Source: Candidatus Sumerlaeaceae bacterium
Lineage (GTDB): Bacteria > Sumerlaeota > Sumerlaeia > Sumerlaeales > Sumerlaeaceae
Assembly (NCBI GenBank): GCA_019695055.1
Contig: JAIBAT010000081.1
Location: 1 to 64,000, forward strand
DNA: 64,000 bases
Direction of reading: 5' to 3'
Part shown: in pieces, positions 1 to 64,000 of the stretch
Position numbering within the stretch: position 1 is the stretch's first letter
Layout of the letters: each line of letters opens with the position of its first letter
Translations under genes and position numbers: made by a program
Notes under the pieces: generated by a model
Told to the model about the DNA's origin: nothing
Database searches by the model: none
Seen by the model: only the letters and a program-made list of their open reading frames with translations

Positions 1-2
1 CC

Positions 3-911
3 CTGCTTCTCTCAATTTTGGCCCCTGCATGCGCTCTTATCGCGCGCACCCGTTCCGCCCCTCGGTTTCTCGTTTCCCTTGGTGCCATAATAGGGTTGAT
101 GGGAATGTTGCTCTCTTCGCTGGCCTGCTGGGGCTTTCGCTGGCCCGTGGGCCTCGCCACGACCGCGGTGCTTGCCGGTCTTGCCATCGCTGTGGCGCGT
201 GAGGAGCAGGGCGCGACGGTTCCTGCGCCGTCCCAACCGACCGGGGGAGTGCCGACAGTCAACGTCCGCTACCTTCAGGCGTGCGTTGCGGCGGTCCTTC
301 TTTTTTATGCCCCGTTTGGGATTGCCAAATTCCGCGCGGCGATGGAAAACGCAAAGGGCCTCCAGACCATGGACCAGGCGGAACGTGCAAAGGGGCAGGA
401 GCGTGACCGGCTGAACCGGGCCGCCGCGGAATCCTTCGAGCGCGCCGTGGCCATCGCGCCTTCCTTTCTCACGTCCCACTATAAGCTTGGCCATGTTTAC
501 AATCAGTTGGGCGACACCACCAACACCATAGCCGCCTATGAACGCCTGCGAGCCATTGATCCCAATTACGCGGACCTGCCTTTGAACCTTGCCGTCGCCT
601 ATGCGAATCAAGCCCGGACCCTGACCGGGACCGAGAAGATCGCTTGGCTGGAAAAAGCCCAGGTGCCAGCCCTCGAAGCCGCGGCCCATTCCTGGAAGCC
701 CGATGGCCTCTTATCGGTGGCGAACACCCTGAAGGAACTGGCGCAAGCATACGACGAGGCCGGGCAAACGGAAAAGGCAGTGGCCGCGCGGGCCAGCGCC
801 ATTGAGATTTATGACAAAGTCCTGAGCTACAAGCCCAAGACGGCTGAGTATCGGGAGGATTCCGAGAAAGCGGCGCCAATTGCCAGGGAGGCGCTGGGCA
901 AGCTCAGGTAG
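3..911 (+). CDS. C-terminal part of a TPR membrane protein (O-antigen-ligase-like tail), 5' truncated
   Basis: The frame is open to the left edge of the window, so the gene starts outside it; a TTG at 18 is unlikely to be the true start. The visible part has two or three hydrophobic segments (about residues 24-65 and 90-108), followed by TPR-like helices with the pattern A-x-x-F-E-R-A-V-A-I-A-P and Y-x-L-G-x-x-Y-x-x-L-G-D. Membrane segments followed by TPRs near the C-terminus are typical of O-antigen ligase/polymerase (Wzy-like) proteins in environmental bacteria. The ligase domain itself is not visible, so the function is inference. The TPR region would sit on one face of the membrane and bind protein partners. 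Confidence 0.6.
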   Translation: MLLSILAPACALIARTRSAPRFLVSLGAIIGLMGMLLSSLACWGFRWPVGLATTAVLAGLAIAVAREEQGATVPAPSQPTGGVPTVNVRYLQACVAAVLLFYAPFGIAKFRAAMENAKGLQTMDQAERAKGQERDRLNRAAAESFERAVAIAPSFLTSHYKLGHVYNQLGDTTNTIAAYERLRAIDPNYADLPLNLAVAYANQARTLTGTEKIAWLEKAQVPALEAAAHSWKPDGLLSVANTLKELAQAYDEAGQTEKAVAARASAIEIYDKVLSYKPKTAEYREDSEKAAPIAREALGKLR

Positions 912-960
912 TCAGTGTTGCCCCACAACCTTCGGTTTGCTGGAAGACTCTTTTTTTGTT

Positions 961-1030
961 CGGTCGGGGAGAGCTTATGGGTCTGTAAGGGGCTGCAAGG
1001 GGTCGTGTGGGAATAGGCAAACCATTTCCC
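961..1030 (+). repeat. Duplicated intergenic element, copy A
   Basis: The segment starting cggtcgggg and ending in ggaataggcaaa recurs at 52968-53037. The core at 993-1021 matches 53000-53028 at 28 of 29 bases, and flanking bases match more loosely with one or two gaps. Both copies lie in long gene-free stretches in the same orientation, and each is followed by a C-rich tract 220-240 nt further on. The function is unknown. It could be a small mobile repeat, a regulatory leader or a structured RNA. Confidence 0.7.
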
Positions 1031-1207
1031 CAGTGCTAACCACTTCTCACGATGATCATCAAATCCCAAATCAGCCAAACGTCACTCGCTGCAGCCAGAG
1101 CACTGGACCCGACAGTCCTAATCGAGAATTCAAACCTGTTGGGGTGCAAAATTGCCATTAATTGGATGCAATTCTTTCGGCATTTTATAATTATGATTTT
1201 TTTGGGG

Positions 1208-1229
1208 TTTGGGGCCAAAAAGCCCCAAA
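1208..1229 (+). other. Short hairpin next to the C-tract
   Basis: The 8-base arm tttggggc (1208-1215) pairs with gccccaaa (1222-1229) across a 6-base A-rich loop. It stands 10 bases before the C23 run and lacks a following T-run, so it is not a standard terminator on the + strand. Confidence 0.4.
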
Positions 1230-1239
1230 TTTGGAAATA

Positions 1240-1262
1240 CCCCCCCCCCCCCCCCCCCCCCC
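1240..1262 (+). repeat. Homopolymeric C tract, about 23 C
   Basis: An uninterrupted run of about 23 cytosines lies about 145 nt upstream of the ileS start. Such a run is prone to slippage and is also error-prone in sequencing, so its exact length should be treated with caution. Confidence 0.85.
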
Positions 1263-1406
1263 GGAGGCGAGGCTCCAGTCCCACCAATTCCTCCGTGGTA
1301 TGGCGGCCCCTACCAGCCGCTTTCCTCGGTACGTGGGAGATTGTTGATACGGGACAGCCACATTTTCTTGCGCATATTGTATAAAGGCGCGTGTTAAGAG
1401 CCCGAA

Positions 1407-4250
1407 ATGTCGTCTGAATCCGCCCGAACTGATTATAAATCAACGCTCTGCCTGCCGCAGACGGACTTTCCCATGCGCGCGAACCTCAACCAGCGGGAGC
1501 CGGAAATCCTGGCCCGCTGGAAGGAGATCAAGCTGCAGGAGAGGATCGCGCAAAAGCCGCCCACGCGGGGCGATTTCGTGCTACATGACGGGCCACCCTA
1601 TGCGAACGGGCACATTCACCTGGGCCACGCGCTGAACAAGTTGCTGAAGGACATCGTGGTCCGGTTCCAAACCATGGCCGGCCACCGTGCGACCTACATT
1701 CCCGGGTTTGACTGCCACGGACTGCCCATCGAGCAGAAGGTGCTGTCGGAGCTCGGGCCCAAGCGCGCCACCAAGACCGCCACCGAAATCCGGCGGCTCT
1801 GCGACGCCTACGCGCGCAAGTGGGTGGCTGCGCAGACGGAAGAGTTCATCCGCATCGGCGTCGGCGGCGAGTGGGACAAGCCCTACCTCACGCTCCAACC
1901 GGAGGTTGAGGCGGGCATCCTGCGTGCCCTGCGCGACTTGGTGGCGGGCGGCTATGTTTACAAGGGTCTGAAGCCAGTCTATTGGTGCGCGGACTGCCAG
2001 ACGGCCCTCGCCGAGGCGGAGATCGAGTACGAGAACCACACCTCGCCCTCCATCTACGTGAAGTTCCCGGTGCTGAAACCGGAGACCCGCCCCGCGACGG
2101 CGGACTTGGTGAACCCGAGTGTCGTCATCTGGACGACGACGCCATGGACGCTGCCGGCGAACCTGGCGGTGTCATTGCATCCGGATTTCAAGTACGTGGC
2201 TCTGCGCGTGAAAGCAGCACATCAGGGCGGGACACGCGACGAGGATTGGATTGTCGCGCGCGACCTCGTGGAGGCATTCACCAAGGACGCGGGACTCACC
2301 GAGTTTACGGTCGGCAAGGAACTCACCGGCCCCGACCTCGAGAAGATGGAACTCGAGCACCCGGTTCAGCCGGATCGCACCTCGCTGGTAATTCTCGGTG
2401 ACCACGTCACCCTCGAGGCCGGCACCGGCGCAGTGCACACGGCCCCCGGCCATGGTATGGAGGACTTCATCGTCGGCCAGAAGTACGGGCTGCCGGTGGT
2501 TGTCCCGGTGGATGGCGCGGGCCGGTTCACGGAAGAGTTTTCGCTCATGGAGGGGATGAAGGTCTGGGAGGCCAACGAGCCCATCATCCGCTACCTCGAT
2601 GAAAAGGATATTCTGGTTCAGCACCGCAAGTACGACCACAGCTATCCGCACTGCTGGCGCTGCCACAACCCGATCATCTATCGGGCCACGGACCAGTGGT
2701 TCATGCGCGTGGACCACGACGACCTGCGCAAGAAGGCGCTGGAGCAGATTGATAACGGCGTTCAGTGGATTCCCACCTGGGGCCACGACCGCATTTACAA
2801 CATGATGGTGGCCCGGCCCGATTGGTGCCTGTCGCGCCAGCGCGTGTGGGGCGTGCCCATCCCGGCGCTCATCTGCAAGGACAGCGGGAAAACCGTCCTC
2901 GCGCCGGAGGTCATGGACAAGGTCGCCGAGGTGGTCGCGAAGCGCGGCACTGATGCGTGGTTTGAGGAACCCGTGGAAACCTTCCTGCCGGACGGTTTCG
3001 TAAGCCCCTATTCCGGCGGACGCAACTTCGAGAAGGAAATGAACATCCTCGATGTGTGGTTTGACTCGGGCGCGACAAGTATTGCCGTGCTGGAGCAACG
3101 CGACGGCCTGCGCCGCCCGGCGGACCTCTACCTCGAGGGCAGCGACCAGCACCGCGGTTGGTTCCAGACGTCGCTCATCGTGAGCATGGGCGCGCGCAAA
3201 TCGCCACCGTTTAAGAGCGTGCTGACCCACGGATTTGTGCTCGACGGCAAGGGCGAGGCCATGAGCAAGAGCCGCGGCAATGTCATCGCGCCTCAGGAGA
3301 TTATTAAGAAGATGGGCGCCGACGTCCTGCGACTGTGGGTTGCGTCGGAGGATTACCGCGGAGACGTGAAGGTTTCCAATGAGATTCTGGATCGCGTGGG
3401 TGAGGCTTATCGCCGTATCCGTAACACGATCCGATATTTCCTTGGAAACCTGTGGGATTTTGACCCGGCGAAGGACCGCGTGCCCCATGCGGACCTGACG
3501 GACATCGACCGTTGGATCCTGCACGAACTCAACGGGCTCATCCGCCTGTCGCGCAAGGCCTACGAGAATTACGAGTATCACAAGATCTACCAGCGCGCGA
3601 ACGAGTTCTGCGTGGTTCAGGTCAGCAGCATCTATGTGGATGTTCTGAAGGACCGGATGTACTGCTCGGGCGTGAAATCGCCCCTGCGGCGCGCCGCCCA
3701 GACGGCCCAGTACGAGCTGGCGGACGCCCTGCTGCGGCTGTTGGCGCCCATCCTGGCGTTTACCTGCGATGAGGCGTATCAATACCTTGACAAGCAGGGT
3801 GCCAGCGTCCATCTGCTTCCATTCCCCGAAGCCCGGGAAGAGTGGGACCAGCCAAAACTGGCCGAGGAGTGGAGCAAGCTTCTTGAGGTTCGCAGCGACG
3901 TGCTGCGGGCTCTCGAGGAGGCTCGCAAAGCGCCTCAGCCCATTGGGAAGTCTCTCGAAGCCCGGGTGGTTTTGGCGTCCGGGGATGCAGAATTGATGGC
4001 CCTGCTCGGGCGAAACGCGGATCAGCTTGCGGACCTGTTCATCACGTCCCAGGCGGAACTTGCCGCCGAGCCGCCCGCCGGGCAGGATGCCATCGTCCGG
4101 CTGCAAGGGGCACTGGTCCACGTGACGGTGCTTCCGGCAACGGGTGCGAAGTGTGAAAGGTGCTGGCGGGTGTTGCCATCCGTCGGCGCGGATGCGGAAC
4201 TGGCTACTTTGTGTGATCGCTGTGCCACTGTGGTGAGGAGGCATTACTAA
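1407..4250 (+). CDS. ileS: Isoleucine--tRNA ligase
   Basis: Class I aminoacyl-tRNA synthetase of 947 residues that charges tRNA-Ile and edits mischarged valine. The HIGH signature appears as HLGH at residues 71-74 and the KMSKS loop as A-M-S-K-S near 618-622. The C-terminal zinc finger has C-E-R-C near 915 and C-D-R-C near 935. The CP1 editing domain fills the region between. The N-terminal L-P-Q-T-D-F-P-M-R-A block is standard for bacterial IleRS, and the ATG at 1407 keeps it complete. The stop is followed after one base by the DksA-like gene, and lspA comes next, so the three probably form one operon. Length matches bacterial IleRS. Confidence 0.98.
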   Translation: MSSESARTDYKSTLCLPQTDFPMRANLNQREPEILARWKEIKLQERIAQKPPTRGDFVLHDGPPYANGHIHLGHALNKLLKDIVVRFQTMAGHRATYIPGFDCHGLPIEQKVLSELGPKRATKTATEIRRLCDAYARKWVAAQTEEFIRIGVGGEWDKPYLTLQPEVEAGILRALRDLVAGGYVYKGLKPVYWCADCQTALAEAEIEYENHTSPSIYVKFPVLKPETRPATADLVNPSVVIWTTTPWTLPANLAVSLHPDFKYVALRVKAAHQGGTRDEDWIVARDLVEAFTKDAGLTEFTVGKELTGPDLEKMELEHPVQPDRTSLVILGDHVTLEAGTGAVHTAPGHGMEDFIVGQKYGLPVVVPVDGAGRFTEEFSLMEGMKVWEANEPIIRYLDEKDILVQHRKYDHSYPHCWRCHNPIIYRATDQWFMRVDHDDLRKKALEQIDNGVQWIPTWGHDRIYNMMVARPDWCLSRQRVWGVPIPALICKDSGKTVLAPEVMDKVAEVVAKRGTDAWFEEPVETFLPDGFVSPYSGGRNFEKEMNILDVWFDSGATSIAVLEQRDGLRRPADLYLEGSDQHRGWFQTSLIVSMGARKSPPFKSVLTHGFVLDGKGEAMSKSRGNVIAPQEIIKKMGADVLRLWVASEDYRGDVKVSNEILDRVGEAYRRIRNTIRYFLGNLWDFDPAKDRVPHADLTDIDRWILHELNGLIRLSRKAYENYEYHKIYQRANEFCVVQVSSIYVDVLKDRMYCSGVKSPLRRAAQTAQYELADALLRLLAPILAFTCDEAYQYLDKQGASVHLLPFPEAREEWDQPKLAEEWSKLLEVRSDVLRALEEARKAPQPIGKSLEARVVLASGDAELMALLGRNADQLADLFITSQAELAAEPPAGQDAIVRLQGALVHVTVLPATGAKCERCWRVLPSVGADAELATLCDRCATVVRRHY

Positions 4251-4251
4251 G

Positions 4252-5061
4252 ATGTCGAAGAAGCAGAAGAAGGCAGCAAAATCCGCCGCAAAGGCTAAGA
4301 AAGCAGAGAAGACGTTGAAGAAGAAAGTCGCCCCGAAGAAATCCTCGGCGCCTGCGAAAAAGGCTGCCGCCAAAAAGCCCGCAAAGAAAGCCGCTGCCAA
4401 GCCGGCGAAGAAAGCTGCAAAGGCTGCTCCAAAGGCAAAGGCGAAAGCCAAACCGGCTGCGAAGGCAAAGCCTGCGAAGAAGGCGGCCAAGCCCGCCGCA
4501 AAGAAAGCTTCCAAGCCTGTTGCGAAGAAGGTCGCGCCCAAGCCGGCAAAGTCCAAGGCCTCTGCCAAACCCCACAAGGCGGCCCCTGTCAAACCTGCCA
4601 AGGGCAAGCCTGCAAAGGCGTCTCCCGCCCCGAAGGCCGTTGTTGCCGAGCCACCGCCTCCGCCCGCGGTAAAGCGTAAACCCGCCTATCCGGCCAAGAT
4701 CATGAAGGAACTGCGAACGGCACTGCTTGAAGAGCGGCTCCGGGTGGTCGGTGAAATCCGCCGCCTCGACAACATGGCCCTCACGGACGGCATCGATGAC
4801 AGCGACCAGAAGCCTGGTTTCTCCCTTCAACTCGCCGATTCGGCCTCCGAAAACACCGAGATCGATATCGCCTTGGGCATTCGCTCCATTGAGAATGAAA
4901 CCCTGACGCAGATCGACGACGCTTTGCGTGCCATGGATCGCGGTGACTACGGATATTGCCTTGGCACCGGCGAGCCCATCGAGCTCGAGCGCCTGCGCGT
5001 CAAGCCGTGGGCGCGCTACTCCATGCGCCACCTGCGGTTGATGGAAGCCAAAAAGCGCTGA
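4252..5061 (+). CDS. DksA/TraR-like protein with a Lys/Ala/Pro-rich histone H1-like N-terminal tail
   Basis: 269 residues in two parts. Residues 1 to about 145 consist almost only of K, A and P with repeated A-K-K and K-P-A-K units, like histone H1 C-terminal tails and bacterial H1-like proteins. From about residue 150 follows a DksA/TraR-type region: a helical segment, then G-D-Y-G-Y-C near 231-236 and the G-E-P-I-E-L-E-R-L motif. DksA proteins bind the RNA polymerase secondary channel. The usual four-cysteine zinc site is reduced to one Cys (C236), with Thr where the second Cys should be and none at the C-terminus. The tail probably binds DNA or RNA. Placement between ileS and lspA is a common position for traR/dksA-like genes. 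Confidence 0.88.
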   Translation: MSKKQKKAAKSAAKAKKAEKTLKKKVAPKKSSAPAKKAAAKKPAKKAAAKPAKKAAKAAPKAKAKAKPAAKAKPAKKAAKPAAKKASKPVAKKVAPKPAKSKASAKPHKAAPVKPAKGKPAKASPAPKAVVAEPPPPPAVKRKPAYPAKIMKELRTALLEERLRVVGEIRRLDNMALTDGIDDSDQKPGFSLQLADSASENTEIDIALGIRSIENETLTQIDDALRAMDRGDYGYCLGTGEPIELERLRVKPWARYSMRHLRLMEAKKR

Positions 5062-5063
5062 CC

Positions 5064-5651
5064 ATGTGGTTGCCCGCCGCCGCGGCGGTTGTTTTTATTC
5101 TGGATTTCTTCACGAAGTGGATCGCCCTGCGCGATCTCCACGCCATGCCGGGAATCACCATCGGTTTGGGCGACTTTGTCATGCCGTCTCCGTCGCTCGT
5201 GGAACTGCTGCAAACGGCTCCGGTTTACCGCGTGCCGGTGATTACCGGCTGGTTTGACCTCTACCTCCAGCGAAACACCGGCGGGGCATTTTCGCTCCTG
5301 GATAACTATCCATTTGTCATCATGGGTGTTTCCAGCGTGGCCATGATCTGGATCTATATGTGGAGCCGCAAACTGCCCAAACAGGCTTGGCTTGCGCGGC
5401 TCACCATGGGAATGATCCTCGGCGGAGCCGTCGGGAACCTGATAGATCGTGTCCGTTTTCACTTCGTCATCGACTTCTTCCACTTCTACCGCGGCGAGTG
5501 GTACTGGCCGACGTTCAACATCGCCGACTGCGGCATTGTGGTCGGCGTGGCTGGATTCGTTTATCTTAGCTTGTTTACAAAGCTGCTCGAACCCCCCGAG
5601 CAGCCAGCGTCGGATACGGCCTCGGAATCGAAACCCGAGGATCAAGCCTAG
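5064..5651 (+). CDS. lspA: Lipoprotein signal peptidase (signal peptidase II)
   Basis: 195 residues. This inner-membrane aspartyl protease cleaves the signal peptide of lipoproteins before the lipidated cysteine. The two catalytic aspartates lie in G-N-L-I-D-R (D128) and F-N-I-A-D-C (D155). Several membrane helices are visible, and the N-x-G-G-A-F-S motif sits near residue 75. The ATG at 5064, two bases after the DksA-like stop, gives the normal family length; the frame is open further upstream, but that extension lies inside the preceding gene. The soluble C-terminal tail rich in E, P and S is dispensable in the family. The lipobox protein at 48747-52844 is a likely substrate. Confidence 0.95.
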   Translation: MWLPAAAAVVFILDFFTKWIALRDLHAMPGITIGLGDFVMPSPSLVELLQTAPVYRVPVITGWFDLYLQRNTGGAFSLLDNYPFVIMGVSSVAMIWIYMWSRKLPKQAWLARLTMGMILGGAVGNLIDRVRFHFVIDFFHFYRGEWYWPTFNIADCGIVVGVAGFVYLSLFTKLLEPPEQPASDTASESKPEDQA

Positions 5652-5662
5652 TCAGCCTCTCT

Positions 5663-7324
5663 TTATCTGCCATTGGCAATGGCGTTATATTTCTTCTGGT
5701 CGCGGTAAAGCTGACGATGTATTCGCATTTTTCGGTCGTGGTAGTCGACCACGCTGCGGTCGGGTGTTATTGTGGATCCCGCGCCGCTCATGGTGGCCAT
5801 GGCCTTCTCAATGCTGGCAAAATGTCCGGCGCCAACGGCGGCAAGAATGCCCGAGCCCAGGAGCACCGCTTCAGGTTCGCGAGGCAGTAGGATCTTGCAG
5901 CCGGTGGCATCGGCGTGCTCCTGCAGCCAGAGCGGATTCTTCGTTCCGCCGCCGCAGGCGAGGATGGTATTGATGGCGTAGCCTCTTGCGTTCAGCGCCT
6001 CGATGATATCACGGGTGCCATAGGCAATGGCTTGGATCGTGGCGTAGTAAAGGCGGGTCAAATCTTCCAGATTTGCGTGGAGAGCAAGGCCGTGGATGGC
6101 TCCGCGCGCAGCGGAATCCGCCTTGGGGCTGCGGTTGCCGTGGAAGTCAGGAAGGAGATGCAATCTGTGGGTCAGATGCGCCCGCTTTCGCAGGCCTTCG
6201 CTCTTGGCCAGAACAGCCACCTGCCGGTTCAGGAATTCGTATATGCTTTTCCCGGATTTCCGGGCCTCGTCGCAGGCCGCGGAATACTGGGGATGAGTTT
6301 CCATGACGAAATCCAGCAGGGCGCCGGTGGCACTTTGGCCGCCTTCGTTCAGCCACCAGCCCGGAATCATTGCGCTGTAGTAGGGCCCCCATACGCCGCG
6401 GACGAACCGGGGCCGTTTGCTGACCGCCATGTGACAGGACGAAGTGCCCCCAATCAGGGCAAACGCCTCGTTGAATCGCCCCTTGGCGAGACCAAAGACG
6501 CCAAGGCCGCCGGCATGGGCATCAATGATGCCCACGGCCACAGCAGTTCCTGGCTGCAGGCCCAAGGCCCGCGCTGGGCCGGCCTGAAGTTCGCCGGCCT
6601 TTTCACCCAAGGGACGTATGTCGCGTCCGATTTTGTTCTTTGTGAGTAAATCGCCAATGCCGTTGGTCTGGAAGAAATCGCGTACCCACCGTTTATCTGG
6701 GTTTTTCTCGTGACCCATGCAGGTCCACTTGCAGACCGTGGTGCAAAGCGAACGTATATCGGCGCCAGCACAGTGAAAGGCCAGCCAGTCGGCGAGGTCA
6801 AAGAACCGTGCAGTTCGGGAGTATGACTTGGGAAGGTGTTTCCGGACCCAGATCAGCTTGGGAATCTCGTGTTCCGGGGAAACGACGCTGCCGAGGTAGC
6901 GGATGACACGATGGCCAGCGGCGGTGAGTTTGGCGGCTTCGCCAGTGGCGCGGTGGTCCATCCAGACGATGATGTTCTGGTTATCGTTTCCAGTGGGCGA
7001 CAGCGAAACAGGTTTGCCCGCTCCATCGACGGCGACAAGGGAACAGGTTGCATCAAAGGCAATGCCGGAAATGTCTGCCGGCTCAAGGTTTGCCTCTTTC
7101 ATGGCTTCCTTGACCGCGCCGCAAACCGCCCGCCAGATATCGGTGGAGGATTGCTCGACGAAATCCGGCTGGGGCTTCCAAATTTGGATATCGCGCTTGG
7201 CCGAAGCGGCCATGCTGCCCTTGAGGTCAAAAATCCCGGCGCGGGCGCTGCCCGTACCTATGTCAATTCCGATGACGTAATTCCCGGCCAAGTTCTTCCC
7301 CAATCGGTGATGAAATTCAGGCAA
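5663..7324 (-). CDS. FGGY-family carbohydrate kinase (ribulokinase-like)
   Basis: 553 residues. FGGY kinases phosphorylate pentoses, pentitols or glycerol with ATP. The N-terminal phosphate loop reads G-I-D-I-G-T-G-S-A-R-A-G (residues 19-30). The substrate-domain hinge G-I-I-D-A-H-A-G and the C-terminal G-G-G-T-K-N-P-L-W-L-Q nucleotide site are both present. The W-M-D-H-R-A motif and overall length match the D-ribulokinase (YDR109C-like) branch rather than xylulokinase or glycerol kinase. It starts three bases after the bioF stop, so the two are probably co-transcribed. The start (TTG at 7324) is weak; a TTG about 12 codons later is an alternative. No sugar transporter or isomerase lies nearby, so the substrate is unknown. 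Confidence 0.88.
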   Translation of the reverse strand: MPEFHHRLGKNLAGNYVIGIDIGTGSARAGIFDLKGSMAASAKRDIQIWKPQPDFVEQSSTDIWRAVCGAVKEAMKEANLEPADISGIAFDATCSLVAVDGAGKPVSLSPTGNDNQNIIVWMDHRATGEAAKLTAAGHRVIRYLGSVVSPEHEIPKLIWVRKHLPKSYSRTARFFDLADWLAFHCAGADIRSLCTTVCKWTCMGHEKNPDKRWVRDFFQTNGIGDLLTKNKIGRDIRPLGEKAGELQAGPARALGLQPGTAVAVGIIDAHAGGLGVFGLAKGRFNEAFALIGGTSSCHMAVSKRPRFVRGVWGPYYSAMIPGWWLNEGGQSATGALLDFVMETHPQYSAACDEARKSGKSIYEFLNRQVAVLAKSEGLRKRAHLTHRLHLLPDFHGNRSPKADSAARGAIHGLALHANLEDLTRLYYATIQAIAYGTRDIIEALNARGYAINTILACGGGTKNPLWLQEHADATGCKILLPREPEAVLLGSGILAAVGAGHFASIEKAMATMSGAGSTITPDRSVVDYHDRKMRIHRQLYRDQKKYNAIANGR

Positions 7325-7327
7325 AGA

Positions 7328-8548
7328 TCACAGGACGGAAATCGCTTTTGCAAGGGATGCTGCCAGGCCGTTGATTTGATCCTCGGTGTGGGACGACATT
7401 ACAGTAATCCGCAAGCGGCTGCTGCCCGGGCGAACAGTGGGCGGGCGAATGGCCACGACAAGGAACCCTTCGGAGCGCAGGGCTTCAGAAACACGAAGTG
7501 TATTACCGGCATCACCAATGATGACCGGGATGATCGGAGTTTCGGATGTCGCCACCTGCATTCCCCTGTCTTTTAGGGCTGTAACAGTTTGTGCAATATT
7601 TGAACGGAGGGCCGCAACCCTTTCCGGTTCTTTCTCCAGCAATTGCAACGATGTCAGTGCGGCTCCAACCGATGCCGGTGCCAGCGCTGTCTCAAAGATG
7701 TAAGCACGGGCGCGGTTGATCAGGAGATCGCACAGGACTTGTGGCCCGGCCACAAATCCGCCCATGGCGCCGAGGGCTTTGCTCAGGGTTCCCATTTGGA
7801 TGAGATTGTGGGCTCCGGCAATCCCGCAGTGCGCGGCCGCTCCGCGACCATTCGGGCCGATAGTTCCAGTGCCATGAGCATCGTCCACGACAAGGAGCGC
7901 GTTCTGTTTTTCGCAAACTGACAGGAGGTCGGCCAGCGGCGCGATATCGCCGTCCATGCTGAAAACGCCTTCTGTGACGACGATAGCACGATAACCGTGA
8001 TGGGACATTTCGCTTTTGGTTCCCATCAGCAACCGCTCGACAGCCGCTACATCGTTATGCGGGAAACTGCGCCACGGACGCCCGGCCAGCATCACGCCAT
8101 CCACGATGCAGGCGTGGGCGAGGCGATCAAAGAAGATGGGAAGGGGAGTTGGTCCGTCGCGTTGGGCAAGTGTTTGTATCAAACCCAGGTTTGCAAGGTA
8201 GCCGGATGAGAATACGACTGCGCAGCCGGTTCCTTTGAAACGCGCAATGGCAGTCTCTAACTCCCGATGGATAGCCATGGAACCGGTGATAAGGCGGGAG
8301 CCTCCGGCACCTGCGCCAAAGCGGTCCGTGGCCGCCTTGGCCGCCGCAATGACATTTGGGTCATGGGCTAAATTCAGATAATTGTTGGAGGAGAAATTGA
8401 CGTACTCGCGGCCATCGAATTGAATTGTGGAAAGGCTTGGGCCTTCCGCGTATTGCTGGCGCCGGCGCAGTTGGCGGGTATCAATAGCATCAAGTTGTGC
8501 CTCCATACCGACAAACAGATTGGCCGAAGTTTTCGCACTTTCAGTCAT
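7328..8548 (-). CDS. bioF: 8-amino-7-oxononanoate synthase / 2-amino-3-ketobutyrate CoA ligase family
   Basis: 406 residues. Fold-type I PLP enzyme of the alpha-oxoamine synthase family, which condenses an amino acid with an acyl-CoA. Visible motifs are S-S-N-N-Y-L-N-L-A near the N-terminus, the D-D-A-H-G-T-G block that contacts PLP, and the Schiff-base lysine in G-T-L-S-K-A-L-G. BioF makes the first ring-carbon intermediate of biotin from pimeloyl-ACP/CoA and alanine; the close relative Kbl acts in threonine breakdown. A biotin ligase gene exists at 24070-24888, but no other bio genes are near, so Kbl or another acyltransferase role cannot be excluded. The gene overlaps the upstream membrane-protein gene by four bases. 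Confidence 0.85.
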   Translation of the reverse strand: MTESAKTSANLFVGMEAQLDAIDTRQLRRRQQYAEGPSLSTIQFDGREYVNFSSNNYLNLAHDPNVIAAAKAATDRFGAGAGGSRLITGSMAIHRELETAIARFKGTGCAVVFSSGYLANLGLIQTLAQRDGPTPLPIFFDRLAHACIVDGVMLAGRPWRSFPHNDVAAVERLLMGTKSEMSHHGYRAIVVTEGVFSMDGDIAPLADLLSVCEKQNALLVVDDAHGTGTIGPNGRGAAAHCGIAGAHNLIQMGTLSKALGAMGGFVAGPQVLCDLLINRARAYIFETALAPASVGAALTSLQLLEKEPERVAALRSNIAQTVTALKDRGMQVATSETPIIPVIIGDAGNTLRVSEALRSEGFLVVAIRPPTVRPGSSRLRITVMSSHTEDQINGLAASLAKAISVL

Positions 8549-10995
8549 TGCGAATTATCCACACGTCTTCGTTGAAAGAGCAGAATCAGAACAGCGCCGC
8601 ATCCGAGCAGTGACAGGCCAATGCCAAGGTAAAAGTTTTGCGGTCGATACGTAAAAGTAACCGTATGTTTGCCAGCAGGCACGGCCGTTGCAGGCATCCA
8701 GCGATTGGCGATCCAAGGCTGTTGGGCCGGGCCTTCGTCCACACGGACGCGCCAGCCCGGGAGCCAGGTTTCACGAAGCACGAGAAGTCCCGGTGCGTTC
8801 AAGACCATGTGGAACTGGAATTCATTGGGTGTGGACATGGGAACCATGGCCAACTCGTCGGTTGTTGTGCCGTCGTATTTGCGAATGTCCGCGATGGCTG
8901 CCTCAAAGGCGGGAGGTACTTCCTGCTTTTCGCCCTCCACGGCGCCATGGCCAAAGGGCACCACGAAATGTTCCCCGGCCATCGTCGGGCCAAAAAAGTC
9001 CGTTGTTAAATTACCGGATATGACTTTGCGCTCGATGGTGGCAATGGCTGCGCCGGGAGCCGACTGTTTCATGGATTCAGCGGTGAGCGGCTGCCTTTCG
9101 GCCGGGTCCCACGGCGACAGATCGTAACGGCGACCCATGGCCCGGGAAACGGCTGCGACACTGTCCGACGCCCCCGGGTGGCCCGCGACCGGCATGAGAG
9201 CGACCCGGTTGTTGGCGTTTCGGGGCATCAGCGGGTCGTATCCCGCCGTTTCCCAGAACCCATCCAGTAAATGGGTGTAATTTGCCATTCCGGGATGGAT
9301 GGAGACTCGCCAGGGCACATCGCCGCGCGCATTGGTTTCGGCCAATTTGGGTTCAATGAAATCGAGCAATTCCGACGGCAAACGCAGGCGCGCAAAGGGA
9401 TGCCTGGAAATAAAGCACGGCAAATGGACGAGCAGCGGTTCGGCACATCCAACAATGAGGAGCGCAGCTAGTGCAGTTTGCGCCCGACGAAGTCGGGTGG
9501 CAAGAAGCAGAAAAAGGCAAAGACCTGAGACCATCAACACCTGGGTGGCAGCCAGAAGGAATCGGACGGTGGCCTGCTCCGGGTGGTTGGCAATCACAGC
9601 CCAGGCTCCACGGCCCGACGGATCAAAGGGCGGCCCGAGGTTCACAAAGAGACTTCCATAGTATACGGGGTTGCCGACGACCCGCAAATGGGCGATTGCC
9701 ACCACGACGAATATAAATATGACGGCGATCAGGTCGGGCTGGAATATCTTCCGCAAGATTCCTGCGCGCCTCGTGGCCACAGTGGCGGCCCGCAGGTAGT
9801 CAAAACCCAAAGCCGCCGACAGGCTGAGACCCATTGCGAGAACCGCCCGTGCCTTCAGGGCCTCTCGAAATCCGCCAAACCCCGGTAACCAATGACCCAT
9901 GGAAAGGTAAAACCCCAACGCGGCAATTCCGATGGCGGCCCGTGCATACCGGCGGCGACGGGTGGTTCGCCCGCAGGCGTGTGCCGTGAGCGTCGCGGCA
10001 AGCACAAGAGTTACAACTCCCGGAAATGTGGCTGTTTCCCAAACGTTCTTCTTGTGCAGATGGGCCAGCGTGAGATCATCACCAAACGGGTAGGGGAGTA
10101 GCAACTCTGCAAGGAGTGTCCAGTCATCAAGGACGTTGGATCCACCCATTGCCGGCGTGCCAGCACGCGCACTGAAGGGCAGATACGCTGCAGTCGGCAC
10201 CCATAAGGCGGCCGAAATAAGCGCCGCCAAGGTCCAAACCGATGCGAAGACAGTTATGGCACCGAACCAGTTTCGTCGTCCGCCAATGAAAGCGAGAGCG
10301 ACAATCTGCATCCAGATTAGATAGACCACGTACTGGGGGGAACCCACAAGTACCATCATGCCGCCCGCCACTGCCGACATAAGCAGCCACGGATCGCGGG
10401 GCGCCTTCCAGACACTTCCAGCGATTGCGGCTAGGTTCAGCCCTGGCCAGGGCAGCCGGGTGTCGGCGGCGGCCCTCATCATGGCGCAAAGAGCCAGAGG
10501 CGACAAAGCGCACGCCGCAATAACCGTGAAGTGCCCCGCTGTAACACGCGTGGCGAAGGCTGCTCCGAGGACGTAACTCGCGGTGCCTAACAATGCTGCG
10601 CCGGAACTCGCCCGCAACGCATGGCGCAGCCCAACCCAAGCCGAGAACAAGGCCAGCGCGACATGGGCAGCCATCATCGCCAGAAGTCCCGGCCCCGCTG
10701 GAAGCAGGGCCGCCGTCAGGAGCGACACCGGGTTGAATAGCGCCATCTGCTGCATTTCCAGCACCGGGCAACCGCCAAAGATGTGGGGGTCCCAGAATGG
10801 ATAGACACCGCGATGAAGCCACCGCGAAACGAACACTCGCCACGGGTAGAAATGGCTGGCAAGGTCGGAGCCCGGATGGCCGAAGTACAGCGTGCCACCG
10901 CCGAGGAAAATCGCCCCGCAAATGATCAGGGCCAGGATTGCCACGGCAAGGGGCGCCGCTACGCGTTCAAGACTCTTATGGTGGGCCCGCATCAT
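8545..10995 (-). CDS. YfhO-like multi-pass membrane protein
   Basis: 816 residues with about 12-13 predicted membrane helices, beginning with one at residues 13-34. The first periplasmic loop contains G-S-D-L-A-S-H-F-Y-P-W and the motif P-F-W-D-P-H-I-F-G-G, typical of YfhO and related GT-C type proteins. A large soluble domain follows near residue 500-750, ending in L-R-E-T-W-L-P-G-W-R-V and a final helix before the R-R-R tail. The W-x-P-G-W-x-V pattern is the C-terminal signature of the YfhO family (Pfam name from memory). Bacillus YfhO takes part in glycosylating lipoteichoic acid. Here it may transfer sugars to a surface polymer, but the substrate is unknown. Confidence 0.85.
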   Translation of the reverse strand: MMRAHHKSLERVAAPLAVAILALIICGAIFLGGGTLYFGHPGSDLASHFYPWRVFVSRWLHRGVYPFWDPHIFGGCPVLEMQQMALFNPVSLLTAALLPAGPGLLAMMAAHVALALFSAWVGLRHALRASSGAALLGTASYVLGAAFATRVTAGHFTVIAACALSPLALCAMMRAAADTRLPWPGLNLAAIAGSVWKAPRDPWLLMSAVAGGMMVLVGSPQYVVYLIWMQIVALAFIGGRRNWFGAITVFASVWTLAALISAALWVPTAAYLPFSARAGTPAMGGSNVLDDWTLLAELLLPYPFGDDLTLAHLHKKNVWETATFPGVVTLVLAATLTAHACGRTTRRRRYARAAIGIAALGFYLSMGHWLPGFGGFREALKARAVLAMGLSLSAALGFDYLRAATVATRRAGILRKIFQPDLIAVIFIFVVVAIAHLRVVGNPVYYGSLFVNLGPPFDPSGRGAWAVIANHPEQATVRFLLAATQVLMVSGLCLFLLLATRLRRAQTALAALLIVGCAEPLLVHLPCFISRHPFARLRLPSELLDFIEPKLAETNARGDVPWRVSIHPGMANYTHLLDGFWETAGYDPLMPRNANNRVALMPVAGHPGASDSVAAVSRAMGRRYDLSPWDPAERQPLTAESMKQSAPGAAIATIERKVISGNLTTDFFGPTMAGEHFVVPFGHGAVEGEKQEVPPAFEAAIADIRKYDGTTTDELAMVPMSTPNEFQFHMVLNAPGLLVLRETWLPGWRVRVDEGPAQQPWIANRWMPATAVPAGKHTVTFTYRPQNFYLGIGLSLLGCGAVLILLFQRRRVDNSQ

Positions 10996-11148
10996 TGAGA
11001 GGCGTCAGTTAGGGAAACTGCACGGCGCAATTGGAATCGAAATCTAAACGGCCGCATCCCCCCGCGAAATAAATCGCGAATTCCTCCCGAATGCGTCGGC
11101 AGGGCATACGTTATCGTGTCCATTAACCCGTTGGAATCTCGAGGAGCT

Positions 11149-12219
11149 ATGAATCGCGTCACTTTTTGCATTGCGGCAGCCATTGCTGCCATCTGTAGCC
11201 TGTGCCCGGCCCAAACCGCCGACCCGGGCAATGCCGGAAAATCGAAATCCACGTTGGAACGCTGGGGTATCCTGAAGCGCAAGGCGCCCACTGCAACGCC
11301 TTCTCCATCAGGAGGCATCCCGGAGCCACCCGTCCAGCCGGAAGGTGCAAGTTCCACCAACCAGGCCAAACCCTCTTCCGGTCAGAAGCTTCCGCCGTTG
11401 AAGGCGGATGCATCTGCCAAGACAAAGCCGAAACCGCAATCCGCCACCACAAAATCCGAGCCTAAGGCTTCGACCGCCGCACCCAAGAAGGGTATGTCGG
11501 CAACCCATTCGGCCTCCACTGACACCATAATGTTATCGAGTTGGCCCACGGGAAAAAAACTCGTCGCTCTGACCTATGATGATGGGCCCCACCCGAAGTT
11601 CACTCCGATTCTGCTCGACATGCTTGCCGAGAAGAAGGTCAAAGCCACATTCTTCCTCCTTGGTCAGCAGATCAAGGAATTCCCAAAGGTGGCCGCGCGC
11701 ACTGTGGCCGAAGGGCATGAACTGGCCAACCACACTTATGATCATAAATCGCTGCCGTCACTATCCGAGGACAAGATTGTCCAGGAACTGACGCGTACGG
11801 AGGATCTGTTGACCTCCGTTGCGGGGCAGCGCGGACCCCTAATGCGTCCGCCTTATGGGGCCTCCAATCCAAAGGTCCGTGAGATTTGCCGCCAATTGGG
11901 GTACAGGGTGATTCTCTGGGACATCGATACCAACGATTGGCGAGGTCGCCCCACACAGCATATGAAGAGCAATATCCTCACGAATGCCCAGGATGGGTCC
12001 ATCATCCTCATGCACGACCGTTACCAGTCGTCCATTGATGCGTCGGCAGCAGTTATCGACGAGTTACGCAGTCGAGGATTTGAATTTGTGACCGTTTCCG
12101 AGATGCTATCCCACCCTCGAATTGCAGCCAAATCCGTGACTCAGGGCGAAAAGAACCGTCCCGCCGATGTTGGTGGACCGGTCCAAACGCCACCCCCAGC
12201 GAATGCTGAAACTCGTTAA
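11149..12219 (+). CDS. Secreted polysaccharide deacetylase (NodB domain)
   Basis: 356 residues. A signal peptide (residues 1-21, ending C-P-A-Q) is followed by a Pro/Lys/Ser-rich linker to about 130, then a NodB deacetylase domain. Metal and catalytic motifs are T-Y-D-D-G (D144, D145), N-H-T-Y-D-H, R-P-P-Y-G and I-L-M-H-D. The family removes acetyl groups from peptidoglycan, chitin or other N-acetyl sugars outside the cell. The ATG at 11149 was chosen over the in-frame GTG at 11116 because a strong gaggag ribosome site stands just before it and the signal peptide starts cleanly there. The gene diverges from the YfhO-like gene. Confidence 0.92.
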   Translation: MNRVTFCIAAAIAAICSLCPAQTADPGNAGKSKSTLERWGILKRKAPTATPSPSGGIPEPPVQPEGASSTNQAKPSSGQKLPPLKADASAKTKPKPQSATTKSEPKASTAAPKKGMSATHSASTDTIMLSSWPTGKKLVALTYDDGPHPKFTPILLDMLAEKKVKATFFLLGQQIKEFPKVAARTVAEGHELANHTYDHKSLPSLSEDKIVQELTRTEDLLTSVAGQRGPLMRPPYGASNPKVREICRQLGYRVILWDIDTNDWRGRPTQHMKSNILTNAQDGSIILMHDRYQSSIDASAAVIDELRSRGFEFVTVSEMLSHPRIAAKSVTQGEKNRPADVGGPVQTPPPANAETR

Positions 12220-12241
12220 TTTGGCGCGTTTTTTCGCCAAA
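12220..12241 (+). other. Hairpin with T-rich loop after the deacetylase gene
   Basis: tttggcg at 12220-12226 pairs with cgccaaa at 12235-12241 around an 8-base loop containing six T. It begins right after the deacetylase stop codon. The T-run is in the loop rather than after the stem, so it may be an mRNA 3' stabiliser or a weak terminator. Confidence 0.4.
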
Positions 12242-12384
12242 GTGATATAAAATACCATTGCATATCGTTTTGGTATGCCGTCTTATATTTTACTGAATCG
12301 TGTAGAGGTTTTGGTGATTCTGGTTCGAAGCAGTTCCATTAGTTGCATCGGAGGAAGGCTCGGTTCTCATGAAAGGGGCTCACC

Positions 12385-13566
12385 ATGGTTGACCGTAAAA
12401 CCGGACAATCAGGGCATCGCCCCGACGATGGCCCCCTGCCGGACCTTGAAAACCCGATAGATTTTGATGATCCCGAAGCCGTCGAGGCGGAATTGCGCCG
12501 CCGCGAGCTGGAGGAAATCGCCAGGAACTTTAATCCCCAGCGCCCTCTATACCCGGAACGTCATAAGGTGTCCCAATCTGTGAAGAAGCCGTTAAATCGA
12601 AAAGGCCCTGCCAACGATGGGCAGGACCATTCGTCGCGTCAATCCTATCAGTCTGATCCGCGATACAAGCAGTTCTACGATCAAGTGAAGAAGAGGCCGG
12701 CGGCCAACGACTACGACGCCGAGGTACAGCCCATGTCCCTCGACGAATTGGAAAAGGCAGGATGGGACGGCACGCCCCGCCCTTGGGATTCTACCCAAGG
12801 TTCTGCCCAGCCGCAGCCAGCTCCGGCACCAGCACCGCCGCGGGCTCGCACGGCAACCATTCGTAATCATCCCGCCCAGGTCCAACCGCCCGATGTTGCC
12901 GACGCTTACGAGCCTGGCACCATTTTCAGTTTCGATGACGGCAGCGTGGCCATCTATAAGGATGCAGTTTCGGGAAAAGACTACGCGCTTTTCTACTTCC
13001 TCGAACCCCATGGAGTGCTGGCTGCCCGCGGGATTTTCCTCGAACAGTACGAGCGTACCAAAATCGGGAAGATTCCGGTGCCCCTGTTGGAAAATATGCG
13101 GGCCAACCAACGCTGGGATTACGATGCGATTGTGTTTCACCTCGATTCCTACGAACTTGCCCAGCATGTCCGTCGGCTGGGATCGCCCCATGCCGTAACC
13201 CATACTGCTCACACCCGCCGCGCCGCCCCTGCCACGGCATCACCCACGATTGCACCCCAGCAGCCTGCTCCGATTGCACCCGAGGTGGAGACTCAGCCCG
13301 AGGTGTCACCCGAGCCGCCGGCGGCGGCACCACGGGAAATGCTCGAACGTGGCCGCGTGCTTAAGATCAATGTGGGTGGACGCATCTGGGAGTCCGTTTA
13401 TTGGACCAAGGATGAAATCGGTCCCATTGTGGCCCACGATACCAACAAGGAGTGGGCCCTGATGCATCTGGACCTCACGCGCTTCAAGGACGCCCTGGAG
13501 TATGGGGATCTTTTGGAGCCCCATGATCTGGGCGAAATCGAACGGAGCCTTGCGCGAAAGGTCTGA
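12385..13566 (+). CDS. Unknown protein with two copies of a small domain joined by disordered linkers
   Basis: 393 residues; I do not recognise a family. The ATG at 12385 is preceded by gaaagggg. There is no signal peptide. Residues 1-170 are charged and Pro/Gln-rich with a short acidic helical segment (D-D-P-E-A-V-E-A-E-L-R-R-R). Residues about 176-270 and 328-390 look like two diverged copies of one module: each starts G-x-[IV]-[FL]-x-[FI], runs through an alternating hydrophobic stretch, and ends near H-L-D followed by a helix and a P-H dipeptide. A Pro/Ala/Glu-rich linker (about 272-320) separates them. The architecture suggests a cytosolic adaptor or binding protein. Neighbours on both sides concern envelope polysaccharides. 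Confidence 0.75.
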   Translation: MVDRKTGQSGHRPDDGPLPDLENPIDFDDPEAVEAELRRRELEEIARNFNPQRPLYPERHKVSQSVKKPLNRKGPANDGQDHSSRQSYQSDPRYKQFYDQVKKRPAANDYDAEVQPMSLDELEKAGWDGTPRPWDSTQGSAQPQPAPAPAPPRARTATIRNHPAQVQPPDVADAYEPGTIFSFDDGSVAIYKDAVSGKDYALFYFLEPHGVLAARGIFLEQYERTKIGKIPVPLLENMRANQRWDYDAIVFHLDSYELAQHVRRLGSPHAVTHTAHTRRAAPATASPTIAPQQPAPIAPEVETQPEVSPEPPAAAPREMLERGRVLKINVGGRIWESVYWTKDEIGPIVAHDTNKEWALMHLDLTRFKDALEYGDLLEPHDLGEIERSLARKV

Positions 13567-13671
13567 CGTAGCACCCGGCACTTTTTAGCGCCTGCAACGT
13601 CTTTTCCAATTTACTCGGCGGTTTACCCCCCCGAAAACCGCTGGCGACCTACTTCCCGGATTTATTTGTTC

Positions 13672-14787
13672 ATGAAAACGATACTTGTCATTGCGGGGAC
13701 GCGCCCCGAGGCCATCAAGGTTGCTCCGGTTATTGCCGAACTCCGTGCCCGCGCCATGCTTAATGTGCGTCTTTGCGTCACGGCCCAACACCGACACATG
13801 CTCGACCAGGTGCTCGATATTTTTGACCTGAAGGCCGACACGGATCTGGACCTGATGACTCCCGGCCAGTCCCTGCCCGAGCTGGCGTCACGACTGCTGG
13901 ACAGACTACCCGCCGCCGTGGCGACTGCAAAGCCGTCGTGCGTCATGGTGCAGGGTGATACGACAACGGCGTTTATCGGCGCACTGACAGCGTTTTACCA
14001 GCAGGTTCCCGTTGCGCACATTGAAGCCGGTTTACGCACGCGCGACCCCTATGCGCCGTTCCCCGAGGAAATCAACCGGCGTCTTGTCGGGCAGATTGCG
14101 CGGTGGCACTTTGCCCCCACCGAGAAGGCCCGCCAAAACCTCCTGCGCGAGGGCGTTCCCACAAAGCAGGTCTACGTGACCGGCAACACTGTCATTGATG
14201 CGCTGCTGACGACCGCCCAAACCGTCCAGGGCCTGCCGGACGAGTTGCAGCCGCAGCCTGGCCAGCAGATGATTCTTGTCACCGGCCATCGCCGCGAGAA
14301 CTTCGGGCCGGGAATAAGGAACCTATGCGCTGCGCTGAAGGAAATTGCCGGCGCTTTTCCCAATGCACGAATCATCTACCCCGTTCACCCCAACCCCAAT
14401 GTCCGTGAGCCCGTGTCCCGACTGCTTTCAGGCATCTCCAACATTCAGCTCATCGATCCGGTGGACTACCCGACATTTGTCGCGCTCATGCTGGAGTGCC
14501 GCTTCATCATTACGGATTCCGGGGGCGTTCAGGAGGAAGCTCCTGCGCTGGGGAAGCCGGTGCTGGTTACGCGCGATGCTACCGAACGGCCCGAAGCCGT
14601 GGAAGCCGGATTCGCCCGACTCGTCGGCACGAACACCGACGCGATTGTACGCGCCGCCCGCCAATTGCTGACCGATGAACGCCTTTACGCGCGCATGTCG
14701 ACGGTGGAGAACCCGTTCGGCGACGGCCGTGCGGCCGAGCGAATTGCCGATGTGTTGGAAAATGACCTTCTGGCGGAGCTTCACTGA
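13672..14787 (+). CDS. wecB: UDP-N-acetylglucosamine 2-epimerase (non-hydrolysing)
   Basis: 371 residues. It interconverts UDP-GlcNAc and UDP-ManNAc for surface polysaccharide synthesis. The N-terminal G-T-R-P-E-A-I-K motif, the active-site region G-D-T-T-T-A and H-I-E-A-G-L-R-T, the conserved T-G-N-T-V-I-D-A and the UDP-binding D-S-G-G-V-Q-E-E-A are all present. GT-B fold, normal length. ATG at 13672 is preferred over the TTG two codons upstream because the protein then begins M-K-T-I-L-V-I-A-G as in relatives. The stop overlaps the tdk start by one base (ATGA-type junction), so the two are translationally coupled. No wecC or ManNAc-using gene is in the window. Confidence 0.95.
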   Translation: MKTILVIAGTRPEAIKVAPVIAELRARAMLNVRLCVTAQHRHMLDQVLDIFDLKADTDLDLMTPGQSLPELASRLLDRLPAAVATAKPSCVMVQGDTTTAFIGALTAFYQQVPVAHIEAGLRTRDPYAPFPEEINRRLVGQIARWHFAPTEKARQNLLREGVPTKQVYVTGNTVIDALLTTAQTVQGLPDELQPQPGQQMILVTGHRRENFGPGIRNLCAALKEIAGAFPNARIIYPVHPNPNVREPVSRLLSGISNIQLIDPVDYPTFVALMLECRFIITDSGGVQEEAPALGKPVLVTRDATERPEAVEAGFARLVGTNTDAIVRAARQLLTDERLYARMSTVENPFGDGRAAERIADVLENDLLAELH

Positions 14788-15371
14788 TGAATGAGTACAG
14801 GGAAACCAACCGGGGCTGGATCGAGGTGGTGTGTGGGCCCATGTTCAGCGGTAAGAGTGAGGAACTTATCCGCCGCCTGAGACGGGCGCAAATCGCCCGC
14901 CTTGGAGTGCTGGCGTTCAAGCCGCGCATCGATAATCGCTACAGCGAGGATTCCATCGCGTCCCACTCCGAGCAACTCATTCCCTGTATACAGATTGAAA
15001 AAGTTTCTGAAATCATGGACCACATCAGGCCCGACACAGAGGTGGTTGGGATTGACGAGGTGCAATTCCTTGGTCCGGAGGCCCTCGACGTTTGCCGCGA
15101 TCTCTCGGCGCGTGGTATCCGGGTAATCTGTGCGGGGCTTGATATGGACTATCGCGCGCGGCCATGGCCTCCGCTGCCGGAACTTCTCGCCATCGCCGAG
15201 TATATCACGAAAATGGCCGCCATTTGCATGGTTTGCGGGAACCCCGCAAGTCGCACCCAGCGCAAGGTTCTCGGCGGCGACCTCGTGCTGATTGGTTCCC
15301 AGGACTCCTACGAGGCCCGTTGCCGCCGCTGCCATACGGTGGACGAGGGTGTTCAGACGGAAATCTTCTGA
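14787..15371 (+). CDS. tdk: Thymidine kinase, type II
   Basis: 194 residues. It phosphorylates thymidine with ATP in the salvage pathway. The P-loop G-P-M-F-S-G-K-S lies at residues 17-24, the catalytic Glu in G-I-D-E-V-Q-F-L, and a structural zinc site is formed by C-M-V-C and C-R-R-C near the C-terminus. Length and motif order are those of TK1-like enzymes. The gene overlaps the wecB stop codon by one base. The coupling to wecB has no obvious metabolic logic. Confidence 0.95.
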   Translation: MNEYRETNRGWIEVVCGPMFSGKSEELIRRLRRAQIARLGVLAFKPRIDNRYSEDSIASHSEQLIPCIQIEKVSEIMDHIRPDTEVVGIDEVQFLGPEALDVCRDLSARGIRVICAGLDMDYRARPWPPLPELLAIAEYITKMAAICMVCGNPASRTQRKVLGGDLVLIGSQDSYEARCRRCHTVDEGVQTEIF

Positions 15372-15446
15372 AATGAAAACCTCATCCCCGCTCTGCCTAA
15401 ATGTCTTGTCCGGAGCCCGGCGTACTCTGATCGTCATCCTGAAATA

Positions 15447-16715
15447 ATGTCTGAATCCATTGTCATAACGGGCGTGGGAGTCGTATCGCCCATTGGGTGC
15501 ACGCGCGATTCTATATGCTCGAACCTTCGCGCAAACCTGTCGGCCATTCGCCCCCGCAATTTTGAATGTGGCACACAGTTTCTGTTTGCCAATGTTGCCG
15601 ACGATTTCGAGGCCGTGTCGGCAGGTGCCATGGATCGTCTGTCGCAACTGGAACAGGAAGTCGCGACGGTGGATAACGGCCTGTTGTTTGGATTGACCGC
15701 AGCGCGCACGGCGATGCGCGAATCCGGCCTCGATTTCGCCAGCGTGGATCCCACACGGGTCGGGGTGGTGGTGAGCGCAAGCAAGGGGCAGTTTCGCACG
15801 CTGATTTACTCCATTGAGATGCACGAGCGACTCGGTGACAAGGCCACTCCGGCGGAGCAGCGGAAAATGGCTGAAATGTACCTGTCGTATCCGGGCAATA
15901 CAGCGAGCCGCGTGATCTCCAAACAGTTTCAGTTCTGTGGGCCGATGCTGAATTACCCCTCGGCGTGTGCCACGGGAATCTTCTCCACAATACAGGCAGC
16001 GGAATTGCTGCGCACTGGAGTGGTGGATGTCGCGCTGGCCGGCAGCAGCGAAAGCACGGGAAACGTCATGGTGCTGGCGGGTTTCCAGAACATGGGTGCC
16101 CTTTCGGCCAGTCAGCCTAGACCGTTCCATGCGAAGCGTGATGGGTTTGCAGCCGGGGAGGGCGCGGCGGTCCTCGTGCTGGAACGCGAATCGGATGCCC
16201 GGGCGCGTGGCGCACGGATTATTGCCCGCATTGCGGGATCCGACGTCCGTGGCGACGCCTACCACCTGACCGGAGTCGACACCAGGGGCGAATCGGTGGA
16301 ATACGCGATACGCATGACCTTGAAGAAGGCCGGGTGGGCCCCTGCGGATGTGCAATACATCAATGCCCATGGCACGGGAACGCAACTCAACGATGCCACC
16401 GAGGCCGAGGTCATATCCCGAATCTTTGGCCAGCCTGGTCCGCTTGTCTCGAGCCTCAAGTCCCGGATCGGGCATCTCCTTGGCGGGAGTGCAAGCGTGG
16501 AGATAGCCCTGACCCTTGTGGCTTTGGACGACGGATTCGTGCCGTCAACTCACGGCCTCGATGAACCCGATCCGTCGTTTCGGGTAAGTTTTGTCCCCGA
16601 AGACGGGGCTGAAGCCGACCTGCAGCGCTTCATGAAGTTCTCCCTCGGCTTTGGGGGCCACATTGGTGTCATTGCCTTTGAGCGGGTTGACGGATTCGCG
16701 AGGGAGCACCCATAA
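15447..16715 (+). CDS. Beta-ketoacyl-ACP synthase (FabF-like)
   Basis: 422 residues. Thiolase-fold condensing enzyme that joins malonyl-ACP to an acyl chain. The catalytic set is intact: Cys174 in S-A-C-A-T-G, His308 in N-A-H-G-T-G-T, and Lys338 and His343 in S-L-K-S-R-I-G-H. It begins M-S-E-S-I-V-I-T-G-V-G as FabF does, 75 bases after tdk. No acyl carrier protein, ketoreductase or acyltransferase gene adjoins it, so it may be a second KAS for a special lipid or polyketide-like product, or simply fabF away from the rest of the pathway. The insertion around residues 110-150 (K-G-Q-F-R-T-L-I-Y-S-I-E-M-H-E) is somewhat unlike standard FabF. Confidence 0.88.
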   Translation: MSESIVITGVGVVSPIGCTRDSICSNLRANLSAIRPRNFECGTQFLFANVADDFEAVSAGAMDRLSQLEQEVATVDNGLLFGLTAARTAMRESGLDFASVDPTRVGVVVSASKGQFRTLIYSIEMHERLGDKATPAEQRKMAEMYLSYPGNTASRVISKQFQFCGPMLNYPSACATGIFSTIQAAELLRTGVVDVALAGSSESTGNVMVLAGFQNMGALSASQPRPFHAKRDGFAAGEGAAVLVLERESDARARGARIIARIAGSDVRGDAYHLTGVDTRGESVEYAIRMTLKKAGWAPADVQYINAHGTGTQLNDATEAEVISRIFGQPGPLVSSLKSRIGHLLGGSASVEIALTLVALDDGFVPSTHGLDEPDPSFRVSFVPEDGAEADLQRFMKFSLGFGGHIGVIAFERVDGFAREHP

Positions 16716-16779
16716 TTGGAGAGAGTATTCCCGGCCAACTAATTCGAAATAGGCCTTGTAGTGGCAGTTCTACAATCTT

Positions 16780-19227
16780 ATGAATCCATCCATGAAGTAT
16801 AGATTCCCCGCGCCCGCAGTGTGGCGCGCCGTCGCAGTTTTTTGGGGGCTATCCGGTTTCCTTCTAACTCAGACTGGTCACGCCGCGCCTATTGATATGA
16901 CCCGCCGCCATGTGGCGGCCAGCGTTTCCCCAGGCAATGTACTGAGTGCCGGTGGGCAAATCCGGAGCCTGTCTACTGCATCTGCCACAAATCTTGTGGT
17001 CATTGCGGCATTGGACGCCACGCAGGCAAAATCTTCTTATGGTCTGCTCGTTCCCAACGCCACGGCTGCGAGCCTGACGATCAACGGTGTGGAGCTTAGC
17101 CAGGATCCGCTGCCTCGGCAGGATGGATTAGTTTTCAATCTTTTCGACAACCTTCTCACCGAGGGGAAGAATGAGATTGAGGTTCATCGGACCCCGACAA
17201 CCCCCAACGCCACTTGGGAGGGACTGGTCATGTTTTCCCTCGATGGCACCAGCGAGGAAGTGCATTTTGGCGCGTCGTTCAACGATTCCCCGGAACTCAG
17301 GGCCCAGCCGGCAACCCACTCCTCCCAGGCGAAGTACGATGTGCAGTGGTACGACTGCTACTGGCAGCCGAGCATGTCGGCGTCGTCCCTGACGTCAGCC
17401 ACAGTGTGGGTGGGGGCCAAGAGCCTCGACTCGACCCTGCAGCAGGTGGCGCTGGATTTTGACCCCAATGGCAGCACGCCAGCGATGGTGGTGGCAAGGG
17501 TGGACAGCGGACCTGGGACGGCGACATTGCCCTACACGACAAGCAATACCACCAAGTTTTTGATCGTGACATTGCCTGCCGCGGTTCCGGCCGGGCAGGA
17601 GTTTCGGATTCGCGTTGCCTATAGCGGAACCCCGAACACCGCAGGGGCGTTTGGTCAACCGTATCGCCGTACAACACACAGTGGGACAACGGTGATCTAC
17701 ACGTTCAGCGAACCGTACGGTGCCCGCCAGTGGTGGCCGTGCAAGGACCAGACCAGCGACAAGGCCACGACGACCGTGCAGCGCATCAAGGTGCCCTCGG
17801 GTGCAGGTTGGCAGGTGGTTTCGAATGGTGCACTTTCGTCCCAAGTTAACAATGGAGACGGAACGGAGACGTGGACGTGGACCAACAGCTATCCTATCGC
17901 CACCTACCTGCTTTCGGTTTGCGTGTCTAACTATAGCTACTCCAGCGCCACGTATACCGCGCTTGATACCGTCACAACTATGCCAATCAAGCACGCTGTT
18001 TATCCGGAGAACTTTGGGTCCGAAAACGGCGCGGCCGGAACATTGCAGGTTATGAATTTCTTTGCCAGTAAGTTCGGAGAGTATCCGTTCCTCACGGAGA
18101 AATACTACACCGCAAGCCACAACAGTAGTTCCGGGATGGAGCATCAGACTTGCACCAGCATGCCGGGAAGCAGTATTGACGGTGTAGGGATAAGTGATGG
18201 AATGCAGCGACGTAATGTCCACGAACTTGCACATCATTGGTTTGGCGACAAAATTACCTGCACGACCTTTGATCACCTGTGGCTGAACGAAGGTTTTGCC
18301 ACTTACTGTGAGGCGCTTTGGTTTGAGTCCACCGGTGGATCATCAGCCTACCATTCATGGGTGAATGGTTGGAGTGTCAGTCAAACTCAAGCAGTTGCTG
18401 GTCCTAACAGCGACAACTTCTCGGGTTCTTCGGTGTATCGCAAGGGTGCTTGGGTTTTGCACATGCTGCGCCATGTGATGGGGGATGTCGCCTTTTTCCA
18501 AGGGGTGAGGAACTACATCACCAGCCCATCACTGGCGTATGGCAACGCGGATAGCGATACCTTCCGCGGATACATGGAGGCGGCGTACGGCCAAAGTCTG
18601 AGCACCTACTTCAACCAGTGGCTGTATCGCTACAACCCGACGGTGCCGTCGCCGCAACCGACGTATAAGATTGTGGCCAACACCAATAGCCTCCCCAATA
18701 CGCTTACCGTTAACCTGAGTCAGACGCAGTCGGGCACTGCGTTTGTCATGCCTTTGGATGTTCGCGCAAAGGATGCATCCAATGCAACGCAGACCTACGT
18801 GGTGAACAACTCACTCGCTTCGGAGACTTTCAATATCCCAACGGGTTCGTTCGTCCCGGTGGAGTTTGATCTCGACCCGGACAATTGGGTGTTGGACAGC
18901 ACCGATAACCTTGCGACCGCGGTGACAAGTCCGAACCGGGTGAGTATCAACACATGTGGCGTCCCAAAAGGGACACGGGGGACGCCATACTCGCGGACGA
19001 TGCGGGCGAGTTACGGGGCGACATCCTACACATGGAGCCAGCCGTCGGGAACCCTGCCGCCTGGATTATCGCTTAGCAGCGGAGGAGTATTGTCGGGAAC
19101 GCCCACGGTTGCCGGTAGCTTTACTTTCACCATCCAGGTGACAGATGGCGCAGCAACGACGGCGTCGACCTCGATCACGATGGTTGTGGACCCACCTGCG
19201 CAGGTGGATGGCTGGGAAGTCTACTAA
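16780..19227 (+). CDS. Secreted M1-family metallopeptidase with C-terminal Ig-like domain
   Basis: 815 residues. A signal peptide (about 1-35, ending G-H-A-A-P) is followed by the M1 N-terminal beta domain and a gluzincin catalytic domain. The zinc motif H-E-L-A-H is at 481-485, with the third ligand E504 in L-N-E-G-F-A. The substrate motif GAMEN is altered to G-M-E-H-Q. Residues about 720-805 form a putative Ig-like domain with the L-P-P-G-L-S-L-S-x-G-x-L-S-G-T-P signature. The protein ends V-D-G-W-E-V-Y. It probably trims peptides outside the cytoplasm. The C-terminal module may act in anchoring or secretion. No membrane segment is present besides the signal peptide. Confidence 0.92.
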   Translation: MNPSMKYRFPAPAVWRAVAVFWGLSGFLLTQTGHAAPIDMTRRHVAASVSPGNVLSAGGQIRSLSTASATNLVVIAALDATQAKSSYGLLVPNATAASLTINGVELSQDPLPRQDGLVFNLFDNLLTEGKNEIEVHRTPTTPNATWEGLVMFSLDGTSEEVHFGASFNDSPELRAQPATHSSQAKYDVQWYDCYWQPSMSASSLTSATVWVGAKSLDSTLQQVALDFDPNGSTPAMVVARVDSGPGTATLPYTTSNTTKFLIVTLPAAVPAGQEFRIRVAYSGTPNTAGAFGQPYRRTTHSGTTVIYTFSEPYGARQWWPCKDQTSDKATTTVQRIKVPSGAGWQVVSNGALSSQVNNGDGTETWTWTNSYPIATYLLSVCVSNYSYSSATYTALDTVTTMPIKHAVYPENFGSENGAAGTLQVMNFFASKFGEYPFLTEKYYTASHNSSSGMEHQTCTSMPGSSIDGVGISDGMQRRNVHELAHHWFGDKITCTTFDHLWLNEGFATYCEALWFESTGGSSAYHSWVNGWSVSQTQAVAGPNSDNFSGSSVYRKGAWVLHMLRHVMGDVAFFQGVRNYITSPSLAYGNADSDTFRGYMEAAYGQSLSTYFNQWLYRYNPTVPSPQPTYKIVANTNSLPNTLTVNLSQTQSGTAFVMPLDVRAKDASNATQTYVVNNSLASETFNIPTGSFVPVEFDLDPDNWVLDSTDNLATAVTSPNRVSINTCGVPKGTRGTPYSRTMRASYGATSYTWSQPSGTLPPGLSLSSGGVLSGTPTVAGSFTFTIQVTDGAATTASTSITMVVDPPAQVDGWEVY

Positions 19228-19274
19228 CTTAATGAGATTGTGACACTAATTCACAGTCAGAGTTTGGGGGGGAG

Positions 19275-19727
19275 ATGAGGCGATTGGGCGCTCGACTAAT
19301 AATGCTCCAGCTCGTTGGGTTGGTAGTCATTTTTGCGCTGATGGGCCTGATCTACACTTTTTATCTTAGGTTTCAGGAGTCCTATTATTGTCGCCCTGCT
19401 TCTCTACCGTACTATATTTTGATCCGTTCCCAAACCATTCGAAATTTCCCGCAATTGTCAGTGGTTGGTGACGTAGTTTTTCACTACGGATGTGGGGATG
19501 GACCCAAGTTTCCGGACAACGGCATATCCTACAAGAGCAGTGATTCAACGCCATCGTTGGTGTCCATATATTCTGCGTATTTGCAGTCGTGCGGTTACAC
19601 GAGAGCGCATGATGCTTTTTATGACGAGATTAATTGTTTCATGTTCGCCGGCCAGAAGGGGTGGGTGGAAATCGTTTTCGGAGAGAGCTCGGGTTTGGTA
19701 AGCGTTACGGAGTTTTGCGAACCCTAG
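19275..19727 (+). CDS. Small single-pass membrane protein, function unknown
   Basis: 150 residues, not recognised. One clear membrane helix spans residues about 8-30 (L-I-M-L-Q-L-V-G-L-V-V-I-F-A-L), preceded by R-R, followed by a globular domain with five or so cysteines, probably outside the membrane. The ATG at 19275 is preceded by a gggggggag ribosome site. The codon pattern is more A+T-rich than the neighbours. The C-terminal part (F-A-G-Q-K-G-W-V-E-I-V-F-G) looks like a small alpha/beta domain. Confidence 0.6.
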   Translation: MRRLGARLIMLQLVGLVVIFALMGLIYTFYLRFQESYYCRPASLPYYILIRSQTIRNFPQLSVVGDVVFHYGCGDGPKFPDNGISYKSSDSTPSLVSIYSAYLQSCGYTRAHDAFYDEINCFMFAGQKGWVEIVFGESSGLVSVTEFCEP

Positions 19728-19869
19728 GAGCCGTTTGCTGAGGCCAATTCTGCGGCAATTTCTTTCGTCTGACAAAATCTTCAGAATCTCTTTTGTCGTT
19801 TTGCGCTGGTAAAACCCGCCGAATCGGCTCGGGAAATGATGGCGCGGACCTTCGTCCTCCGCGCCGCGG

Positions 19870-20652
19870 TTATTTTCCCCACAAGCCTCGTTTGGCTTTG
19901 CGGGCCACCGTTTCGGCGTCCTTCAAGGGTGTCAGGTCTTCGTGGGGATAGTAGTCACCCTCGTCGACCTTGCCAAGCCCCTCGTTGATCAAGAGGCGGT
20001 TAATCGAGGTGCCGTCGGGCAGGTAAATCTCGGCGAGAATGTTACCGTCGCCGCTGCGGATGGGCTCCTGGAATACGAGAAAGACCGTCTGATCACCAGC
20101 CGCATTTCGAATTGAGCGCATGGCCTCACGGGCGTGATACCGAATCCGCTCGTCCGGGTCCCGTTCGGTCGGCACGCGCACACCGCGCAGTTTGACCACT
20201 TCGCCGGTTTCCACCATCACCGTGCCACGATCCAGCACGTCCGAAATCCGGACCTCCGCCAGCTTGTAATTCTTGGTGCCGTCATCGAGAATTTCCTCCT
20301 CGATGACCGATTTAGTGGATATTTTGGCGCCCGCAGGCTGCACACGATTCGCGCTCAGTGAGGAAATGACCAATCGGCCATATTCGTTTTCCGAGTAAGG
20401 CCGTACCGGTCCCAGAATGACCGGTGTTCCATTAACGGGAGGGGTCACGATAAAGGGACTCAGGGTGGGGCTGTTGTTTCGCGAGTAGTAATAGTCGTAG
20501 AGCTTGGGGCGCTTGTTACTCCCTCCCTTGCCGTAGGAAACCAATTGTTTATTGCTGGGATCGACCTGCTCGACCGCACCGGCATTTTGAACGCCGGTTG
20601 CGAAAATCACTCCCGCGGTCGCGAGGACCAGCACCGCACTTTCATGCTTCAT
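19870..20652 (-). CDS. Exported SNase-like protein with degenerate active site
   Basis: 260 residues. A signal peptide is visible (M-K-H-E-S, hydrophobic core, cleavage near N-A-G-A). The C-terminal half resembles a staphylococcal-nuclease (thermonuclease) OB fold: V-K-L-R-G-V-R-V-P, then a helical A-R-E-A-M segment, I-L-A-E-I-Y-L-P-D-G, I-N-R-L-L-I-N-E-G-L and the final A-K-R-G-L-W-G-K. By my alignment, positions matching the nuclease catalytic residues R35, D40, E43 and R87 are Lys, Arg, Thr and Asn, so nuclease activity is doubtful. The ATG at 20652 was chosen because an aggag site precedes it by 6-7 bases; upstream codons in frame add a non-signal-like stretch. Confidence 0.78.
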   Translation of the reverse strand: MKHESAVLVLATAGVIFATGVQNAGAVEQVDPSNKQLVSYGKGGSNKRPKLYDYYYSRNNSPTLSPFIVTPPVNGTPVILGPVRPYSENEYGRLVISSLSANRVQPAGAKISTKSVIEEEILDDGTKNYKLAEVRISDVLDRGTVMVETGEVVKLRGVRVPTERDPDERIRYHAREAMRSIRNAAGDQTVFLVFQEPIRSGDGNILAEIYLPDGTSINRLLINEGLGKVDEGDYYPHEDLTPLKDAETVARKAKRGLWGK

Positions 20653-20862
20653 CTTGCACTCCTGATTCATAAACCCTTGGGCTCCGGGGTGGAATCGAGC
20701 CCGAAGCACATATCCATGCCACCCAAAACGCCCGCTGCAACAACTACCTAAGCCTGATAGCTGCTCCCATGCCAGACATCAGGCTCCGCTTCTGGTGGGT
20801 GACTAAATTCCTCCCAACCACGCTAATTTCACCGCGCAGTCATTAGGGAGGACATTTTTCGA

Positions 20863-21327
20863 ATGGTTTATATTACCCGCAAGGTTGATTTTTGCGCCAG
20901 CCACCGGCTCTACAATCCGGAGTTTACAGACGAGAAAAACGACCGTATCTATGGCCGCTGCAATAATCCGAATGGCCATGGGCACAACTATGAGTTGGAG
21001 GTAACCCTTCGCGGCAGCGTCGATCCCGAAACGGGAATGGTTATGGACCTGAAAGCCCTCAAGACCCTGCTGGTCCAGGAGATCATCGACAAGGTGGACC
21101 ACAAGAATCTCAATGTGGATGTGGATTTCCTCGCAGGAGTCATTCCCACGGCGGAAAACATCGTGGTCAGTTTCTGGCAGATCCTTGAGAAACGGCTGCC
21201 CCGCAACTGCGAACTCCACGAGATGAAGCTGTGGGAAAGCGCGGACAATATGGCATACTATCGTGGCGAGGGTGCGGAACTGGCCCGCCACGGCGAACTG
21301 GCCGCGTCCGCCGCCACTGGGAAGTAG
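20863..21327 (+). CDS. 6-pyruvoyltetrahydropterin synthase / 6-carboxytetrahydropterin synthase family (QueD/PTPS)
   Basis: 154 residues. The T-fold enzyme family acts on 7,8-dihydroneopterin triphosphate to make pterins (PTPS) or the queuosine precursor (QueD). Zinc ligands are the His in F-C-A-S-H-R-L and the two in G-H-G-H-N-Y. The Cys in G-R-C-N-N-P-N-G-H-G-H-N-Y and this whole segment match the PTPS-type sequence. Asp/His of D-K-V-D-H-K-N-L and Glu of L-W-E-S complete the site. Neighbouring genes give no pathway link: no queC, queE or folE is in the window. Either product is possible. Confidence 0.88.
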   Translation: MVYITRKVDFCASHRLYNPEFTDEKNDRIYGRCNNPNGHGHNYELEVTLRGSVDPETGMVMDLKALKTLLVQEIIDKVDHKNLNVDVDFLAGVIPTAENIVVSFWQILEKRLPRNCELHEMKLWESADNMAYYRGEGAELARHGELAASAATGK

Positions 21328-21367
21328 CCTGCGGTGACGGGGCCACCCGTTTCCTTTTCCTCTATTC

Positions 21368-22813
21368 ATGGCGGATAAACCCCGATACCCCGACCTCGGT
21401 CGCCTGCTTATCGGCGGCGAATGGGTTGCGACTTCCGTGCAGCGCGACATTCTTTCCCCATGGGACGGGACCCTCGCGGGCCGCGTTCAGGTTGGCGGCG
21501 CTGCCGAAATTGATGCGGCGATCCTTTCAGCTGTTGCCGCGTTTGAAACCACCCGCCTTTTGCCTCGTCACCAGCGTTCCACAATCTGCCGTCGTATATC
21601 CGAGACCATCCAAGATCGCCGCGAAGAGTTCTCGGAACTCATCACCTTTGAATCGGGGAAACCCATCCAGTTTTCGCGCGCCGAAGTCAGCCGGGCGGTT
21701 TCCACATTCGCGATCGCGGCGGAGGAAGCGAACCGAATTGGAGGAGAAGTCGTACCCCTGGACATTGTTGCCTCAGGCGAGGGGTTTGCCGGGGTGGCCC
21801 TGCGGTTTCCACTTGGCCCCGTTGCGGCCATTACGCCGTTCAATTTCCCACTGAATCTGGTGGCTCACAAGGTGGCCCCAGCCCTGGCTGCGGGGAACTC
21901 GGTGGTTCTCAAACCCGCTCCCCAGGCGCCGCTCACGAGCCTGTTGCTGGCTCAGGTCGTTTTGGCGGCCGGAGCACCGCCCGGTTATTTGAACGTCGTG
22001 ATGGCCGATCCATCTCACGCCGAGACTCTTGTGCGCGACGAACGCATCCGCCTCGTTTCGTTTACAGGCAGCGCCCGGGTCGGCTGGCACCTGAAGGACA
22101 TTGCGGGCAAGAAAAAGGTTGTGCTGGAACTCGGCGGGAATGCCGCGGCGGTGATCCACGAGGACGCCGATCTGGACTGGGCGGTCAAACGTTGCGTGAT
22201 CGGATCCTTTGCCAACGCCGGTCAGGTTTGCATCAAGGTCCAGCGCCTTCTTGTTCATCGGCCAATCCACAAGCCGTTCATCGAGAGGTTCATTGCCGCG
22301 ACCCGCGCCGTCAAAGTCGGCGACCCCATGGATCCTGAAACAGTGGCCGGTCCGCTCATTGATGAAATCTCAGCCGCCCGGGTGGAGAGCTGGATCGCCG
22401 AAGCCCGCTCCACCGGAGCAAAGATCTTAACCGGTGGCCAACGCCAAGGCACCGTTATGGAGCCCACCGTAATCGAGGGTGCCGCTGACGGCCTGAAAGT
22501 TTCCTGCGAGGAAGTATTCGGCCCGGTGACAATCGTGGAACCATACGACGATTTTGAAACGGCCTTGGATCGCGTCAATGCCAGTCGGTACGGCCTCCAG
22601 GCTGGAGTCTTTACATACGACATACGCCGCATCAACGCCGCTGTCCAAAAGCTCAATGTTGGGGGAGTCATCATCAACGATTCCCCCATGTTTCGCGTGG
22701 ATAACTTCCCCTATGGTGGCGTCAAGGATTCCGGATTCGGCCGGGAGGGAGTGCGCCATGCCATCGAAGACATGACGGAACTCAAGATGGTGGCATTGAA
22801 TCTGCAAAAATAG
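21368..22813 (+). CDS. NAD(P)-dependent aldehyde dehydrogenase
   Basis: 481 residues, ALDH superfamily. It oxidises an aldehyde to the acid. The general base is E254 in L-E-L-G-G-N and the nucleophile C288 in G-Q-V-C-I. The nucleotide-binding F-T-G-S-A-R-V-G and the C-terminal E-E-V-F-G-P and N-F-P-Y-G-G-V-K-D-S-G blocks are intact. F-A-N-A-G-Q-V-C-I-K-V-Q-R is characteristic of the lactaldehyde / non-phosphorylating glyceraldehyde-3-phosphate / succinate-semialdehyde group. Substrate cannot be assigned. It starts 40 bases after the PTPS gene. Confidence 0.93.
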   Translation: MADKPRYPDLGRLLIGGEWVATSVQRDILSPWDGTLAGRVQVGGAAEIDAAILSAVAAFETTRLLPRHQRSTICRRISETIQDRREEFSELITFESGKPIQFSRAEVSRAVSTFAIAAEEANRIGGEVVPLDIVASGEGFAGVALRFPLGPVAAITPFNFPLNLVAHKVAPALAAGNSVVLKPAPQAPLTSLLLAQVVLAAGAPPGYLNVVMADPSHAETLVRDERIRLVSFTGSARVGWHLKDIAGKKKVVLELGGNAAAVIHEDADLDWAVKRCVIGSFANAGQVCIKVQRLLVHRPIHKPFIERFIAATRAVKVGDPMDPETVAGPLIDEISAARVESWIAEARSTGAKILTGGQRQGTVMEPTVIEGAADGLKVSCEEVFGPVTIVEPYDDFETALDRVNASRYGLQAGVFTYDIRRINAAVQKLNVGGVIINDSPMFRVDNFPYGGVKDSGFGREGVRHAIEDMTELKMVALNLQK

Positions 22814-22897
22814 CGGCCTCTGGTTCGTTGCACTGCCGTTTTTCGGCGTAATCTTCGTTGAATTCCCGTCCGTTCGCGCCCCTCTATCCCCCAAACC

Positions 22898-24067
22898 ATG
22901 CGCAACCGCCCGTACCGAGTCCTCATTTCCCAGGTGGCCACCATACCGCACTACCGCGTGCGGTTTTATGAGCTGCTGGAACAAAGACGTCCACCCGACT
23001 GGACCTTTGAGGTCGTCTTCGACACCCGCGAATCGGACAACCCCAGTATTTATGTGGAACCAGTGGACTATCGCCAATTCAAGTTTTCCATTCTCGATGC
23101 GCGCACCACGATACTGCCCTTCGGCAGCCGGAAACTGATCTGGCAACACTACTTTCTCCGTGCGCGCCACTGCGACCTGATAATTACCGATACCCATCTC
23201 TCCAACCTCACGTATGTCGCCACGCATTTCTGGCGGCTTTTCGGAACCCGGCGGGCATTCTGGGGGCACCTGCAGGACATGAATGTTGAGAATCCTTCAT
23301 TGCTTAAGCGCATGGCCGAAACTCTGAAACGTGGCTATATCCGCACCGCGGATTTCTTTTTCGTCTACACGGAGGGGTTGCGTCGCCAACTGGTGGCCCG
23401 GGGATTCCCCGAATCGCGACTGGTGGTACTCCATAATACTATTGACACGGTAACCGAGCGCGCCGCCCACAGCGCCATGGCGCCGCAGCGCGACGAGTTT
23501 CGCCGCAGGTTCGGTGTGGAACACAAGCAGGTCCTTCTCTACGTGGGGCGGCTCCTGCCCGCCAAGCGTCTCGAGTTCCTTCTCGAAGCATTTAAGTGTC
23601 TCCGCGAATCTGATCCTAATTACCACCTGTTCGTGGTGGGCGGCGGTCCCTTGGAAAAGGCGATTCGCGAGGCCGCTGAAACCTGGGGGCGCGGCGCCAT
23701 CACTGCCTTCGGTCCCTTGGTCGGCACGGAACAAATAGGGCCGGTGTACGAGGCCAGTGACCTGTACGTGCTTCCGGGTTTTGTCGGCCTTGCGCCGCTT
23801 CAGGCGTTTTGCCATGACCTGCCGGCCGTCGTGTTCGATCTCAAGACCCACAGTCCGGAAATAGAATACCTCGACTCGAGGAATTCCGTGATTCTGCCTG
23901 CGGCCACCACCGCGCAGGAGTTCGCCCAAGCCCTTCCGGGCATTATGGAACAATTCTCGGACACGGAAAAACGCGCTGGCATATTTGAAAGCATTCGGCA
24001 TCTCGCCATGGAAACCATGGTGGATAACTACATATCCGGCGTAAATCGCGCGCTCGGAATTTCCTGA
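22898..24067 (+). CDS. Glycosyltransferase family 4-like protein
   Basis: 389 residues, GT-B fold. The N-terminal domain starts Y-R-V-L-I-S-Q. The C-terminal donor domain has L-L-Y-V-G-R-L-L-P-A-K-R-L, V-V-G-G-G-P-L-E and G-P-L-V-G-T-E. The end of the nucleotide-sugar site reads L-P-G-F-V-G-L-A-P-L-Q-A-F, a branch of GT4 enzymes in which the classical E-x7-E pair is not kept. There are no membrane helices, so it acts on the cytoplasmic side, probably on a lipid-linked surface glycan. birA begins three bases after its stop. Confidence 0.88.
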   Translation: MRNRPYRVLISQVATIPHYRVRFYELLEQRRPPDWTFEVVFDTRESDNPSIYVEPVDYRQFKFSILDARTTILPFGSRKLIWQHYFLRARHCDLIITDTHLSNLTYVATHFWRLFGTRRAFWGHLQDMNVENPSLLKRMAETLKRGYIRTADFFFVYTEGLRRQLVARGFPESRLVVLHNTIDTVTERAAHSAMAPQRDEFRRRFGVEHKQVLLYVGRLLPAKRLEFLLEAFKCLRESDPNYHLFVVGGGPLEKAIREAAETWGRGAITAFGPLVGTEQIGPVYEASDLYVLPGFVGLAPLQAFCHDLPAVVFDLKTHSPEIEYLDSRNSVILPAATTAQEFAQALPGIMEQFSDTEKRAGIFESIRHLAMETMVDNYISGVNRALGIS

Positions 24068-24069
24068 AG

Positions 24070-24888
24070 GTGAGTTCAATCACGCGCCCCGGATTGGAAG
24101 AAGCTGTTGCCGGGATCGATCTTGTCCGGCGGGCCTATTACTTCGAAACCATTGACTCGACCTCGGACTGGGCCAAAGCCCTCATTGAGCGATCCGGAGG
24201 GCGTGGAGATTTTCACGGAACGCTTGTCTTCGCCAATCACCAGACCGCGGGCCGTGGCCGCCAGAAGCGGCAATGGGTGTCGCCACCGGGAAAATCCCTT
24301 CTTTTCAGTCTGATTCTCGACCCGGCGGTTTTGCCTGTGGTGGCTGGCGACGCATCATCCCGGTTGCTTGCCTATGCCGGCCCCGTGGCGGTCTGCGAAA
24401 CCCTTCGCGATGCGGGTATCCAGGCCGCGACCATCAAGTATCCAAACGATGTGCTAATTTCCAACAGGAAGGTCTCCGGCACGCTTCTCGAATTGATTTC
24501 CGCTTCAGGGCGGGGCCATTACGTTCTCGGCGTCGGATTGAATGTCTCCCAGCAGCCAGGCGACCTGCCCTCAAATTCCATTGTCCCTGCGACATCCGTC
24601 GCACTCGAGACCAAATCAGTGTGTCAACCTCAACTCCTGTTGCGCGGCGTACTGCTCCACTTGGAGCGACTGCTCTCGGGCGATTCCGTTGGGGGGTTGG
24701 CCGCAAGGATGAACCTCCTTTGTGACACGATAGGCAAGCTTGCGGAGATTCAAACGCCCGCCGGTGTTCTGTCAGGCACAGCCCTGCGAATTGAGCCCGA
24801 CGGGGGGCTTGTCATGCGTTTGGACAGCGGAATCCAGCAAACCATTTACAGCGGGGATGTGATCCACCTGACGGGGGGGCGGTCGTGA
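24070..24888 (+). CDS. birA: Biotin--[acetyl-CoA-carboxylase] ligase
   Basis: 272 residues. It activates biotin with ATP and attaches it to the carboxylase carrier protein. The motif order is T-I-D-S-T-S-D-W, G-R-G-R-Q-K-R-Q-W (adenylate loop), K-Y-P-N-D-V and K-V-S-G-T-L-L-E, then a small SH3-like C-terminal domain. There is no N-terminal helix-turn-helix, so this is the monofunctional (group I) type that does not repress the bio operon. The start is GTG at 24070, two bases after the glycosyltransferase stop. birA is often next to coaX; here a methyltransferase gene on the other strand lies between them. Confidence 0.92.
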   Translation: MSSITRPGLEEAVAGIDLVRRAYYFETIDSTSDWAKALIERSGGRGDFHGTLVFANHQTAGRGRQKRQWVSPPGKSLLFSLILDPAVLPVVAGDASSRLLAYAGPVAVCETLRDAGIQAATIKYPNDVLISNRKVSGTLLELISASGRGHYVLGVGLNVSQQPGDLPSNSIVPATSVALETKSVCQPQLLLRGVLLHLERLLSGDSVGGLAARMNLLCDTIGKLAEIQTPAGVLSGTALRIEPDGGLVMRLDSGIQQTIYSGDVIHLTGGRS

Positions 24889-24906
24889 TCTCCTGGCGCG
24901 TCCCCA

Positions 24907-25701
24907 TCAAGCCTTGCGCAAAATCGCCACGTATCCCAGTGTGTAGGTCTCGCTTTTGACGCTCTCACGCCTCAGCAATGCAATGAGCGGCCGTTGAATC
25001 ATGAAGAACAGGAAACGAACCCACCGGGATTCTATAAGATGGCGCTTCGTGCCAAAGATTTTACGAACAATCGTGTTTACTCCGCCGACCACCATCGCCA
25101 GCCCCTTCATAAGATAATCAAATCCCACAGTAAAGTATCCCCCCCGGGGTGCGAGTTCCTCCAGAATCAGCCCGGCCCGCGAAGCCATTTCCCGGTAAGC
25201 AAAGGGCGTATAGCGAAAGAAATCGTACGGCGCTCCGTGAACCCGGTACATAAATGGAGTCGTCACAATGGCCCTGCCACCGTGTTTCAGAACACGGGCC
25301 AGCTCTCCCATGGCCACAAATGGATCGGGCACATGTTCGATGACCTCTGTACACAATACGAAGTCAAACGACTCACTCCGAAAGGGAAGCGCCAGTGCCC
25401 CCGCATACATGTCCGGCTGGCCGGCGGTATGCATTCGTGAAGGATAATCCACCCCGACATGCCGTTCCACAAGCCCTTCAAAGACGATATCATAAGGACG
25501 GGAGCCGCACCCCACATCCAGCAGGCGTCCGCTTGCAAATTGTCTTCGCGCACAGATTTCCGCCAACAGGCGGCTTGTCGCCAGGATCGATTCTGCGGAC
25601 AAATGTCGCCAATCCACGCAGAATCCGCCGTTTCCATCTGGGCGCACGAAGCTTCCCGCTCTAACGTTTTTCATTGCGGGCACCGGCAACTTCGCTTGCA
25701 T
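24907..25701 (-). CDS. SAM-dependent methyltransferase (class I)
   Basis: 264 residues. Motif I reads L-L-D-V-G-C-G-S-R-P-Y. Further motifs are F-D-F-V-L-C-T-E-V-I-E-H-V-P-D-P and L-A-R-V-L-K-H-G-G-R-A-I-V-T-T-P, all of the Methyltransf_11 type. The C-terminal part has one hydrophobic stretch (about 195-215, near F-D-Y-L-M-K-G-L-A-M-V-V-G-G-V), so it may lie close to the membrane. The F-M-Y-R-V-H-G-A-P-Y-D-F-F-R-Y-T segment is common in methyltransferases of polysaccharide clusters. Its substrate is unknown. It lies antisense between birA and coaX. Confidence 0.85.
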   Translation of the reverse strand: MQAKLPVPAMKNVRAGSFVRPDGNGGFCVDWRHLSAESILATSRLLAEICARRQFASGRLLDVGCGSRPYDIVFEGLVERHVGVDYPSRMHTAGQPDMYAGALALPFRSESFDFVLCTEVIEHVPDPFVAMGELARVLKHGGRAIVTTPFMYRVHGAPYDFFRYTPFAYREMASRAGLILEELAPRGGYFTVGFDYLMKGLAMVVGGVNTIVRKIFGTKRHLIESRWVRFLFFMIQRPLIALLRRESVKSETYTLGYVAILRKA

Positions 25702-25779
25702 GAATCCAATGACTGCTGCGAATCATCCCGTGGGCATAAGCCTGTGCGTTTCAATGTCCACGATATTTTCGAGGCCCAG

Positions 25780-26559
25780 ATGATTCTTGTACTGGATATC
25801 GGCAACACAAACATCACCATGGGGTTGTTTCAGGACCACCGCTGCGCCAGGTTGTGGCGCCTTGGGAGCGAGGCCCGCCGCACCAGCGACGAGTATTCCG
25901 TGTTGATCTCCTCCCTCCTTCGTCGTGACGATGTCGACCCGTCGCGCCTCCAGGCTGTTGTCATCGGATCCGTTGTTCCCGTTCTGTCTGACATTCTTGA
26001 TGCCGCTCTGGCGGCAATTACTGGCTGCGCCCCCTACCATGTCACCCACAAGGCGAAAATGACGGTGAAGAACTGCTATGGCAATCCCCGCGAAGTGGGA
26101 ATTGACCGCCTCGCCAATGCCGTCGCAGGAGTTGCCGCCATTGGAGCCCCGCTCATCGTGGTCGATTTCGGCACGGCTGTCACCCTCGACGTCATCTCGC
26201 GTAAGCGGGAATACCTGGGTGGTGTGATCATGCCGGGCATCGAACTCAGCGCCGAGGCCCTCGCCCGGCGCACTGCCCGATTGCCACAGATTGCCACGAT
26301 CCCCTCTTCCACGATTATCGGAAGCACTACTGTCGACAGCATCCGCTCGGGAATCCTGAACGGGCTTGTCGGCGCCGTGGACCACCTCATAACGGGAATT
26401 TGGAAGGAACTCGGCTACAAGACCCGGACTGCCGCAACTGGCGGGCAGGCCCCGCTATTCGTCAAGCAATCCGCCCATGTGCGAAAAGCTCTGGAGGACC
26501 TGACCCTTGCAGGTCTATATGAAATCTGGAAGCTGAACCTAAAATCCCGCCGTCGGTAA
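25780..26559 (+). CDS. coaX: Type III pantothenate kinase
   Basis: 259 residues. It phosphorylates pantothenate in the first step of CoA synthesis and is not inhibited by CoA. ASKHA-fold motifs are D-I-G-N-T-N-I-T-M-G (PHOSPHATE 1, residues 6-15), G-I-D-R-L-A-N-A (pantothenate and dimer site), V-D-F-G-T-A-V-T-L-D (PHOSPHATE 2) and T-G-G-Q-A near the end. The ATG at 25780 gives the normal family length; the frame stays open far upstream, but that part overlaps the methyltransferase in antisense and is not family-like. Confidence 0.95.
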   Translation: MILVLDIGNTNITMGLFQDHRCARLWRLGSEARRTSDEYSVLISSLLRRDDVDPSRLQAVVIGSVVPVLSDILDAALAAITGCAPYHVTHKAKMTVKNCYGNPREVGIDRLANAVAGVAAIGAPLIVVDFGTAVTLDVISRKREYLGGVIMPGIELSAEALARRTARLPQIATIPSSTIIGSTTVDSIRSGILNGLVGAVDHLITGIWKELGYKTRTAATGGQAPLFVKQSAHVRKALEDLTLAGLYEIWKLNLKSRRR

Positions 26560-26563
26560 GTTC

Positions 26564-29032
26564 CTAACGGATGGGTTGGGACGAGTTCGGGGTAATGGCC
26601 GAACCGAACGTCTGGTTCAGGTTATCGTCCTGGGCGGCTTTTGAATTGCTCGATGCTGTTGCCCGGCTGTTGCGCCGCGCGCCCTCGTTGCCCGCGTTTC
26701 TGCTTGAACGGCGGCTTGCCGAGTCCCGGCGCGACGCAGTGCTCTTGCCAGGTTTCTTAACGCCGTCCGGCGCCTGGATTTCGTCACCAACTTTTACAAC
26801 CGTGTTTGCCAGGGCCTGATCCAGGCACGCCAACCTCAGCACGCTCCTCACGGTGGCTATGACATTCTCCCGGGCTCCTTCAAACCCCGGTTTCGGTTCC
26901 TGCACCTCAACCAGTTTAATGACCCGGAACCCGTCAACAGACGAAAGTACACGGCTCACCTGCCCCGGTTTCAGGTCGCCCAGTGCCGCGGCAACTTCGG
27001 GTTGCAGACGGTCCGAGGCATCCACCCACCCTAGGTCCCCGTTTTCATCTCCCGCCGACTGGGCGCCTTCCTTCTTTGCCAGCGCAGCAAAATCCTCTCC
27101 ACGCCCGGCCTCTTGAGCCACCCGCTCCATATCCTGCTGCACGGCCCTGGCCTCAGCTTCCGATTTCGGCCGCGGGCGGAACACGGCCTGAAGGTGCAAC
27201 CTGCGCGACGGCTGGTAGAGCCCGGGCTCGGCATCGTAAGCCGCCTTTAGCTTCTCATCCGTGCCAAATTGTCTTTCAAAAACGGTGTCGACCATTTTGT
27301 CGGCCAACGCCGAATCCCGCATGTTCTCAAGAATTTCCTTCTCCGTGAATCCCGACTTCTGAAGCGCCTCCTCAATGCCCGGCCCCGTGCGCTCTTTTTG
27401 CTCGGCAATGAATTTGCGGACCTCATCGTCGGAAACCTTCAGCCCCTGGCGTCGGGCCTCCGTTGCGATGGCCACGCGCTCCGCCCATTCACGGGCTGTC
27501 TGCTCCTCCAGCATCGGGCGCTCATCTGCCGAAGGTTGGCGCCCCAACAGTGCGAAACTCGCTTCTGCAAGACGCGAAGCCTCCCGCTGGGTCAGCACCC
27601 GATCACCCACGCTGGCCGCTGTGGAATTGGGCAGCTTGTTCAGCCGCCGTGCAATTTCCGGGGGCAGGCTCTCCGCCTTGAGTCGGTCCCTCAGGCCGCC
27701 CGGCTTGTCTTCCATTCCTGTCTGGAAGTTTGGTGTTGGAACCGGCGCTGCGCCATCAGCATTTGTTGTCTGCGCACTTCCCGGCGCATTTGACATCCCT
27801 TTCAAGGCAACAGGTTTGGCCGACTGCGGGGAGTTCGCCCCGAGCAGGGGAGCGGCGGCTATCGGCGCGCTTGTCGCTGGCCCCGGGGTCAACCCCTGCT
27901 TCTTGAGAATCTGTTCAAACTTGGTCTTGGCATCCACTTTTCCCGGCGTCGGCGAAGGAACCGGAGTGGCAACAGGCGGTGTCGCCACCGGTGTAACTTC
28001 TGGTGCCGGTATTTCCGTCGCAACAGGGGGCGCGGGCGTCTCCACCAACGCGGGGGCCGGTTCTGGGGTATAAAGAATCGACGGTGCAATCTCTGCCGCC
28101 CCTGAAATAGGTGTCGGCGCCGGCAGCCCGGTTGTATCGGTTGGCATGGGCGTCGGCGCTGTCATCTGTGGGGACGGCTTCGGTGTAACCCGCAGGCCAA
28201 TACCTCCATCCTTGTAGGCCGAATCCATCATTCGCTTGGCGATGGACTTGGGATCCTGCGTTAGCGGCGATGGCGTCCACTTCTTGCCAAGGTCAGTGGG
28301 TGCAGGCCCTCCCGTTCCATAGGCGGCTGTGGCCCTGGAGGCCGGCGGCGGGCCGTTCGTCAGGATTGGAAAAGGTGTTTGAATGAGTCGGGTTGGGATG
28401 TTGCTGGCTTCCCGAAGAGCACTGGGCTTTGGAGTGGCCGCACTGGGCGCCATTCCTGGGGCTGGCGCGATTCCGTCCGGTGCCGAAATAGGGGCCATGG
28501 TGCCCCCGCTTGCGCCCGTGGTCGCATGTCCCTTGGAAATCGCAAGGCCGCCGCCCGGCGGAGGGGTGCCGCCCACAGCGCGGGAGGCTGGTGTTACGTC
28601 AACTCCCGGCATTTCCACCGGCAAGTCTGCATTTGACGCCATTGGGGAATTGGCTTGCCGGGCCACCGGCCTGGCTGCCTCACCGCTCGACGACGAATCC
28701 GCAACAGGATGCGCATCCACCACATCCGCATCCACATTGGCTGCGGGCGATGGCTGAACCAGTTCGGCATCCGCCCTACCCGCTGCCCTTGGCACCGGCG
28801 TGGCGGCCAGCACAGTGGCTGTGGATCTGGGCCTTGGGACTGTGGTGGCCGGTCCCGATGGTGCCAATCCCGCCTGCGGCGCCGGCGCGCTGCCGTGGTC
28901 CACAAATACCAAAGCCACCACGGCGCAGATTACAAACGACACCGCAAACAGAATGATGTTAAAGGACACTGCCGACCTGCCCTCAGGCGGCACCGGTGGT
29001 TCGTGCGTTTGCTGTTTGTCCAATTCGTTCAA
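26564..29032 (-). CDS. Membrane-anchored SurA/parvulin-like peptidyl-prolyl isomerase with long Pro/Ala-rich linker
   Basis: About 822 residues. A short cytoplasmic N-terminus is followed by one membrane helix (about 24-46) and about 400 residues of low-complexity Pro/Ala/Thr/Val linker. Next come a SurA-N-like helical region (about 490-600, with L-T-Q-R-E-A-S-R-L-A), a parvulin domain (about 610-720, with L-H-L-Q-A-V-F, G-D-L-G-W-V and G-F-R-V-I-K-L-V-E) and an Arg/Ser-rich disordered tail. The family helps fold exported and outer-membrane proteins; the linker would let the domain reach across the periplasm. The start is uncertain: TTG at 29032 with a gagagg site upstream is chosen, but the frame is open to a TTG near 29119. 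It converges with coaX, four bases apart. Confidence 0.85.
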   Translation of the reverse strand: MNELDKQQTHEPPVPPEGRSAVSFNIILFAVSFVICAVVALVFVDHGSAPAPQAGLAPSGPATTVPRPRSTATVLAATPVPRAAGRADAELVQPSPAANVDADVVDAHPVADSSSSGEAARPVARQANSPMASNADLPVEMPGVDVTPASRAVGGTPPPGGGLAISKGHATTGASGGTMAPISAPDGIAPAPGMAPSAATPKPSALREASNIPTRLIQTPFPILTNGPPPASRATAAYGTGGPAPTDLGKKWTPSPLTQDPKSIAKRMMDSAYKDGGIGLRVTPKPSPQMTAPTPMPTDTTGLPAPTPISGAAEIAPSILYTPEPAPALVETPAPPVATEIPAPEVTPVATPPVATPVPSPTPGKVDAKTKFEQILKKQGLTPGPATSAPIAAAPLLGANSPQSAKPVALKGMSNAPGSAQTTNADGAAPVPTPNFQTGMEDKPGGLRDRLKAESLPPEIARRLNKLPNSTAASVGDRVLTQREASRLAEASFALLGRQPSADERPMLEEQTAREWAERVAIATEARRQGLKVSDDEVRKFIAEQKERTGPGIEEALQKSGFTEKEILENMRDSALADKMVDTVFERQFGTDEKLKAAYDAEPGLYQPSRRLHLQAVFRPRPKSEAEARAVQQDMERVAQEAGRGEDFAALAKKEGAQSAGDENGDLGWVDASDRLQPEVAAALGDLKPGQVSRVLSSVDGFRVIKLVEVQEPKPGFEGARENVIATVRSVLRLACLDQALANTVVKVGDEIQAPDGVKKPGKSTASRRDSASRRSSRNAGNEGARRNSRATASSNSKAAQDDNLNQTFGSAITPNSSQPIR

Positions 29033-29243
29033 ATGACAGGCCCTCTCGCCATCCCATAGAGACAGTGATTTACGAAATAGGGTTTGGCCGCCGAAAGCAT
29101 TCTTCTCGCCACCACCCAATCAGCTGGATCGGCGGCAACAAAGATCGAAATCGGCGAAAAAGGAAACGGAAATCGAATAAGAACCAATTGAACAAATATT
29201 AACGCAAACATCAACAAATAACTGTTCAGAAAGGATCACAACA

Positions 29244-29834
29244 ATGAAATTCACCAGCTTCACTAAGACCATGGCATTGGCCTTCGCACTTTCGCTTTCC
29301 GTCGCCTCCCTTCAGGCCCAATCCTGCAGCTCCACCCAGGGTGGCGGAAACGACGCCGCAGTCGCTGGAGGCCACAAGGCCGAGAAGTCCGCCAAGGCCG
29401 ACAAGGGCAAGGACGAGAAGGATTCGAAGGACATCGTCGACACGGCCGTTGCCGCCGGCTCCTTCAAGACTCTGGTCGCTGCCGTCAAGGCCGCCGACCT
29501 TGTCGACACCCTGAAGGGCGATGGACCATTCACCGTTTTTGCCCCCACGGACGACGCCTTTGCCAAGCTGCCGAAGGAAACGCTGGCCGACCTGCTCAAG
29601 CCTGAGAACAAGGAGAAGCTGAAGGCCATCCTGACTTACCATGTTGTCTCCGGCAAGGTTCTCGCCAAGGACGTCAAGGCCGGCAAGGTCAAGACAGTCA
29701 ACGGTAAGGAAATCACCGTTACCGTGGCTGACGGCAAGGTGAAGGTTGACGACGCGGTTGTCGTCAAGACCGACATCGAGACCAAGAACGGCGTAATCCA
29801 TGTGATTGATGCCGTCATTATCCCCAAGGAGTAG
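29244..29834 (+). CDS. Secreted fasciclin-domain protein
   Basis: 196 residues. A signal peptide (about 1-25, ending L-Q-A-Q) is followed by a Lys/Asp/Ala-rich linker (to about 62) and one FAS1 domain. The domain shows the H1 segment [13 protein letters not shown], the Y-H-V-V-S-G-K-V motif and the C-terminal [16 protein letters not shown]1 domains mediate adhesion and binding of matrix or membrane components. The gene has its own intergenic region upstream and a strong terminator downstream, so it is probably monocistronic. Its codon use is strongly biased toward C-ending codons, consistent with high expression (inference). Confidence 0.93.
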
Positions 29835-29878
29835 TGGGCACCAATATCGCGCTGTCGCCCCCCCTCGCAGCGTGACAC

Positions 29879-29913
29879 AGCCGGCTGTCCTCCCCGGGAC
29901 AGCCGGCTTTTTC
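29879..29913 (+). terminator. Rho-independent terminator after the fasciclin gene
   Basis: A perfect 12-bp stem, agccggctgtcc pairing with ggacagccggct, encloses a 6-base loop and runs into five T. It lies 45 bases after the fasciclin stop codon. Confidence 0.92.
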
Positions 29914-29969
29914 CATTTTTCGCGGTTTTGCCTTGGCAGTTTGCCCAGGTTGTCTCATCTTTGGTTCTC

Positions 29970-30563
29970 GTGTTGACCAAGAATGAACTTCGCGCCCTCA
30001 TTCGGCGCCGCCGCGAGCGCATCGCGGACGAAGACTTCCAACGCCTGAACCATTCACTCCATCGCCGGTTGCTCAGCGACGCAGACCTTCGCCAGGCCCG
30101 CACGGTTTTGGTGTACTGGTCCTTCGGCAGGGAGGTCGAAACCCATGAACTGTTTCGCCATCTGGTCTCCGCAACCCGTGTGGACACGATCATTTTGCCC
30201 GACAGTTCCGGCAAGGACGCCGACCCCGACAAGTTCCGCGTGTGGCGTCGCCCCGCTACGAAATCTCTTCCAGCAGTTTCTCCGGACGATCTGCCAATTG
30301 AAGGCCCCGAAATCCTCGACAGTGTGGATGTCGCCCTTATCCCCGGCCTCGCCTACGATCTCATGGGCAATCGCCTCGGCCAGGGCAGCGGCTATTTCGA
30401 CAAGGTTCTCTCCCGCCTTCCCCGCCAGGCCGTGAAGCTCGGCCTTGGCTTCGAGTTTCAGATCTTCTCCGAATTACCCCGCGATTCCTGGGACGTCCCC
30501 GTTCACCGCATCGCCTCGGAAACCCGCATCATTCGGGTTTCCCATCTTCATCGCCCCGCCTGA
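29970..30563 (+). CDS. 5-formyltetrahydrofolate cyclo-ligase family
   Basis: 197 residues from the chosen start. The enzyme converts 5-formyl-THF to 5,10-methenyl-THF with ATP, in cytosolic folate metabolism. The signature P-G-L-A-Y-D-L-M-G-N-R-L-G-Q-G-S-G-Y-F-D lies near residue 135-155. The N-terminal K-N-E-L-R-A-L-I-R-R-R-R basic helix is typical. GTG at 29970 or the TTG that follows it gives the normal family length. A TTG at 29928 in frame adds a hydrophobic stretch and is less likely. No clear ribosome site is visible. It is convergent with dut, six bases apart. Confidence 0.9.
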   Translation: MLTKNELRALIRRRRERIADEDFQRLNHSLHRRLLSDADLRQARTVLVYWSFGREVETHELFRHLVSATRVDTIILPDSSGKDADPDKFRVWRRPATKSLPAVSPDDLPIEGPEILDSVDVALIPGLAYDLMGNRLGQGSGYFDKVLSRLPRQAVKLGLGFEFQIFSELPRDSWDVPVHRIASETRIIRVSHLHRPA

Positions 30564-30569
30564 CGGGCC

Positions 30570-31040
30570 CTACTTCACCCCTGTGTGCCCGAATCCACCG
30601 TCACCGCGCGCGGAATCGTTCAGCTCATCGGCCAGCTCATAGCGAACCCGGCTCACCGGCGCCACGACCAGCTGGGCGATCCGGTCGCCATGCTGGATCG
30701 TGAACGGCAACGGCCCATGGTTCATCAGGATCACCTGCACCACCCCCCGGTAATCCGAGTCTATGGTCCCCGGAGAATTCAGCAGCGTAACACCGTTTTT
30801 CGCCGCCAAACCACTCCTTGGCCGCACCTGCCCCTCGAATCCCAGGGGAATTTCCAACCTCAGACCCGTCGAAACCATCCCAAATTGCCCCGGTTCCAGG
30901 GTCACAGGGGCCTCCAAAGCCGCCCTCAAGTCCGCCGCAGCGGCTCCCGGGGTCATAATCTGGGGCAGTGGCAGCCCTTGGGCTACCGGCTCGGCGGTAA
31001 TTCGGAGCAAAATCGTCGCTTCCTGCGGGTCTTGGGGCAT
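30570..31040 (-). CDS. dut: dUTP diphosphatase
   Basis: 156 residues from ATG at 31040. It hydrolyses dUTP to dUMP, limiting uracil in DNA and feeding dTMP synthesis. The five trimeric dUTPase motifs can be followed: A-A-A-D-L-R-A-A, R-P-R-S-G-L-A, N-S-P-G-T-I-D-S-D-Y-R-G, the R-I-A-Q-L-V segment and the C-terminal A-R-G-D-G-G-F-G-H-T-G. An upstream TTG at 31094 would add 18 residues unlike the family, so the ATG is preferred. It would supply the same nucleotide pool as the thymidine kinase at 14787-15371. Confidence 0.93.
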   Translation of the reverse strand: MPQDPQEATILLRITAEPVAQGLPLPQIMTPGAAAADLRAALEAPVTLEPGQFGMVSTGLRLEIPLGFEGQVRPRSGLAAKNGVTLLNSPGTIDSDYRGVVQVILMNHGPLPFTIQHGDRIAQLVVAPVSRVRYELADELNDSARGDGGFGHTGVK

Positions 31041-31302
31041 ATTCGGGCTCGGAACAATTCTCGTTTTTGGGGTTGACCACGGCCCAGAAAGCAAAGAGGA
31101 AAAGGGTGCGCAAATGAATTAATCAGCCATGCTTGGGGACAGTCCGCGCAACGGGTATTATGCCGGCCGTCTTCTGTCGTCTTGATGTGCGCAAAAGAAG
31201 CACCCAGTCCCACCCGGGGAATTCGCTTTTCCGGGCGGGTATGTTTTGCGTTTGTTTGATTCACACATATTGAAACTCATAGCTCGATTTGAGGGAGAGA
31301 TC

Positions 31303-34300
31303 ATGGGTCGTCGTACGTTTGGTTATGGAGTTCGGGGGGTTCTGGCAACCCTGACAGCGATTCACATGGCGTTTGGAGTGGCGGTGGCCCCGGCCCAGCC
31401 TTCCCAGGCAGTCCTGAGGCAGCTCGACACAAAGGTGGCCGGCCCCAACGCCGTCCCCGGTGCGAGGAAATTATCCGACAAGCTTATTGATCTGGACAGG
31501 AAAATTCAGTCCCGCACTGCGACGGCGAAGTCCTTCGCCGCTGCCCAGAAGCTCATGGCCTCCAAAGATGGCCGCCTTCTCATCGAGGTCGTCGCCACCA
31601 AGGTGGACGACGCCCTCCTTTCGAAACTTCAGGTCAAGGGTATTGAGGTCCGCGACTCCTACCCTGATCAGGGCACTGTTTATCTGCTTGTGTCCGATGT
31701 TTCTCCGCTTTACGATATCCTTTCCATCGAGGAAATCGGCCTGATTCGCCCCGTCGAGCAGCCCGCTAGGTTGCGTGCCGGCAGCGTGGACAGTCGCGGC
31801 GACCGCGCCGTCAATGCCACCAGTCTTTATCCCAAGGGCATAACTGGCGCCGGTCAAAAGGTTGGAATAATATCTGATACCTTTGCGTGGACGTCCTCGG
31901 TGCGCTCCGACGAAACCCAGCCGGCATTGGGTTTGCCCGGAACACTGGTCAATGCAAACAATCAAAAATCGGGGGACCTCCCTCCAACTGTTCAATTGGT
32001 GCGCGACGACGGTGGATTCTACCAGCCACCGGCAACTGACGAGGGTGCCGCCATGGGTGAAATTGTCTATGATGTCGCCCCCGACGCCGACTTGGCATTC
32101 CACACTGCTTGGGGCGGCCAGTCTGTCTTTGCCGACGGCATTAAGAAACTGCGGTCCGCAGGCTGCACAGTAATTGTCGATGATATTATTTACTTTGCGG
32201 AGCCCGTTTATCAGGATGGAATCATTGCCCGGGAGGCAGCCAATGCCGTCAAGGCTGGTATTCCATACTTCTCCGCCGCCGGGAATTTCGGCAATAGCGC
32301 CGTCGAGCAAACTTACAAAGAGTTCAAATATCCCGCCAACGTCACACTTCCTGACACTGTTAAGAATTCGTTCCATGACTTTGGCAGCGGCAGCCCCTTT
32401 CTGCCTATCTCCCTCAAGGCAGGGGATAGCATCACTGTCGTTCTCCAATGGAACCAGCCCTTTTGGAGCGTAAATCCGGTCAATCCGCCAACCGCGAAGA
32501 ATGGCGCACAGGTTGACCTCGATCTGTTTCTGACCTCGACCCCAGATCCAGCCGGACTCTCCAATCCCATCCTTTTGAGCAAGCAAGGTCAGGGATTCCC
32601 CGGTCTCCCATACGGCGACCCGATTGAGACCTTCTCCTTTGTCGCCGGTTACACCGGACTTTATTACATTTCCATCCCCCATTGGGTTGGTCCCATTGCA
32701 AACATTCCGCAAATCAAGGGCGCACCACTTACCTTCCGGCTGCTTCTCCTGGGAGCTCCAGTCGGGTCCATTGCGGGAATTCCTGACGACACCTCTGCTT
32801 ATGGCGCTTCCACCATATGGGGCCATAGCTTGGCCTCGGGCGCTGCGGCCATTGGAGCCGTTCCGTGGTGGGAACACCCACTCTTTAACCCAAACGGTTT
32901 CCCTCCAACAAACCTGATCGACCCCGAGAAGTTTTCAGCCAAGGGTGGCAGTCTGACTGTATTTTTTGACTCCACCGGTCGCGGCACGAAGCGTTCCATC
33001 TACGCGCCGCTGGTTGCCGCACCAGATGGCGTGAATACCACGTTCTTCGGTATTTCCGATGCCGCCGCTGGCTCCGCCGATTTCAGCAAGCCAACTGGCC
33101 CAAGGTTGCCTCTGGGTTATGCCAATGAGCCTGATGGGTTGCCGAATTTCTTTGGCACCTCCGCATCTGCTCCCCACGCCGCTGCTGTGGGCGCTCTCAT
33201 GAAATCCATGAAGTCCACTCTCAAGCCAGCCCAGATTAACACAACACTTCAGAACACCGCCATCGACGCCAAGGGCCGCCGAGCCGCCGTGGGCCAGGAT
33301 CCTGTCACGGGCTTTGGCGTTATCAATGCCGGTGCCGCTGTCACCCAGGTTGCACAAGGGGTCAACGTGGCCTTTGCCCGCGCATCCGACTGGCCTTACA
33401 GCCTTCTCGTGGTCAACGATTGCGCCACGACCGACGACAAGGGAATTCTGGATCCCTCCCTGGACGTGTTCGTCAAGTTTACGCTTATTAATAACGGATC
33501 CACCGGAATTGTAAAACCGTTTAACACACAGATTCTCGTGGATGGCGTCATCGTCACCACCATCGTGACACCCTCTCTCGCATCAGGCGCCACATCGCCC
33601 CAGTGCTACAATATCGGGCCGCTGGCTGCAGGGCCACACACCATTCAGGTCATTACCGATTCCTCCAACGTCGCTCGCGAGACCAACGAGAAGGACAACA
33701 GCCGTGTTCGTAGTGTCAATGTCACCGAGTTCCCCGACAACGACAATTTCGACGAGGCGGGTTACATTATCAACTGCACCACCCTGATTCAGGGGGACAA
33801 TTTTGGCGCCACCAAGGAACCCGGCGAGCCTACACCCACCGGCAACCCCGGCGGCAGCTCCGTCTGGTATCGTTGGACGCCGAACTTCACCGGCGAAGCT
33901 GGCATTGAAACTAGTGGCAGCCAGATGAACGTCATCATCGGCGTCTACACCGGGCCAAACGTCGGCTCGCTGACCGAGGTCGCGGCTGGCGTCGGCAGTC
34001 TCAAGTTCCCGGTCGTCAGCGGCACCGAGTACTTTATCCTGATTGACGGTGTGAACGGCGCGACAGGCGTCTTCTTCCTTCGCCTTGCCTCACCGTCGAA
34101 TGACTTCTTCGATACGCCGGGCGACTTTGGCAATGCCTGCTTCGGCACCACCATTACCCAGACCACCATCTGCACCACCAAGGAAACCGGCGAACCCAAC
34201 CACGCCGGCAACGCGGGCGGTCACAGCGTCTGGTACAAGTGGACCAGTCCCACCAATGGCAAGGTCACCTTTGATACCATCGGCAGCAACTTTGACACCC

Positions 34301-37300
34301 TGCTTGCCGCTTACACCGGCGTGGCTGTCAACGCGCTCACGCCTGTTGCCTCCAATGACGACATCGTGCCCGGCGTCAACGTCCAGAGCCTCACCACCTT
34401 CACCGTCACACTCGGCCAGGTCTTCTATATCGCAGTGGACGGCAAGAATGGCGCGGTCGGCAATGTCGTGCTGAACTTCAAGGCCGAGCCCCTTAACAAT
34501 AACTTCGTGGATCGCCTCACCGTCGCCGGATGCCTCGGCACCACGGTCGGGTATAACACCTGCGCCGACAAGGAAATCGGCGAGCCCAACCACGCGGGCG
34601 TTCCTGGCGGAGTATCTGTCTGGTACCGCTGGGTTGGCGCTACCACCGGCTTCACCACATGGACAGTCTCAGGCGTCGGCTTCTCGCCCGTCATCGCTGT
34701 TTACACAGGTGCCTCCGTCGGCGCACTGACCCCGGTCACCAGCACCAACCCCGGCTATCCGGGCGTGCCGGTCCAGATCGCCTTCAACTGCATCAAGGGC
34801 GTCGAGTACCAGATCGCCATTGATTCCGTCACGGGCCTTCCCGGCACCAGCTTCCAGGTGCAGTGGCAGACCCAAACCGGCAACGATGACTTTTTCCGCG
34901 CCAAGGATCTCCAACCGGTTTGCAATGGCACCACCGTTAGCGACAACGTCTGCGCCAGCAAGCAGCCCGGCGAACCCAACCACGCCGGCAACCCCGGCGG
35001 CAGCTCCGTCTGGTTCCGTTGGGTTGCCCCGGTCACGGACTTCGTGACCTTCAGCACAGCCGGTAGCAGCTTTGACACGCTTTTGGGTGTCTACCACGGC
35101 AGCCAGGTCAACCTGCTCATCCAGGATGCCGCCAACGATGACGCCGGCCCCGGCGGCACGAGTCAGGTGACATTCAAGGCCACAAGCGGCTTCGTTTATT
35201 ATGTTGCTGTGGACGGCAAGAACAACGCCACCGGCGACATCAATATTTCGTGGAACTCCGAGCCGGGCAATGACGATCTTAACAATCGCCAGCTCCTGAC
35301 AGGTTGCAGCGGCGGCCCCATCAATGCCTCCAACGCCTGCGCCAGCAAGGAACCCATGGAACCCAACCACGCAGGCAATGCGGGCGGCGGCTCCTTGTGG
35401 TATGAATGGGAATCCACCACCAGCGGGACGGCGGTCTTCAGCACCCTCGGTAGCAACTTCGACACGCTGCTCGCGGTATACTCCGGCACCGACTACTTCA
35501 CGCTTACGCCAACTGTTTCCAATGACAATGACGCTGCCCTTCTTACCAGCCGCGTCAGCTTCCCGGTTCAGCCCGGCCAGCGCTATGTCATCGCCGTGGA
35601 CGGCAAGAACAACGCCCGTGGCAACATCGTGCTGACCTTCACCAGTGGGCCCGACAACAATAACTTTGCCAACGCCTTCAACGTGGTCCCACCATGCGTC
35701 GGGACCATGACGGCCACCAACCTCTGCGGCACCAAGGAACCCGGTGAACCGGTACACGCCGGAAACGCAGGCGGGGCATCCGTCTGGTTCCGCTGGACCT
35801 CACCAGTCACAGACACTGTGACCTTCGACACTAATGGCAGCGGCATCGATACCTTGCTCGGCGTTTACACGGGTCTCTCCGTGGGCGCCCTGACTCAGGT
35901 TGCCGCCAACGACGACTTCCTGCCACTCGTCACCAGCCGCGTGCAGTTCGCAGCTCAGGCCGGATTCATCTACTACATTGCCGTGGACGGCAAGAATGGC
36001 GCGACGGGCAACATCCAGCTCTCTTGGAACGCCTCCGCCGTGAACGACGACTTTGTCAACCGCACGGCCATCGCCAACTGCTTCGGTCAGGCCACCGGCT
36101 CCAACGGGTGCGCCACCAAGGAACCGGGCGAGCCCAACCACGGCGGCAACGCTGGCGGCGGTTCGCTCTGGTTCGCATGGACCGCCCCCCAGAACGGCAT
36201 CGTGACGTTCGATACCTTCACCAGCAACTTCGACACCCTGCTCGCCGCCTACACCGGCAACTCGGTTGGCGCCCTGACCCTCATCACCCAGAATGACGAT
36301 GCGGGGCCCGGCGGCACCAGCCAGATCTCGTTCATCGCGACGGCCGGCACCGTGTACAACATCGCCATCGACGGAAAGAACAACGTCCGTGGTGCATTCG
36401 TTCTGAACTGGGTCAGCCCACCGTCCAACGACAACCTCGTAAACGCATCATTGATCCCGGGTTGCTCAATCACCACCAGCACCAGCAATTCCTGCGCAAC
36501 CAAGGAAGTAAATGAGCCTAACCACGCGGGCAACGCGGGCGGCGCCTCGGTCTGGTACACATGGACCGCACCCGGCTCCGACTCCGTGACAATTGACACC
36601 ATCGGTAGCGGCATCGACACCCTCCTTGCCGTCTATACGAGTGTCGGTCCGAGCATCAACACGCTCGTCCCGATCATCTCCAACGACGATATCGTCGCGC
36701 CGCTCACCAGCCGCGTGGTCTTTAACGCGGTTCAGGGCACCCAGTACTTCATCGCCGTGGATGGCAAGAACGGCGCGCGCGGCAGCATCGTGCTTAACCT
36801 CTCATCGGTCCGTCCGAACGACTTCTTCGCAACGCGCCAGTTGCTCGATGGGTGCAATCTGCAGACCACCGCCTCGACCACTTGCGCCACGAAGGAACCG
36901 GGCGAGCCAAACCATGCGGGTAATGCTGGCGGCGCATCGCTCTGGTACACCTGGACATCGGTCACCAGTTCGACGGTCATTATCAACACCAACGGCAGCA
37001 ACTTCGATACGATCCTCGGTGTTTACACCGGCAACGCGGTCAACGCGCTGACCCCGGTCGCGTCGGACAATAACAGTGGCGCCGACAACATCGACAGCCG
37101 CGTCAGCTTCCTGTCCGGCCCGAACACCGTGTATCAGATCGCCGTGGACGGCTTTAACGGCGCCACGGGCAACATGGTGCTCAACATCATCAGCGCACCC
37201 GACAACAACGACCTCACCAGTGCCTCGCTGGTTGTGGGCTGCTCGGGAACCACCTTCACCAGCAACGGCTGCGCAACCAAGGAGAACAACGAACCCAACC

Positions 37301-39732
37301 ACGGCGGCAACGCCGGAGGCGCCAGCATCTGGTTCGCTTGGACCTCTCCGGTGAGCGACAGCGTCACGTTCGACACGGCAGGCAGCGCTATTGATACACT
37401 GCTGGCCGTCTACACAAGCGTTGGCCCGGCCATCGGCACACTAAACCTTGTCGCCCAGAACGACGACGCTTTGCCCGGTGGACTTAGCCGCGTAACGTAC
37501 ACGGCCATCGCGGGGACCACCTACTACATAGCCGTGGACGGTAAGAACGGAGCCACCGGCAACGTGGCCCTGAACTGGTCCGGCGTTCGTCCGAACGACT
37601 TCTTCGTGAACAGCCAGTTGGTGACAGGTTGCAGCATTGTAACCACCGCCTCCTCCACCTGTGCCACAAAGGACACCGGCGAGCCCAACCATGCTGGTAA
37701 TGCGGGCGGTGCATCGCTCTGGTATACATGGACCTCGGAAACGACGGGCGTGGTCACCATCACGACCGATGGTAGCGACTTCGACACGCTGCTCGGTGTT
37801 TACACCGGCAACGCGGTCAACTCGCTAACCTCCATCGCCCAGGATGACGACAGTGGCGGTCTCGGCTCCGGCCCGACCAGCAAGGTCGTCTTTAACACGG
37901 TTCCGGGTGTCACTTACCGCATCGCCGTAGACGGCAAGAACGGCGTCACCGGCAACATGACGCTCTCGATCCGCCTCCAGCCGGCTAACAACGACTTGGC
38001 CAATGCACCGACGATCACCGGCTGCTTCGGCACCGTGACCACCATCTCAACCTGTGCCACCAAGGAACCCGGTGAACCCAACCACGGCGGCAATGCTGGC
38101 GGCTCCTCCATCTGGTTCAAGTGGACTTCGCCGACTTCCGACATCGTGACCTTTGATACCCTCGGCAGCAGCTTCGACACACTGCTGGCGGTTTACACCA
38201 GCGTCGGGCCGTCCATCGCGACCCTCCAGCTCGTGAAGGAAAACGACGACGACCTGCCGAACACCACCAGCAAGGTTACCTTCACGGCGGCTCAGGCCAC
38301 GACCTACTACATCGCCATCGACGGCAAGAACGGCGCATCGGGCAGCGCGCGCCTGAACTGGTCCGCGGTTCGCAGTAACGACCTGTTCATCAACCGTCTG
38401 CCGCTTTCCGGCTGCGTTGCTATCACGACAGCGTCGACTACCTGCGCAACAGCGGAAACCAGCGAGCCGGATCATGTAACATCGGCGGCCGCTTCACTTT
38501 GGTACACGTGGACTGCGCCTACCAGCGGAACAGTCTACATCGACACCGCAGGCAGCAACTTCGACACGGTCCTGTCCGTCTATACTGGCCCGGGTCTGAC
38601 GTCGCTGACGCTCGTTCAGGAAAACGACAACGATAACAGTCCAGGTGCCACCACCAGCAGCGTAGCAATCGCGGCGGCAACTGGCACGGTTTATCAGATT
38701 GCCGTAGATGGTGCAGGGGGCGCGACAGGTGACATGGTGCTCAACATCGCCCAGTCGCCGGACAATGACGACCGCGAGGACGCAACATCGGTGTCTGCAT
38801 TCTGGTTAAACCCGAGCGGTGAAAACGAAGGCACGACTTGCGGTACCAACGTTTGTGCAACATTGCAGACTCCGGAAGCGGGTGGCCATCCGACAGGCAA
38901 TCCTGGCGGGGCTTCAGTATGGTGGACTTGGGTGGCTCCGAACACGGGACCGACAACAGGTGTTGTGACGTTTGACACCGTGGGAAGCAACTTCGACACA
39001 CTGATCGCTGTTTACGACTCGATACTGCAGGGTGCGAATGACAACATTCCACAAACCAACACAGTGACCAGTCGTATCAGTATTGTATGGATCGCCGGAC
39101 GCGAGTATAACATCTCGGTCGATGGCAAGAACGGAGCCCAGGGCGGTATTACGCTTAATTGGCACCTTGGGTTTGGACCGAACTACAATATCCTTCCTGC
39201 ACCAAACGACATGTTCAGTGCAGCGCTGGGTACATCGTTCACATTAATCGGTGCTTCAGGTGAGACCACAGGTAGCAATATCGCCTCTACGGTCGAAATC
39301 GGGGAGCCAATCCATGCCGGCGTTACAACCCCTGTTACTTCCAGTACGGTTACCTGTGATGGCAGCACGGTTATCGGAACGAACCACACGGTATGGTTCA
39401 ATTGGACCTGTCCGTTGCCCGATGGAATCCAAGGTGTGGTGACCTTCGAAACCGAGCGCGATGCGCAGTTCCCATTTGATACGGTGTTGGCCATCTACAC
39501 CGGTGATGCAGTCAATGCGCTGATTCCGATATCGTCGAACAACGATAATCCGCAGGGAGATCCGTTGCCACTCGATAGTCGGATTACCTTTGTGGTTACC
39601 GGTGCTCAGAACTACAAGGTCGTTGTGTCTGGCTTTGATACCGGCAAGTTCCTACTGCGGTGGTACATCACGCCTTCAGGGTTCAAAGCCGGGTCGGGAA
39701 CTGCCAAGACTGCGGATGCGGAGTTGAATTAG
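31303..39732 (+). CDS. Giant secreted subtilase-like protein with CARDB domain and 15 beta-sandwich repeats
   Basis: 2809 residues. A signal peptide occupies about 1-33. The ATG at 31303 follows gagggagaga and is preferred to the upstream in-frame start. A subtilisin-fold peptidase domain (about 185-660) has D192 in I-I-S-D-T, oxyanion N328 in A-A-G-N-F, and S620 in G-T-S-A-S-A-P-H. Where HGTH should stand is E-G-A-A (E247), so the His is replaced by Glu, as in S53-like enzymes. A CARDB-like domain follows (about 696-808). Fifteen repeats of about 112-133 residues then fill the rest, each with N-D-x-F, a Cys pair, E-P-x-H-A-G-N-A-G-G, S-V-W-Y-x-W-T, F-D-T-L-L-A-V-Y-T-G and A-V-D-G-K-N-G. It probably acts outside the cell in protein breakdown or adhesion. 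Confidence 0.92.
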   Translation: MGRRTFGYGVRGVLATLTAIHMAFGVAVAPAQPSQAVLRQLDTKVAGPNAVPGARKLSDKLIDLDRKIQSRTATAKSFAAAQKLMASKDGRLLIEVVATKVDDALLSKLQVKGIEVRDSYPDQGTVYLLVSDVSPLYDILSIEEIGLIRPVEQPARLRAGSVDSRGDRAVNATSLYPKGITGAGQKVGIISDTFAWTSSVRSDETQPALGLPGTLVNANNQKSGDLPPTVQLVRDDGGFYQPPATDEGAAMGEIVYDVAPDADLAFHTAWGGQSVFADGIKKLRSAGCTVIVDDIIYFAEPVYQDGIIAREAANAVKAGIPYFSAAGNFGNSAVEQTYKEFKYPANVTLPDTVKNSFHDFGSGSPFLPISLKAGDSITVVLQWNQPFWSVNPVNPPTAKNGAQVDLDLFLTSTPDPAGLSNPILLSKQGQGFPGLPYGDPIETFSFVAGYTGLYYISIPHWVGPIANIPQIKGAPLTFRLLLLGAPVGSIAGIPDDTSAYGASTIWGHSLASGAAAIGAVPWWEHPLFNPNGFPPTNLIDPEKFSAKGGSLTVFFDSTGRGTKRSIYAPLVAAPDGVNTTFFGISDAAAGSADFSKPTGPRLPLGYANEPDGLPNFFGTSASAPHAAAVGALMKSMKSTLKPAQINTTLQNTAIDAKGRRAAVGQDPVTGFGVINAGAAVTQVAQGVNVAFARASDWPYSLLVVNDCATTDDKGILDPSLDVFVKFTLINNGSTGIVKPFNTQILVDGVIVTTIVTPSLASGATSPQCYNIGPLAAGPHTIQVITDSSNVARETNEKDNSRVRSVNVTEFPDNDNFDEAGYIINCTTLIQGDNFGATKEPGEPTPTGNPGGSSVWYRWTPNFTGEAGIETSGSQMNVIIGVYTGPNVGSLTEVAAGVGSLKFPVVSGTEYFILIDGVNGATGVFFLRLASPSNDFFDTPGDFGNACFGTTITQTTICTTKETGEPNHAGNAGGHSVWYKWTSPTNGKVTFDTIGSNFDTLLAAYTGVAVNALTPVASNDDIVPGVNVQSLTTFTVTLGQVFYIAVDGKNGAVGNVVLNFKAEPLNNNFVDRLTVAGCLGTTVGYNTCADKEIGEPNHAGVPGGVSVWYRWVGATTGFTTWTVSGVGFSPVIAVYTGASVGALTPVTSTNPGYPGVPVQIAFNCIKGVEYQIAIDSVTGLPGTSFQVQWQTQTGNDDFFRAKDLQPVCNGTTVSDNVCASKQPGEPNHAGNPGGSSVWFRWVAPVTDFVTFSTAGSSFDTLLGVYHGSQVNLLIQDAANDDAGPGGTSQVTFKATSGFVYYVAVDGKNNATGDINISWNSEPGNDDLNNRQLLTGCSGGPINASNACASKEPMEPNHAGNAGGGSLWYEWESTTSGTAVFSTLGSNFDTLLAVYSGTDYFTLTPTVSNDNDAALLTSRVSFPVQPGQRYVIAVDGKNNARGNIVLTFTSGPDNNNFANAFNVVPPCVGTMTATNLCGTKEPGEPVHAGNAGGASVWFRWTSPVTDTVTFDTNGSGIDTLLGVYTGLSVGALTQVAANDDFLPLVTSRVQFAAQAGFIYYIAVDGKNGATGNIQLSWNASAVNDDFVNRTAIANCFGQATGSNGCATKEPGEPNHGGNAGGGSLWFAWTAPQNGIVTFDTFTSNFDTLLAAYTGNSVGALTLITQNDDAGPGGTSQISFIATAGTVYNIAIDGKNNVRGAFVLNWVSPPSNDNLVNASLIPGCSITTSTSNSCATKEVNEPNHAGNAGGASVWYTWTAPGSDSVTIDTIGSGIDTLLAVYTSVGPSINTLVPIISNDDIVAPLTSRVVFNAVQGTQYFIAVDGKNGARGSIVLNLSSVRPNDFFATRQLLDGCNLQTTASTTCATKEPGEPNHAGNAGGASLWYTWTSVTSSTVIINTNGSNFDTILGVYTGNAVNALTPVASDNNSGADNIDSRVSFLSGPNTVYQIAVDGFNGATGNMVLNIISAPDNNDLTSASLVVGCSGTTFTSNGCATKENNEPNHGGNAGGASIWFAWTSPVSDSVTFDTAGSAIDTLLAVYTSVGPAIGTLNLVAQNDDALPGGLSRVTYTAIAGTTYYIAVDGKNGATGNVALNWSGVRPNDFFVNSQLVTGCSIVTTASSTCATKDTGEPNHAGNAGGASLWYTWTSETTGVVTITTDGSDFDTLLGVYTGNAVNSLTSIAQDDDSGGLGSGPTSKVVFNTVPGVTYRIAVDGKNGVTGNMTLSIRLQPANNDLANAPTITGCFGTVTTISTCATKEPGEPNHGGNAGGSSIWFKWTSPTSDIVTFDTLGSSFDTLLAVYTSVGPSIATLQLVKENDDDLPNTTSKVTFTAAQATTYYIAIDGKNGASGSARLNWSAVRSNDLFINRLPLSGCVAITTASTTCATAETSEPDHVTSAAASLWYTWTAPTSGTVYIDTAGSNFDTVLSVYTGPGLTSLTLVQENDNDNSPGATTSSVAIAAATGTVYQIAVDGAGGATGDMVLNIAQSPDNDDREDATSVSAFWLNPSGENEGTTCGTNVCATLQTPEAGGHPTGNPGGASVWWTWVAPNTGPTTGVVTFDTVGSNFDTLIAVYDSILQGANDNIPQTNTVTSRISIVWIAGREYNISVDGKNGAQGGITLNWHLGFGPNYNILPAPNDMFSAALGTSFTLIGASGETTGSNIASTVEIGEPIHAGVTTPVTSSTVTCDGSTVIGTNHTVWFNWTCPLPDGIQGVVTFETERDAQFPFDTVLAIYTGDAVNALIPISSNNDNPQGDPLPLDSRITFVVTGAQNYKVVVSGFDTGKFLLRWYITPSGFKAGSGTAKTADAELN
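33733..39681 (+). repeat. Fifteen tandem coding repeats (about 340-400 bp each) in the giant subtilase
   Basis: Repeat units start at the N-D-x-F motif and end after the G-N-x-x-L-N-W strand. Units 2-12 keep the block E-P-N-H-[AG]-G-N-A-G-G-x-S-x-W; units 13-15 are more diverged. Each of units 2-13 has one Cys before and one after the short G-T-x-T-x-x-x segment, which could form a disulfide. The units resemble PPC-like beta-sandwich repeats of secreted proteins. Confidence 0.9.
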
Positions 39733-39762
39733 CGGTTAGCCGCAGAGAATTGAACACTCTCA

Positions 39763-39801
39763 GCGCGGGCGGGGCGAAAGCCCCTCCCGCGCTTTTCTTT
39801 T
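39763..39801 (+). terminator. Rho-independent terminator after the subtilase gene
   Basis: A 13-bp stem with one mismatch (gcgcgggcggggc against gcccctcccgcgc) and a GAAA loop is followed by ttttctttt. It lies 30 bases after the stop codon. Confidence 0.9.
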
Positions 39802-39921
39802 CGGGAAGAAAAAGGGAGGGCGGACATTCCTGTCCGTCTGGAGGGCCCCAAACCCCAGGCCCGGCTTTTCATTGGCACCCAAAGCCCCAACAAGACCAAC
39901 ATCTCAGTGCCAAGCGCGACT

Positions 39922-39992
39922 GTTGGAGTTCATGCTTTAGCATGAATGGGTGAGAAAATACAAAACTTTCACACTAAAGTGTGAACTCCAAC
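39922..39992. repeat. REP-like inverted repeat pair
   Basis: The outer arms gttggagttca (39922-39932) and tgaactccaac (39982-39992) are inverted copies. Each sits beside its own small palindrome: ttcatgctttagcatgaa on the left and ttcacactaaagtgtgaa on the right. Paired palindromes of this form resemble REP/BIME elements moved by RAYT transposases. No RAYT gene is in the window. Confidence 0.65.
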
Positions 39993-40023
39993 CGGTCATC
40001 TTCCAAAGCCCGCGACTCCCACC

Positions 40024-40052
40024 TCAGAATTCAGAATTGAGAATTCAGAATT
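40024..40052. repeat. AATTCAGA-type short tandem array at the mfd 3' end
   Basis: Four imperfect units of (t)cagaatt run directly into the mfd stop codon (40051-40053 on the minus strand). A similar array lies upstream of mfd at 43800-43831. Confidence 0.7.
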
Positions 40053-43000
40053 AAAGCAGTTCACTCATCGCCTGAACCACCCGCGCCGCCTCATGCACCT
40101 TCCGCCGCGTGCCCCAGTCCGCATAAGAAAACTCCAACGCATCCGCGTCGTCCGTATAAACCTTCGGCGCCGCGCCCTTCCCCCCACCGATGACCTTGCT
40201 CGCCGCCGGCCCCAGTTCCTTCACGGCATTCTCCCGCACCAGCTTGAACCCCTGCTGCATTCCCACGATCTTCTTCAATCCCAGCTTGCGCCCCGCCAGC
40301 CGCATTCGCGCCACGGCGAACAGCGTTTCCACCGACTCCGGCAAATCCTCCACGACCTCCACCGTCGTCCCCTTTTTCCCATCTCCGCCCGCCACGGGTA
40401 GCTCACGCCGCACCTCGCCATACCGGTCCCGCACCTCCGCGGCAATCTCATCCAGTTCGACCCCGCTTTTCGCCTCGGCGACCCGCTTGTACAGCATCAC
40501 CCGCTGGCCCTCCACCGGCACAAAGAACGCCGGAATATGCGCGCTCACCTTCCACACAATCTCCACATCCGCTTCCGCCGCGCCCGCCGCCTCCCCCTCC
40601 TCCAGGCTCATCGCGTTCTTCAGCGTCGAAACCGTCTCCTCCAGCATCTTGCAATAAAGCTCAAACCCCACCGAGTTCATGCTGCCGTGCTGCTCCTTGC
40701 CCAGCAGGTTGCCCGCGCCGCGAATCTCCATGTCGCGCATGGCGATATTGAAGCCCACCCCCAGCTCCGTGAATTCCTCGATGGCCGCCAGTCGCGCCAC
40801 CGCCTGCTCCGTGATGGCCTGCCCCGCCGGCACGATCAAATACGCATAGGCCCGCCGCGTCTCCCGCCCCACGCGCCCGCGCAGCTGGTAGAGCTGCGCC
40901 AGCCCAAACGCGTCCGCGCGGTTGATGATGATCGTGTTCACGTTCGGGATGTCCACGCCGTTCTCGATGATCGTCGTGCTCACCAGGATGTCGTGCTTGC
41001 CATCGATGAAATCGAGCATCACCTGTTCCAAATCATTGTCCGCCATCTGCCCGTGCCCGATCGCAATGCGCGCGCTCGGCACGATCTCTCGAATCCGCTC
41101 CGCCACCTGGTGAATCGTCTGCACCCGGTTGTGCACGAAGAAAACCTGCCCGCCGCGGTTCAGCTCGCGCAGGATCGCCTCCTCGATTTGCTCGTTGTCC
41201 CAGTGGATGATCTTCGTGCGGATGGGGTGCCGGTCCGCCGGCGGCGTGTTGATCACGCTCATATCCCGCAGTCCGCTCAGCGCCATGTACAGCGTGCGCG
41301 GAATCGGCGTCGCCGTCAGGGTCAGGAAGTCCACGCTCGTGCGCAGCTCCTTCAGCCGCTCCTTCTGCGCCACGCCAAACCGCTGCTCCTCGTCCACGAT
41401 CACCAGGCCAAGATCCTTGAACTGGATGCTTTTCGCCAGCAGCGCATGGGTGCCCACCACCATGTTGATCTCGCCAGTTTTCAACTTGGCGCCGACCTCT
41501 TTGATTTCCCCCGCGGTCTTGAATCGCGACATCATCTCCACCACGATCGGGTAATCCGCAAATCGCTCGCGGAACGTATGGAAGTGCTGCTGCGCAAGAA
41601 TCGTCGTCGGGCATAGCAGCGCCACCTGCTTGTTGTCCTGGATCGCCTTGAACGCTGCCCGGATGGCGACCTCTGTCTTGCCATAACCCACGTCGCCGCA
41701 GACCAGACGGTCCATCGGCTTCGCCGCCATCATGTCCATCTTCACGTCCGCAATGGCGCGCAGCTGGTCCGGTGTTTCCGTATAAAGGAACGACGCTTCG
41801 AATTCCCGCTGCCACAGCGAATCCTCGTGATAGTTGAATCCTTGCGCCAGGTCGCGCTTCGCATACAGCTCTAACAGCTGCCGCGCCAGCTTCTCAATAT
41901 CCTCCTGGCTCTTCTTGCGCCGTGCGACCCACTTCTTCCCGCCCAGCTTGTCCAAGGGCGGCGCGGCCTGCTCCGTGCCCGAAAACTTGTGGACATACGC
42001 AATCTTCTCCACCGGCACCAGCAGCTTGTCGTTATCCGCGTAATGAAGCTCCAGAAAATCGCTGACCCGCCCGTCCACCGTCTGCGTGCGCATCCCCTCG
42101 AACCGCCCGATGCCGTGATCCAGGTGCACCACGAAATCCCCCTGGTGGATCTCCCGCGGATCCGCCACCGGCGTACCCTTGTAAATCTTCCGGTAAACGT
42201 GCCGCCGCTTGTATCGCCCGAAGATCTCCCGATCCGTCACGACGTAAAGCCTGGCCTCGCTGAACACAAAACCATTGTGCAGCGTTCCCGTCGTGATCAG
42301 CACGTTATGCGCCATTTCCTTCGGCGTGGTCGCGCCGCCCGGCCGCACGGCACCAATCTCATTCTCCCGCAGCATCTCGTCCATGCGCTGCGCCTGGCCT
42401 TCGTTGTCGCAAACGATGACAACCGTGTTCTCATCCGCCAGCCGCTGCCGTATCTGCGTAACGTAGTGTTCCAACGAAGGCTTCACCGTCTCAAAGGACG
42501 CCGTTTGGAACGCAAACCCGCGGTTTTCACCCGTCTCGATCACTAGCGTGTGGTGGATCTGCGTGAATCTCCCCGCCGCGGCCTCCACGTCCTTCAGCGA
42601 TGCAAACAGCGCCGCCGGTGGTGCCAAGTCTGGCTTCTCCGCACCATGCTCCGTGTATTGCCGTTGCGCCAGCTGCTGAAACCGCTCGTCCAGCACCGTG
42701 TATAATTCCGCCCCATGCAACACTAGCAGCGTACCCGCCGGCAGCAGATCCAGCAATGTCGGCAGCTTCGCATCCGGGTTCTCCGCCAGCGCGCGCTCCG
42801 CCAACACCCGCTCCCGCGCCGGCAAAATCGTGATCCCCTCGATGTTGTCTCCGCCGCGGATCGACCGTTGCGTGTGCACGTCGAACCACCGCATGGATTC
42901 GATGTCCTCGCCAAACAGGTCGATGCGCACCGGGTTCTCCGCATCCAGCGGAAACACATCCACGATGCCGCCGCGAATCGCAAACTCTCCCCGCGACTCC

Positions 43001-43542
43001 ACCGTCGTCACCCGCTCAAAACCCAGCTCCGCGCAACGATCCGCGAACTCCTCCGTGTTGAGCGGCTGCCCCCACTCCACCCGCACCGCCAGTTTCCGCA
43101 GCATCTCCAGCGGCGCCACCCGCGTAAACAGCGCCTCGATGGACGTCGCACAGACCGGAACCGCACCCGCCCCCTCCTTCAGGCTCAGCAGCGCGTTGAA
43201 AAACTCCAGATGCTTGACCTGCTCCTCCAGCAGCGGCTCATCGTCGTCATAGGGCAGCACTTCCGACTTCGGATAGTGATGCACCTCCGGCACCTCAAAG
43301 AACTGCAGGTCGTCATAGATTTCCGTCGCGTGGTCATGGTTCGACGCCACCGCCACGATCAGCGGCAGCCTTTTGGCGCCCTTCCGCGCCAATGCCGCCA
43401 CCACTGCACCCAGCGACGAGGCCCGCAATCCCTTCGACCCGATGCGCTTCGGCTTGTCCGCCGATTCCACAGCCTCCCAAAGCCGCCGAAACGTCTCCGC
43501 AGAAACGACATTCTCAACAATGGTCCCTGCCACCGGGTTCAT
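40051..43542 (-). CDS. mfd: Transcription-repair coupling factor
   Basis: 1163 residues. Mfd is an ATP-driven translocase that removes stalled RNA polymerase from lesions and recruits UvrA. The N-terminal UvrB-like module has G-G-I-V-D-V-F near residue 190. The RNA-polymerase-interacting (CarD-like) domain shows G-D-F-V-V-H-L-D-H-G-I-G-R-F-E-G near 470. The SF2 motor domains carry C-G-D-V-G-Y-G-K-T-E-V (Walker A), D-E-E-Q-R-F-G (DEEQ box) and Q-L-R-G-R-V-G-R (motif VI). The C-terminal TRCF domain follows. Length is normal. Short AATTCAGA arrays flank the gene on both sides. Confidence 0.97.
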   Translation of the reverse strand: MNPVAGTIVENVVSAETFRRLWEAVESADKPKRIGSKGLRASSLGAVVAALARKGAKRLPLIVAVASNHDHATEIYDDLQFFEVPEVHHYPKSEVLPYDDDEPLLEEQVKHLEFFNALLSLKEGAGAVPVCATSIEALFTRVAPLEMLRKLAVRVEWGQPLNTEEFADRCAELGFERVTTVESRGEFAIRGGIVDVFPLDAENPVRIDLFGEDIESMRWFDVHTQRSIRGGDNIEGITILPARERVLAERALAENPDAKLPTLLDLLPAGTLLVLHGAELYTVLDERFQQLAQRQYTEHGAEKPDLAPPAALFASLKDVEAAAGRFTQIHHTLVIETGENRGFAFQTASFETVKPSLEHYVTQIRQRLADENTVVIVCDNEGQAQRMDEMLRENEIGAVRPGGATTPKEMAHNVLITTGTLHNGFVFSEARLYVVTDREIFGRYKRRHVYRKIYKGTPVADPREIHQGDFVVHLDHGIGRFEGMRTQTVDGRVSDFLELHYADNDKLLVPVEKIAYVHKFSGTEQAAPPLDKLGGKKWVARRKKSQEDIEKLARQLLELYAKRDLAQGFNYHEDSLWQREFEASFLYTETPDQLRAIADVKMDMMAAKPMDRLVCGDVGYGKTEVAIRAAFKAIQDNKQVALLCPTTILAQQHFHTFRERFADYPIVVEMMSRFKTAGEIKEVGAKLKTGEINMVVGTHALLAKSIQFKDLGLVIVDEEQRFGVAQKERLKELRTSVDFLTLTATPIPRTLYMALSGLRDMSVINTPPADRHPIRTKIIHWDNEQIEEAILRELNRGGQVFFVHNRVQTIHQVAERIREIVPSARIAIGHGQMADNDLEQVMLDFIDGKHDILVSTTIIENGVDIPNVNTIIINRADAFGLAQLYQLRGRVGRETRRAYAYLIVPAGQAITEQAVARLAAIEEFTELGVGFNIAMRDMEIRGAGNLLGKEQHGSMNSVGFELYCKMLEETVSTLKNAMSLEEGEAAGAAEADVEIVWKVSAHIPAFFVPVEGQRVMLYKRVAEAKSGVELDEIAAEVRDRYGEVRRELPVAGGDGKKGTTVEVVEDLPESVETLFAVARMRLAGRKLGLKKIVGMQQGFKLVRENAVKELGPAASKVIGGGKGAAPKVYTDDADALEFSYADWGTRRKVHEAARVVQAMSELL

Positions 43543-43569
43543 ACGTGCCCACCCGCGTCTCTTTGGAGT

Positions 43570-43588
43570 GCGGCGCCCGTGGTGCCGC
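43570..43588. repeat. GC-rich palindrome in the mfd leader region
   Basis: gcggcgcc and ggtgccgc form an 8-bp stem with one G-T type mismatch and a 3-base loop, in the context tctttggagtgcggc. It resembles REP-type palindromes that begin TTTGGAGTGCGGC. Only one copy is present here. Confidence 0.35.
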
Positions 43589-43799
43589 TTTCACTGCATG
43601 CGGAGCGCGCCCCCGCGACCAATCGGCACCCCGGAGAATCATTAAACAAATGTTCTAACAAGCAAGCGTCTTTCTGGAAAAACTGGGATGTTATATGAGG
43701 CACATACACCATACGCGCAAACCATTACGCAAAGCCACCAACGGCTATTCAGCTTCCCCCCGAAAGCTCACCGCAGCCCACGTTCCCGGCGGTTCCTCC

Positions 43800-43831
43800 A
43801 ATTCAGAATTCAGAATTCAAAATTCAGAATT
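43800..43831. repeat. AATTCAGA short tandem array upstream of mfd
   Basis: Four units of aattcaga, one altered to aattcaaa, lie about 260 bases upstream of the mfd start. It matches the array at the other end of the gene (40024-40052). Confidence 0.75.
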
Positions 43832-43934
43832 GCCCCGCTGGCACAAGCGGCGCGGCCCTGAATATCCCCTAGGCAAAACCATAGGAAATCACGCGCCACC
43901 GCCCCCCCTCAACGGGCCTGTGGCGTCACAACCC

Positions 43935-44024
43935 GGAGAGGTGGCCGAGTGGTTGAAGGCGCTCGCCTCGAAAGCGAGTTTACCTGCAAGGGTAACCAGG
44001 GTTCGAATCCCTGCCTCTCCGCCA
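43935..44024 (+). tRNA. tRNA-Ser (anticodon CGA)
   Basis: The acceptor arms ggagagg (43935-43941) and cctctcc (44014-44020) pair perfectly. The anticodon stem ctcgc/gcgag encloses loop ctCGAaa, with CGA at 43969-43971. A long variable arm is present, as expected for serine, and the T-arm carries ggttcgaatcc. Discriminator G is followed by an encoded CCA. It reads codon UCG. It lies 108 bases upstream of the encapsulin gene. Confidence 0.97.
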
Positions 44025-44132
44025 CTATTTTCCTCCCCCACCCCCTATCCTTCGTCGTGATTAATTGGCCTTGCATTAGCGGCGCTTCCAGCAAGCCTGA
44101 AAGTGAACTCTAACTTCAGGAGCCTCCGCAAA

Positions 44133-45536
44133 ATGACGACTCAAAGTTTGAACACGCAAACTGCGAGAAACCTTGCGAACACAACCAAAACCCCGCCTCA
44201 GATGGCAGCCATCACGCCAAGGTGGCTTCTGCGATTTCTCCCGTGGGTAAATGTTGAATCTGGAACCTATCGTGTTAACCGGGTGCGCGTGGTCAGCCAG
44301 CGCGCTGGCCGGGTTCCCATCATTTATGATGCCGAACGGACTGAGGTTTACCCGGAGGGATTGACGGTGATCCCCCTTTTTGCAGATACGCCCGAGGACT
44401 TCCGCCTGGCCTTGCGCGAGAGTTTCACGGCGGAGACCTTTGAACGTGGCAAATTGATCGTTGAAGAAGGGAAGCCGAGCGACAAACTCTATATTGTTTC
44501 CCGCGGCAAGGCGGACGTATTCCTGGGTGGAGAATACGGCGAAACTCTTCGGAAAAGGGTCGCTGTGTCCGGAGATTACTTCGGCGCCGAGCAGCTTTTC
44601 GTGGACGGCAGGTCTCCAATCTCCGTAAAGGCAATGACCGCCTGCTCCGTGCTGGTGCTGACTAAAAAGTCCCTCAAGAAGGCCCTGGATAAATTCCCCG
44701 GAATCCGTGCTGAATTTGAAAAGTCCGCCAAGGACAAGATCAAGCAATGCGGTTACGGGAAACCCGGCTGGGGAACCAACTCCCTGCAAATGCAGGCCGG
44801 TCATGAGGGTGAGCCGGAACTGCCGGAAATGTTTGTAGATTATGACGCGCGTCCCCGCGAGTATCCGCTCAGCCTGGTGCAGACCATTGTCCGTTTGCAC
44901 ACCCGTGTATCAGACCTCTACAATGTACCCATAAATCAGCTCCGCGAGCAGGTGCGTTTAACCATTGAGGGCATGAAGGAGGCGCAGGAATGGCAGATGA
45001 TCAACAATGCGGAGTTTGGCCTGCTCCGATCGGCCCACAGCTCCATGCGCATTCCCTCCCGAAAGGGCCCTCCGACCCCGGATGATCTCGATGATCTGCT
45101 GTCGCTGGTTTGGAAAAAGCCCAGTTTCTTTCTGGCGCATCCCGAGGCCGCTGCCGCGTTTGGGCGGGAATGCACCCGGCGCGGTGTTCCGCCTCCCACC
45201 GTTCAAATGCATGGCGCATCGTTCCTGACGTGGCGGGGTGTGCCGATCGTCCCATGTGACAAGCTGGAACTAACGGATAATCCGGATGCTCCCGGACGGC
45301 GGACCAACATTCTCCTTGTTCGCGCAGGCGAGGCCGAGCAGGGAGTGGTCGGTCTTCATCAGTTGAATGTGCCCAATGAAGTCCAGCCAAGCCTCTCCAT
45401 GAGGACCATGGGAGTGGACCGCAAGGCCATCGCCTCATATCTGCTCTCGCTTTACTTCTCCTGTGCGGCCCTTGTGGATGACTCCCTTGGGGTTTTGGAA
45501 AACGTGCAGGTCGATTATTACCATGACTATGCGTGA
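44133..45536 (+). CDS. Family 2 encapsulin shell protein with inserted cyclic-nucleotide-binding-like domain (2B type)
   Basis: 467 residues. The N-terminal arm carries the family 2 hallmark T-P-R-W-L-L-R-F-L-P-W-V (28-39), then Y-R-V-N-R. Residues about 78-205 form a cNMP-binding/CRP-like domain, with F-E-R-G-K-L-I-V-E-E-G-K-P-S-D-K-L-Y (103-120) and a phosphate-cassette region F-G-A-E-Q-L-F-V-D-G-R (150-160). Residues about 235-467 match the HK97-fold part, with Y-P-L-S-L-V-Q, D-L-Y-N-V-P and W-R-G-V-P-I-V-P-C-D-K-L. Such proteins self-assemble into protein shells in the cytosol. The ATG at 44133 is preceded by aggag; the in-frame GTG at 44103 is less likely. Its 3' end overlaps the cysteine desulfurase gene by 14 bases, so that enzyme is the likely cargo. 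Confidence 0.93.
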   Translation: MTTQSLNTQTARNLANTTKTPPQMAAITPRWLLRFLPWVNVESGTYRVNRVRVVSQRAGRVPIIYDAERTEVYPEGLTVIPLFADTPEDFRLALRESFTAETFERGKLIVEEGKPSDKLYIVSRGKADVFLGGEYGETLRKRVAVSGDYFGAEQLFVDGRSPISVKAMTACSVLVLTKKSLKKALDKFPGIRAEFEKSAKDKIKQCGYGKPGWGTNSLQMQAGHEGEPELPEMFVDYDARPREYPLSLVQTIVRLHTRVSDLYNVPINQLREQVRLTIEGMKEAQEWQMINNAEFGLLRSAHSSMRIPSRKGPPTPDDLDDLLSLVWKKPSFFLAHPEAAAAFGRECTRRGVPPPTVQMHGASFLTWRGVPIVPCDKLELTDNPDAPGRRTNILLVRAGEAEQGVVGLHQLNVPNEVQPSLSMRTMGVDRKAIASYLLSLYFSCAALVDDSLGVLENVQVDYYHDYA

Positions 45537-47199
45537 GATCCCGGGCGACGCGGAAAGCGCCGCCCCTGCGGCAATGGCCGAACAGGCACTGCCGGATTTC
45601 TCCAATCCCCAGGCGGCACTGGATTTTTTTCGCACGGCCGCTGGTGACGGCAACGCACCGTTTGGGGAAGGGGTGCCACCTGGATCAACTACGTTCGCTT
45701 CCCAATTTCCCGCCGTGATGCATGGCGGGGATGGCGAAGCCCTTGCGCAGGAACTGCGCGCAATGCTGCGCGCCGATCCGTCGATGGTACCATCCATCGG
45801 TCCCTCGTGGCAACCACCGTCCGCCGGACAGCCACCACTGGAGATAGGAAACAGCCTGCTGGATGGTGTCGGGGATGTCCCCAGGGGACTTGCCATGCCG
45901 CTTACCCCGGGAAATCTCACGACCCGGTATGCGCCCAATTCCTCAGACAGCGATCCGGCTTCTGCGTCAGTATCACCAGCCCAGGCCGGGTTTGACGTTG
46001 CCGCGGTCCGGCGGGATTTTCCCGCACTTCACCAGCAGGTCAATGGCAAGCCCCTCATCTGGCTCGACAATGCCGCCACGACCCACAAACCCCAGTGCGT
46101 CATCGATGCCGTCTCACAGTTTTTTGCCCGCGATAACTCAAACATCCATCGCGCAGCCCATACGCTGGCTGCGCGTGCCACCGATGCCTACGAGACCGCC
46201 CGCCAGAAAGTGCAGGTGTTTCTTGGGGCCGCCTCCCCCAATGAAGTTGTATTCACGCGCGGTACCACCGAGGCCATAAATCTGGTTGCCCAGACGTATG
46301 GCCGCCAACACGTGGCCGCGGGCGACGAGATTCTCATTACCACGCTCGAGCACCATGCCAACATTGTGCCCTGGCAGATGCTCGCCCAGGAGAAGAACGC
46401 CATACTTCGTGTGGTTCCCATCACCGAAGCCGGAGATGTCAGCCTGGCCGATGTGGCGGCAAACCTGAGCCGCCGAACCAGGATCGTCGCCATCAGCCAC
46501 GTTTCGAATGTTTTGGGAACGGTCCTCCCCGTCTCACAGATTGCTGCCCTTGCCCACACCGTCGGAGCCGTCGTGCTCGTGGATGGGGCGCAGGCTGTGG
46601 CCCATGTGCCCGTAAATGTCCGTATGATCGATGCGGACTTCTACGTATTTTCAGGGCACAAGATATTCGCCCCAACCGCAGTCGGTGTCCTATACGGACG
46701 AGAGCAACTCCTGCGGGAAATGCCCCCGTGGCAGGGGGGCGGCAACATGATCGACACAGTCACCTTCGAGAAGACCACCTACAGCCCTCCACCTGCCAAG
46801 TTTGAGGCGGGAACCGGCGTCCTGGCCGAGGCTGTTGGCTTGGGAGCTGCATTGGAATACCTTGGCCGGATCGGCATGGAGTCACTGGCCGCCTATGAAC
46901 ACTATCTGGCGGATTACGGCATGGCGGTTTTATCCACCATTCCAGGGTTGAGGATGATTGGTACTGTACCTGGGAAAGTGGGAGTATTTTCTTTCGTAAT
47001 GGATGGGGTCCCTGCCACCGAAGTAGGGCAGCTGCTAGACCTTGAGGGGATTGCCGTCCGGTCCGGCCACCACTGTGCTCAGCCGACCATGGCGCGTTAT
47101 GGTGTACCGGCCACCGTGCGACCATCGGTGGCCTTTTACAATACGACAGCCGAAATCGACAAATTGGCCGAGGTCGTTCGTAATATAAAGGTTCATTGA
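45523..47199 (+). CDS. SufS-type cysteine desulfurase with disordered N-terminal extension; probable encapsulin cargo
   Basis: 558 residues. The catalytic part (157-558) is a class-V aminotransferase-fold PLP enzyme that removes sulfur from cysteine as a protein-bound persulfide. The PLP lysine is K380 in S-G-H-K-I-F-A, the catalytic Cys is C518 in R-S-G-H-H-C-A-Q-P, and T-L-E-H-H-A-N-I-V-P-W and F-E-A-G-T are intact. Residues 1-156 form an extra segment rich in Ala, Pro, Gly and Ser, with helical islands such as N-P-Q-A-A-L-D-F-F and A-L-A-Q-E-L-R-A-M-L. Ordinary SufS lacks it; cargo desulfurases of family 2 encapsulins carry comparable extensions for loading. ATG at 45523 lies within the encapsulin gene, a translationally coupled start. 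It converges with the next gene, overlapping it by 7 bases. Confidence 0.93.
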   Translation: MTMREIPGDAESAAPAAMAEQALPDFSNPQAALDFFRTAAGDGNAPFGEGVPPGSTTFASQFPAVMHGGDGEALAQELRAMLRADPSMVPSIGPSWQPPSAGQPPLEIGNSLLDGVGDVPRGLAMPLTPGNLTTRYAPNSSDSDPASASVSPAQAGFDVAAVRRDFPALHQQVNGKPLIWLDNAATTHKPQCVIDAVSQFFARDNSNIHRAAHTLAARATDAYETARQKVQVFLGAASPNEVVFTRGTTEAINLVAQTYGRQHVAAGDEILITTLEHHANIVPWQMLAQEKNAILRVVPITEAGDVSLADVAANLSRRTRIVAISHVSNVLGTVLPVSQIAALAHTVGAVVLVDGAQAVAHVPVNVRMIDADFYVFSGHKIFAPTAVGVLYGREQLLREMPPWQGGGNMIDTVTFEKTTYSPPPAKFEAGTGVLAEAVGLGAALEYLGRIGMESLAAYEHYLADYGMAVLSTIPGLRMIGTVPGKVGVFSFVMDGVPATEVGQLLDLEGIAVRSGHHCAQPTMARYGVPATVRPSVAFYNTTAEIDKLAEVVRNIKVH

Positions 47200-48668
47200 T
47201 CGCTCTTCTTGGTCACCATGATTTCGCGAATCTCCAGTCCCTCGGGTCCCGGGATGGCGCGCCCCCGGCCAAACCCCGCGACCTTCTCCCGCATGGCGAT
47301 CTCACCCGGCTGGAGCGCCAGAGGGAAATTTTTCTGCGTAACCATCCAAACGGGGAAACTCACGAACCGCCCCCGGTCCGCCGCAAAATCATCGGCCCGG
47401 TACGTCGGCAACGGTTTCTCCAGATAGCGATTGGCCACAATCCGGTTGTAATGCGGATAAAACAGCACCCGTGGCGTCACACCGCTGGCCGTCAAGACCC
47501 TCGCGAACTCTCTCCAATCCGTTTTCCGGGCTGTCCGAAACTGATGCACAATTCCAGCAACGCAGATCGCGCCCCAGGCAGCCGCGAGAACCGCGCCCCG
47601 ACGGCCCGTCACACCAACGCCAACGAAAGCCAGCATCGGCGGCAGCACAAGGAGGGAAAATCGCCCCGGGAAATAGAAATGTTTGCCCAGGACCGGCGAC
47701 GGCAGGTAGACTATCAATACCGGCAGCGCCACAAGCCCCAACAGGCACCCCAGCACCCGCTTCCTTCCCGCATCCTGCTCCCTCATCATCCCGCTGACCA
47801 CCACCGCCGCAAGCCCCAGGAAAACCATGAACGCGAGTGCTGTCAGAATCGCCGAAAACGAACCAAGTCCGTAGGGAAAATCCACCACCGGAAAGCCGGC
47901 AACCCGCAGGAACTCCGGCCTCGGCATCCATTGCACATTGTCGAGTCGCAGGCCCCCGTTCCGCAGGAAAAGCGCCGATAACCACGGCGCCAATAGTACG
48001 GTGCCCAGCAGATACCCTCCCGCCAACTGTGCCACCGCCGTCCAGCGTCTCGATCGCACCAACAGGGGCAACCCGATGATCCCGTGGGTTGCGATAACCG
48101 CTGCCGCCAGGTAATGGCTCAGCATCGCGCCCGCGCTGGCAATTCCGTAACCCGCTGCAATCAGCCAACCCCTCCGCCGGCCCGGTTCCGCCGCCATCCA
48201 CTGCATCCAGGCCCACGTCGCCAGCGTGCACAGCGCACCCGCTTGCCCATACGGCCGCGCCTCACGCGCATAGTAGATATCCAGCGGCGCCAGTGCCCCC
48301 AGCGCCAGCGCCATCAGCCCCGCCCGGCGCCCGCCGAACTGGCTGGCCATCCCCCACAGCGCGGCCAACCCCGCAACACTCCACAGCGCACCATACGCCC
48401 GCAGCGCGCCATCCCCGGTCCCCGCAATCTTTCTCCAGACAGCCAGCGCAGCAAAATACAGCGGGGGAGTGGCATCCCCCAGATTCGCCCGGCACGCATC
48501 CATCGCGCTCCCGCGCGTGTAAAGTTCCGTCGCCGCCTCATCAAACCAAAGCGATTCCCACCCCAGGTGGAAAAACCGCGGCAGACACGCCACCGCAAAG
48601 ACCAACGCAACAGCCCAGCCCCAATTCGTCGAACGCGACGTCCCCGCGAGTTTGTCCGTTTCATCCAT
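47193..48668 (-). CDS. GT39/ArnT-like membrane glycosyltransferase
   Basis: 491 residues with about 11 membrane helices. The first periplasmic loop has the GT-C motif W-F-D-E-A (D-E pair) after the first helix, followed by D-A-T-P-P-L-Y-F, and the R-E-A-R-P-Y-G signature lies near residue 130. Such enzymes (PMT/ArnT family) move a sugar from a polyprenyl-phosphate donor to lipid A, proteins or polymers on the outer face of the inner membrane. Start: ATG at 48668 is chosen; an in-frame TTG at 48710 is possible, and neither has a clear ribosome site. The acceptor is unknown. Confidence 0.87.
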   Translation of the reverse strand: MDETDKLAGTSRSTNWGWAVALVFAVACLPRFFHLGWESLWFDEAATELYTRGSAMDACRANLGDATPPLYFAALAVWRKIAGTGDGALRAYGALWSVAGLAALWGMASQFGGRRAGLMALALGALAPLDIYYAREARPYGQAGALCTLATWAWMQWMAAEPGRRRGWLIAAGYGIASAGAMLSHYLAAAVIATHGIIGLPLLVRSRRWTAVAQLAGGYLLGTVLLAPWLSALFLRNGGLRLDNVQWMPRPEFLRVAGFPVVDFPYGLGSFSAILTALAFMVFLGLAAVVVSGMMREQDAGRKRVLGCLLGLVALPVLIVYLPSPVLGKHFYFPGRFSLLVLPPMLAFVGVGVTGRRGAVLAAAWGAICVAGIVHQFRTARKTDWREFARVLTASGVTPRVLFYPHYNRIVANRYLEKPLPTYRADDFAADRGRFVSFPVWMVTQKNFPLALQPGEIAMREKVAGFGRGRAIPGPEGLEIREIMVTKKSDQ

Positions 48669-48746
48669 CAGGGGAAACGTGTGTCCTTCATACCCCGTCG
48701 CGCCAATCAAAAAAACGCACCGGCAAACCCTCCCGCGGGGGCCCCG

Positions 48747-51700
48747 TCATTTCCCCCCGCCGGAAATCACCGACTCGCGCTCCGTGTCACTGTGCGCAAT
48801 AATCGGAACCGCCACACTGATGGTGCCTCCGGCAGCCAGCGTCGCCGTGGCAGTGTAGTTCCCCGGCACCAGGCCCCTCGCTGCAAAGGCGCCATTCTTG
48901 TCGGTCTTGCCATCCCGGGGTTTCTCCACGGAGCTGCCATCGTCCGGAGTCAGCTTCACGGCAAGCCCCACCGCCGGAGAGTTGTCCTCGTTACGGATCG
49001 TCCATTTCATGGAACCGGCCTCGTACAGCACGTCATCGATCTTCTCCGTCTTGCCCGACGAGATCTCAACCGTGTGGGAGTTTGCTGAGAACCCAAACGC
49101 ACTGACCTCCACCTGATAGGTAGCCGGCGGGATGTTTGTGATGGTCATGATACCATCGTCTCCGCGCCGGGCCGTGTGCCGAATCTGACCCTCTGGCCCG
49201 ACCAGATAACACCAGGCGGACGGAACAGGCTGGCCGTTTGACAGGTTTAGGGCCGTTGAAACCAGTGTGCCTCCGTTGGCTTCCAGCACGAGCCTGACCG
49301 GCGGGTGCTCGCTTCCCTCTACAACATTGACCGTTGTGGCTGGGCTCAGCCCTATGCCCTCCTTGCTGGCGCTTACAGCGTAGCTCCCGGCGGTAATGGA
49401 CTCAAAAATAAATCTTCCATCGTCACCCGACCTGGAGCTGTTGATCCTCCTGCCAAGGTTTATGTCGTCCGCCACGCCTTGCGGGTTCGCAGCCACAGAG
49501 ACAATTGCACCGGCCACCCCCGCACCAGATGAATCGACAACTATACCTGAAAGTTGTCCTGTCTGCACAGTCAGGGTGATTTCGGTCGTCTTCTCCGCTT
49601 CTACATCCACCAAGGTTTGCGCGTTCCCATACCCGACACTGCCGACATAAACCAACCATTTTCCCGGAGCCAGATTTTCAAATTTCGCGATACCCTCCAT
49701 ATTGCAGGCTTTGGACGAAGCTGACAGATTGCCCGTTTGCCGTGGGGTCATGGTAACTCTTGAGTACGGCACCGGTTTTCCGCTTCGCATTACCGTGGCA
49801 TTCAGTTGTCCCGTCCCAACTCTAAGTGTTACCTGTTTCGTTTCCCCGGAAGTAATAAGGACAGTGGTTATTACGCCCTTTGTCGGGCATTCCAGTCGGC
49901 AGGACCCGGGCTGCAGGTTCTCAAACCGAAAGCTCCCGGTGGCATCCGTTTTAGCCTGGCGTGGTTTTGCCTGATTCGTGGAAGAGTCCTGGGTGGCGAC
50001 CACCTGAACTTCAGGGACTGGTTGGTCCCCCGGCGATTGAAGCACTTTGCCTTCAAGGCTTCCCAAGACTGAGAGAACAATGTCCCCCACGTCGGCATCG
50101 AGTCCCGGCTCAACGGTTACATCCCGAGTTACAGGCGCAAGCTTCTCCCCGGGTTTTGCAACCACGGCGCCCGACGATGGCGGCACATTCGGAATCTGGA
50201 AGCGACCATCTGCGTCCGAGGTCGCCTTTCCTACGGACTCTCTATTTCCGTATTCTCGATAGTTTCTGTCATCGTAGTAGGAAACAGCAATTGAACCCAC
50301 CGGGTTCCCTTTGTTGTCCACGGTTCGCCCCACAACGGTGGTGGGTTGCCCCATTTTATACGTCTTTTCAACATTGCTGGAGTCTCGCTGATACATTGGT
50401 AGGGTTGTACGGAGTTTTGCATATCCCGGCGATTCAATGGTCATCCCACTTCCATTGTTCATGCGTTGATTCAGTTTTACGCTAAAAGTTCCGGGATGCT
50501 CCGCGTCCTTCTCCACTCCCTCAACGCCCGAAACGGTAAAATCAGCAATGGGCACATTGGTCTTGGCGTCTACCACATGCCCGACAAATTTGACTTCCTT
50601 TATTTCCTCCAACACGAAGTCGACATTGTCCTGATCCAACTGGACACCCACCTTGTTCCCACTGCGGACATCGGTCGGGACGTAGACGCCCATATTAAAG
50701 GTGCCGCCCTCTGCCAACTTTTCAATTCTATATCTTCCCTTCTCATCGGTCGTAGCGAATCCAGAGCTTGCCATTTCGGCCCCATTCATTCGCGTGGCAT
50801 ACACTTGGGCTCCCTTGACTGGGTTGCCACTCTTGTCCTTTACGGATCCCGCGATGTAGTGCCCCTTTCGAAGCGTCAGTTTCACATCGGTCTTCGCTTC
50901 GCCCGGCTTCAAATTGACGATCAAGGGCTTGCTTCCAGCCATCTGCTCTTTTGACGCCGAAAACTGCAAATCCCGACCGGATGGCAAATTGGGAATCGAA
51001 AAACTTCCGTCGGCCCCTGACTGAAGCCCTGTGACAACGCTGTCGAAAGCATTGCCCAATTCCGCGAAATCTGCAATCATCCAGCCGGAAACGGCGGCAT
51101 TGGCCACGGAATTGCCATCCGAGTCGACCACTGACCCAGCGATTGATCCAGCCCCAGGAATCTTCACGATTACACCCGTGACCGACTCATCCGCAATCTG
51201 GATGAGATCGGAAAGCCCCAGCGGCAGATTCGGCGCGCTTGCCTTTACACGGAGTTTACTGTTGGGGAGGACATTCAGCGTAAAGTCACCCCCGGGTTTG
51301 ATGGGGGCGCTTCGTCCAGACCCCGCATAATTGTCGGGCCTCCATGCGCTAACTGTTCCGCCAGGGACTGGAACCGCAGCGTCAGTCTGGACGATTCCCG
51401 ACACCGTGAGTGCCTTTTGGAGTCTTATTTCCGTATAAGCCTCAAACTTGTTTGGCTCGAAGCGTACCACTCCATTCCCGGATCGCTGATTCGACGACCT
51501 GTCCTGCAGGTACCCCTCCATCTCGGCAGTCAGAACGGCCGCCCCGCGGGCAAAAACGGACTCCAGTTTGAAACGACCATTGGCATCCGTCAGGGTCCCA
51601 CCCCTTGCATCGCCGGAAGGATTTGCCCGCCCGTGAAAGACTTTCACGCCGCCCAGCGGAGTACTCGTGGCTTTGTCACTGACGAGGCCCTCAACCGTGT

Positions 51701-52844
51701 AACCGCCATAAAGGAATAGCGAGACCCCGCTTGTCGTCTCTTTTTCCGCCAATCGGACAATGGGATAGGGCTCGTTTGACCTCTCATAAAAGAGCTCCAG
51801 GGGCTTCTTCTCAGGTTTGAGACCGAACTCACCGGCGGGCAAACGGTCGAATCTAAACACGCCCTTATCATCTGTTGTGGTGGTGCGTGGTTTCAAATCG
51901 GGCAGTGAGAATCTGTAACCGGGATTCAGAATCACAGACACCGTGGCGCTTGTGACGTTCTGATCGGTCTCCTTCTGGCGAACCGTTCCCTCGATGGCGC
52001 TTCCCGCCCGCGCCAGTTTCAAAACCAATCCCTCGACAGGTGCCGTCGCTTCCTGGCTGAGGAGCACGTAGTCCGGCTGATCGGCCACCAAAAGTAGGGA
52101 GCCGGACCCCATCTCATCGAGCGCGAACGTTCCATCTGCCGTGGAGGTCGTGAATTCGTTGACCGGGGAAAATAGGTCCCGGGCTTGGCTGGATGGGCCG
52201 GTGGGCAGTGCGGCAGTGGCGATGATCGGCGTGCCCGGCACCGGTTGATCTGTGTCATTCACAACTTTGCCAGTGATGCGGGCCGCAAGGTTTAGCGTGA
52301 ACGCCCTGATGATCTGCCGCGATGGCCCGAGCGTCTGGAATTGGGGCATATCCTCCCGCAAAATTACAGAAGTCTGGACGCCGATCAGGCCCGGTTTCCG
52401 AACAGAAATCGTGAACTCGGCACCCTCTGGCAGGGAAAGGGCGAAGGCACCCCTGTCATTGGTATCCGGACAGCTTACTGACGTCAGGTTATAACCGGCT
52501 GTCCGATAGTCCGTCTTCTGAACCTTGATATTCGCCCCGCCTACGGCTTGGCCTGTCTGATCCCGCACGGTTCCAAGGAATACTACTCGCGGGCTTGTCG
52601 ATCCCGGATCCACATCAAACGGTTTCAGCGTATCCGGCGACGAAGTGACGAGAGTTCCCCGATTACGGGTGGTGGGGGAGGGCTTGCCTTCGCCAAGCGA
52701 CGTGATTCGCGCCTTGTCCTTGGGATCGGCCCCCTTGTTTCGTCCGGAGGATTCCGCCGGCCGTCGCCCGCATCCAGCGGCCACCACCAGCGCCGTGATG
52801 ATGCAAACAGCCCAGCGAATTCTGGCGAATCTCCGACCCCTCAT
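48747..52844 (-). CDS. Large lipoprotein with about 14 carboxypeptidase-regulatory-like repeats
   Basis: 1365 residues. The signal peptide ends in a lipobox V-A-A-G-C (Cys about residue 24), so LspA would process it and the protein would be lipid-anchored. After a polar linker come about 14 transthyretin-like CarboxypepD-regulatory modules of about 80-95 residues, each opening with a strand like I-A-G-S-V-x-D-x-x-G-x-P-V-x-G-A-x-V and containing T-D-x-x-G-x-F-x-[FI]. No catalytic domain is visible. Such proteins are envelope scaffolds or bind carbohydrates and proteins. The ATG at 52844 has a ggag site upstream and leaves R-G-R-R-F before the hydrophobic core; the ATG six codons earlier is also possible. 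Confidence 0.88.
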   Translation of the reverse strand: MRGRRFARIRWAVCIITALVVAAGCGRRPAESSGRNKGADPKDKARITSLGEGKPSPTTRNRGTLVTSSPDTLKPFDVDPGSTSPRVVFLGTVRDQTGQAVGGANIKVQKTDYRTAGYNLTSVSCPDTNDRGAFALSLPEGAEFTISVRKPGLIGVQTSVILREDMPQFQTLGPSRQIIRAFTLNLAARITGKVVNDTDQPVPGTPIIATAALPTGPSSQARDLFSPVNEFTTSTADGTFALDEMGSGSLLLVADQPDYVLLSQEATAPVEGLVLKLARAGSAIEGTVRQKETDQNVTSATVSVILNPGYRFSLPDLKPRTTTTDDKGVFRFDRLPAGEFGLKPEKKPLELFYERSNEPYPIVRLAEKETTSGVSLFLYGGYTVEGLVSDKATSTPLGGVKVFHGRANPSGDARGGTLTDANGRFKLESVFARGAAVLTAEMEGYLQDRSSNQRSGNGVVRFEPNKFEAYTEIRLQKALTVSGIVQTDAAVPVPGGTVSAWRPDNYAGSGRSAPIKPGGDFTLNVLPNSKLRVKASAPNLPLGLSDLIQIADESVTGVIVKIPGAGSIAGSVVDSDGNSVANAAVSGWMIADFAELGNAFDSVVTGLQSGADGSFSIPNLPSGRDLQFSASKEQMAGSKPLIVNLKPGEAKTDVKLTLRKGHYIAGSVKDKSGNPVKGAQVYATRMNGAEMASSGFATTDEKGRYRIEKLAEGGTFNMGVYVPTDVRSGNKVGVQLDQDNVDFVLEEIKEVKFVGHVVDAKTNVPIADFTVSGVEGVEKDAEHPGTFSVKLNQRMNNGSGMTIESPGYAKLRTTLPMYQRDSSNVEKTYKMGQPTTVVGRTVDNKGNPVGSIAVSYYDDRNYREYGNRESVGKATSDADGRFQIPNVPPSSGAVVAKPGEKLAPVTRDVTVEPGLDADVGDIVLSVLGSLEGKVLQSPGDQPVPEVQVVATQDSSTNQAKPRQAKTDATGSFRFENLQPGSCRLECPTKGVITTVLITSGETKQVTLRVGTGQLNATVMRSGKPVPYSRVTMTPRQTGNLSASSKACNMEGIAKFENLAPGKWLVYVGSVGYGNAQTLVDVEAEKTTEITLTVQTGQLSGIVVDSSGAGVAGAIVSVAANPQGVADDINLGRRINSSRSGDDGRFIFESITAGSYAVSASKEGIGLSPATTVNVVEGSEHPPVRLVLEANGGTLVSTALNLSNGQPVPSAWCYLVGPEGQIRHTARRGDDGIMTITNIPPATYQVEVSAFGFSANSHTVEISSGKTEKIDDVLYEAGSMKWTIRNEDNSPAVGLAVKLTPDDGSSVEKPRDGKTDKNGAFAARGLVPGNYTATATLAAGGTISVAVPIIAHSDTERESVISGGGK

Positions 52845-52967
52845 TGAAGCCCGCTCCCTCACTCAGGTCAAGAACCCGTGACAAAATGACGCCATGCCAT
52901 TCGGACGGGCAACCGTTCAGCGTATGGTGGTTTCTGTCAATGCGTTTTGCGAGAAACGCCCTTTGAA

Positions 52968-53037
52968 CGGTCGGGGTGGGTTTAAGGGTCCACAAGGGTC
53001 TGCAAGGGGTCGTGGGGGAATAGGCAAAGCACTTTCA
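52968..53037 (+). repeat. Duplicated intergenic element, copy B
   Basis: Same orientation as copy A at 961-1030, with the 29-base core at 53000-53028 differing at one position. It is followed about 220 bases later by an interrupted C tract, as copy A is by its C23 run. Confidence 0.7.
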
Positions 53038-53259
53038 GCCATGTTAGGGTACCCCATCATGATAACCCGAACTGTTTTTCCTAACGCCAAGCCTAAAAGA
53101 GGCTCACCCGGCACCGGGAATCTCGACCTGAACGCACTTGCGCGCCACTTGGACCGATTTAAATTGAAAAATAATCTCAATTTAGCCGGATTTTTTTGTA
53201 GGCACACACAACTCATTTCAAAGGAGTTAGATGATAATTGAACCCAAAACAAAATCTCA

Positions 53260-53282
53260 CCCCCCCCTCCCCCTCCCCCCCC
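53260..53282 (+). repeat. Interrupted C-rich tract
   Basis: Three C runs of about 8, 5 and 8 bases separated by single T. It occupies the same relative place behind repeat copy B as the pure C tract at 1240-1262 does behind copy A. Confidence 0.8.
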
Positions 53283-53534
53283 GGCGCCATCGTTCGGGAA
53301 GACATCGGAGGACCATTTGGGATGGGCCATTCCACCTCGAACCCACGATCCTGCCCCTCAAAGGGAGGGAAATCGTTTGATGCAGGCCCCATCCACTCAA
53401 CCTCCCATTCCCATGAATGGACCAACCTCGAATTGGTTCTTTCCCTGCTCGGCATTAGCCGCTTGACTCACCCCCGGCGCTCCGATATGCCGCTCCGTTT
53501 TGTTTGCGATTCATTCTGTTTTGGGAGGACTTGA

Positions 53535-54779
53535 TTGTTGGATTTTAAGGCCATTCGGGCCGAAGCAAAGAAGCACGAGAAGGCCATGGTGAAGTTCCTG
53601 CGCGACATGGTCGCCATCCCGTCCGAAAGCGGGCAGGAGAAGAAGGTCATCGAGCGCATCAAGCAGGAGATGAAGAAGACCGGCGCCTACGACAAGATTT
53701 GGACCGACAAGCTCGGCAACCTGCTGGCCCGCATCGGCACCGGCCCGCGCGTCATCGCCATCGACGCCCACGTCGACACCGTCGGTGTCGGCACCCGCAG
53801 CGAATGGAAGCACGACCCCTACAAGGGCAAGGTTTCCCAGGGAATGGTCTGGGGCCGCGGCGCTGGCGACCAGGAAGGCGCCATCCCCGCCATGGTTTAT
53901 GCCGGCAAGATCATCAAGGACCTCGGCCTGAAAAGCAAGGAATGGTCCCTCCTACTCACCTGCACCGTTATGGAAGAGGATTGCGACGGCCTTTGCTGGC
54001 AGTATATCGTAAAGGAAGACAAGATTCGCCCCGAGGCCGTCGTCGTGACCGATTCGACGAACTGCACCATCCTCCGCGGTCAGCGCGGACGCATGGAAAT
54101 CGGCGTTCGCACCACCGGCAAGTCCTGCCACGGATCCATGCCCCACAAGGGCGTGAACGCCGTTTACAAGATCGCCAAGGTCATCAACGAGATCGAGAAG
54201 CTCAACGACCGCCTGCGCGATGACAAGTTCCTCGGCAAAGCCACCATCACGGTTTCCTATGTGGATTGCCAGACACCCAGCATGTGCGCGGTCCCCGGAT
54301 CGGCCTTCATCCACCTGGATCGCCGCCTCACCACGGGCGATACCAAGGAATCGGCCCTCGCAGAGGTTCGCGACGCCGTGAAGCGCGCCGGTGTCGATGC
54401 CACTGTCGAGCTGCTCAAGTACGCCGTGCCCAGCTACACTGGTCTCACGTACCCCACCGATAAGTTCTTCCCAACCTGGGTTTTCGACGAGGATGCCCCC
54501 CAGGTGGCCGCTGCTGTCGACACGCACACCAAGCTGTTCAACCAGAAGCCCGTCGTCAGCCGCTGGACCTTCAGCACCAATGCCGTTTCCATTGCCGGCA
54601 TGTACGGCATTCCCTGCGTGGGCTTTGGTCCCGCCGAGGAAGCCGTCGCCCACACCGTCAATGACCGTGTGCCGATCGAGCACCTCACCCGCTGCGCAGC
54701 ATTCTACGCAGCCTATCCGTCCATCTATTGTGAAAACAACCCCAAGGCCAAGGCCGCCGGGAAGAAGAAGAAGAAGTAA
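53535..54779 (+). CDS. ygeY: M20-family peptidase/deacylase, YgeY type
   Basis: 414 residues. M20 zinc hydrolase; YgeY is the member encoded in selenium/purine-linked clusters with ygeW and ssnA. Metal ligands and catalytic residues are H79 and D81 in D-A-H-V-D-T-V, D112 in G-A-G-D-Q-E-G and E147/E148 in V-M-E-E-D. A further His lies in C-H-G-S-M-P-H of the dimerisation domain. The start is TTG at 53535, placed 6 bases after ggagg. The C-terminus ends in a Lys/Ala stretch unlike most relatives. It probably cleaves an amide or peptide bond in a ureide or amino-acid intermediate; the exact substrate is not known to me. It is followed by ygeW on the same strand. Confidence 0.92.
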   Translation: MLDFKAIRAEAKKHEKAMVKFLRDMVAIPSESGQEKKVIERIKQEMKKTGAYDKIWTDKLGNLLARIGTGPRVIAIDAHVDTVGVGTRSEWKHDPYKGKVSQGMVWGRGAGDQEGAIPAMVYAGKIIKDLGLKSKEWSLLLTCTVMEEDCDGLCWQYIVKEDKIRPEAVVVTDSTNCTILRGQRGRMEIGVRTTGKSCHGSMPHKGVNAVYKIAKVINEIEKLNDRLRDDKFLGKATITVSYVDCQTPSMCAVPGSAFIHLDRRLTTGDTKESALAEVRDAVKRAGVDATVELLKYAVPSYTGLTYPTDKFFPTWVFDEDAPQVAAAVDTHTKLFNQKPVVSRWTFSTNAVSIAGMYGIPCVGFGPAEEAVAHTVNDRVPIEHLTRCAAFYAAYPSIYCENNPKAKAAGKKKKK

Positions 54780-54807
54780 CCACAAACCGCGGCCGGAACG
54801 CAGGAAT

Positions 54808-54846
54808 CGCAGGGAGACAATCTCTGCGCCCTCTGCGCTCCCTGCG
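54808..54846. repeat. Inverted repeat between ygeY and ygeW
   Basis: cgcagggag (54808-54816) pairs with ctccctgcg (54838-54846). The loop contains two copies of ctctgcg, so the whole looks like the simple 'tctgcgccctctgcgctccctgcgg' kind of intergenic filler. It may form an mRNA hairpin between the two genes. Confidence 0.5.
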
Positions 54847-54870
54847 GTTAAATCCCATCGGAGAGAAGAA

Positions 54871-55899
54871 ATGAACCTTAAAGGCAAAGACTACATCGAG
54901 ACGCAGGACTGGACCAAGGCCGAGATCGAGCACCTGCTTGACCTCGCGGACAAGCTGAAGGATGACTTCAAGAATGGTCGTCCCACGCCGCTTCTGCCCA
55001 ACCAGACCGCGTTCCTGCTGTTCTTCGACAAGTCCACCCGAACCCGCAACGCATTCGAGGCTGGCGCCACGCAGCTCGCCGCTCACGCGCACTTCCTGGA
55101 TTCGTCCGCCACACAGATTTCCCACGGCGAGACCCCCAAGGATACCGGCATCATCCTCGGCAGCATGGGCCACGGCATCTGCATCCGTCACGACCTCATC
55201 CCCGGCGCCGGCAATAGCTATATGCGCGAAGTCGCCGACGCCACCGACGTGCCGGTCATCAACATGCAGTGCGACATCGACCACCCCACCCAGACCCTCG
55301 CCGACCTCCAGACCATCCGCGAGATCTTCGGCAAGAACCTCAAGGGCCGCAAGATTGTCGTAAGCTGGGCTTTCGCGCCGTCCTACGCCAAGCCCCTCTC
55401 CGTGCCCCAGGGTCTCATCACCCTCATGCCGCGCTTCGGCCTCGACGTCACGCTGGTTCATCCGCCGGAATATAAGTTGATGCCCAAGTGCATGGAGGAT
55501 GCCCGCAACAACGCGAAGGAAGCCGGGACCAAGTTCGAGCTCACCGACGACATGGACGCCGCTTTCGAGGGTGCCGACATTCTCTATCCCAAGAGCTGGG
55601 GAGCTTTCGACCTCATGTCCCAGCGCCTCGAGCTCAAGACCCAGAAGCAGCTTGCCGACAACGAAGCCGCCTGCCTCGAGCTCAACGCCAAGTACAAGAG
55701 CTGGATCTGCGACGAGCGCCGCATGAAGCTGGCCAAGAAGGAAGCCGTCTACATGCACTGCCTCCCCGCCGACCGCGGCAACGAAGTCACCGACGCCGTC
55801 ATCGATGGGCCCCAGTCAGTCGTCTTCCCCGAAGCCGAGAACCGCCTCCACACAGCCAAGGCCATCATGGCCTCGGTCATGCGTGAGCGGCCGTTCTAA
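54871..55899 (+). CDS. ygeW: Knotted carbamoyltransferase YgeW
   Basis: 342 residues, aspartate/ornithine carbamoyltransferase fold. The carbamoyl-phosphate motif S-T-R-T-R is at 55-59, followed by N-A-F-E-A-G. D-H-P-T-Q-T-L-A-D lies near 131-139 and the C-terminal H-C-L-P-A-D-R-G is intact. YgeW is the catalytically orphan transcarbamylase of anaerobic purine clusters, and its true substrate is unsettled. In the degradative direction it would yield carbamoyl phosphate, which the carbamate kinase at 56723-57715 could use to make ATP. The ATG at 54871 follows ggagagaag. A strong terminator ends this transcript. Confidence 0.94.
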   Translation: MNLKGKDYIETQDWTKAEIEHLLDLADKLKDDFKNGRPTPLLPNQTAFLLFFDKSTRTRNAFEAGATQLAAHAHFLDSSATQISHGETPKDTGIILGSMGHGICIRHDLIPGAGNSYMREVADATDVPVINMQCDIDHPTQTLADLQTIREIFGKNLKGRKIVVSWAFAPSYAKPLSVPQGLITLMPRFGLDVTLVHPPEYKLMPKCMEDARNNAKEAGTKFELTDDMDAAFEGADILYPKSWGAFDLMSQRLELKTQKQLADNEAACLELNAKYKSWICDERRMKLAKKEAVYMHCLPADRGNEVTDAVIDGPQSVVFPEAENRLHTAKAIMASVMRERPF

Positions 55900-55932
55900 A
55901 GGATTGCGCAAAGCGCCACTGAGAAAGACCAA

Positions 55933-55980
55933 GGTGAGGCGTGGCAGAGCGTTCTGTGCCACGCCTCACCAGTTTTTTTT
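55933..55980 (+). terminator. Rho-independent terminator after ygeW
   Basis: A perfect 14-bp stem (ggtgaggcgtggca with tgccacgcctcacc) and 10-base loop are followed by AG and eight T. It separates ygeY-ygeW from the toxin-antitoxin pair. Confidence 0.95.
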
Positions 55981-56050
55981 CCCTGGATCAAATTCTTACT
56001 ATAAAATAAGAAATTGGCAATTTGGTAAGACAAATCAAGGAGTCGTCGAA

Positions 56051-56293
56051 ATGCCCAGTGCAACTCTTACAGTTAAAGGCCAGTTGGTCATTCCTAAGGA
56101 GATTCGGGATCGCCTTGGATTGAAACCAGGGGACAAATTGGATTTCCTTCCTCAGGAGTCGGGTGACATCTTGATGCGCCCGCTTGTGCAGGACGTAAGC
56201 AAATTGCGTGGATTGCTTCGGCGGCCAGGTGCCAAGCCAGTATCCCTTGAGGAAATGGATACCGCTGTTCGAAAGAGGTTTGGACAGAGGTGA
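56051..56293 (+). CDS. AbrB/MazE-type antitoxin
   Basis: 80 residues. The swapped-hairpin DNA-binding domain shows V-K-G-Q-L-V-I-P-K-E-I-R-D-R-L-G-L-K-P-G-D, the standard AbrB/SpoVT signature. The C-terminal tail (about 50-80) would wrap and block the toxin. ATG at 56051 gives the full domain; the frame is open upstream but overlaps the ygeW end and terminator. The stop overlaps the toxin start (GTGA). Such antitoxins usually repress their own promoter. Confidence 0.92.
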   Translation: MPSATLTVKGQLVIPKEIRDRLGLKPGDKLDFLPQESGDILMRPLVQDVSKLRGLLRRPGAKPVSLEEMDTAVRKRFGQR

Positions 56294-56691
56294 ATTTGAC
56301 CGGACTCGATACGAATGTGCTCGTGCGCTACCTTGTCCAAGACGACGCAGCACAGGCCAAAACTGCAACTTCGTTGATTGAAAAGACCTCAAGGCAGGGT
56401 GGCGAATTTGTTGTTAACGCCATCACACTTTGTGAACTGGTGTGGGTTTTGGAATCTGCGTACTCATATTCCAGGGGCCAGGTCTCCCACGCACTTGAAA
56501 ACATTCTGCGCACTGCTCAGTTCGTAATTCCGGATCGCGAATTGGCTGTCGAGTCTCATGCAAGATACCAAAAGGGCCGTGGAGACTTTGCTGACTACTT
56601 CATCTCGTGCTTGAACGATCGACATGGGGCAAAGGTTACGTTGACCTTTGACCGGGCCCTAAAAGGCGATCCGAGGTTTCAGGTTCTGTAA
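56290..56691 (+). CDS. PIN-domain toxin (VapC family)
   Basis: 133 residues. VapC-type RNases cut tRNA or rRNA. Acidic metal ligands are D7 in G-L-D-T-N-V, the Glu in L-C-E-L-V-W-V, D97/D100 region in G-D-F-A-D-Y and D near the end in T-F-D-R-A-L. GTG start at 56290 overlaps the antitoxin stop by four bases, so the pair is translationally coupled. The pair sits between two halves of the ygeW/carbamate kinase cluster and may have inserted there. Confidence 0.93.
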   Translation: MNLTGLDTNVLVRYLVQDDAAQAKTATSLIEKTSRQGGEFVVNAITLCELVWVLESAYSYSRGQVSHALENILRTAQFVIPDRELAVESHARYQKGRGDFADYFISCLNDRHGAKVTLTFDRALKGDPRFQVL

Positions 56692-56722
56692 CGGCTGGGC
56701 TGTCGGGGCCAATTTTTGGCGC

Positions 56723-57715
56723 TCACCCCCGAACTACCTTCAGGCTCTTCCCCTCGGAACCATCCCGGGTAATAATGGTCCCGGCTTTTTCCGCCAGGGC
56801 CTCGGTCATGTGCTCCAGGTCCGTAATAACAACCCGGGCATTAGGGCGCTTTGATTTTGCGAGGAAGTCCAGCGCAGCTTCGATTTTGGGCCCCATGGTG
56901 CCGGCTGGGAATTCACCACGGGACAGGTAATGCTTCGCATCCTCAACCGTGAGATTCTCCAGCGCGACGGCATCCGGTTTGCCAAATCGCAGCATGACCT
57001 TCTCAGTGCCCGTTGCGATGAGGAAAGTCTGGACACCAAGGTCAGCCGCCAGCAATGCCGTCGTCCGGTCCTTGTCCACCACGCAGTCCACACCGTAAAG
57101 GTCCCCTGCCTTGTCGCGTGCCACAGCCACACCGCCGCCACCGCCGACGACGAGCACTTCGCCCTCGCCGACAAGGCGCCGGATCAGCCCGATCTCCAGA
57201 ATGGATTTCGGAACCGGTGAAGCCACGACGCGCCGGTATTCGTTGTCGCCGTACTGTTTCATTTTCCATCCGTACTGCTTCTCAAAAAGCTCGGCCTGTT
57301 CCCGTGGCAGAAACTTGCCAATGGGTTTGGTCGGTTCGTCGAAGTCCGGATCGTTGGGATCCACTTCCACACAGGTGATCATCGTAGTCGCGATACGCTC
57401 AATGCCCCGCCGGTGCAGGGCATTGTTCAGGCATTGCGTGATCATGTAGCCCATTCCCGCCTGCGTGTCAGCCACACAGATGTGCAGCGGGATCGGATAG
57501 ATCTCACCAGCCGAGAGTTCCACCCGCCGCAGCACGTTGCCCACCTGCGGTCCGTTGCCATGCGTGATGACCGGAAGATAACCGGCCTCCACGAGATTGG
57601 CAAGGTGCCCGGCAGTCTCGCGCGTGTGCTCGAACTGCTGGCCGATGTTGCCTTCCTCGTTCTTGCGGGAAATCGCATTTCCCCCAAGCGCGACGACGAT
57701 TGGTGTTTGTTTCAT
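56723..57715 (-). CDS. arcC: Carbamate kinase
   Basis: 330 residues, amino-acid kinase fold. It makes ATP from carbamoyl phosphate and ADP, releasing carbamate. Motifs are A-L-G-G-N-A-I (9-15), H-G-N-G-P-Q-V-G-N, V-V-G-G-G-G-G-V and G-V-D-C-V-V-D-K-D, then G-T-M-G-P-K-I-E-A-A near the C-terminus. Two bases short of ten separate it from the PLP enzyme gene upstream on the same strand, so they are co-transcribed. In ygeW clusters this role is filled by YqeA. The gene is transcribed toward the toxin gene. Confidence 0.95.
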   Translation of the reverse strand: MKQTPIVVALGGNAISRKNEEGNIGQQFEHTRETAGHLANLVEAGYLPVITHGNGPQVGNVLRRVELSAGEIYPIPLHICVADTQAGMGYMITQCLNNALHRRGIERIATTMITCVEVDPNDPDFDEPTKPIGKFLPREQAELFEKQYGWKMKQYGDNEYRRVVASPVPKSILEIGLIRRLVGEGEVLVVGGGGGVAVARDKAGDLYGVDCVVDKDRTTALLAADLGVQTFLIATGTEKVMLRFGKPDAVALENLTVEDAKHYLSRGEFPAGTMGPKIEAALDFLAKSKRPNARVVITDLEHMTEALAEKAGTIITRDGSEGKSLKVVRG

Positions 57716-57722
57716 AAAGTGG

Positions 57723-59219
57723 TTAGTCCGCCAGACCGACGAGAGCGTTGAACTTCTCGATCAGTTGGTCGAACTCATCCACCTGCGCAAAGGTTTCCGT
57801 CCAGAAGTCCGGATCCCACAACTTGCGCAGGTCTTCCACATCGCGCTGCTGTTGCTCGACCCAGGTGAAGTACTTCAGGTTGTGCAGTGCCTTGCGGTCG
57901 TTGTAGTTCAGTTCCCGCATGTTGTCCGTGCCGATGCCTTCCAGGTAACGGCCGAAATGCCGGGCAGCCGTGACTTCGTTGTACGCGCCATTGAGTTCCC
58001 GCTGCTCGGCGATGCGCGATCCGTAAAGTGCCATGGAGTCGGTCAGCGGAATGAAGAGCACATCCTTCGAGTTCATCTCGAAGTGCTTTGCCGTCTGGAT
58101 TGCAGCCACCAGGTTGCAGATGCAGGAAATGCCCAGCGAATCCAGCTGGGAAACGACCTTTGCGGCCACGCCTTGCTTCGCAAGCCAGGCGCGTCCGGCT
58201 TCCTCATTGAAAAGTCTCATCAGTGCGAGGCACTGCTCATCGTCGACCGCAACGACCACGTCAGTGTTACGGACGTTGTGAATCCACGGCACATGCTTGT
58301 CGCCGATTCCCTCGATGCGGTGTCCGCCGAAGCCGTTTAGCAGCAGCGTCGGACACTGAAGTGCCTCAACCGCCGCAACCTTCAAGTGCGGGTGCTTCGT
58401 GCGCAGGAAATCGCCTGCATTAATGGTTCCGGCACTGCCAGTAGCTGAAACATAGCCCGACAGCCTGTCGCCCGCATGGGCAACCTGCTGAAAGACATCG
58501 TCAATATGGGTTCCGGTCACATGATAGTGCCAGATCGCGTTCCCGAATTCTTCAAACTGGTTAAAGATCACACAGTCCTTGCGCGTCCGTTTGATCTCCC
58601 AGCACTTGTCGTAGATTTCCTTAACGTTGGATTCGCACCCAGGCGTGGCAATCACCTCGGCGCCGATTTCCTTCAGCCAGGCAAACCGCTCTGGCGACAT
58701 TTCCTCAGGCAGAATGGCAACCGCCGTGCAGCCAAGCAACGCCGAGTCAAAGGCCCCGCCACGGCAATAGTTGCCCGTGCTCGGCCAGACAGCCTTTTGC
58801 GTATTGGGGTCGAACTCGCCCGATACCAGCCGCGGCACGAGGCATCCAAACGCCGCTCCCACTTTGTGGGCGCCAGTCGGGAAGTGCTTTCCCACGATGC
58901 CCACAATGCGCGCCGGAACACCCGTCAATGCCGACGGAAACTCGATCCAGTTGCCCTTGTTGAACCCGCCGCCCTTTTCCACCGGCTCGTTCTTCCAGGT
59001 GATCCGGAACAGGTTCGCGGGATCCACGTCCCACATGCCGACGCTCTTCAGCCGTTCCTTGACGGCGTTGGGCGCCTTCGACGGATCCTGCATCTGCTTG
59101 AACGTGGGAATTCGGATTCCCCGCTCGCGGCAACGGGCCGCACTTTTTGCCACTACTTCATCGCGAATCGTGTTGATGATCTTCACTTTGCCTTTTTTCC
59201 TATCTGGTTCATCTATCAT
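57723..59219 (-). CDS. PLP-dependent fold-type II enzyme (ygeX-like position, tryptophan-synthase-beta family)
   Basis: 498 residues. The PLP lysine is K119 in T-G-A-H-K-V-G-A-A-F, and the phosphate cup may be in S-T-G-N-Y-C-R-G-G-A or G-S-A-G-T. It is about 100 residues longer than diaminopropionate ammonia-lyase (YgeX), which holds the equivalent place in E. coli, so I do not give that name. Enzymes of this family carry out beta-elimination or beta-replacement on amino acids. The gene is head-to-head with the threonine-synthase-like gene, with only 18 bases between the predicted starts. A GTG 11 codons later is an alternative start. Confidence 0.85.
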   Translation of the reverse strand: MIDEPDRKKGKVKIINTIRDEVVAKSAARCRERGIRIPTFKQMQDPSKAPNAVKERLKSVGMWDVDPANLFRITWKNEPVEKGGGFNKGNWIEFPSALTGVPARIVGIVGKHFPTGAHKVGAAFGCLVPRLVSGEFDPNTQKAVWPSTGNYCRGGAFDSALLGCTAVAILPEEMSPERFAWLKEIGAEVIATPGCESNVKEIYDKCWEIKRTRKDCVIFNQFEEFGNAIWHYHVTGTHIDDVFQQVAHAGDRLSGYVSATGSAGTINAGDFLRTKHPHLKVAAVEALQCPTLLLNGFGGHRIEGIGDKHVPWIHNVRNTDVVVAVDDEQCLALMRLFNEEAGRAWLAKQGVAAKVVSQLDSLGISCICNLVAAIQTAKHFEMNSKDVLFIPLTDSMALYGSRIAEQRELNGAYNEVTAARHFGRYLEGIGTDNMRELNYNDRKALHNLKYFTWVEQQQRDVEDLRKLWDPDFWTETFAQVDEFDQLIEKFNALVGLAD

Positions 59220-59237
59220 TGGAGGCTAAACAGACCG

Positions 59238-60470
59238 TTGAACATCACTCATTTGTCGTGTGTCAACTGCGGCGCGCAATATTCTGAAGGGGAGGCCATG
59301 GTCTGCCCAAAGTGCGGAATGGACGAGGGAATCCTCGATGTGCACTTCGATATCCCCGCCGCAGCCAAATCCCTGACCCGCGCCGCCATGGCTGGTCGTG
59401 GTCCCAACCACTGGCGTTATCGCGAGCTTTTACCTCTCAAGGACGGGTTCACCCCCCAGCCCGAGGCCATCGGCTGGACCCCCATGCTTGAGGCCCCGCG
59501 CCTTGCCGCAGCCCTCGGCGTACGCCGGATCCGCCTCAAGGACGACAGTCGCAGTGCCTCCGGCTCCTTCAAGGACCGCCCAAGCTCCGTGGGCGTTTCT
59601 TTGGCCCTCCAAGCCGGAAAGGCGGAGATCGCCTGTGCCTCCACGGGCAATGCCGCCAGCAGCCTTGGCCATTGCGCAGCCGCTGCGGGCCTTCGCGCCA
59701 ACATATTCGTTTCAGCCCGCATACCCGATGGCAAGCTTTCCCAGCTTCTCGCATACGGTGCCCGCGTTTTCAAGGTCATGGGCAGCTACGACGAGGCTTA
59801 CCAGCTTTGCACAAAGGCCTGCGAGAAGTATGGCTGGTACAATCGCAACTGCGCCATCAACCCCTATCTCGTTGAAGGCAAAAAGACCGGCGGGCTTGAA
59901 ATAGCCGAACAATGCGCGGACGATCCACCCGACTGGGTTTCGGCCAGTGTCGGTGACGGATGCTCCATCGCGGGCGTGGCCAAGGGCATCCAGCAGATGC
60001 GCGAAATCGGCTTCATCAATTGGGGCACGAAGATGCTGGGCGTCCAGGCCGTGGGCGTCGCGCCTATCGTCGAGGCCCTGAAAACAGGCAAACTCGATCG
60101 CTCCGGCGGCGGAGACACCTACGCTGACAGCATCAACTGTCCCGTGCCCCGCAACTGGCGCAAGGCGGTTACCTACGTCCGCGACAGCGGCGGCACCTAT
60201 GTCACCGTGACAGACGACGAGATTCGCGAAGCTGTCCGCATCACGGGCCGATTCTCCGGAGTCTTTGCCGAGCCCGCCGGTGCCGCTGCCGTGGCCGGAA
60301 TATCCGCAGCCCGCCGTGCGGGAATCATCAGCGCGGATGCCTCCGTGGTTGCCGTGATATCCGGAAACGGTCTAAAGGATCTCGCTGGCGCCTTGAGTGC
60401 CGTCGGCCAGCCCAACATTATCAAACCCGATTTTGGTGAAGTGGAACGTATCGTGGAAAGTAATAATTAA
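59238..60470 (+). CDS. Threonine-synthase-like PLP enzyme with N-terminal zinc ribbon
   Basis: 410 residues. It starts with a four-Cys zinc ribbon (C8, C11, C23, C26), then a fold-type II PLP domain with K112 in S-G-S-F-K-D-R-P and the phosphate loop S-T-G-N-A-A-S. The zinc ribbon and sequence resemble class of threonine synthases that act on phosphohomoserine. In this context, beside a carbamoyltransferase and ssnA, it may instead eliminate ammonia from an amino-acid product of purine breakdown. Start: TTG at 59238, 12 bases after ggagg, so somewhat long spacing. The frame stays open upstream inside the opposite gene. ssnA follows 16 bases later. Confidence 0.87.
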   Translation: MNITHLSCVNCGAQYSEGEAMVCPKCGMDEGILDVHFDIPAAAKSLTRAAMAGRGPNHWRYRELLPLKDGFTPQPEAIGWTPMLEAPRLAAALGVRRIRLKDDSRSASGSFKDRPSSVGVSLALQAGKAEIACASTGNAASSLGHCAAAAGLRANIFVSARIPDGKLSQLLAYGARVFKVMGSYDEAYQLCTKACEKYGWYNRNCAINPYLVEGKKTGGLEIAEQCADDPPDWVSASVGDGCSIAGVAKGIQQMREIGFINWGTKMLGVQAVGVAPIVEALKTGKLDRSGGGDTYADSINCPVPRNWRKAVTYVRDSGGTYVTVTDDEIREAVRITGRFSGVFAEPAGAAAVAGISAARRAGIISADASVVAVISGNGLKDLAGALSAVGQPNIIKPDFGEVERIVESNN

Positions 60471-60486
60471 AGGGGGAGGTGCAATC

Positions 60487-61797
60487 ATGGCAATTGTCCT
60501 CACGAACGCAGTTCTTGCGGATCTCGACCCGCTAGGAATCGAGCATACCAATCTAAAGATCGAAGGCGATCGTATCGTGGCCCGGGGTGGAACTGCCAAG
60601 GCGGGCGCTGGCGACGAGGAGTTTGACTGTGGTGGTGCAGTGGTTCTTCCTGGTCTGGTCAACGGGCACACCCACTTGTATTCCGCCCTGGCCTGTGGCA
60701 TGCCAGCACCGCCGAAGAATCCGACAAACTTTCATGAGATACTCCTTTACGTGTGGTGGCGGCTGGATCGCGCCCTCGACGGGCCTTCCATCGAGATGTC
60801 GGCCCGCATAGGCGCCCTCGAGGCGCTGCGTTGTGGTACCACGACCCTCATTGACCATCACGCTTCTCCCAACCACATCGACGGATCTCTCGATCTCATG
60901 GAGCAGGGTATCGCGAAGGTTGGTCTCCGCGGTGTTCTTTGTTATGAAATCACGGACCGTAACGGCCACGACGGGACGCTTGCCGGTATTGCAGAAACCC
61001 GGCGTTACACCGCTAAGGTTCGCGGGGCTCATCACGGTCAGTTTGCCGCGCTCATTGGTGCCCATGCAGCCTTTACCTGCTCGGACCTGACACTCCATGC
61101 GGTTCGTGAGCTTTCCGACGAGTACGGCGTTGGCGTTCACATCCACGTTGCCGAGGACGCCTGCGACGATGCCATTTGTCGCAAGCAGTATGGGGCATCA
61201 CTTCTATCTCGTTTGCAGCACGCCGGGATCGTGCGCAGCGATTCCATTTTTGGCCACGGCATTCACCTTGATCCTGCAGCCATTGAAGCCGTGAACCTGG
61301 CCGACGTGACCATGGCTCACAACACACGTTCTAACATGAACAACGCTGTAGGCTATGCGCCGCTCGACCGGCTTGTATGCCCGGTGATTCTCGGCACGGA
61401 CGGTATTGGCGGTGATATGTTTGCCGAATCCAAGACCGCCTGGTTCAAGTCCCGTGACGGCGACGCAGGCAAATCGCCGGCCCAAATTATCCAAATGCTC
61501 ACCAACGCTGCGCGTCGCGCGTCCAAGTCCCTTGGTGTCACCCTTGGGAAACTTGAACCCGGTGCCGCTGCAGACGTTGTGATTACAGATTATCGTCCGT
61601 CCACGCCTCTTACGAGCGAGAACCTTGCCGGCCACTTTATCTTTGGAATGGATTCACGCCATGTTTGCCATGTCATAGCTGGGGGGCGCTGGGCCATGCG
61701 TGACCGGGTTGTGGAAACCTGCGATGAAGCGGCTTCCCGGGCAGAGGCCGTGGAGATCACCCGAAGGCTTTGGGAGCGCATGCAGGGTTTGAAGTAA
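60487..61797 (+). CDS. ssnA: Putative aminohydrolase SsnA
   Basis: 436 residues, amidohydrolase superfamily. The metal site has H61 and H63 in N-G-H-T-H-L, a His in V-H-I-H-V-A-E-D, another in G-H-G-I-H-L and an Asp in G-T-D-G-I-G-G-D. The family includes guanine deaminase and TrzN/AtzA-like enzymes, and SsnA is regularly found with ygeW/ygeY. It probably deaminates a purine or a related heterocycle. The ATG at 60487 is preceded by a strong gggggagg site; the in-frame start upstream lies inside the preceding gene. It forms an operon with the threonine-synthase-like gene. Confidence 0.92.
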   Translation: MAIVLTNAVLADLDPLGIEHTNLKIEGDRIVARGGTAKAGAGDEEFDCGGAVVLPGLVNGHTHLYSALACGMPAPPKNPTNFHEILLYVWWRLDRALDGPSIEMSARIGALEALRCGTTTLIDHHASPNHIDGSLDLMEQGIAKVGLRGVLCYEITDRNGHDGTLAGIAETRRYTAKVRGAHHGQFAALIGAHAAFTCSDLTLHAVRELSDEYGVGVHIHVAEDACDDAICRKQYGASLLSRLQHAGIVRSDSIFGHGIHLDPAAIEAVNLADVTMAHNTRSNMNNAVGYAPLDRLVCPVILGTDGIGGDMFAESKTAWFKSRDGDAGKSPAQIIQMLTNAARRASKSLGVTLGKLEPGAAADVVITDYRPSTPLTSENLAGHFIFGMDSRHVCHVIAGGRWAMRDRVVETCDEAASRAEAVEITRRLWERMQGLK

Positions 61798-61805
61798 TCC
61801 GTCGC

Positions 61806-62516
61806 CTAGGGCGCCGTCTCAAATTGGTAAATAACCGGCTCGACGGGAATGCCATCCTCGCTGCTGAAATTGCGGTGGCTGAAGCTGTTGATGCCGATGC
61901 GATAACGCTGCTTTGGCTCGAGTTTCACAGGTATTGTACAGGTTCGGCGTTCTGGGTCCCACTCAGCCCGTCCCGAAGGCACCGAAGGAACCTTGCCCGT
62001 CCATGACATGCCGCCGCCCATCGGCTTGTCGAATGTGACGCGTAAGATTTGCGTTCCCGGGTCCACATTGGTTGCACCGTTTGGGGGATCAAAACGGACG
62101 ACTCTCGGTGCTGTCACCTTGCCCTTAATGTCCTCTGAGGCCCCGGCCGTCACAAACGCAATCGTCCGCGGCGGTGCCGGCTCCCCAGCTTTGCTGCGGA
62201 AGTTTTGGTGGCTTGTACTGTTGATGCCAAGCCGGTAATACTTTGCCGGCTCCAATTTCACCGGAAGTACACAGGTGCGGGGTGTCACCCATTGGGGTGT
62301 GCCCGCCGAGGCAGGGTAAGCCGGGCCGCCTCCGGTCCACGAGAAGCCAGATGCCATGTCCTGGTCAAAGGTAACAACGATTGCGGTTGTAGCCGGGTCC
62401 ACGTCTGTTGCGGCAAATGCGGGGGACAAGGACACGATCGACGGCGGCGCTCCAATTCCAATGGAAGCGAATGATGCGCAAAACACGAAAACTCCAAAGG
62501 CCCTGATGGAAAACAT
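61806..62516 (-). CDS. Secreted protein with two SbsA/Big_5 Ig-like domains
   Basis: 236 residues. A signal peptide (about 1-22) is followed by two tandem Ig-like domains (about 24-125 and 133-234). Each begins P-x-x-V-x-x-x-P-x-x-[AG]-A-T-[ND]-V-D-P and continues V-T-F-D-[QK]-[DP]-M. The repeats share the block C-x-[IL]-P-V-K-L-E-P-x-x-x-Y-R-[LI]-G-I-N-S. No enzyme domain is present. It lies 39 bases downstream of the M14 peptidase gene on the same strand, so the two may be co-expressed and interact outside the cell. Confidence 0.85.
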   Translation of the reverse strand: MFSIRAFGVFVFCASFASIGIGAPPSIVSLSPAFAATDVDPATTAIVVTFDQDMASGFSWTGGGPAYPASAGTPQWVTPRTCVLPVKLEPAKYYRLGINSTSHQNFRSKAGEPAPPRTIAFVTAGASEDIKGKVTAPRVVRFDPPNGATNVDPGTQILRVTFDKPMGGGMSWTGKVPSVPSGRAEWDPERRTCTIPVKLEPKQRYRIGINSFSHRNFSSEDGIPVEPVIYQFETAP

Positions 62517-62555
62517 TGGAAAGCTCCTTGCTGCGTATTGGCGAAAAGGGGGAGC

Positions 62556-63890
62556 TTAATACATTTGCCAGTCGGACACTTCCGAGTCGGCCGGTAGATT
62601 CAAATACTGCACCAGCGCGGCGGCCATTCCCTTCCCCACTTCGAAGTAGTCAGCCCCGGTGTTATAGGTCGTGGTGCCGGTACGATAGTAATAATGGCCC
62701 TCATGGGTCATGGCCATAACGTTTTCCTGCCAGTTGTTCCAAAAGTAGGACTCGATGAAAATCGTAGCGTTGAGCTGGCTCGTTTGCGGGGCCAGGTTGT
62801 CAAAGTACGTTGTCGCGGCGTTCAATGCATCGATGTAGTTTTGTTGGATCGTCTCAAAGTTGGCCGTGACCGATGGCTGCAAGTGCTTGAAGAAGAAACT
62901 GTCGTTAAACTGGCTCACGGTCGAATGCAGGTTAAGCGCCACCTTGATCGGGTTTGCGCTGGCCATGAACAGGTCCACTTTGTTTTTCAGATTCTGGACT
63001 TCATTGATCGGTGTGGGTTTGTCCCACTGGCGCTCCGGATCCATTCCCTGGGCGCTCCACCGGGTCAGGCCCAGGTAAACCCCATCCACATTCTCGGTCG
63101 GGACAACCGTGATGATGCAATTCTTGCGCAGCCTCCGTCCCAGCGCCGAATCCTCAGTGATCTGGTTGAGGAAACCCAGCATGGCCCATGAGGCTGTTAC
63201 TTCGCCCGAGTGTGCCCGCGCATGCATCCATACCCGCTTCTTGTTGGTCGCGGGTACTGCCGGATCCGTCACGGTCACCATCCACATGTCGCGGCCCTGA
63301 TAACTCTGCCCGATGACTTCGGTGGTGGCGCCGATACGGCTCACTGCCATCTGGTTGACCCGGTTGTGGATCTCGGCGTAGCCGAGCGGATCGTAGAAGG
63401 CAACCTCACCGAAATTCTGCGCTGCCGTGAACGTCAGCACGACTTTCGAGGTGTTCGGTGCTTCCGTCGAGGTCATTCGGCGGAATGTTAGGCCATCGAA
63501 ACTGATGAATGGCCTTGGGTTTTGGGTATGCGTGATATTCAGCGTGATGGTTTTGCTGGCCACGCCCGTCATCTTGAAGCGGAAGTTGTAAACTGCGGTC
63601 CCGAGGCCTTCGTTGCTGTCCTCTGTCAGGATCGAACAATTAAATGTATTTGTGCCGGCACTGGTTACGGAAACCAAGCTTCCGTTATCGTAATCCGATG
63701 TGAAGAAAATGCCCTGAAGCGTCGTCGAGGTTTTCTGTGCATTCGACGAAATGGCTGTATACGGATGTGGTCGCGGCGGGCCCACCCCTCCGCACAAGTC
63801 ATCGGCCACCGCACCCCGCGACGCGAAAAGCGAAAGCACCACGAAACTGAGGGCAGCCCCCACCGCCCGATTGGAACAACACCGATACAT
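62556..63890 (-). CDS. Secreted M14-family zinc carboxypeptidase
   Basis: 444 residues. A signal peptide (about 1-29) is followed by an N-terminal beta domain (about 35-170), as in the cytosolic-carboxypeptidase-like M14D group, and a catalytic domain. Zinc ligands are H227 and E230 in H-S-G-E and H322 in N-L-H-S; the general base is probably E397 in T-H-E-G-H-Y. The enzyme would remove C-terminal residues from peptides outside the cytoplasm. The protein ends V-S-D-W-Q-M-Y, very like the V-D-G-W-E-V-Y end of the M1 enzyme at 16780-19227. The Ig-like gene follows in the same direction. Confidence 0.9.
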   Translation of the reverse strand: MYRCCSNRAVGAALSFVVLSLFASRGAVADDLCGGVGPPRPHPYTAISSNAQKTSTTLQGIFFTSDYDNGSLVSVTSAGTNTFNCSILTEDSNEGLGTAVYNFRFKMTGVASKTITLNITHTQNPRPFISFDGLTFRRMTSTEAPNTSKVVLTFTAAQNFGEVAFYDPLGYAEIHNRVNQMAVSRIGATTEVIGQSYQGRDMWMVTVTDPAVPATNKKRVWMHARAHSGEVTASWAMLGFLNQITEDSALGRRLRKNCIITVVPTENVDGVYLGLTRWSAQGMDPERQWDKPTPINEVQNLKNKVDLFMASANPIKVALNLHSTVSQFNDSFFFKHLQPSVTANFETIQQNYIDALNAATTYFDNLAPQTSQLNATIFIESYFWNNWQENVMAMTHEGHYYYRTGTTTYNTGADYFEVGKGMAAALVQYLNLPADSEVSDWQMY

Positions 63891-64000
63891 ATGAGTTAAG
63901 GATGGAACCCCTGAAATCCTCGTGGCAACAGGAATCCGCCTGTGTTTTTGTTGGGGCCTAACTCAAATAAATACAGCTTTCTATGATGGCCAGCGGCGAG

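Follow-up and report, generated by a model that had tools for sequence, protein, structure and literature searches.

A family 2B encapsulin operon with a putative cysteine desulfurase cargo in a Candidatus Sumerlaeaceae bacterium

A shell gene and an overlapping desulfurase gene

The window, a 64,000-nucleotide stretch of a Candidatus Sumerlaeaceae bacterium genome (contig JAIBAT010000081.1), carries a two-gene operon that starts approximately 110 bases 3′ of a tRNA-Ser(CGA) gene (Table 1). The first gene is an intact open reading frame with an ATG start codon and an AGGAG sequence upstream; a sigma-70-type promoter sought just 5′ of this gene gave no match. The second gene overlaps the first by 14 nt (45523-45536), as an earlier, sequence-only reading of this DNA had noted.

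Table 1 Coordinates of the encapsulin operon, its encoded domains and the adjacent tRNA gene within the window
Feature	Position	Strand	Basis
tRNA-Ser gene (CGA anticodon) immediately 5′ of the operon, possible insertion point	43935..44024	+	ARAGORN
Family 2B encapsulin shell, 467 aa	44133..45536	+	NF041163; PF19307 and PF00027; full-length match to 2B shells 9bje/9bhu/9bix; Foldseek
Shell N-arm, residues 4-56	44142..44300	+	Aligned to SrpI N-arm (6x8m residues 10-60) and 2B shells
Shell cNMP-type domain, residues 101-187, E-loop insert	44433..44693	+	PF00027; phosphate-binding-cassette alignment
Shell HK97-fold (SrpI-like) part, residues 214-461	44772..45515	+	PF19307, 369.9 bits; 6x8m alignment
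Putative cargo cysteine desulfurase, 558 aa	45523..47199	+	TIGR01979; SufS-domain tree places it with encapsulin cargo
Cargo N-terminal extension, residues 1-155, of low complexity and presumed to serve in loading	45523..45987	+	No family match
SufS-type desulfurase domain, residues 157-556	45991..47190	+	PLP lysine K380 and persulfide cysteine C518 present

The same reading had described the first gene product as a family 2 arm and an HK97 fold with an inserted cNMP-like domain, and had proposed a profile search of the shell protein. This search confirms the domain composition and assigns the protein to family 2B, as NF041163, the NCBIfam model of family 2B shells, matches it with 578.5 bits (cut-off 400), while Pfam places PF19307 (SrpI-like shell) over the core and PF00027 (cNMP-binding; 50.6 bits, cut-off 27.5) between the N-arm and the core. 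The closest solved structures are the 2B shells 9bje, 9bhu and 9bix, which align from end to end with E-values down to 1.6e-129; family 2A shells rank after them and align across the N-arm and core only. An AlphaFold model of the shell, built from 26 sequences, is of low confidence (mean pLDDT 55.7) and was used for domain matching only, with 9bhu (the Streptomyces griseus 2B shell) as the top Foldseek match in the PDB (E 4.4e-29); the fold assignment therefore rests on sequence homology. Judged by these matches, the first gene is an intact family 2B encapsulin shell, and neither the shell matches nor those of the cargo described below are due to chance.

That such a gene should be a decaying or non-assembling HK97 relic, i.e. 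a prophage capsid or a pseudogene, is scarcely credible. Among 40 genomes of its phylum, the window shell is the only 2B shell above cut-off; our shell tree gives it a long branch that joins close to the base of the family 2 shells included, with its placement within 2B not settled, and both observations would suit a relic. However, the frame is full-length and scores far above the 2B cut-off, the protein retains the columns that are invariant in the family, and phage genes were not found among the scanned neighboring ORFs.

The 2B terpene-cyclase shell (9bhu) and the two-component shells (9bje, 9bix) have the same layout as the window shell, with the insert in the E-loop, but carry different cargo. 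The HK97 part of the window shell is 50-55% identical to three terpene-cyclase 2B shells with confirmed cargo (L081-L083), while identity to the full-length shells of 2B desulfurase loci reaches 63%, and in the shell tree these three group together, nested with Actinomycete desulfurase shells (100/96). Relative to SrpI, the family 2A shell of the SrpI/CyD system from Synechococcus elongatus PCC 7942 (PMC8049743; 6x8m), the HK97 part is 59% identical, but SrpI lacks the cNMP-type domain found in the window shell.

Ancestry and N-terminal extension of the desulfurase

The second gene product had been read as a SufS-type desulfurase with an extra N-terminus, and both elements are recovered. TIGR01979 (SufS) matches from about residue 157 to 556 with 548.5 bits (cut-off 475.1), Pfam recognizes a class-V aminotransferase domain, and the PLP lysine K380 and the persulfide cysteine C518 are invariant in 17 cargo proteins. 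The remaining ~155 residues form a low-complexity extension for which neither Pfam nor NCBIfam gives a family match.

The NF041166 model of family 2A cargo was considered as proof of cargo identity and rejected. It scores the window desulfurase at 728.7 bits, below its cut-off of 800, over model positions 213-622 of 623, and does not settle the question, since other SufS proteins from the phylum score as high as 724 bits; a tree of the SufS domain was used instead. In this tree, all encapsulin-associated desulfurases, including that of the window, are split from housekeeping SufS by a 99/99 branch, and the window enzyme falls within the 2B cargo clade (98/95), beside the Planktothrix and Dependentiae enzymes (96/79). 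The genome’s own housekeeping SufS (L091, an open frame of 438 aa) lies outside the cargo group and has no extension. The inability of NF041166 to tell cargo from housekeeping SufS, together with the sub-threshold score, would leave room for a locally recruited housekeeping SufS that adjoins the shell gene by chance and is not cargo, but this is highly unlikely in view of the branch that separates the window enzyme from the genome’s SufS and joins it to 2B cargo, the extension, which is missing from the housekeeping copy, and the overlap of the two genes. The enzyme-domain tree is decisive for cargo ancestry; physical loading is an inference, but the shell almost certainly holds the desulfurase.

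How the enzyme would be loaded is less readily read from its N-terminus. Two motifs, LARLANEFFS and AASPYYFLDG, are present in most 2A cargo; a pattern search found neither in the window extension, which differs in this respect from the SrpI/CyD cargo, and when the extension was scored with a matrix built for the first motif, its top stretch, GDGEALAQELRAM, did not exceed shuffled sequence (p = 0.53). The case for cargo loading therefore comes from context only. The first motif also occurs in Planctomycete, Leptospiraceae, Geobacteraceae, Planktothrix and Methylobacterium bullatum 2B cargo, and the second is seen in 2B cargo as YSFL in Bacteroidota, FYFL in Planktothrix and YYFL in M. bullatum. 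Both motifs are also absent from the Actinomycete 2B cargo proteins L077, L079 and L080, and therefore they do not define the 2B group. Planktothrix sp. PCC 11201 (L008), the nearest tree relative of both the window shell (51% identity) and its desulfurase domain (64%), retains 2A-like motifs in its cargo extension (VATLANQFY and SFYFLS), whereas the window lacks both.

On the shell side, Thr425, which occupies the position of the SrpI cargo-contact residue F262, was considered as a changed cargo site and dropped, as this position varies freely in 2B shells and is mostly Leu. Only Tyr436, the equivalent of SrpI Y273, is near-constant in 2B shells.

The inserted cNMP-type domain

In canonical cyclic-nucleotide sites, such as those of CAP and PKA, a Glu residue contacts the ribose and an Arg residue contacts the phosphate. 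Alignment of the phosphate-binding cassette shows that these ligand contacts are replaced by Ala152 and Ser161 in the window shell. The Planktothrix sp. PCC 11201 shell likewise has Ala at the Glu position, and most 2B relatives retain the Glu and have Ser at the Arg position. One 2B domain that has been tested binds no cyclic nucleotide, and published 2B structures place the cNMP-type domain over the two-fold pores (PMC12407261).

The sequence-only reading had suggested that the shell may respond to a nucleotide, which would make the compartment a sulfur store that opens or closes when a cyclic nucleotide occupies the inserted domain. The PF00027 domain is clearly there, it is the best-predicted region of the shell model, and its location over the pores in the published structures would suit a gate. 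Set against this are the loss of both the ribose- and the phosphate-holding residue, the Ser that most 2B relatives also have at the Arg position, and the non-binding behavior of the tested domain; a nucleotide-responsive shell is therefore quite improbable. The cNMP-type domains of the window shell probably do not bind cyclic nucleotide, and it is more likely that they accept a different ligand or play a structural part above the two-fold pore than that they respond to a nucleotide. A more specific proposal, that the compartment combines an N-terminal loading signal unlike the published ones with a cNMP-type domain repurposed to gate the two-fold pore in response to another small molecule (e.g. 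a sulfur metabolite), seems to us rather unlikely.

Separately, a Rickettsiaceae MAG (L046, positions 875-2284) encodes a divergent 2B-type shell, 35% identical to that of the window, whose cNMP-type domain retains both canonical contacts (FGEMALLEETTRQAT), and this may be a 2B shell that truly binds cyclic nucleotide. The contig, 3.7 kb long, shows no gene for a cargo protein.

Occurrence, origin and proposed role of the operon

Family 2B is defined by the inserted domain, and a 2021 survey lists putative cysteine desulfurase cargo in 1281 family 2A operons and 199 family 2B operons in 9 phyla (PMC8346489); desulfurases are again listed as one type of 2B cargo in PMC12407261. An earlier eLife paper tied 2b shells mainly to terpenoid genes (PMC8049743), in agreement with the statement in the sequence-only reading that the studied 2B shells carry terpene-pathway cargo. 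When the window shell was used in a single scan of GTDB species genomes, 40 relatives were returned, including 36 2B-shell loci (L008-L043). The desulfurase gene lies directly downstream of the shell gene in 34 of the 36; for L037 and L042, the two exceptions, the available sequence stops where the matched shell stretch ends. The hosts of these 2B relatives belong to Cyanobacteriota, Planctomycetota, Spirochaetota, Thermodesulfobacteriota, Bacteroidota and Dependentiae, and a plasmid search adds the same pairing in Kitasatospora sp. NBC_00039, M. bullatum, Streptomyces clavuligerus pSCL4 and Streptomyces sp. BHT-5-2. The view that a 2B shell with a desulfurase is an unusual combination is thus contradicted by the surveyed operons, by the 2B relatives and by their named or cultured hosts. 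The window operon belongs to an already known type of compartment, rare in this lineage, and does not represent a new kind.

Among these systems, the operon of Kitasatospora sp. NBC_00039 (NZ_CP108290.1) resembles that of the window in that its 2B shell gene precedes a gene for a SufS-type desulfurase with an N-terminal extension, and a 14-nt overlap like that of the window is possible there as well as in M. bullatum (2B) and Azospirillum (2A). Known 2B desulfurase operons such as that of Kitasatospora nevertheless differ from the window, as full-length shell identity is only about 45-51%, and the window has no second shell gene, a different, motif-poor extension, and a host phylum in which the system is rare. 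Tandem pairs of shell genes are found in the 2B desulfurase loci L009, L010, L011 and L012, consistent with two-component shells.

The sole occurrence of a 2B shell among the 40 phylum genomes, the adjacency of the operon to tRNA-Ser and the cargo tree together suggest joint lateral gain of shell and cargo, and entry of both into the lineage by horizontal transfer, beside tRNA-Ser, is the most likely origin. Two further genera of the family share the mfd/tRNA-Ser(CGA) neighborhood, and no 2B shell reaches the cut-off in their genomes; past the tRNA, G034 has an unrelated frame of 645 residues. No integrase was found among the scanned ORFs, no repeat of the tRNA 3′ end that could serve as an attachment site occurs elsewhere in the window, and base composition shows no clear step at the operon.

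Several other elements of the window were recorded in passing. A short tandem run of GAATTCA-like units, seen by eye, lies between mfd and tRNA-Ser (43797-43835). Further upstream, a giant open frame of 2828 residues (31246-39732), in which PPC and CARDB are the only recognized domains, probably encodes a secreted or surface protein. Downstream of the operon are a gene for a 1371-residue protein with 12 carboxypeptidase-regulatory-like repeats (48747-52862) and a cluster (53535-61797) encoding a YgeY-type hydrolase, a YgeW-like carbamoyltransferase, a carbamate kinase, two PALP-type PLP enzymes and an SsnA-like aminohydrolase, which resembles a selenium-linked purine or urate breakdown cluster.

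Taken as a whole, the locus is very probably a family 2B encapsulin operon whose cargo is a cysteine desulfurase, the pair likely having been gained as a unit. By analogy with solved relatives, 60 copies of the shell protein would assemble into a T=1 shell about 28 nm wide, with the cNMP-type domains on the outside, over the two-fold pores. The N-terminal extension would take the desulfurase into the lumen, as proposed from solved relatives and family 2A work, cysteine would enter via the pores, and, if the family 2A systems are a guide, the enzyme would turn over faster inside the shell than outside, the freed sulfur being retained inside or passed on. Sulfur storage is a plausible function by homology to family 2A systems; the SrpI/CyD compartment is like that of the window in pairing its shell with a desulfurase that has an N-terminal extension (disordered in SrpI/CyD), and in its connection to sulfur metabolism. 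A cysteine synthase or serine acetyltransferase gene lies near the shell gene in many 2B desulfurase relatives, which ties the system to sulfur metabolism. The same searches found neither serine acetyltransferase nor cysteine synthase A within the window, and no rhodanese was found among the scanned neighboring ORFs. The window operon differs in this from the SrpI locus, which includes cysK, epsC and rhodanese genes, and from that of Planktothrix sp. PCC 11201, which a serine acetyltransferase gene adjoins.

These results correct the idea that desulfurase cargo is confined to shells without a cNMP-type domain, as such cargo is present on both sides of this divide and in many phyla. Because family 2A and family 2B both have desulfurase cargo, matched shells with and without the inserted domain can be compared around the same kind of enzyme, and the 2B operons with this cargo, those of Kitasatospora and S. 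clavuligerus among them, offer a direct route to the role of the inserted domain.
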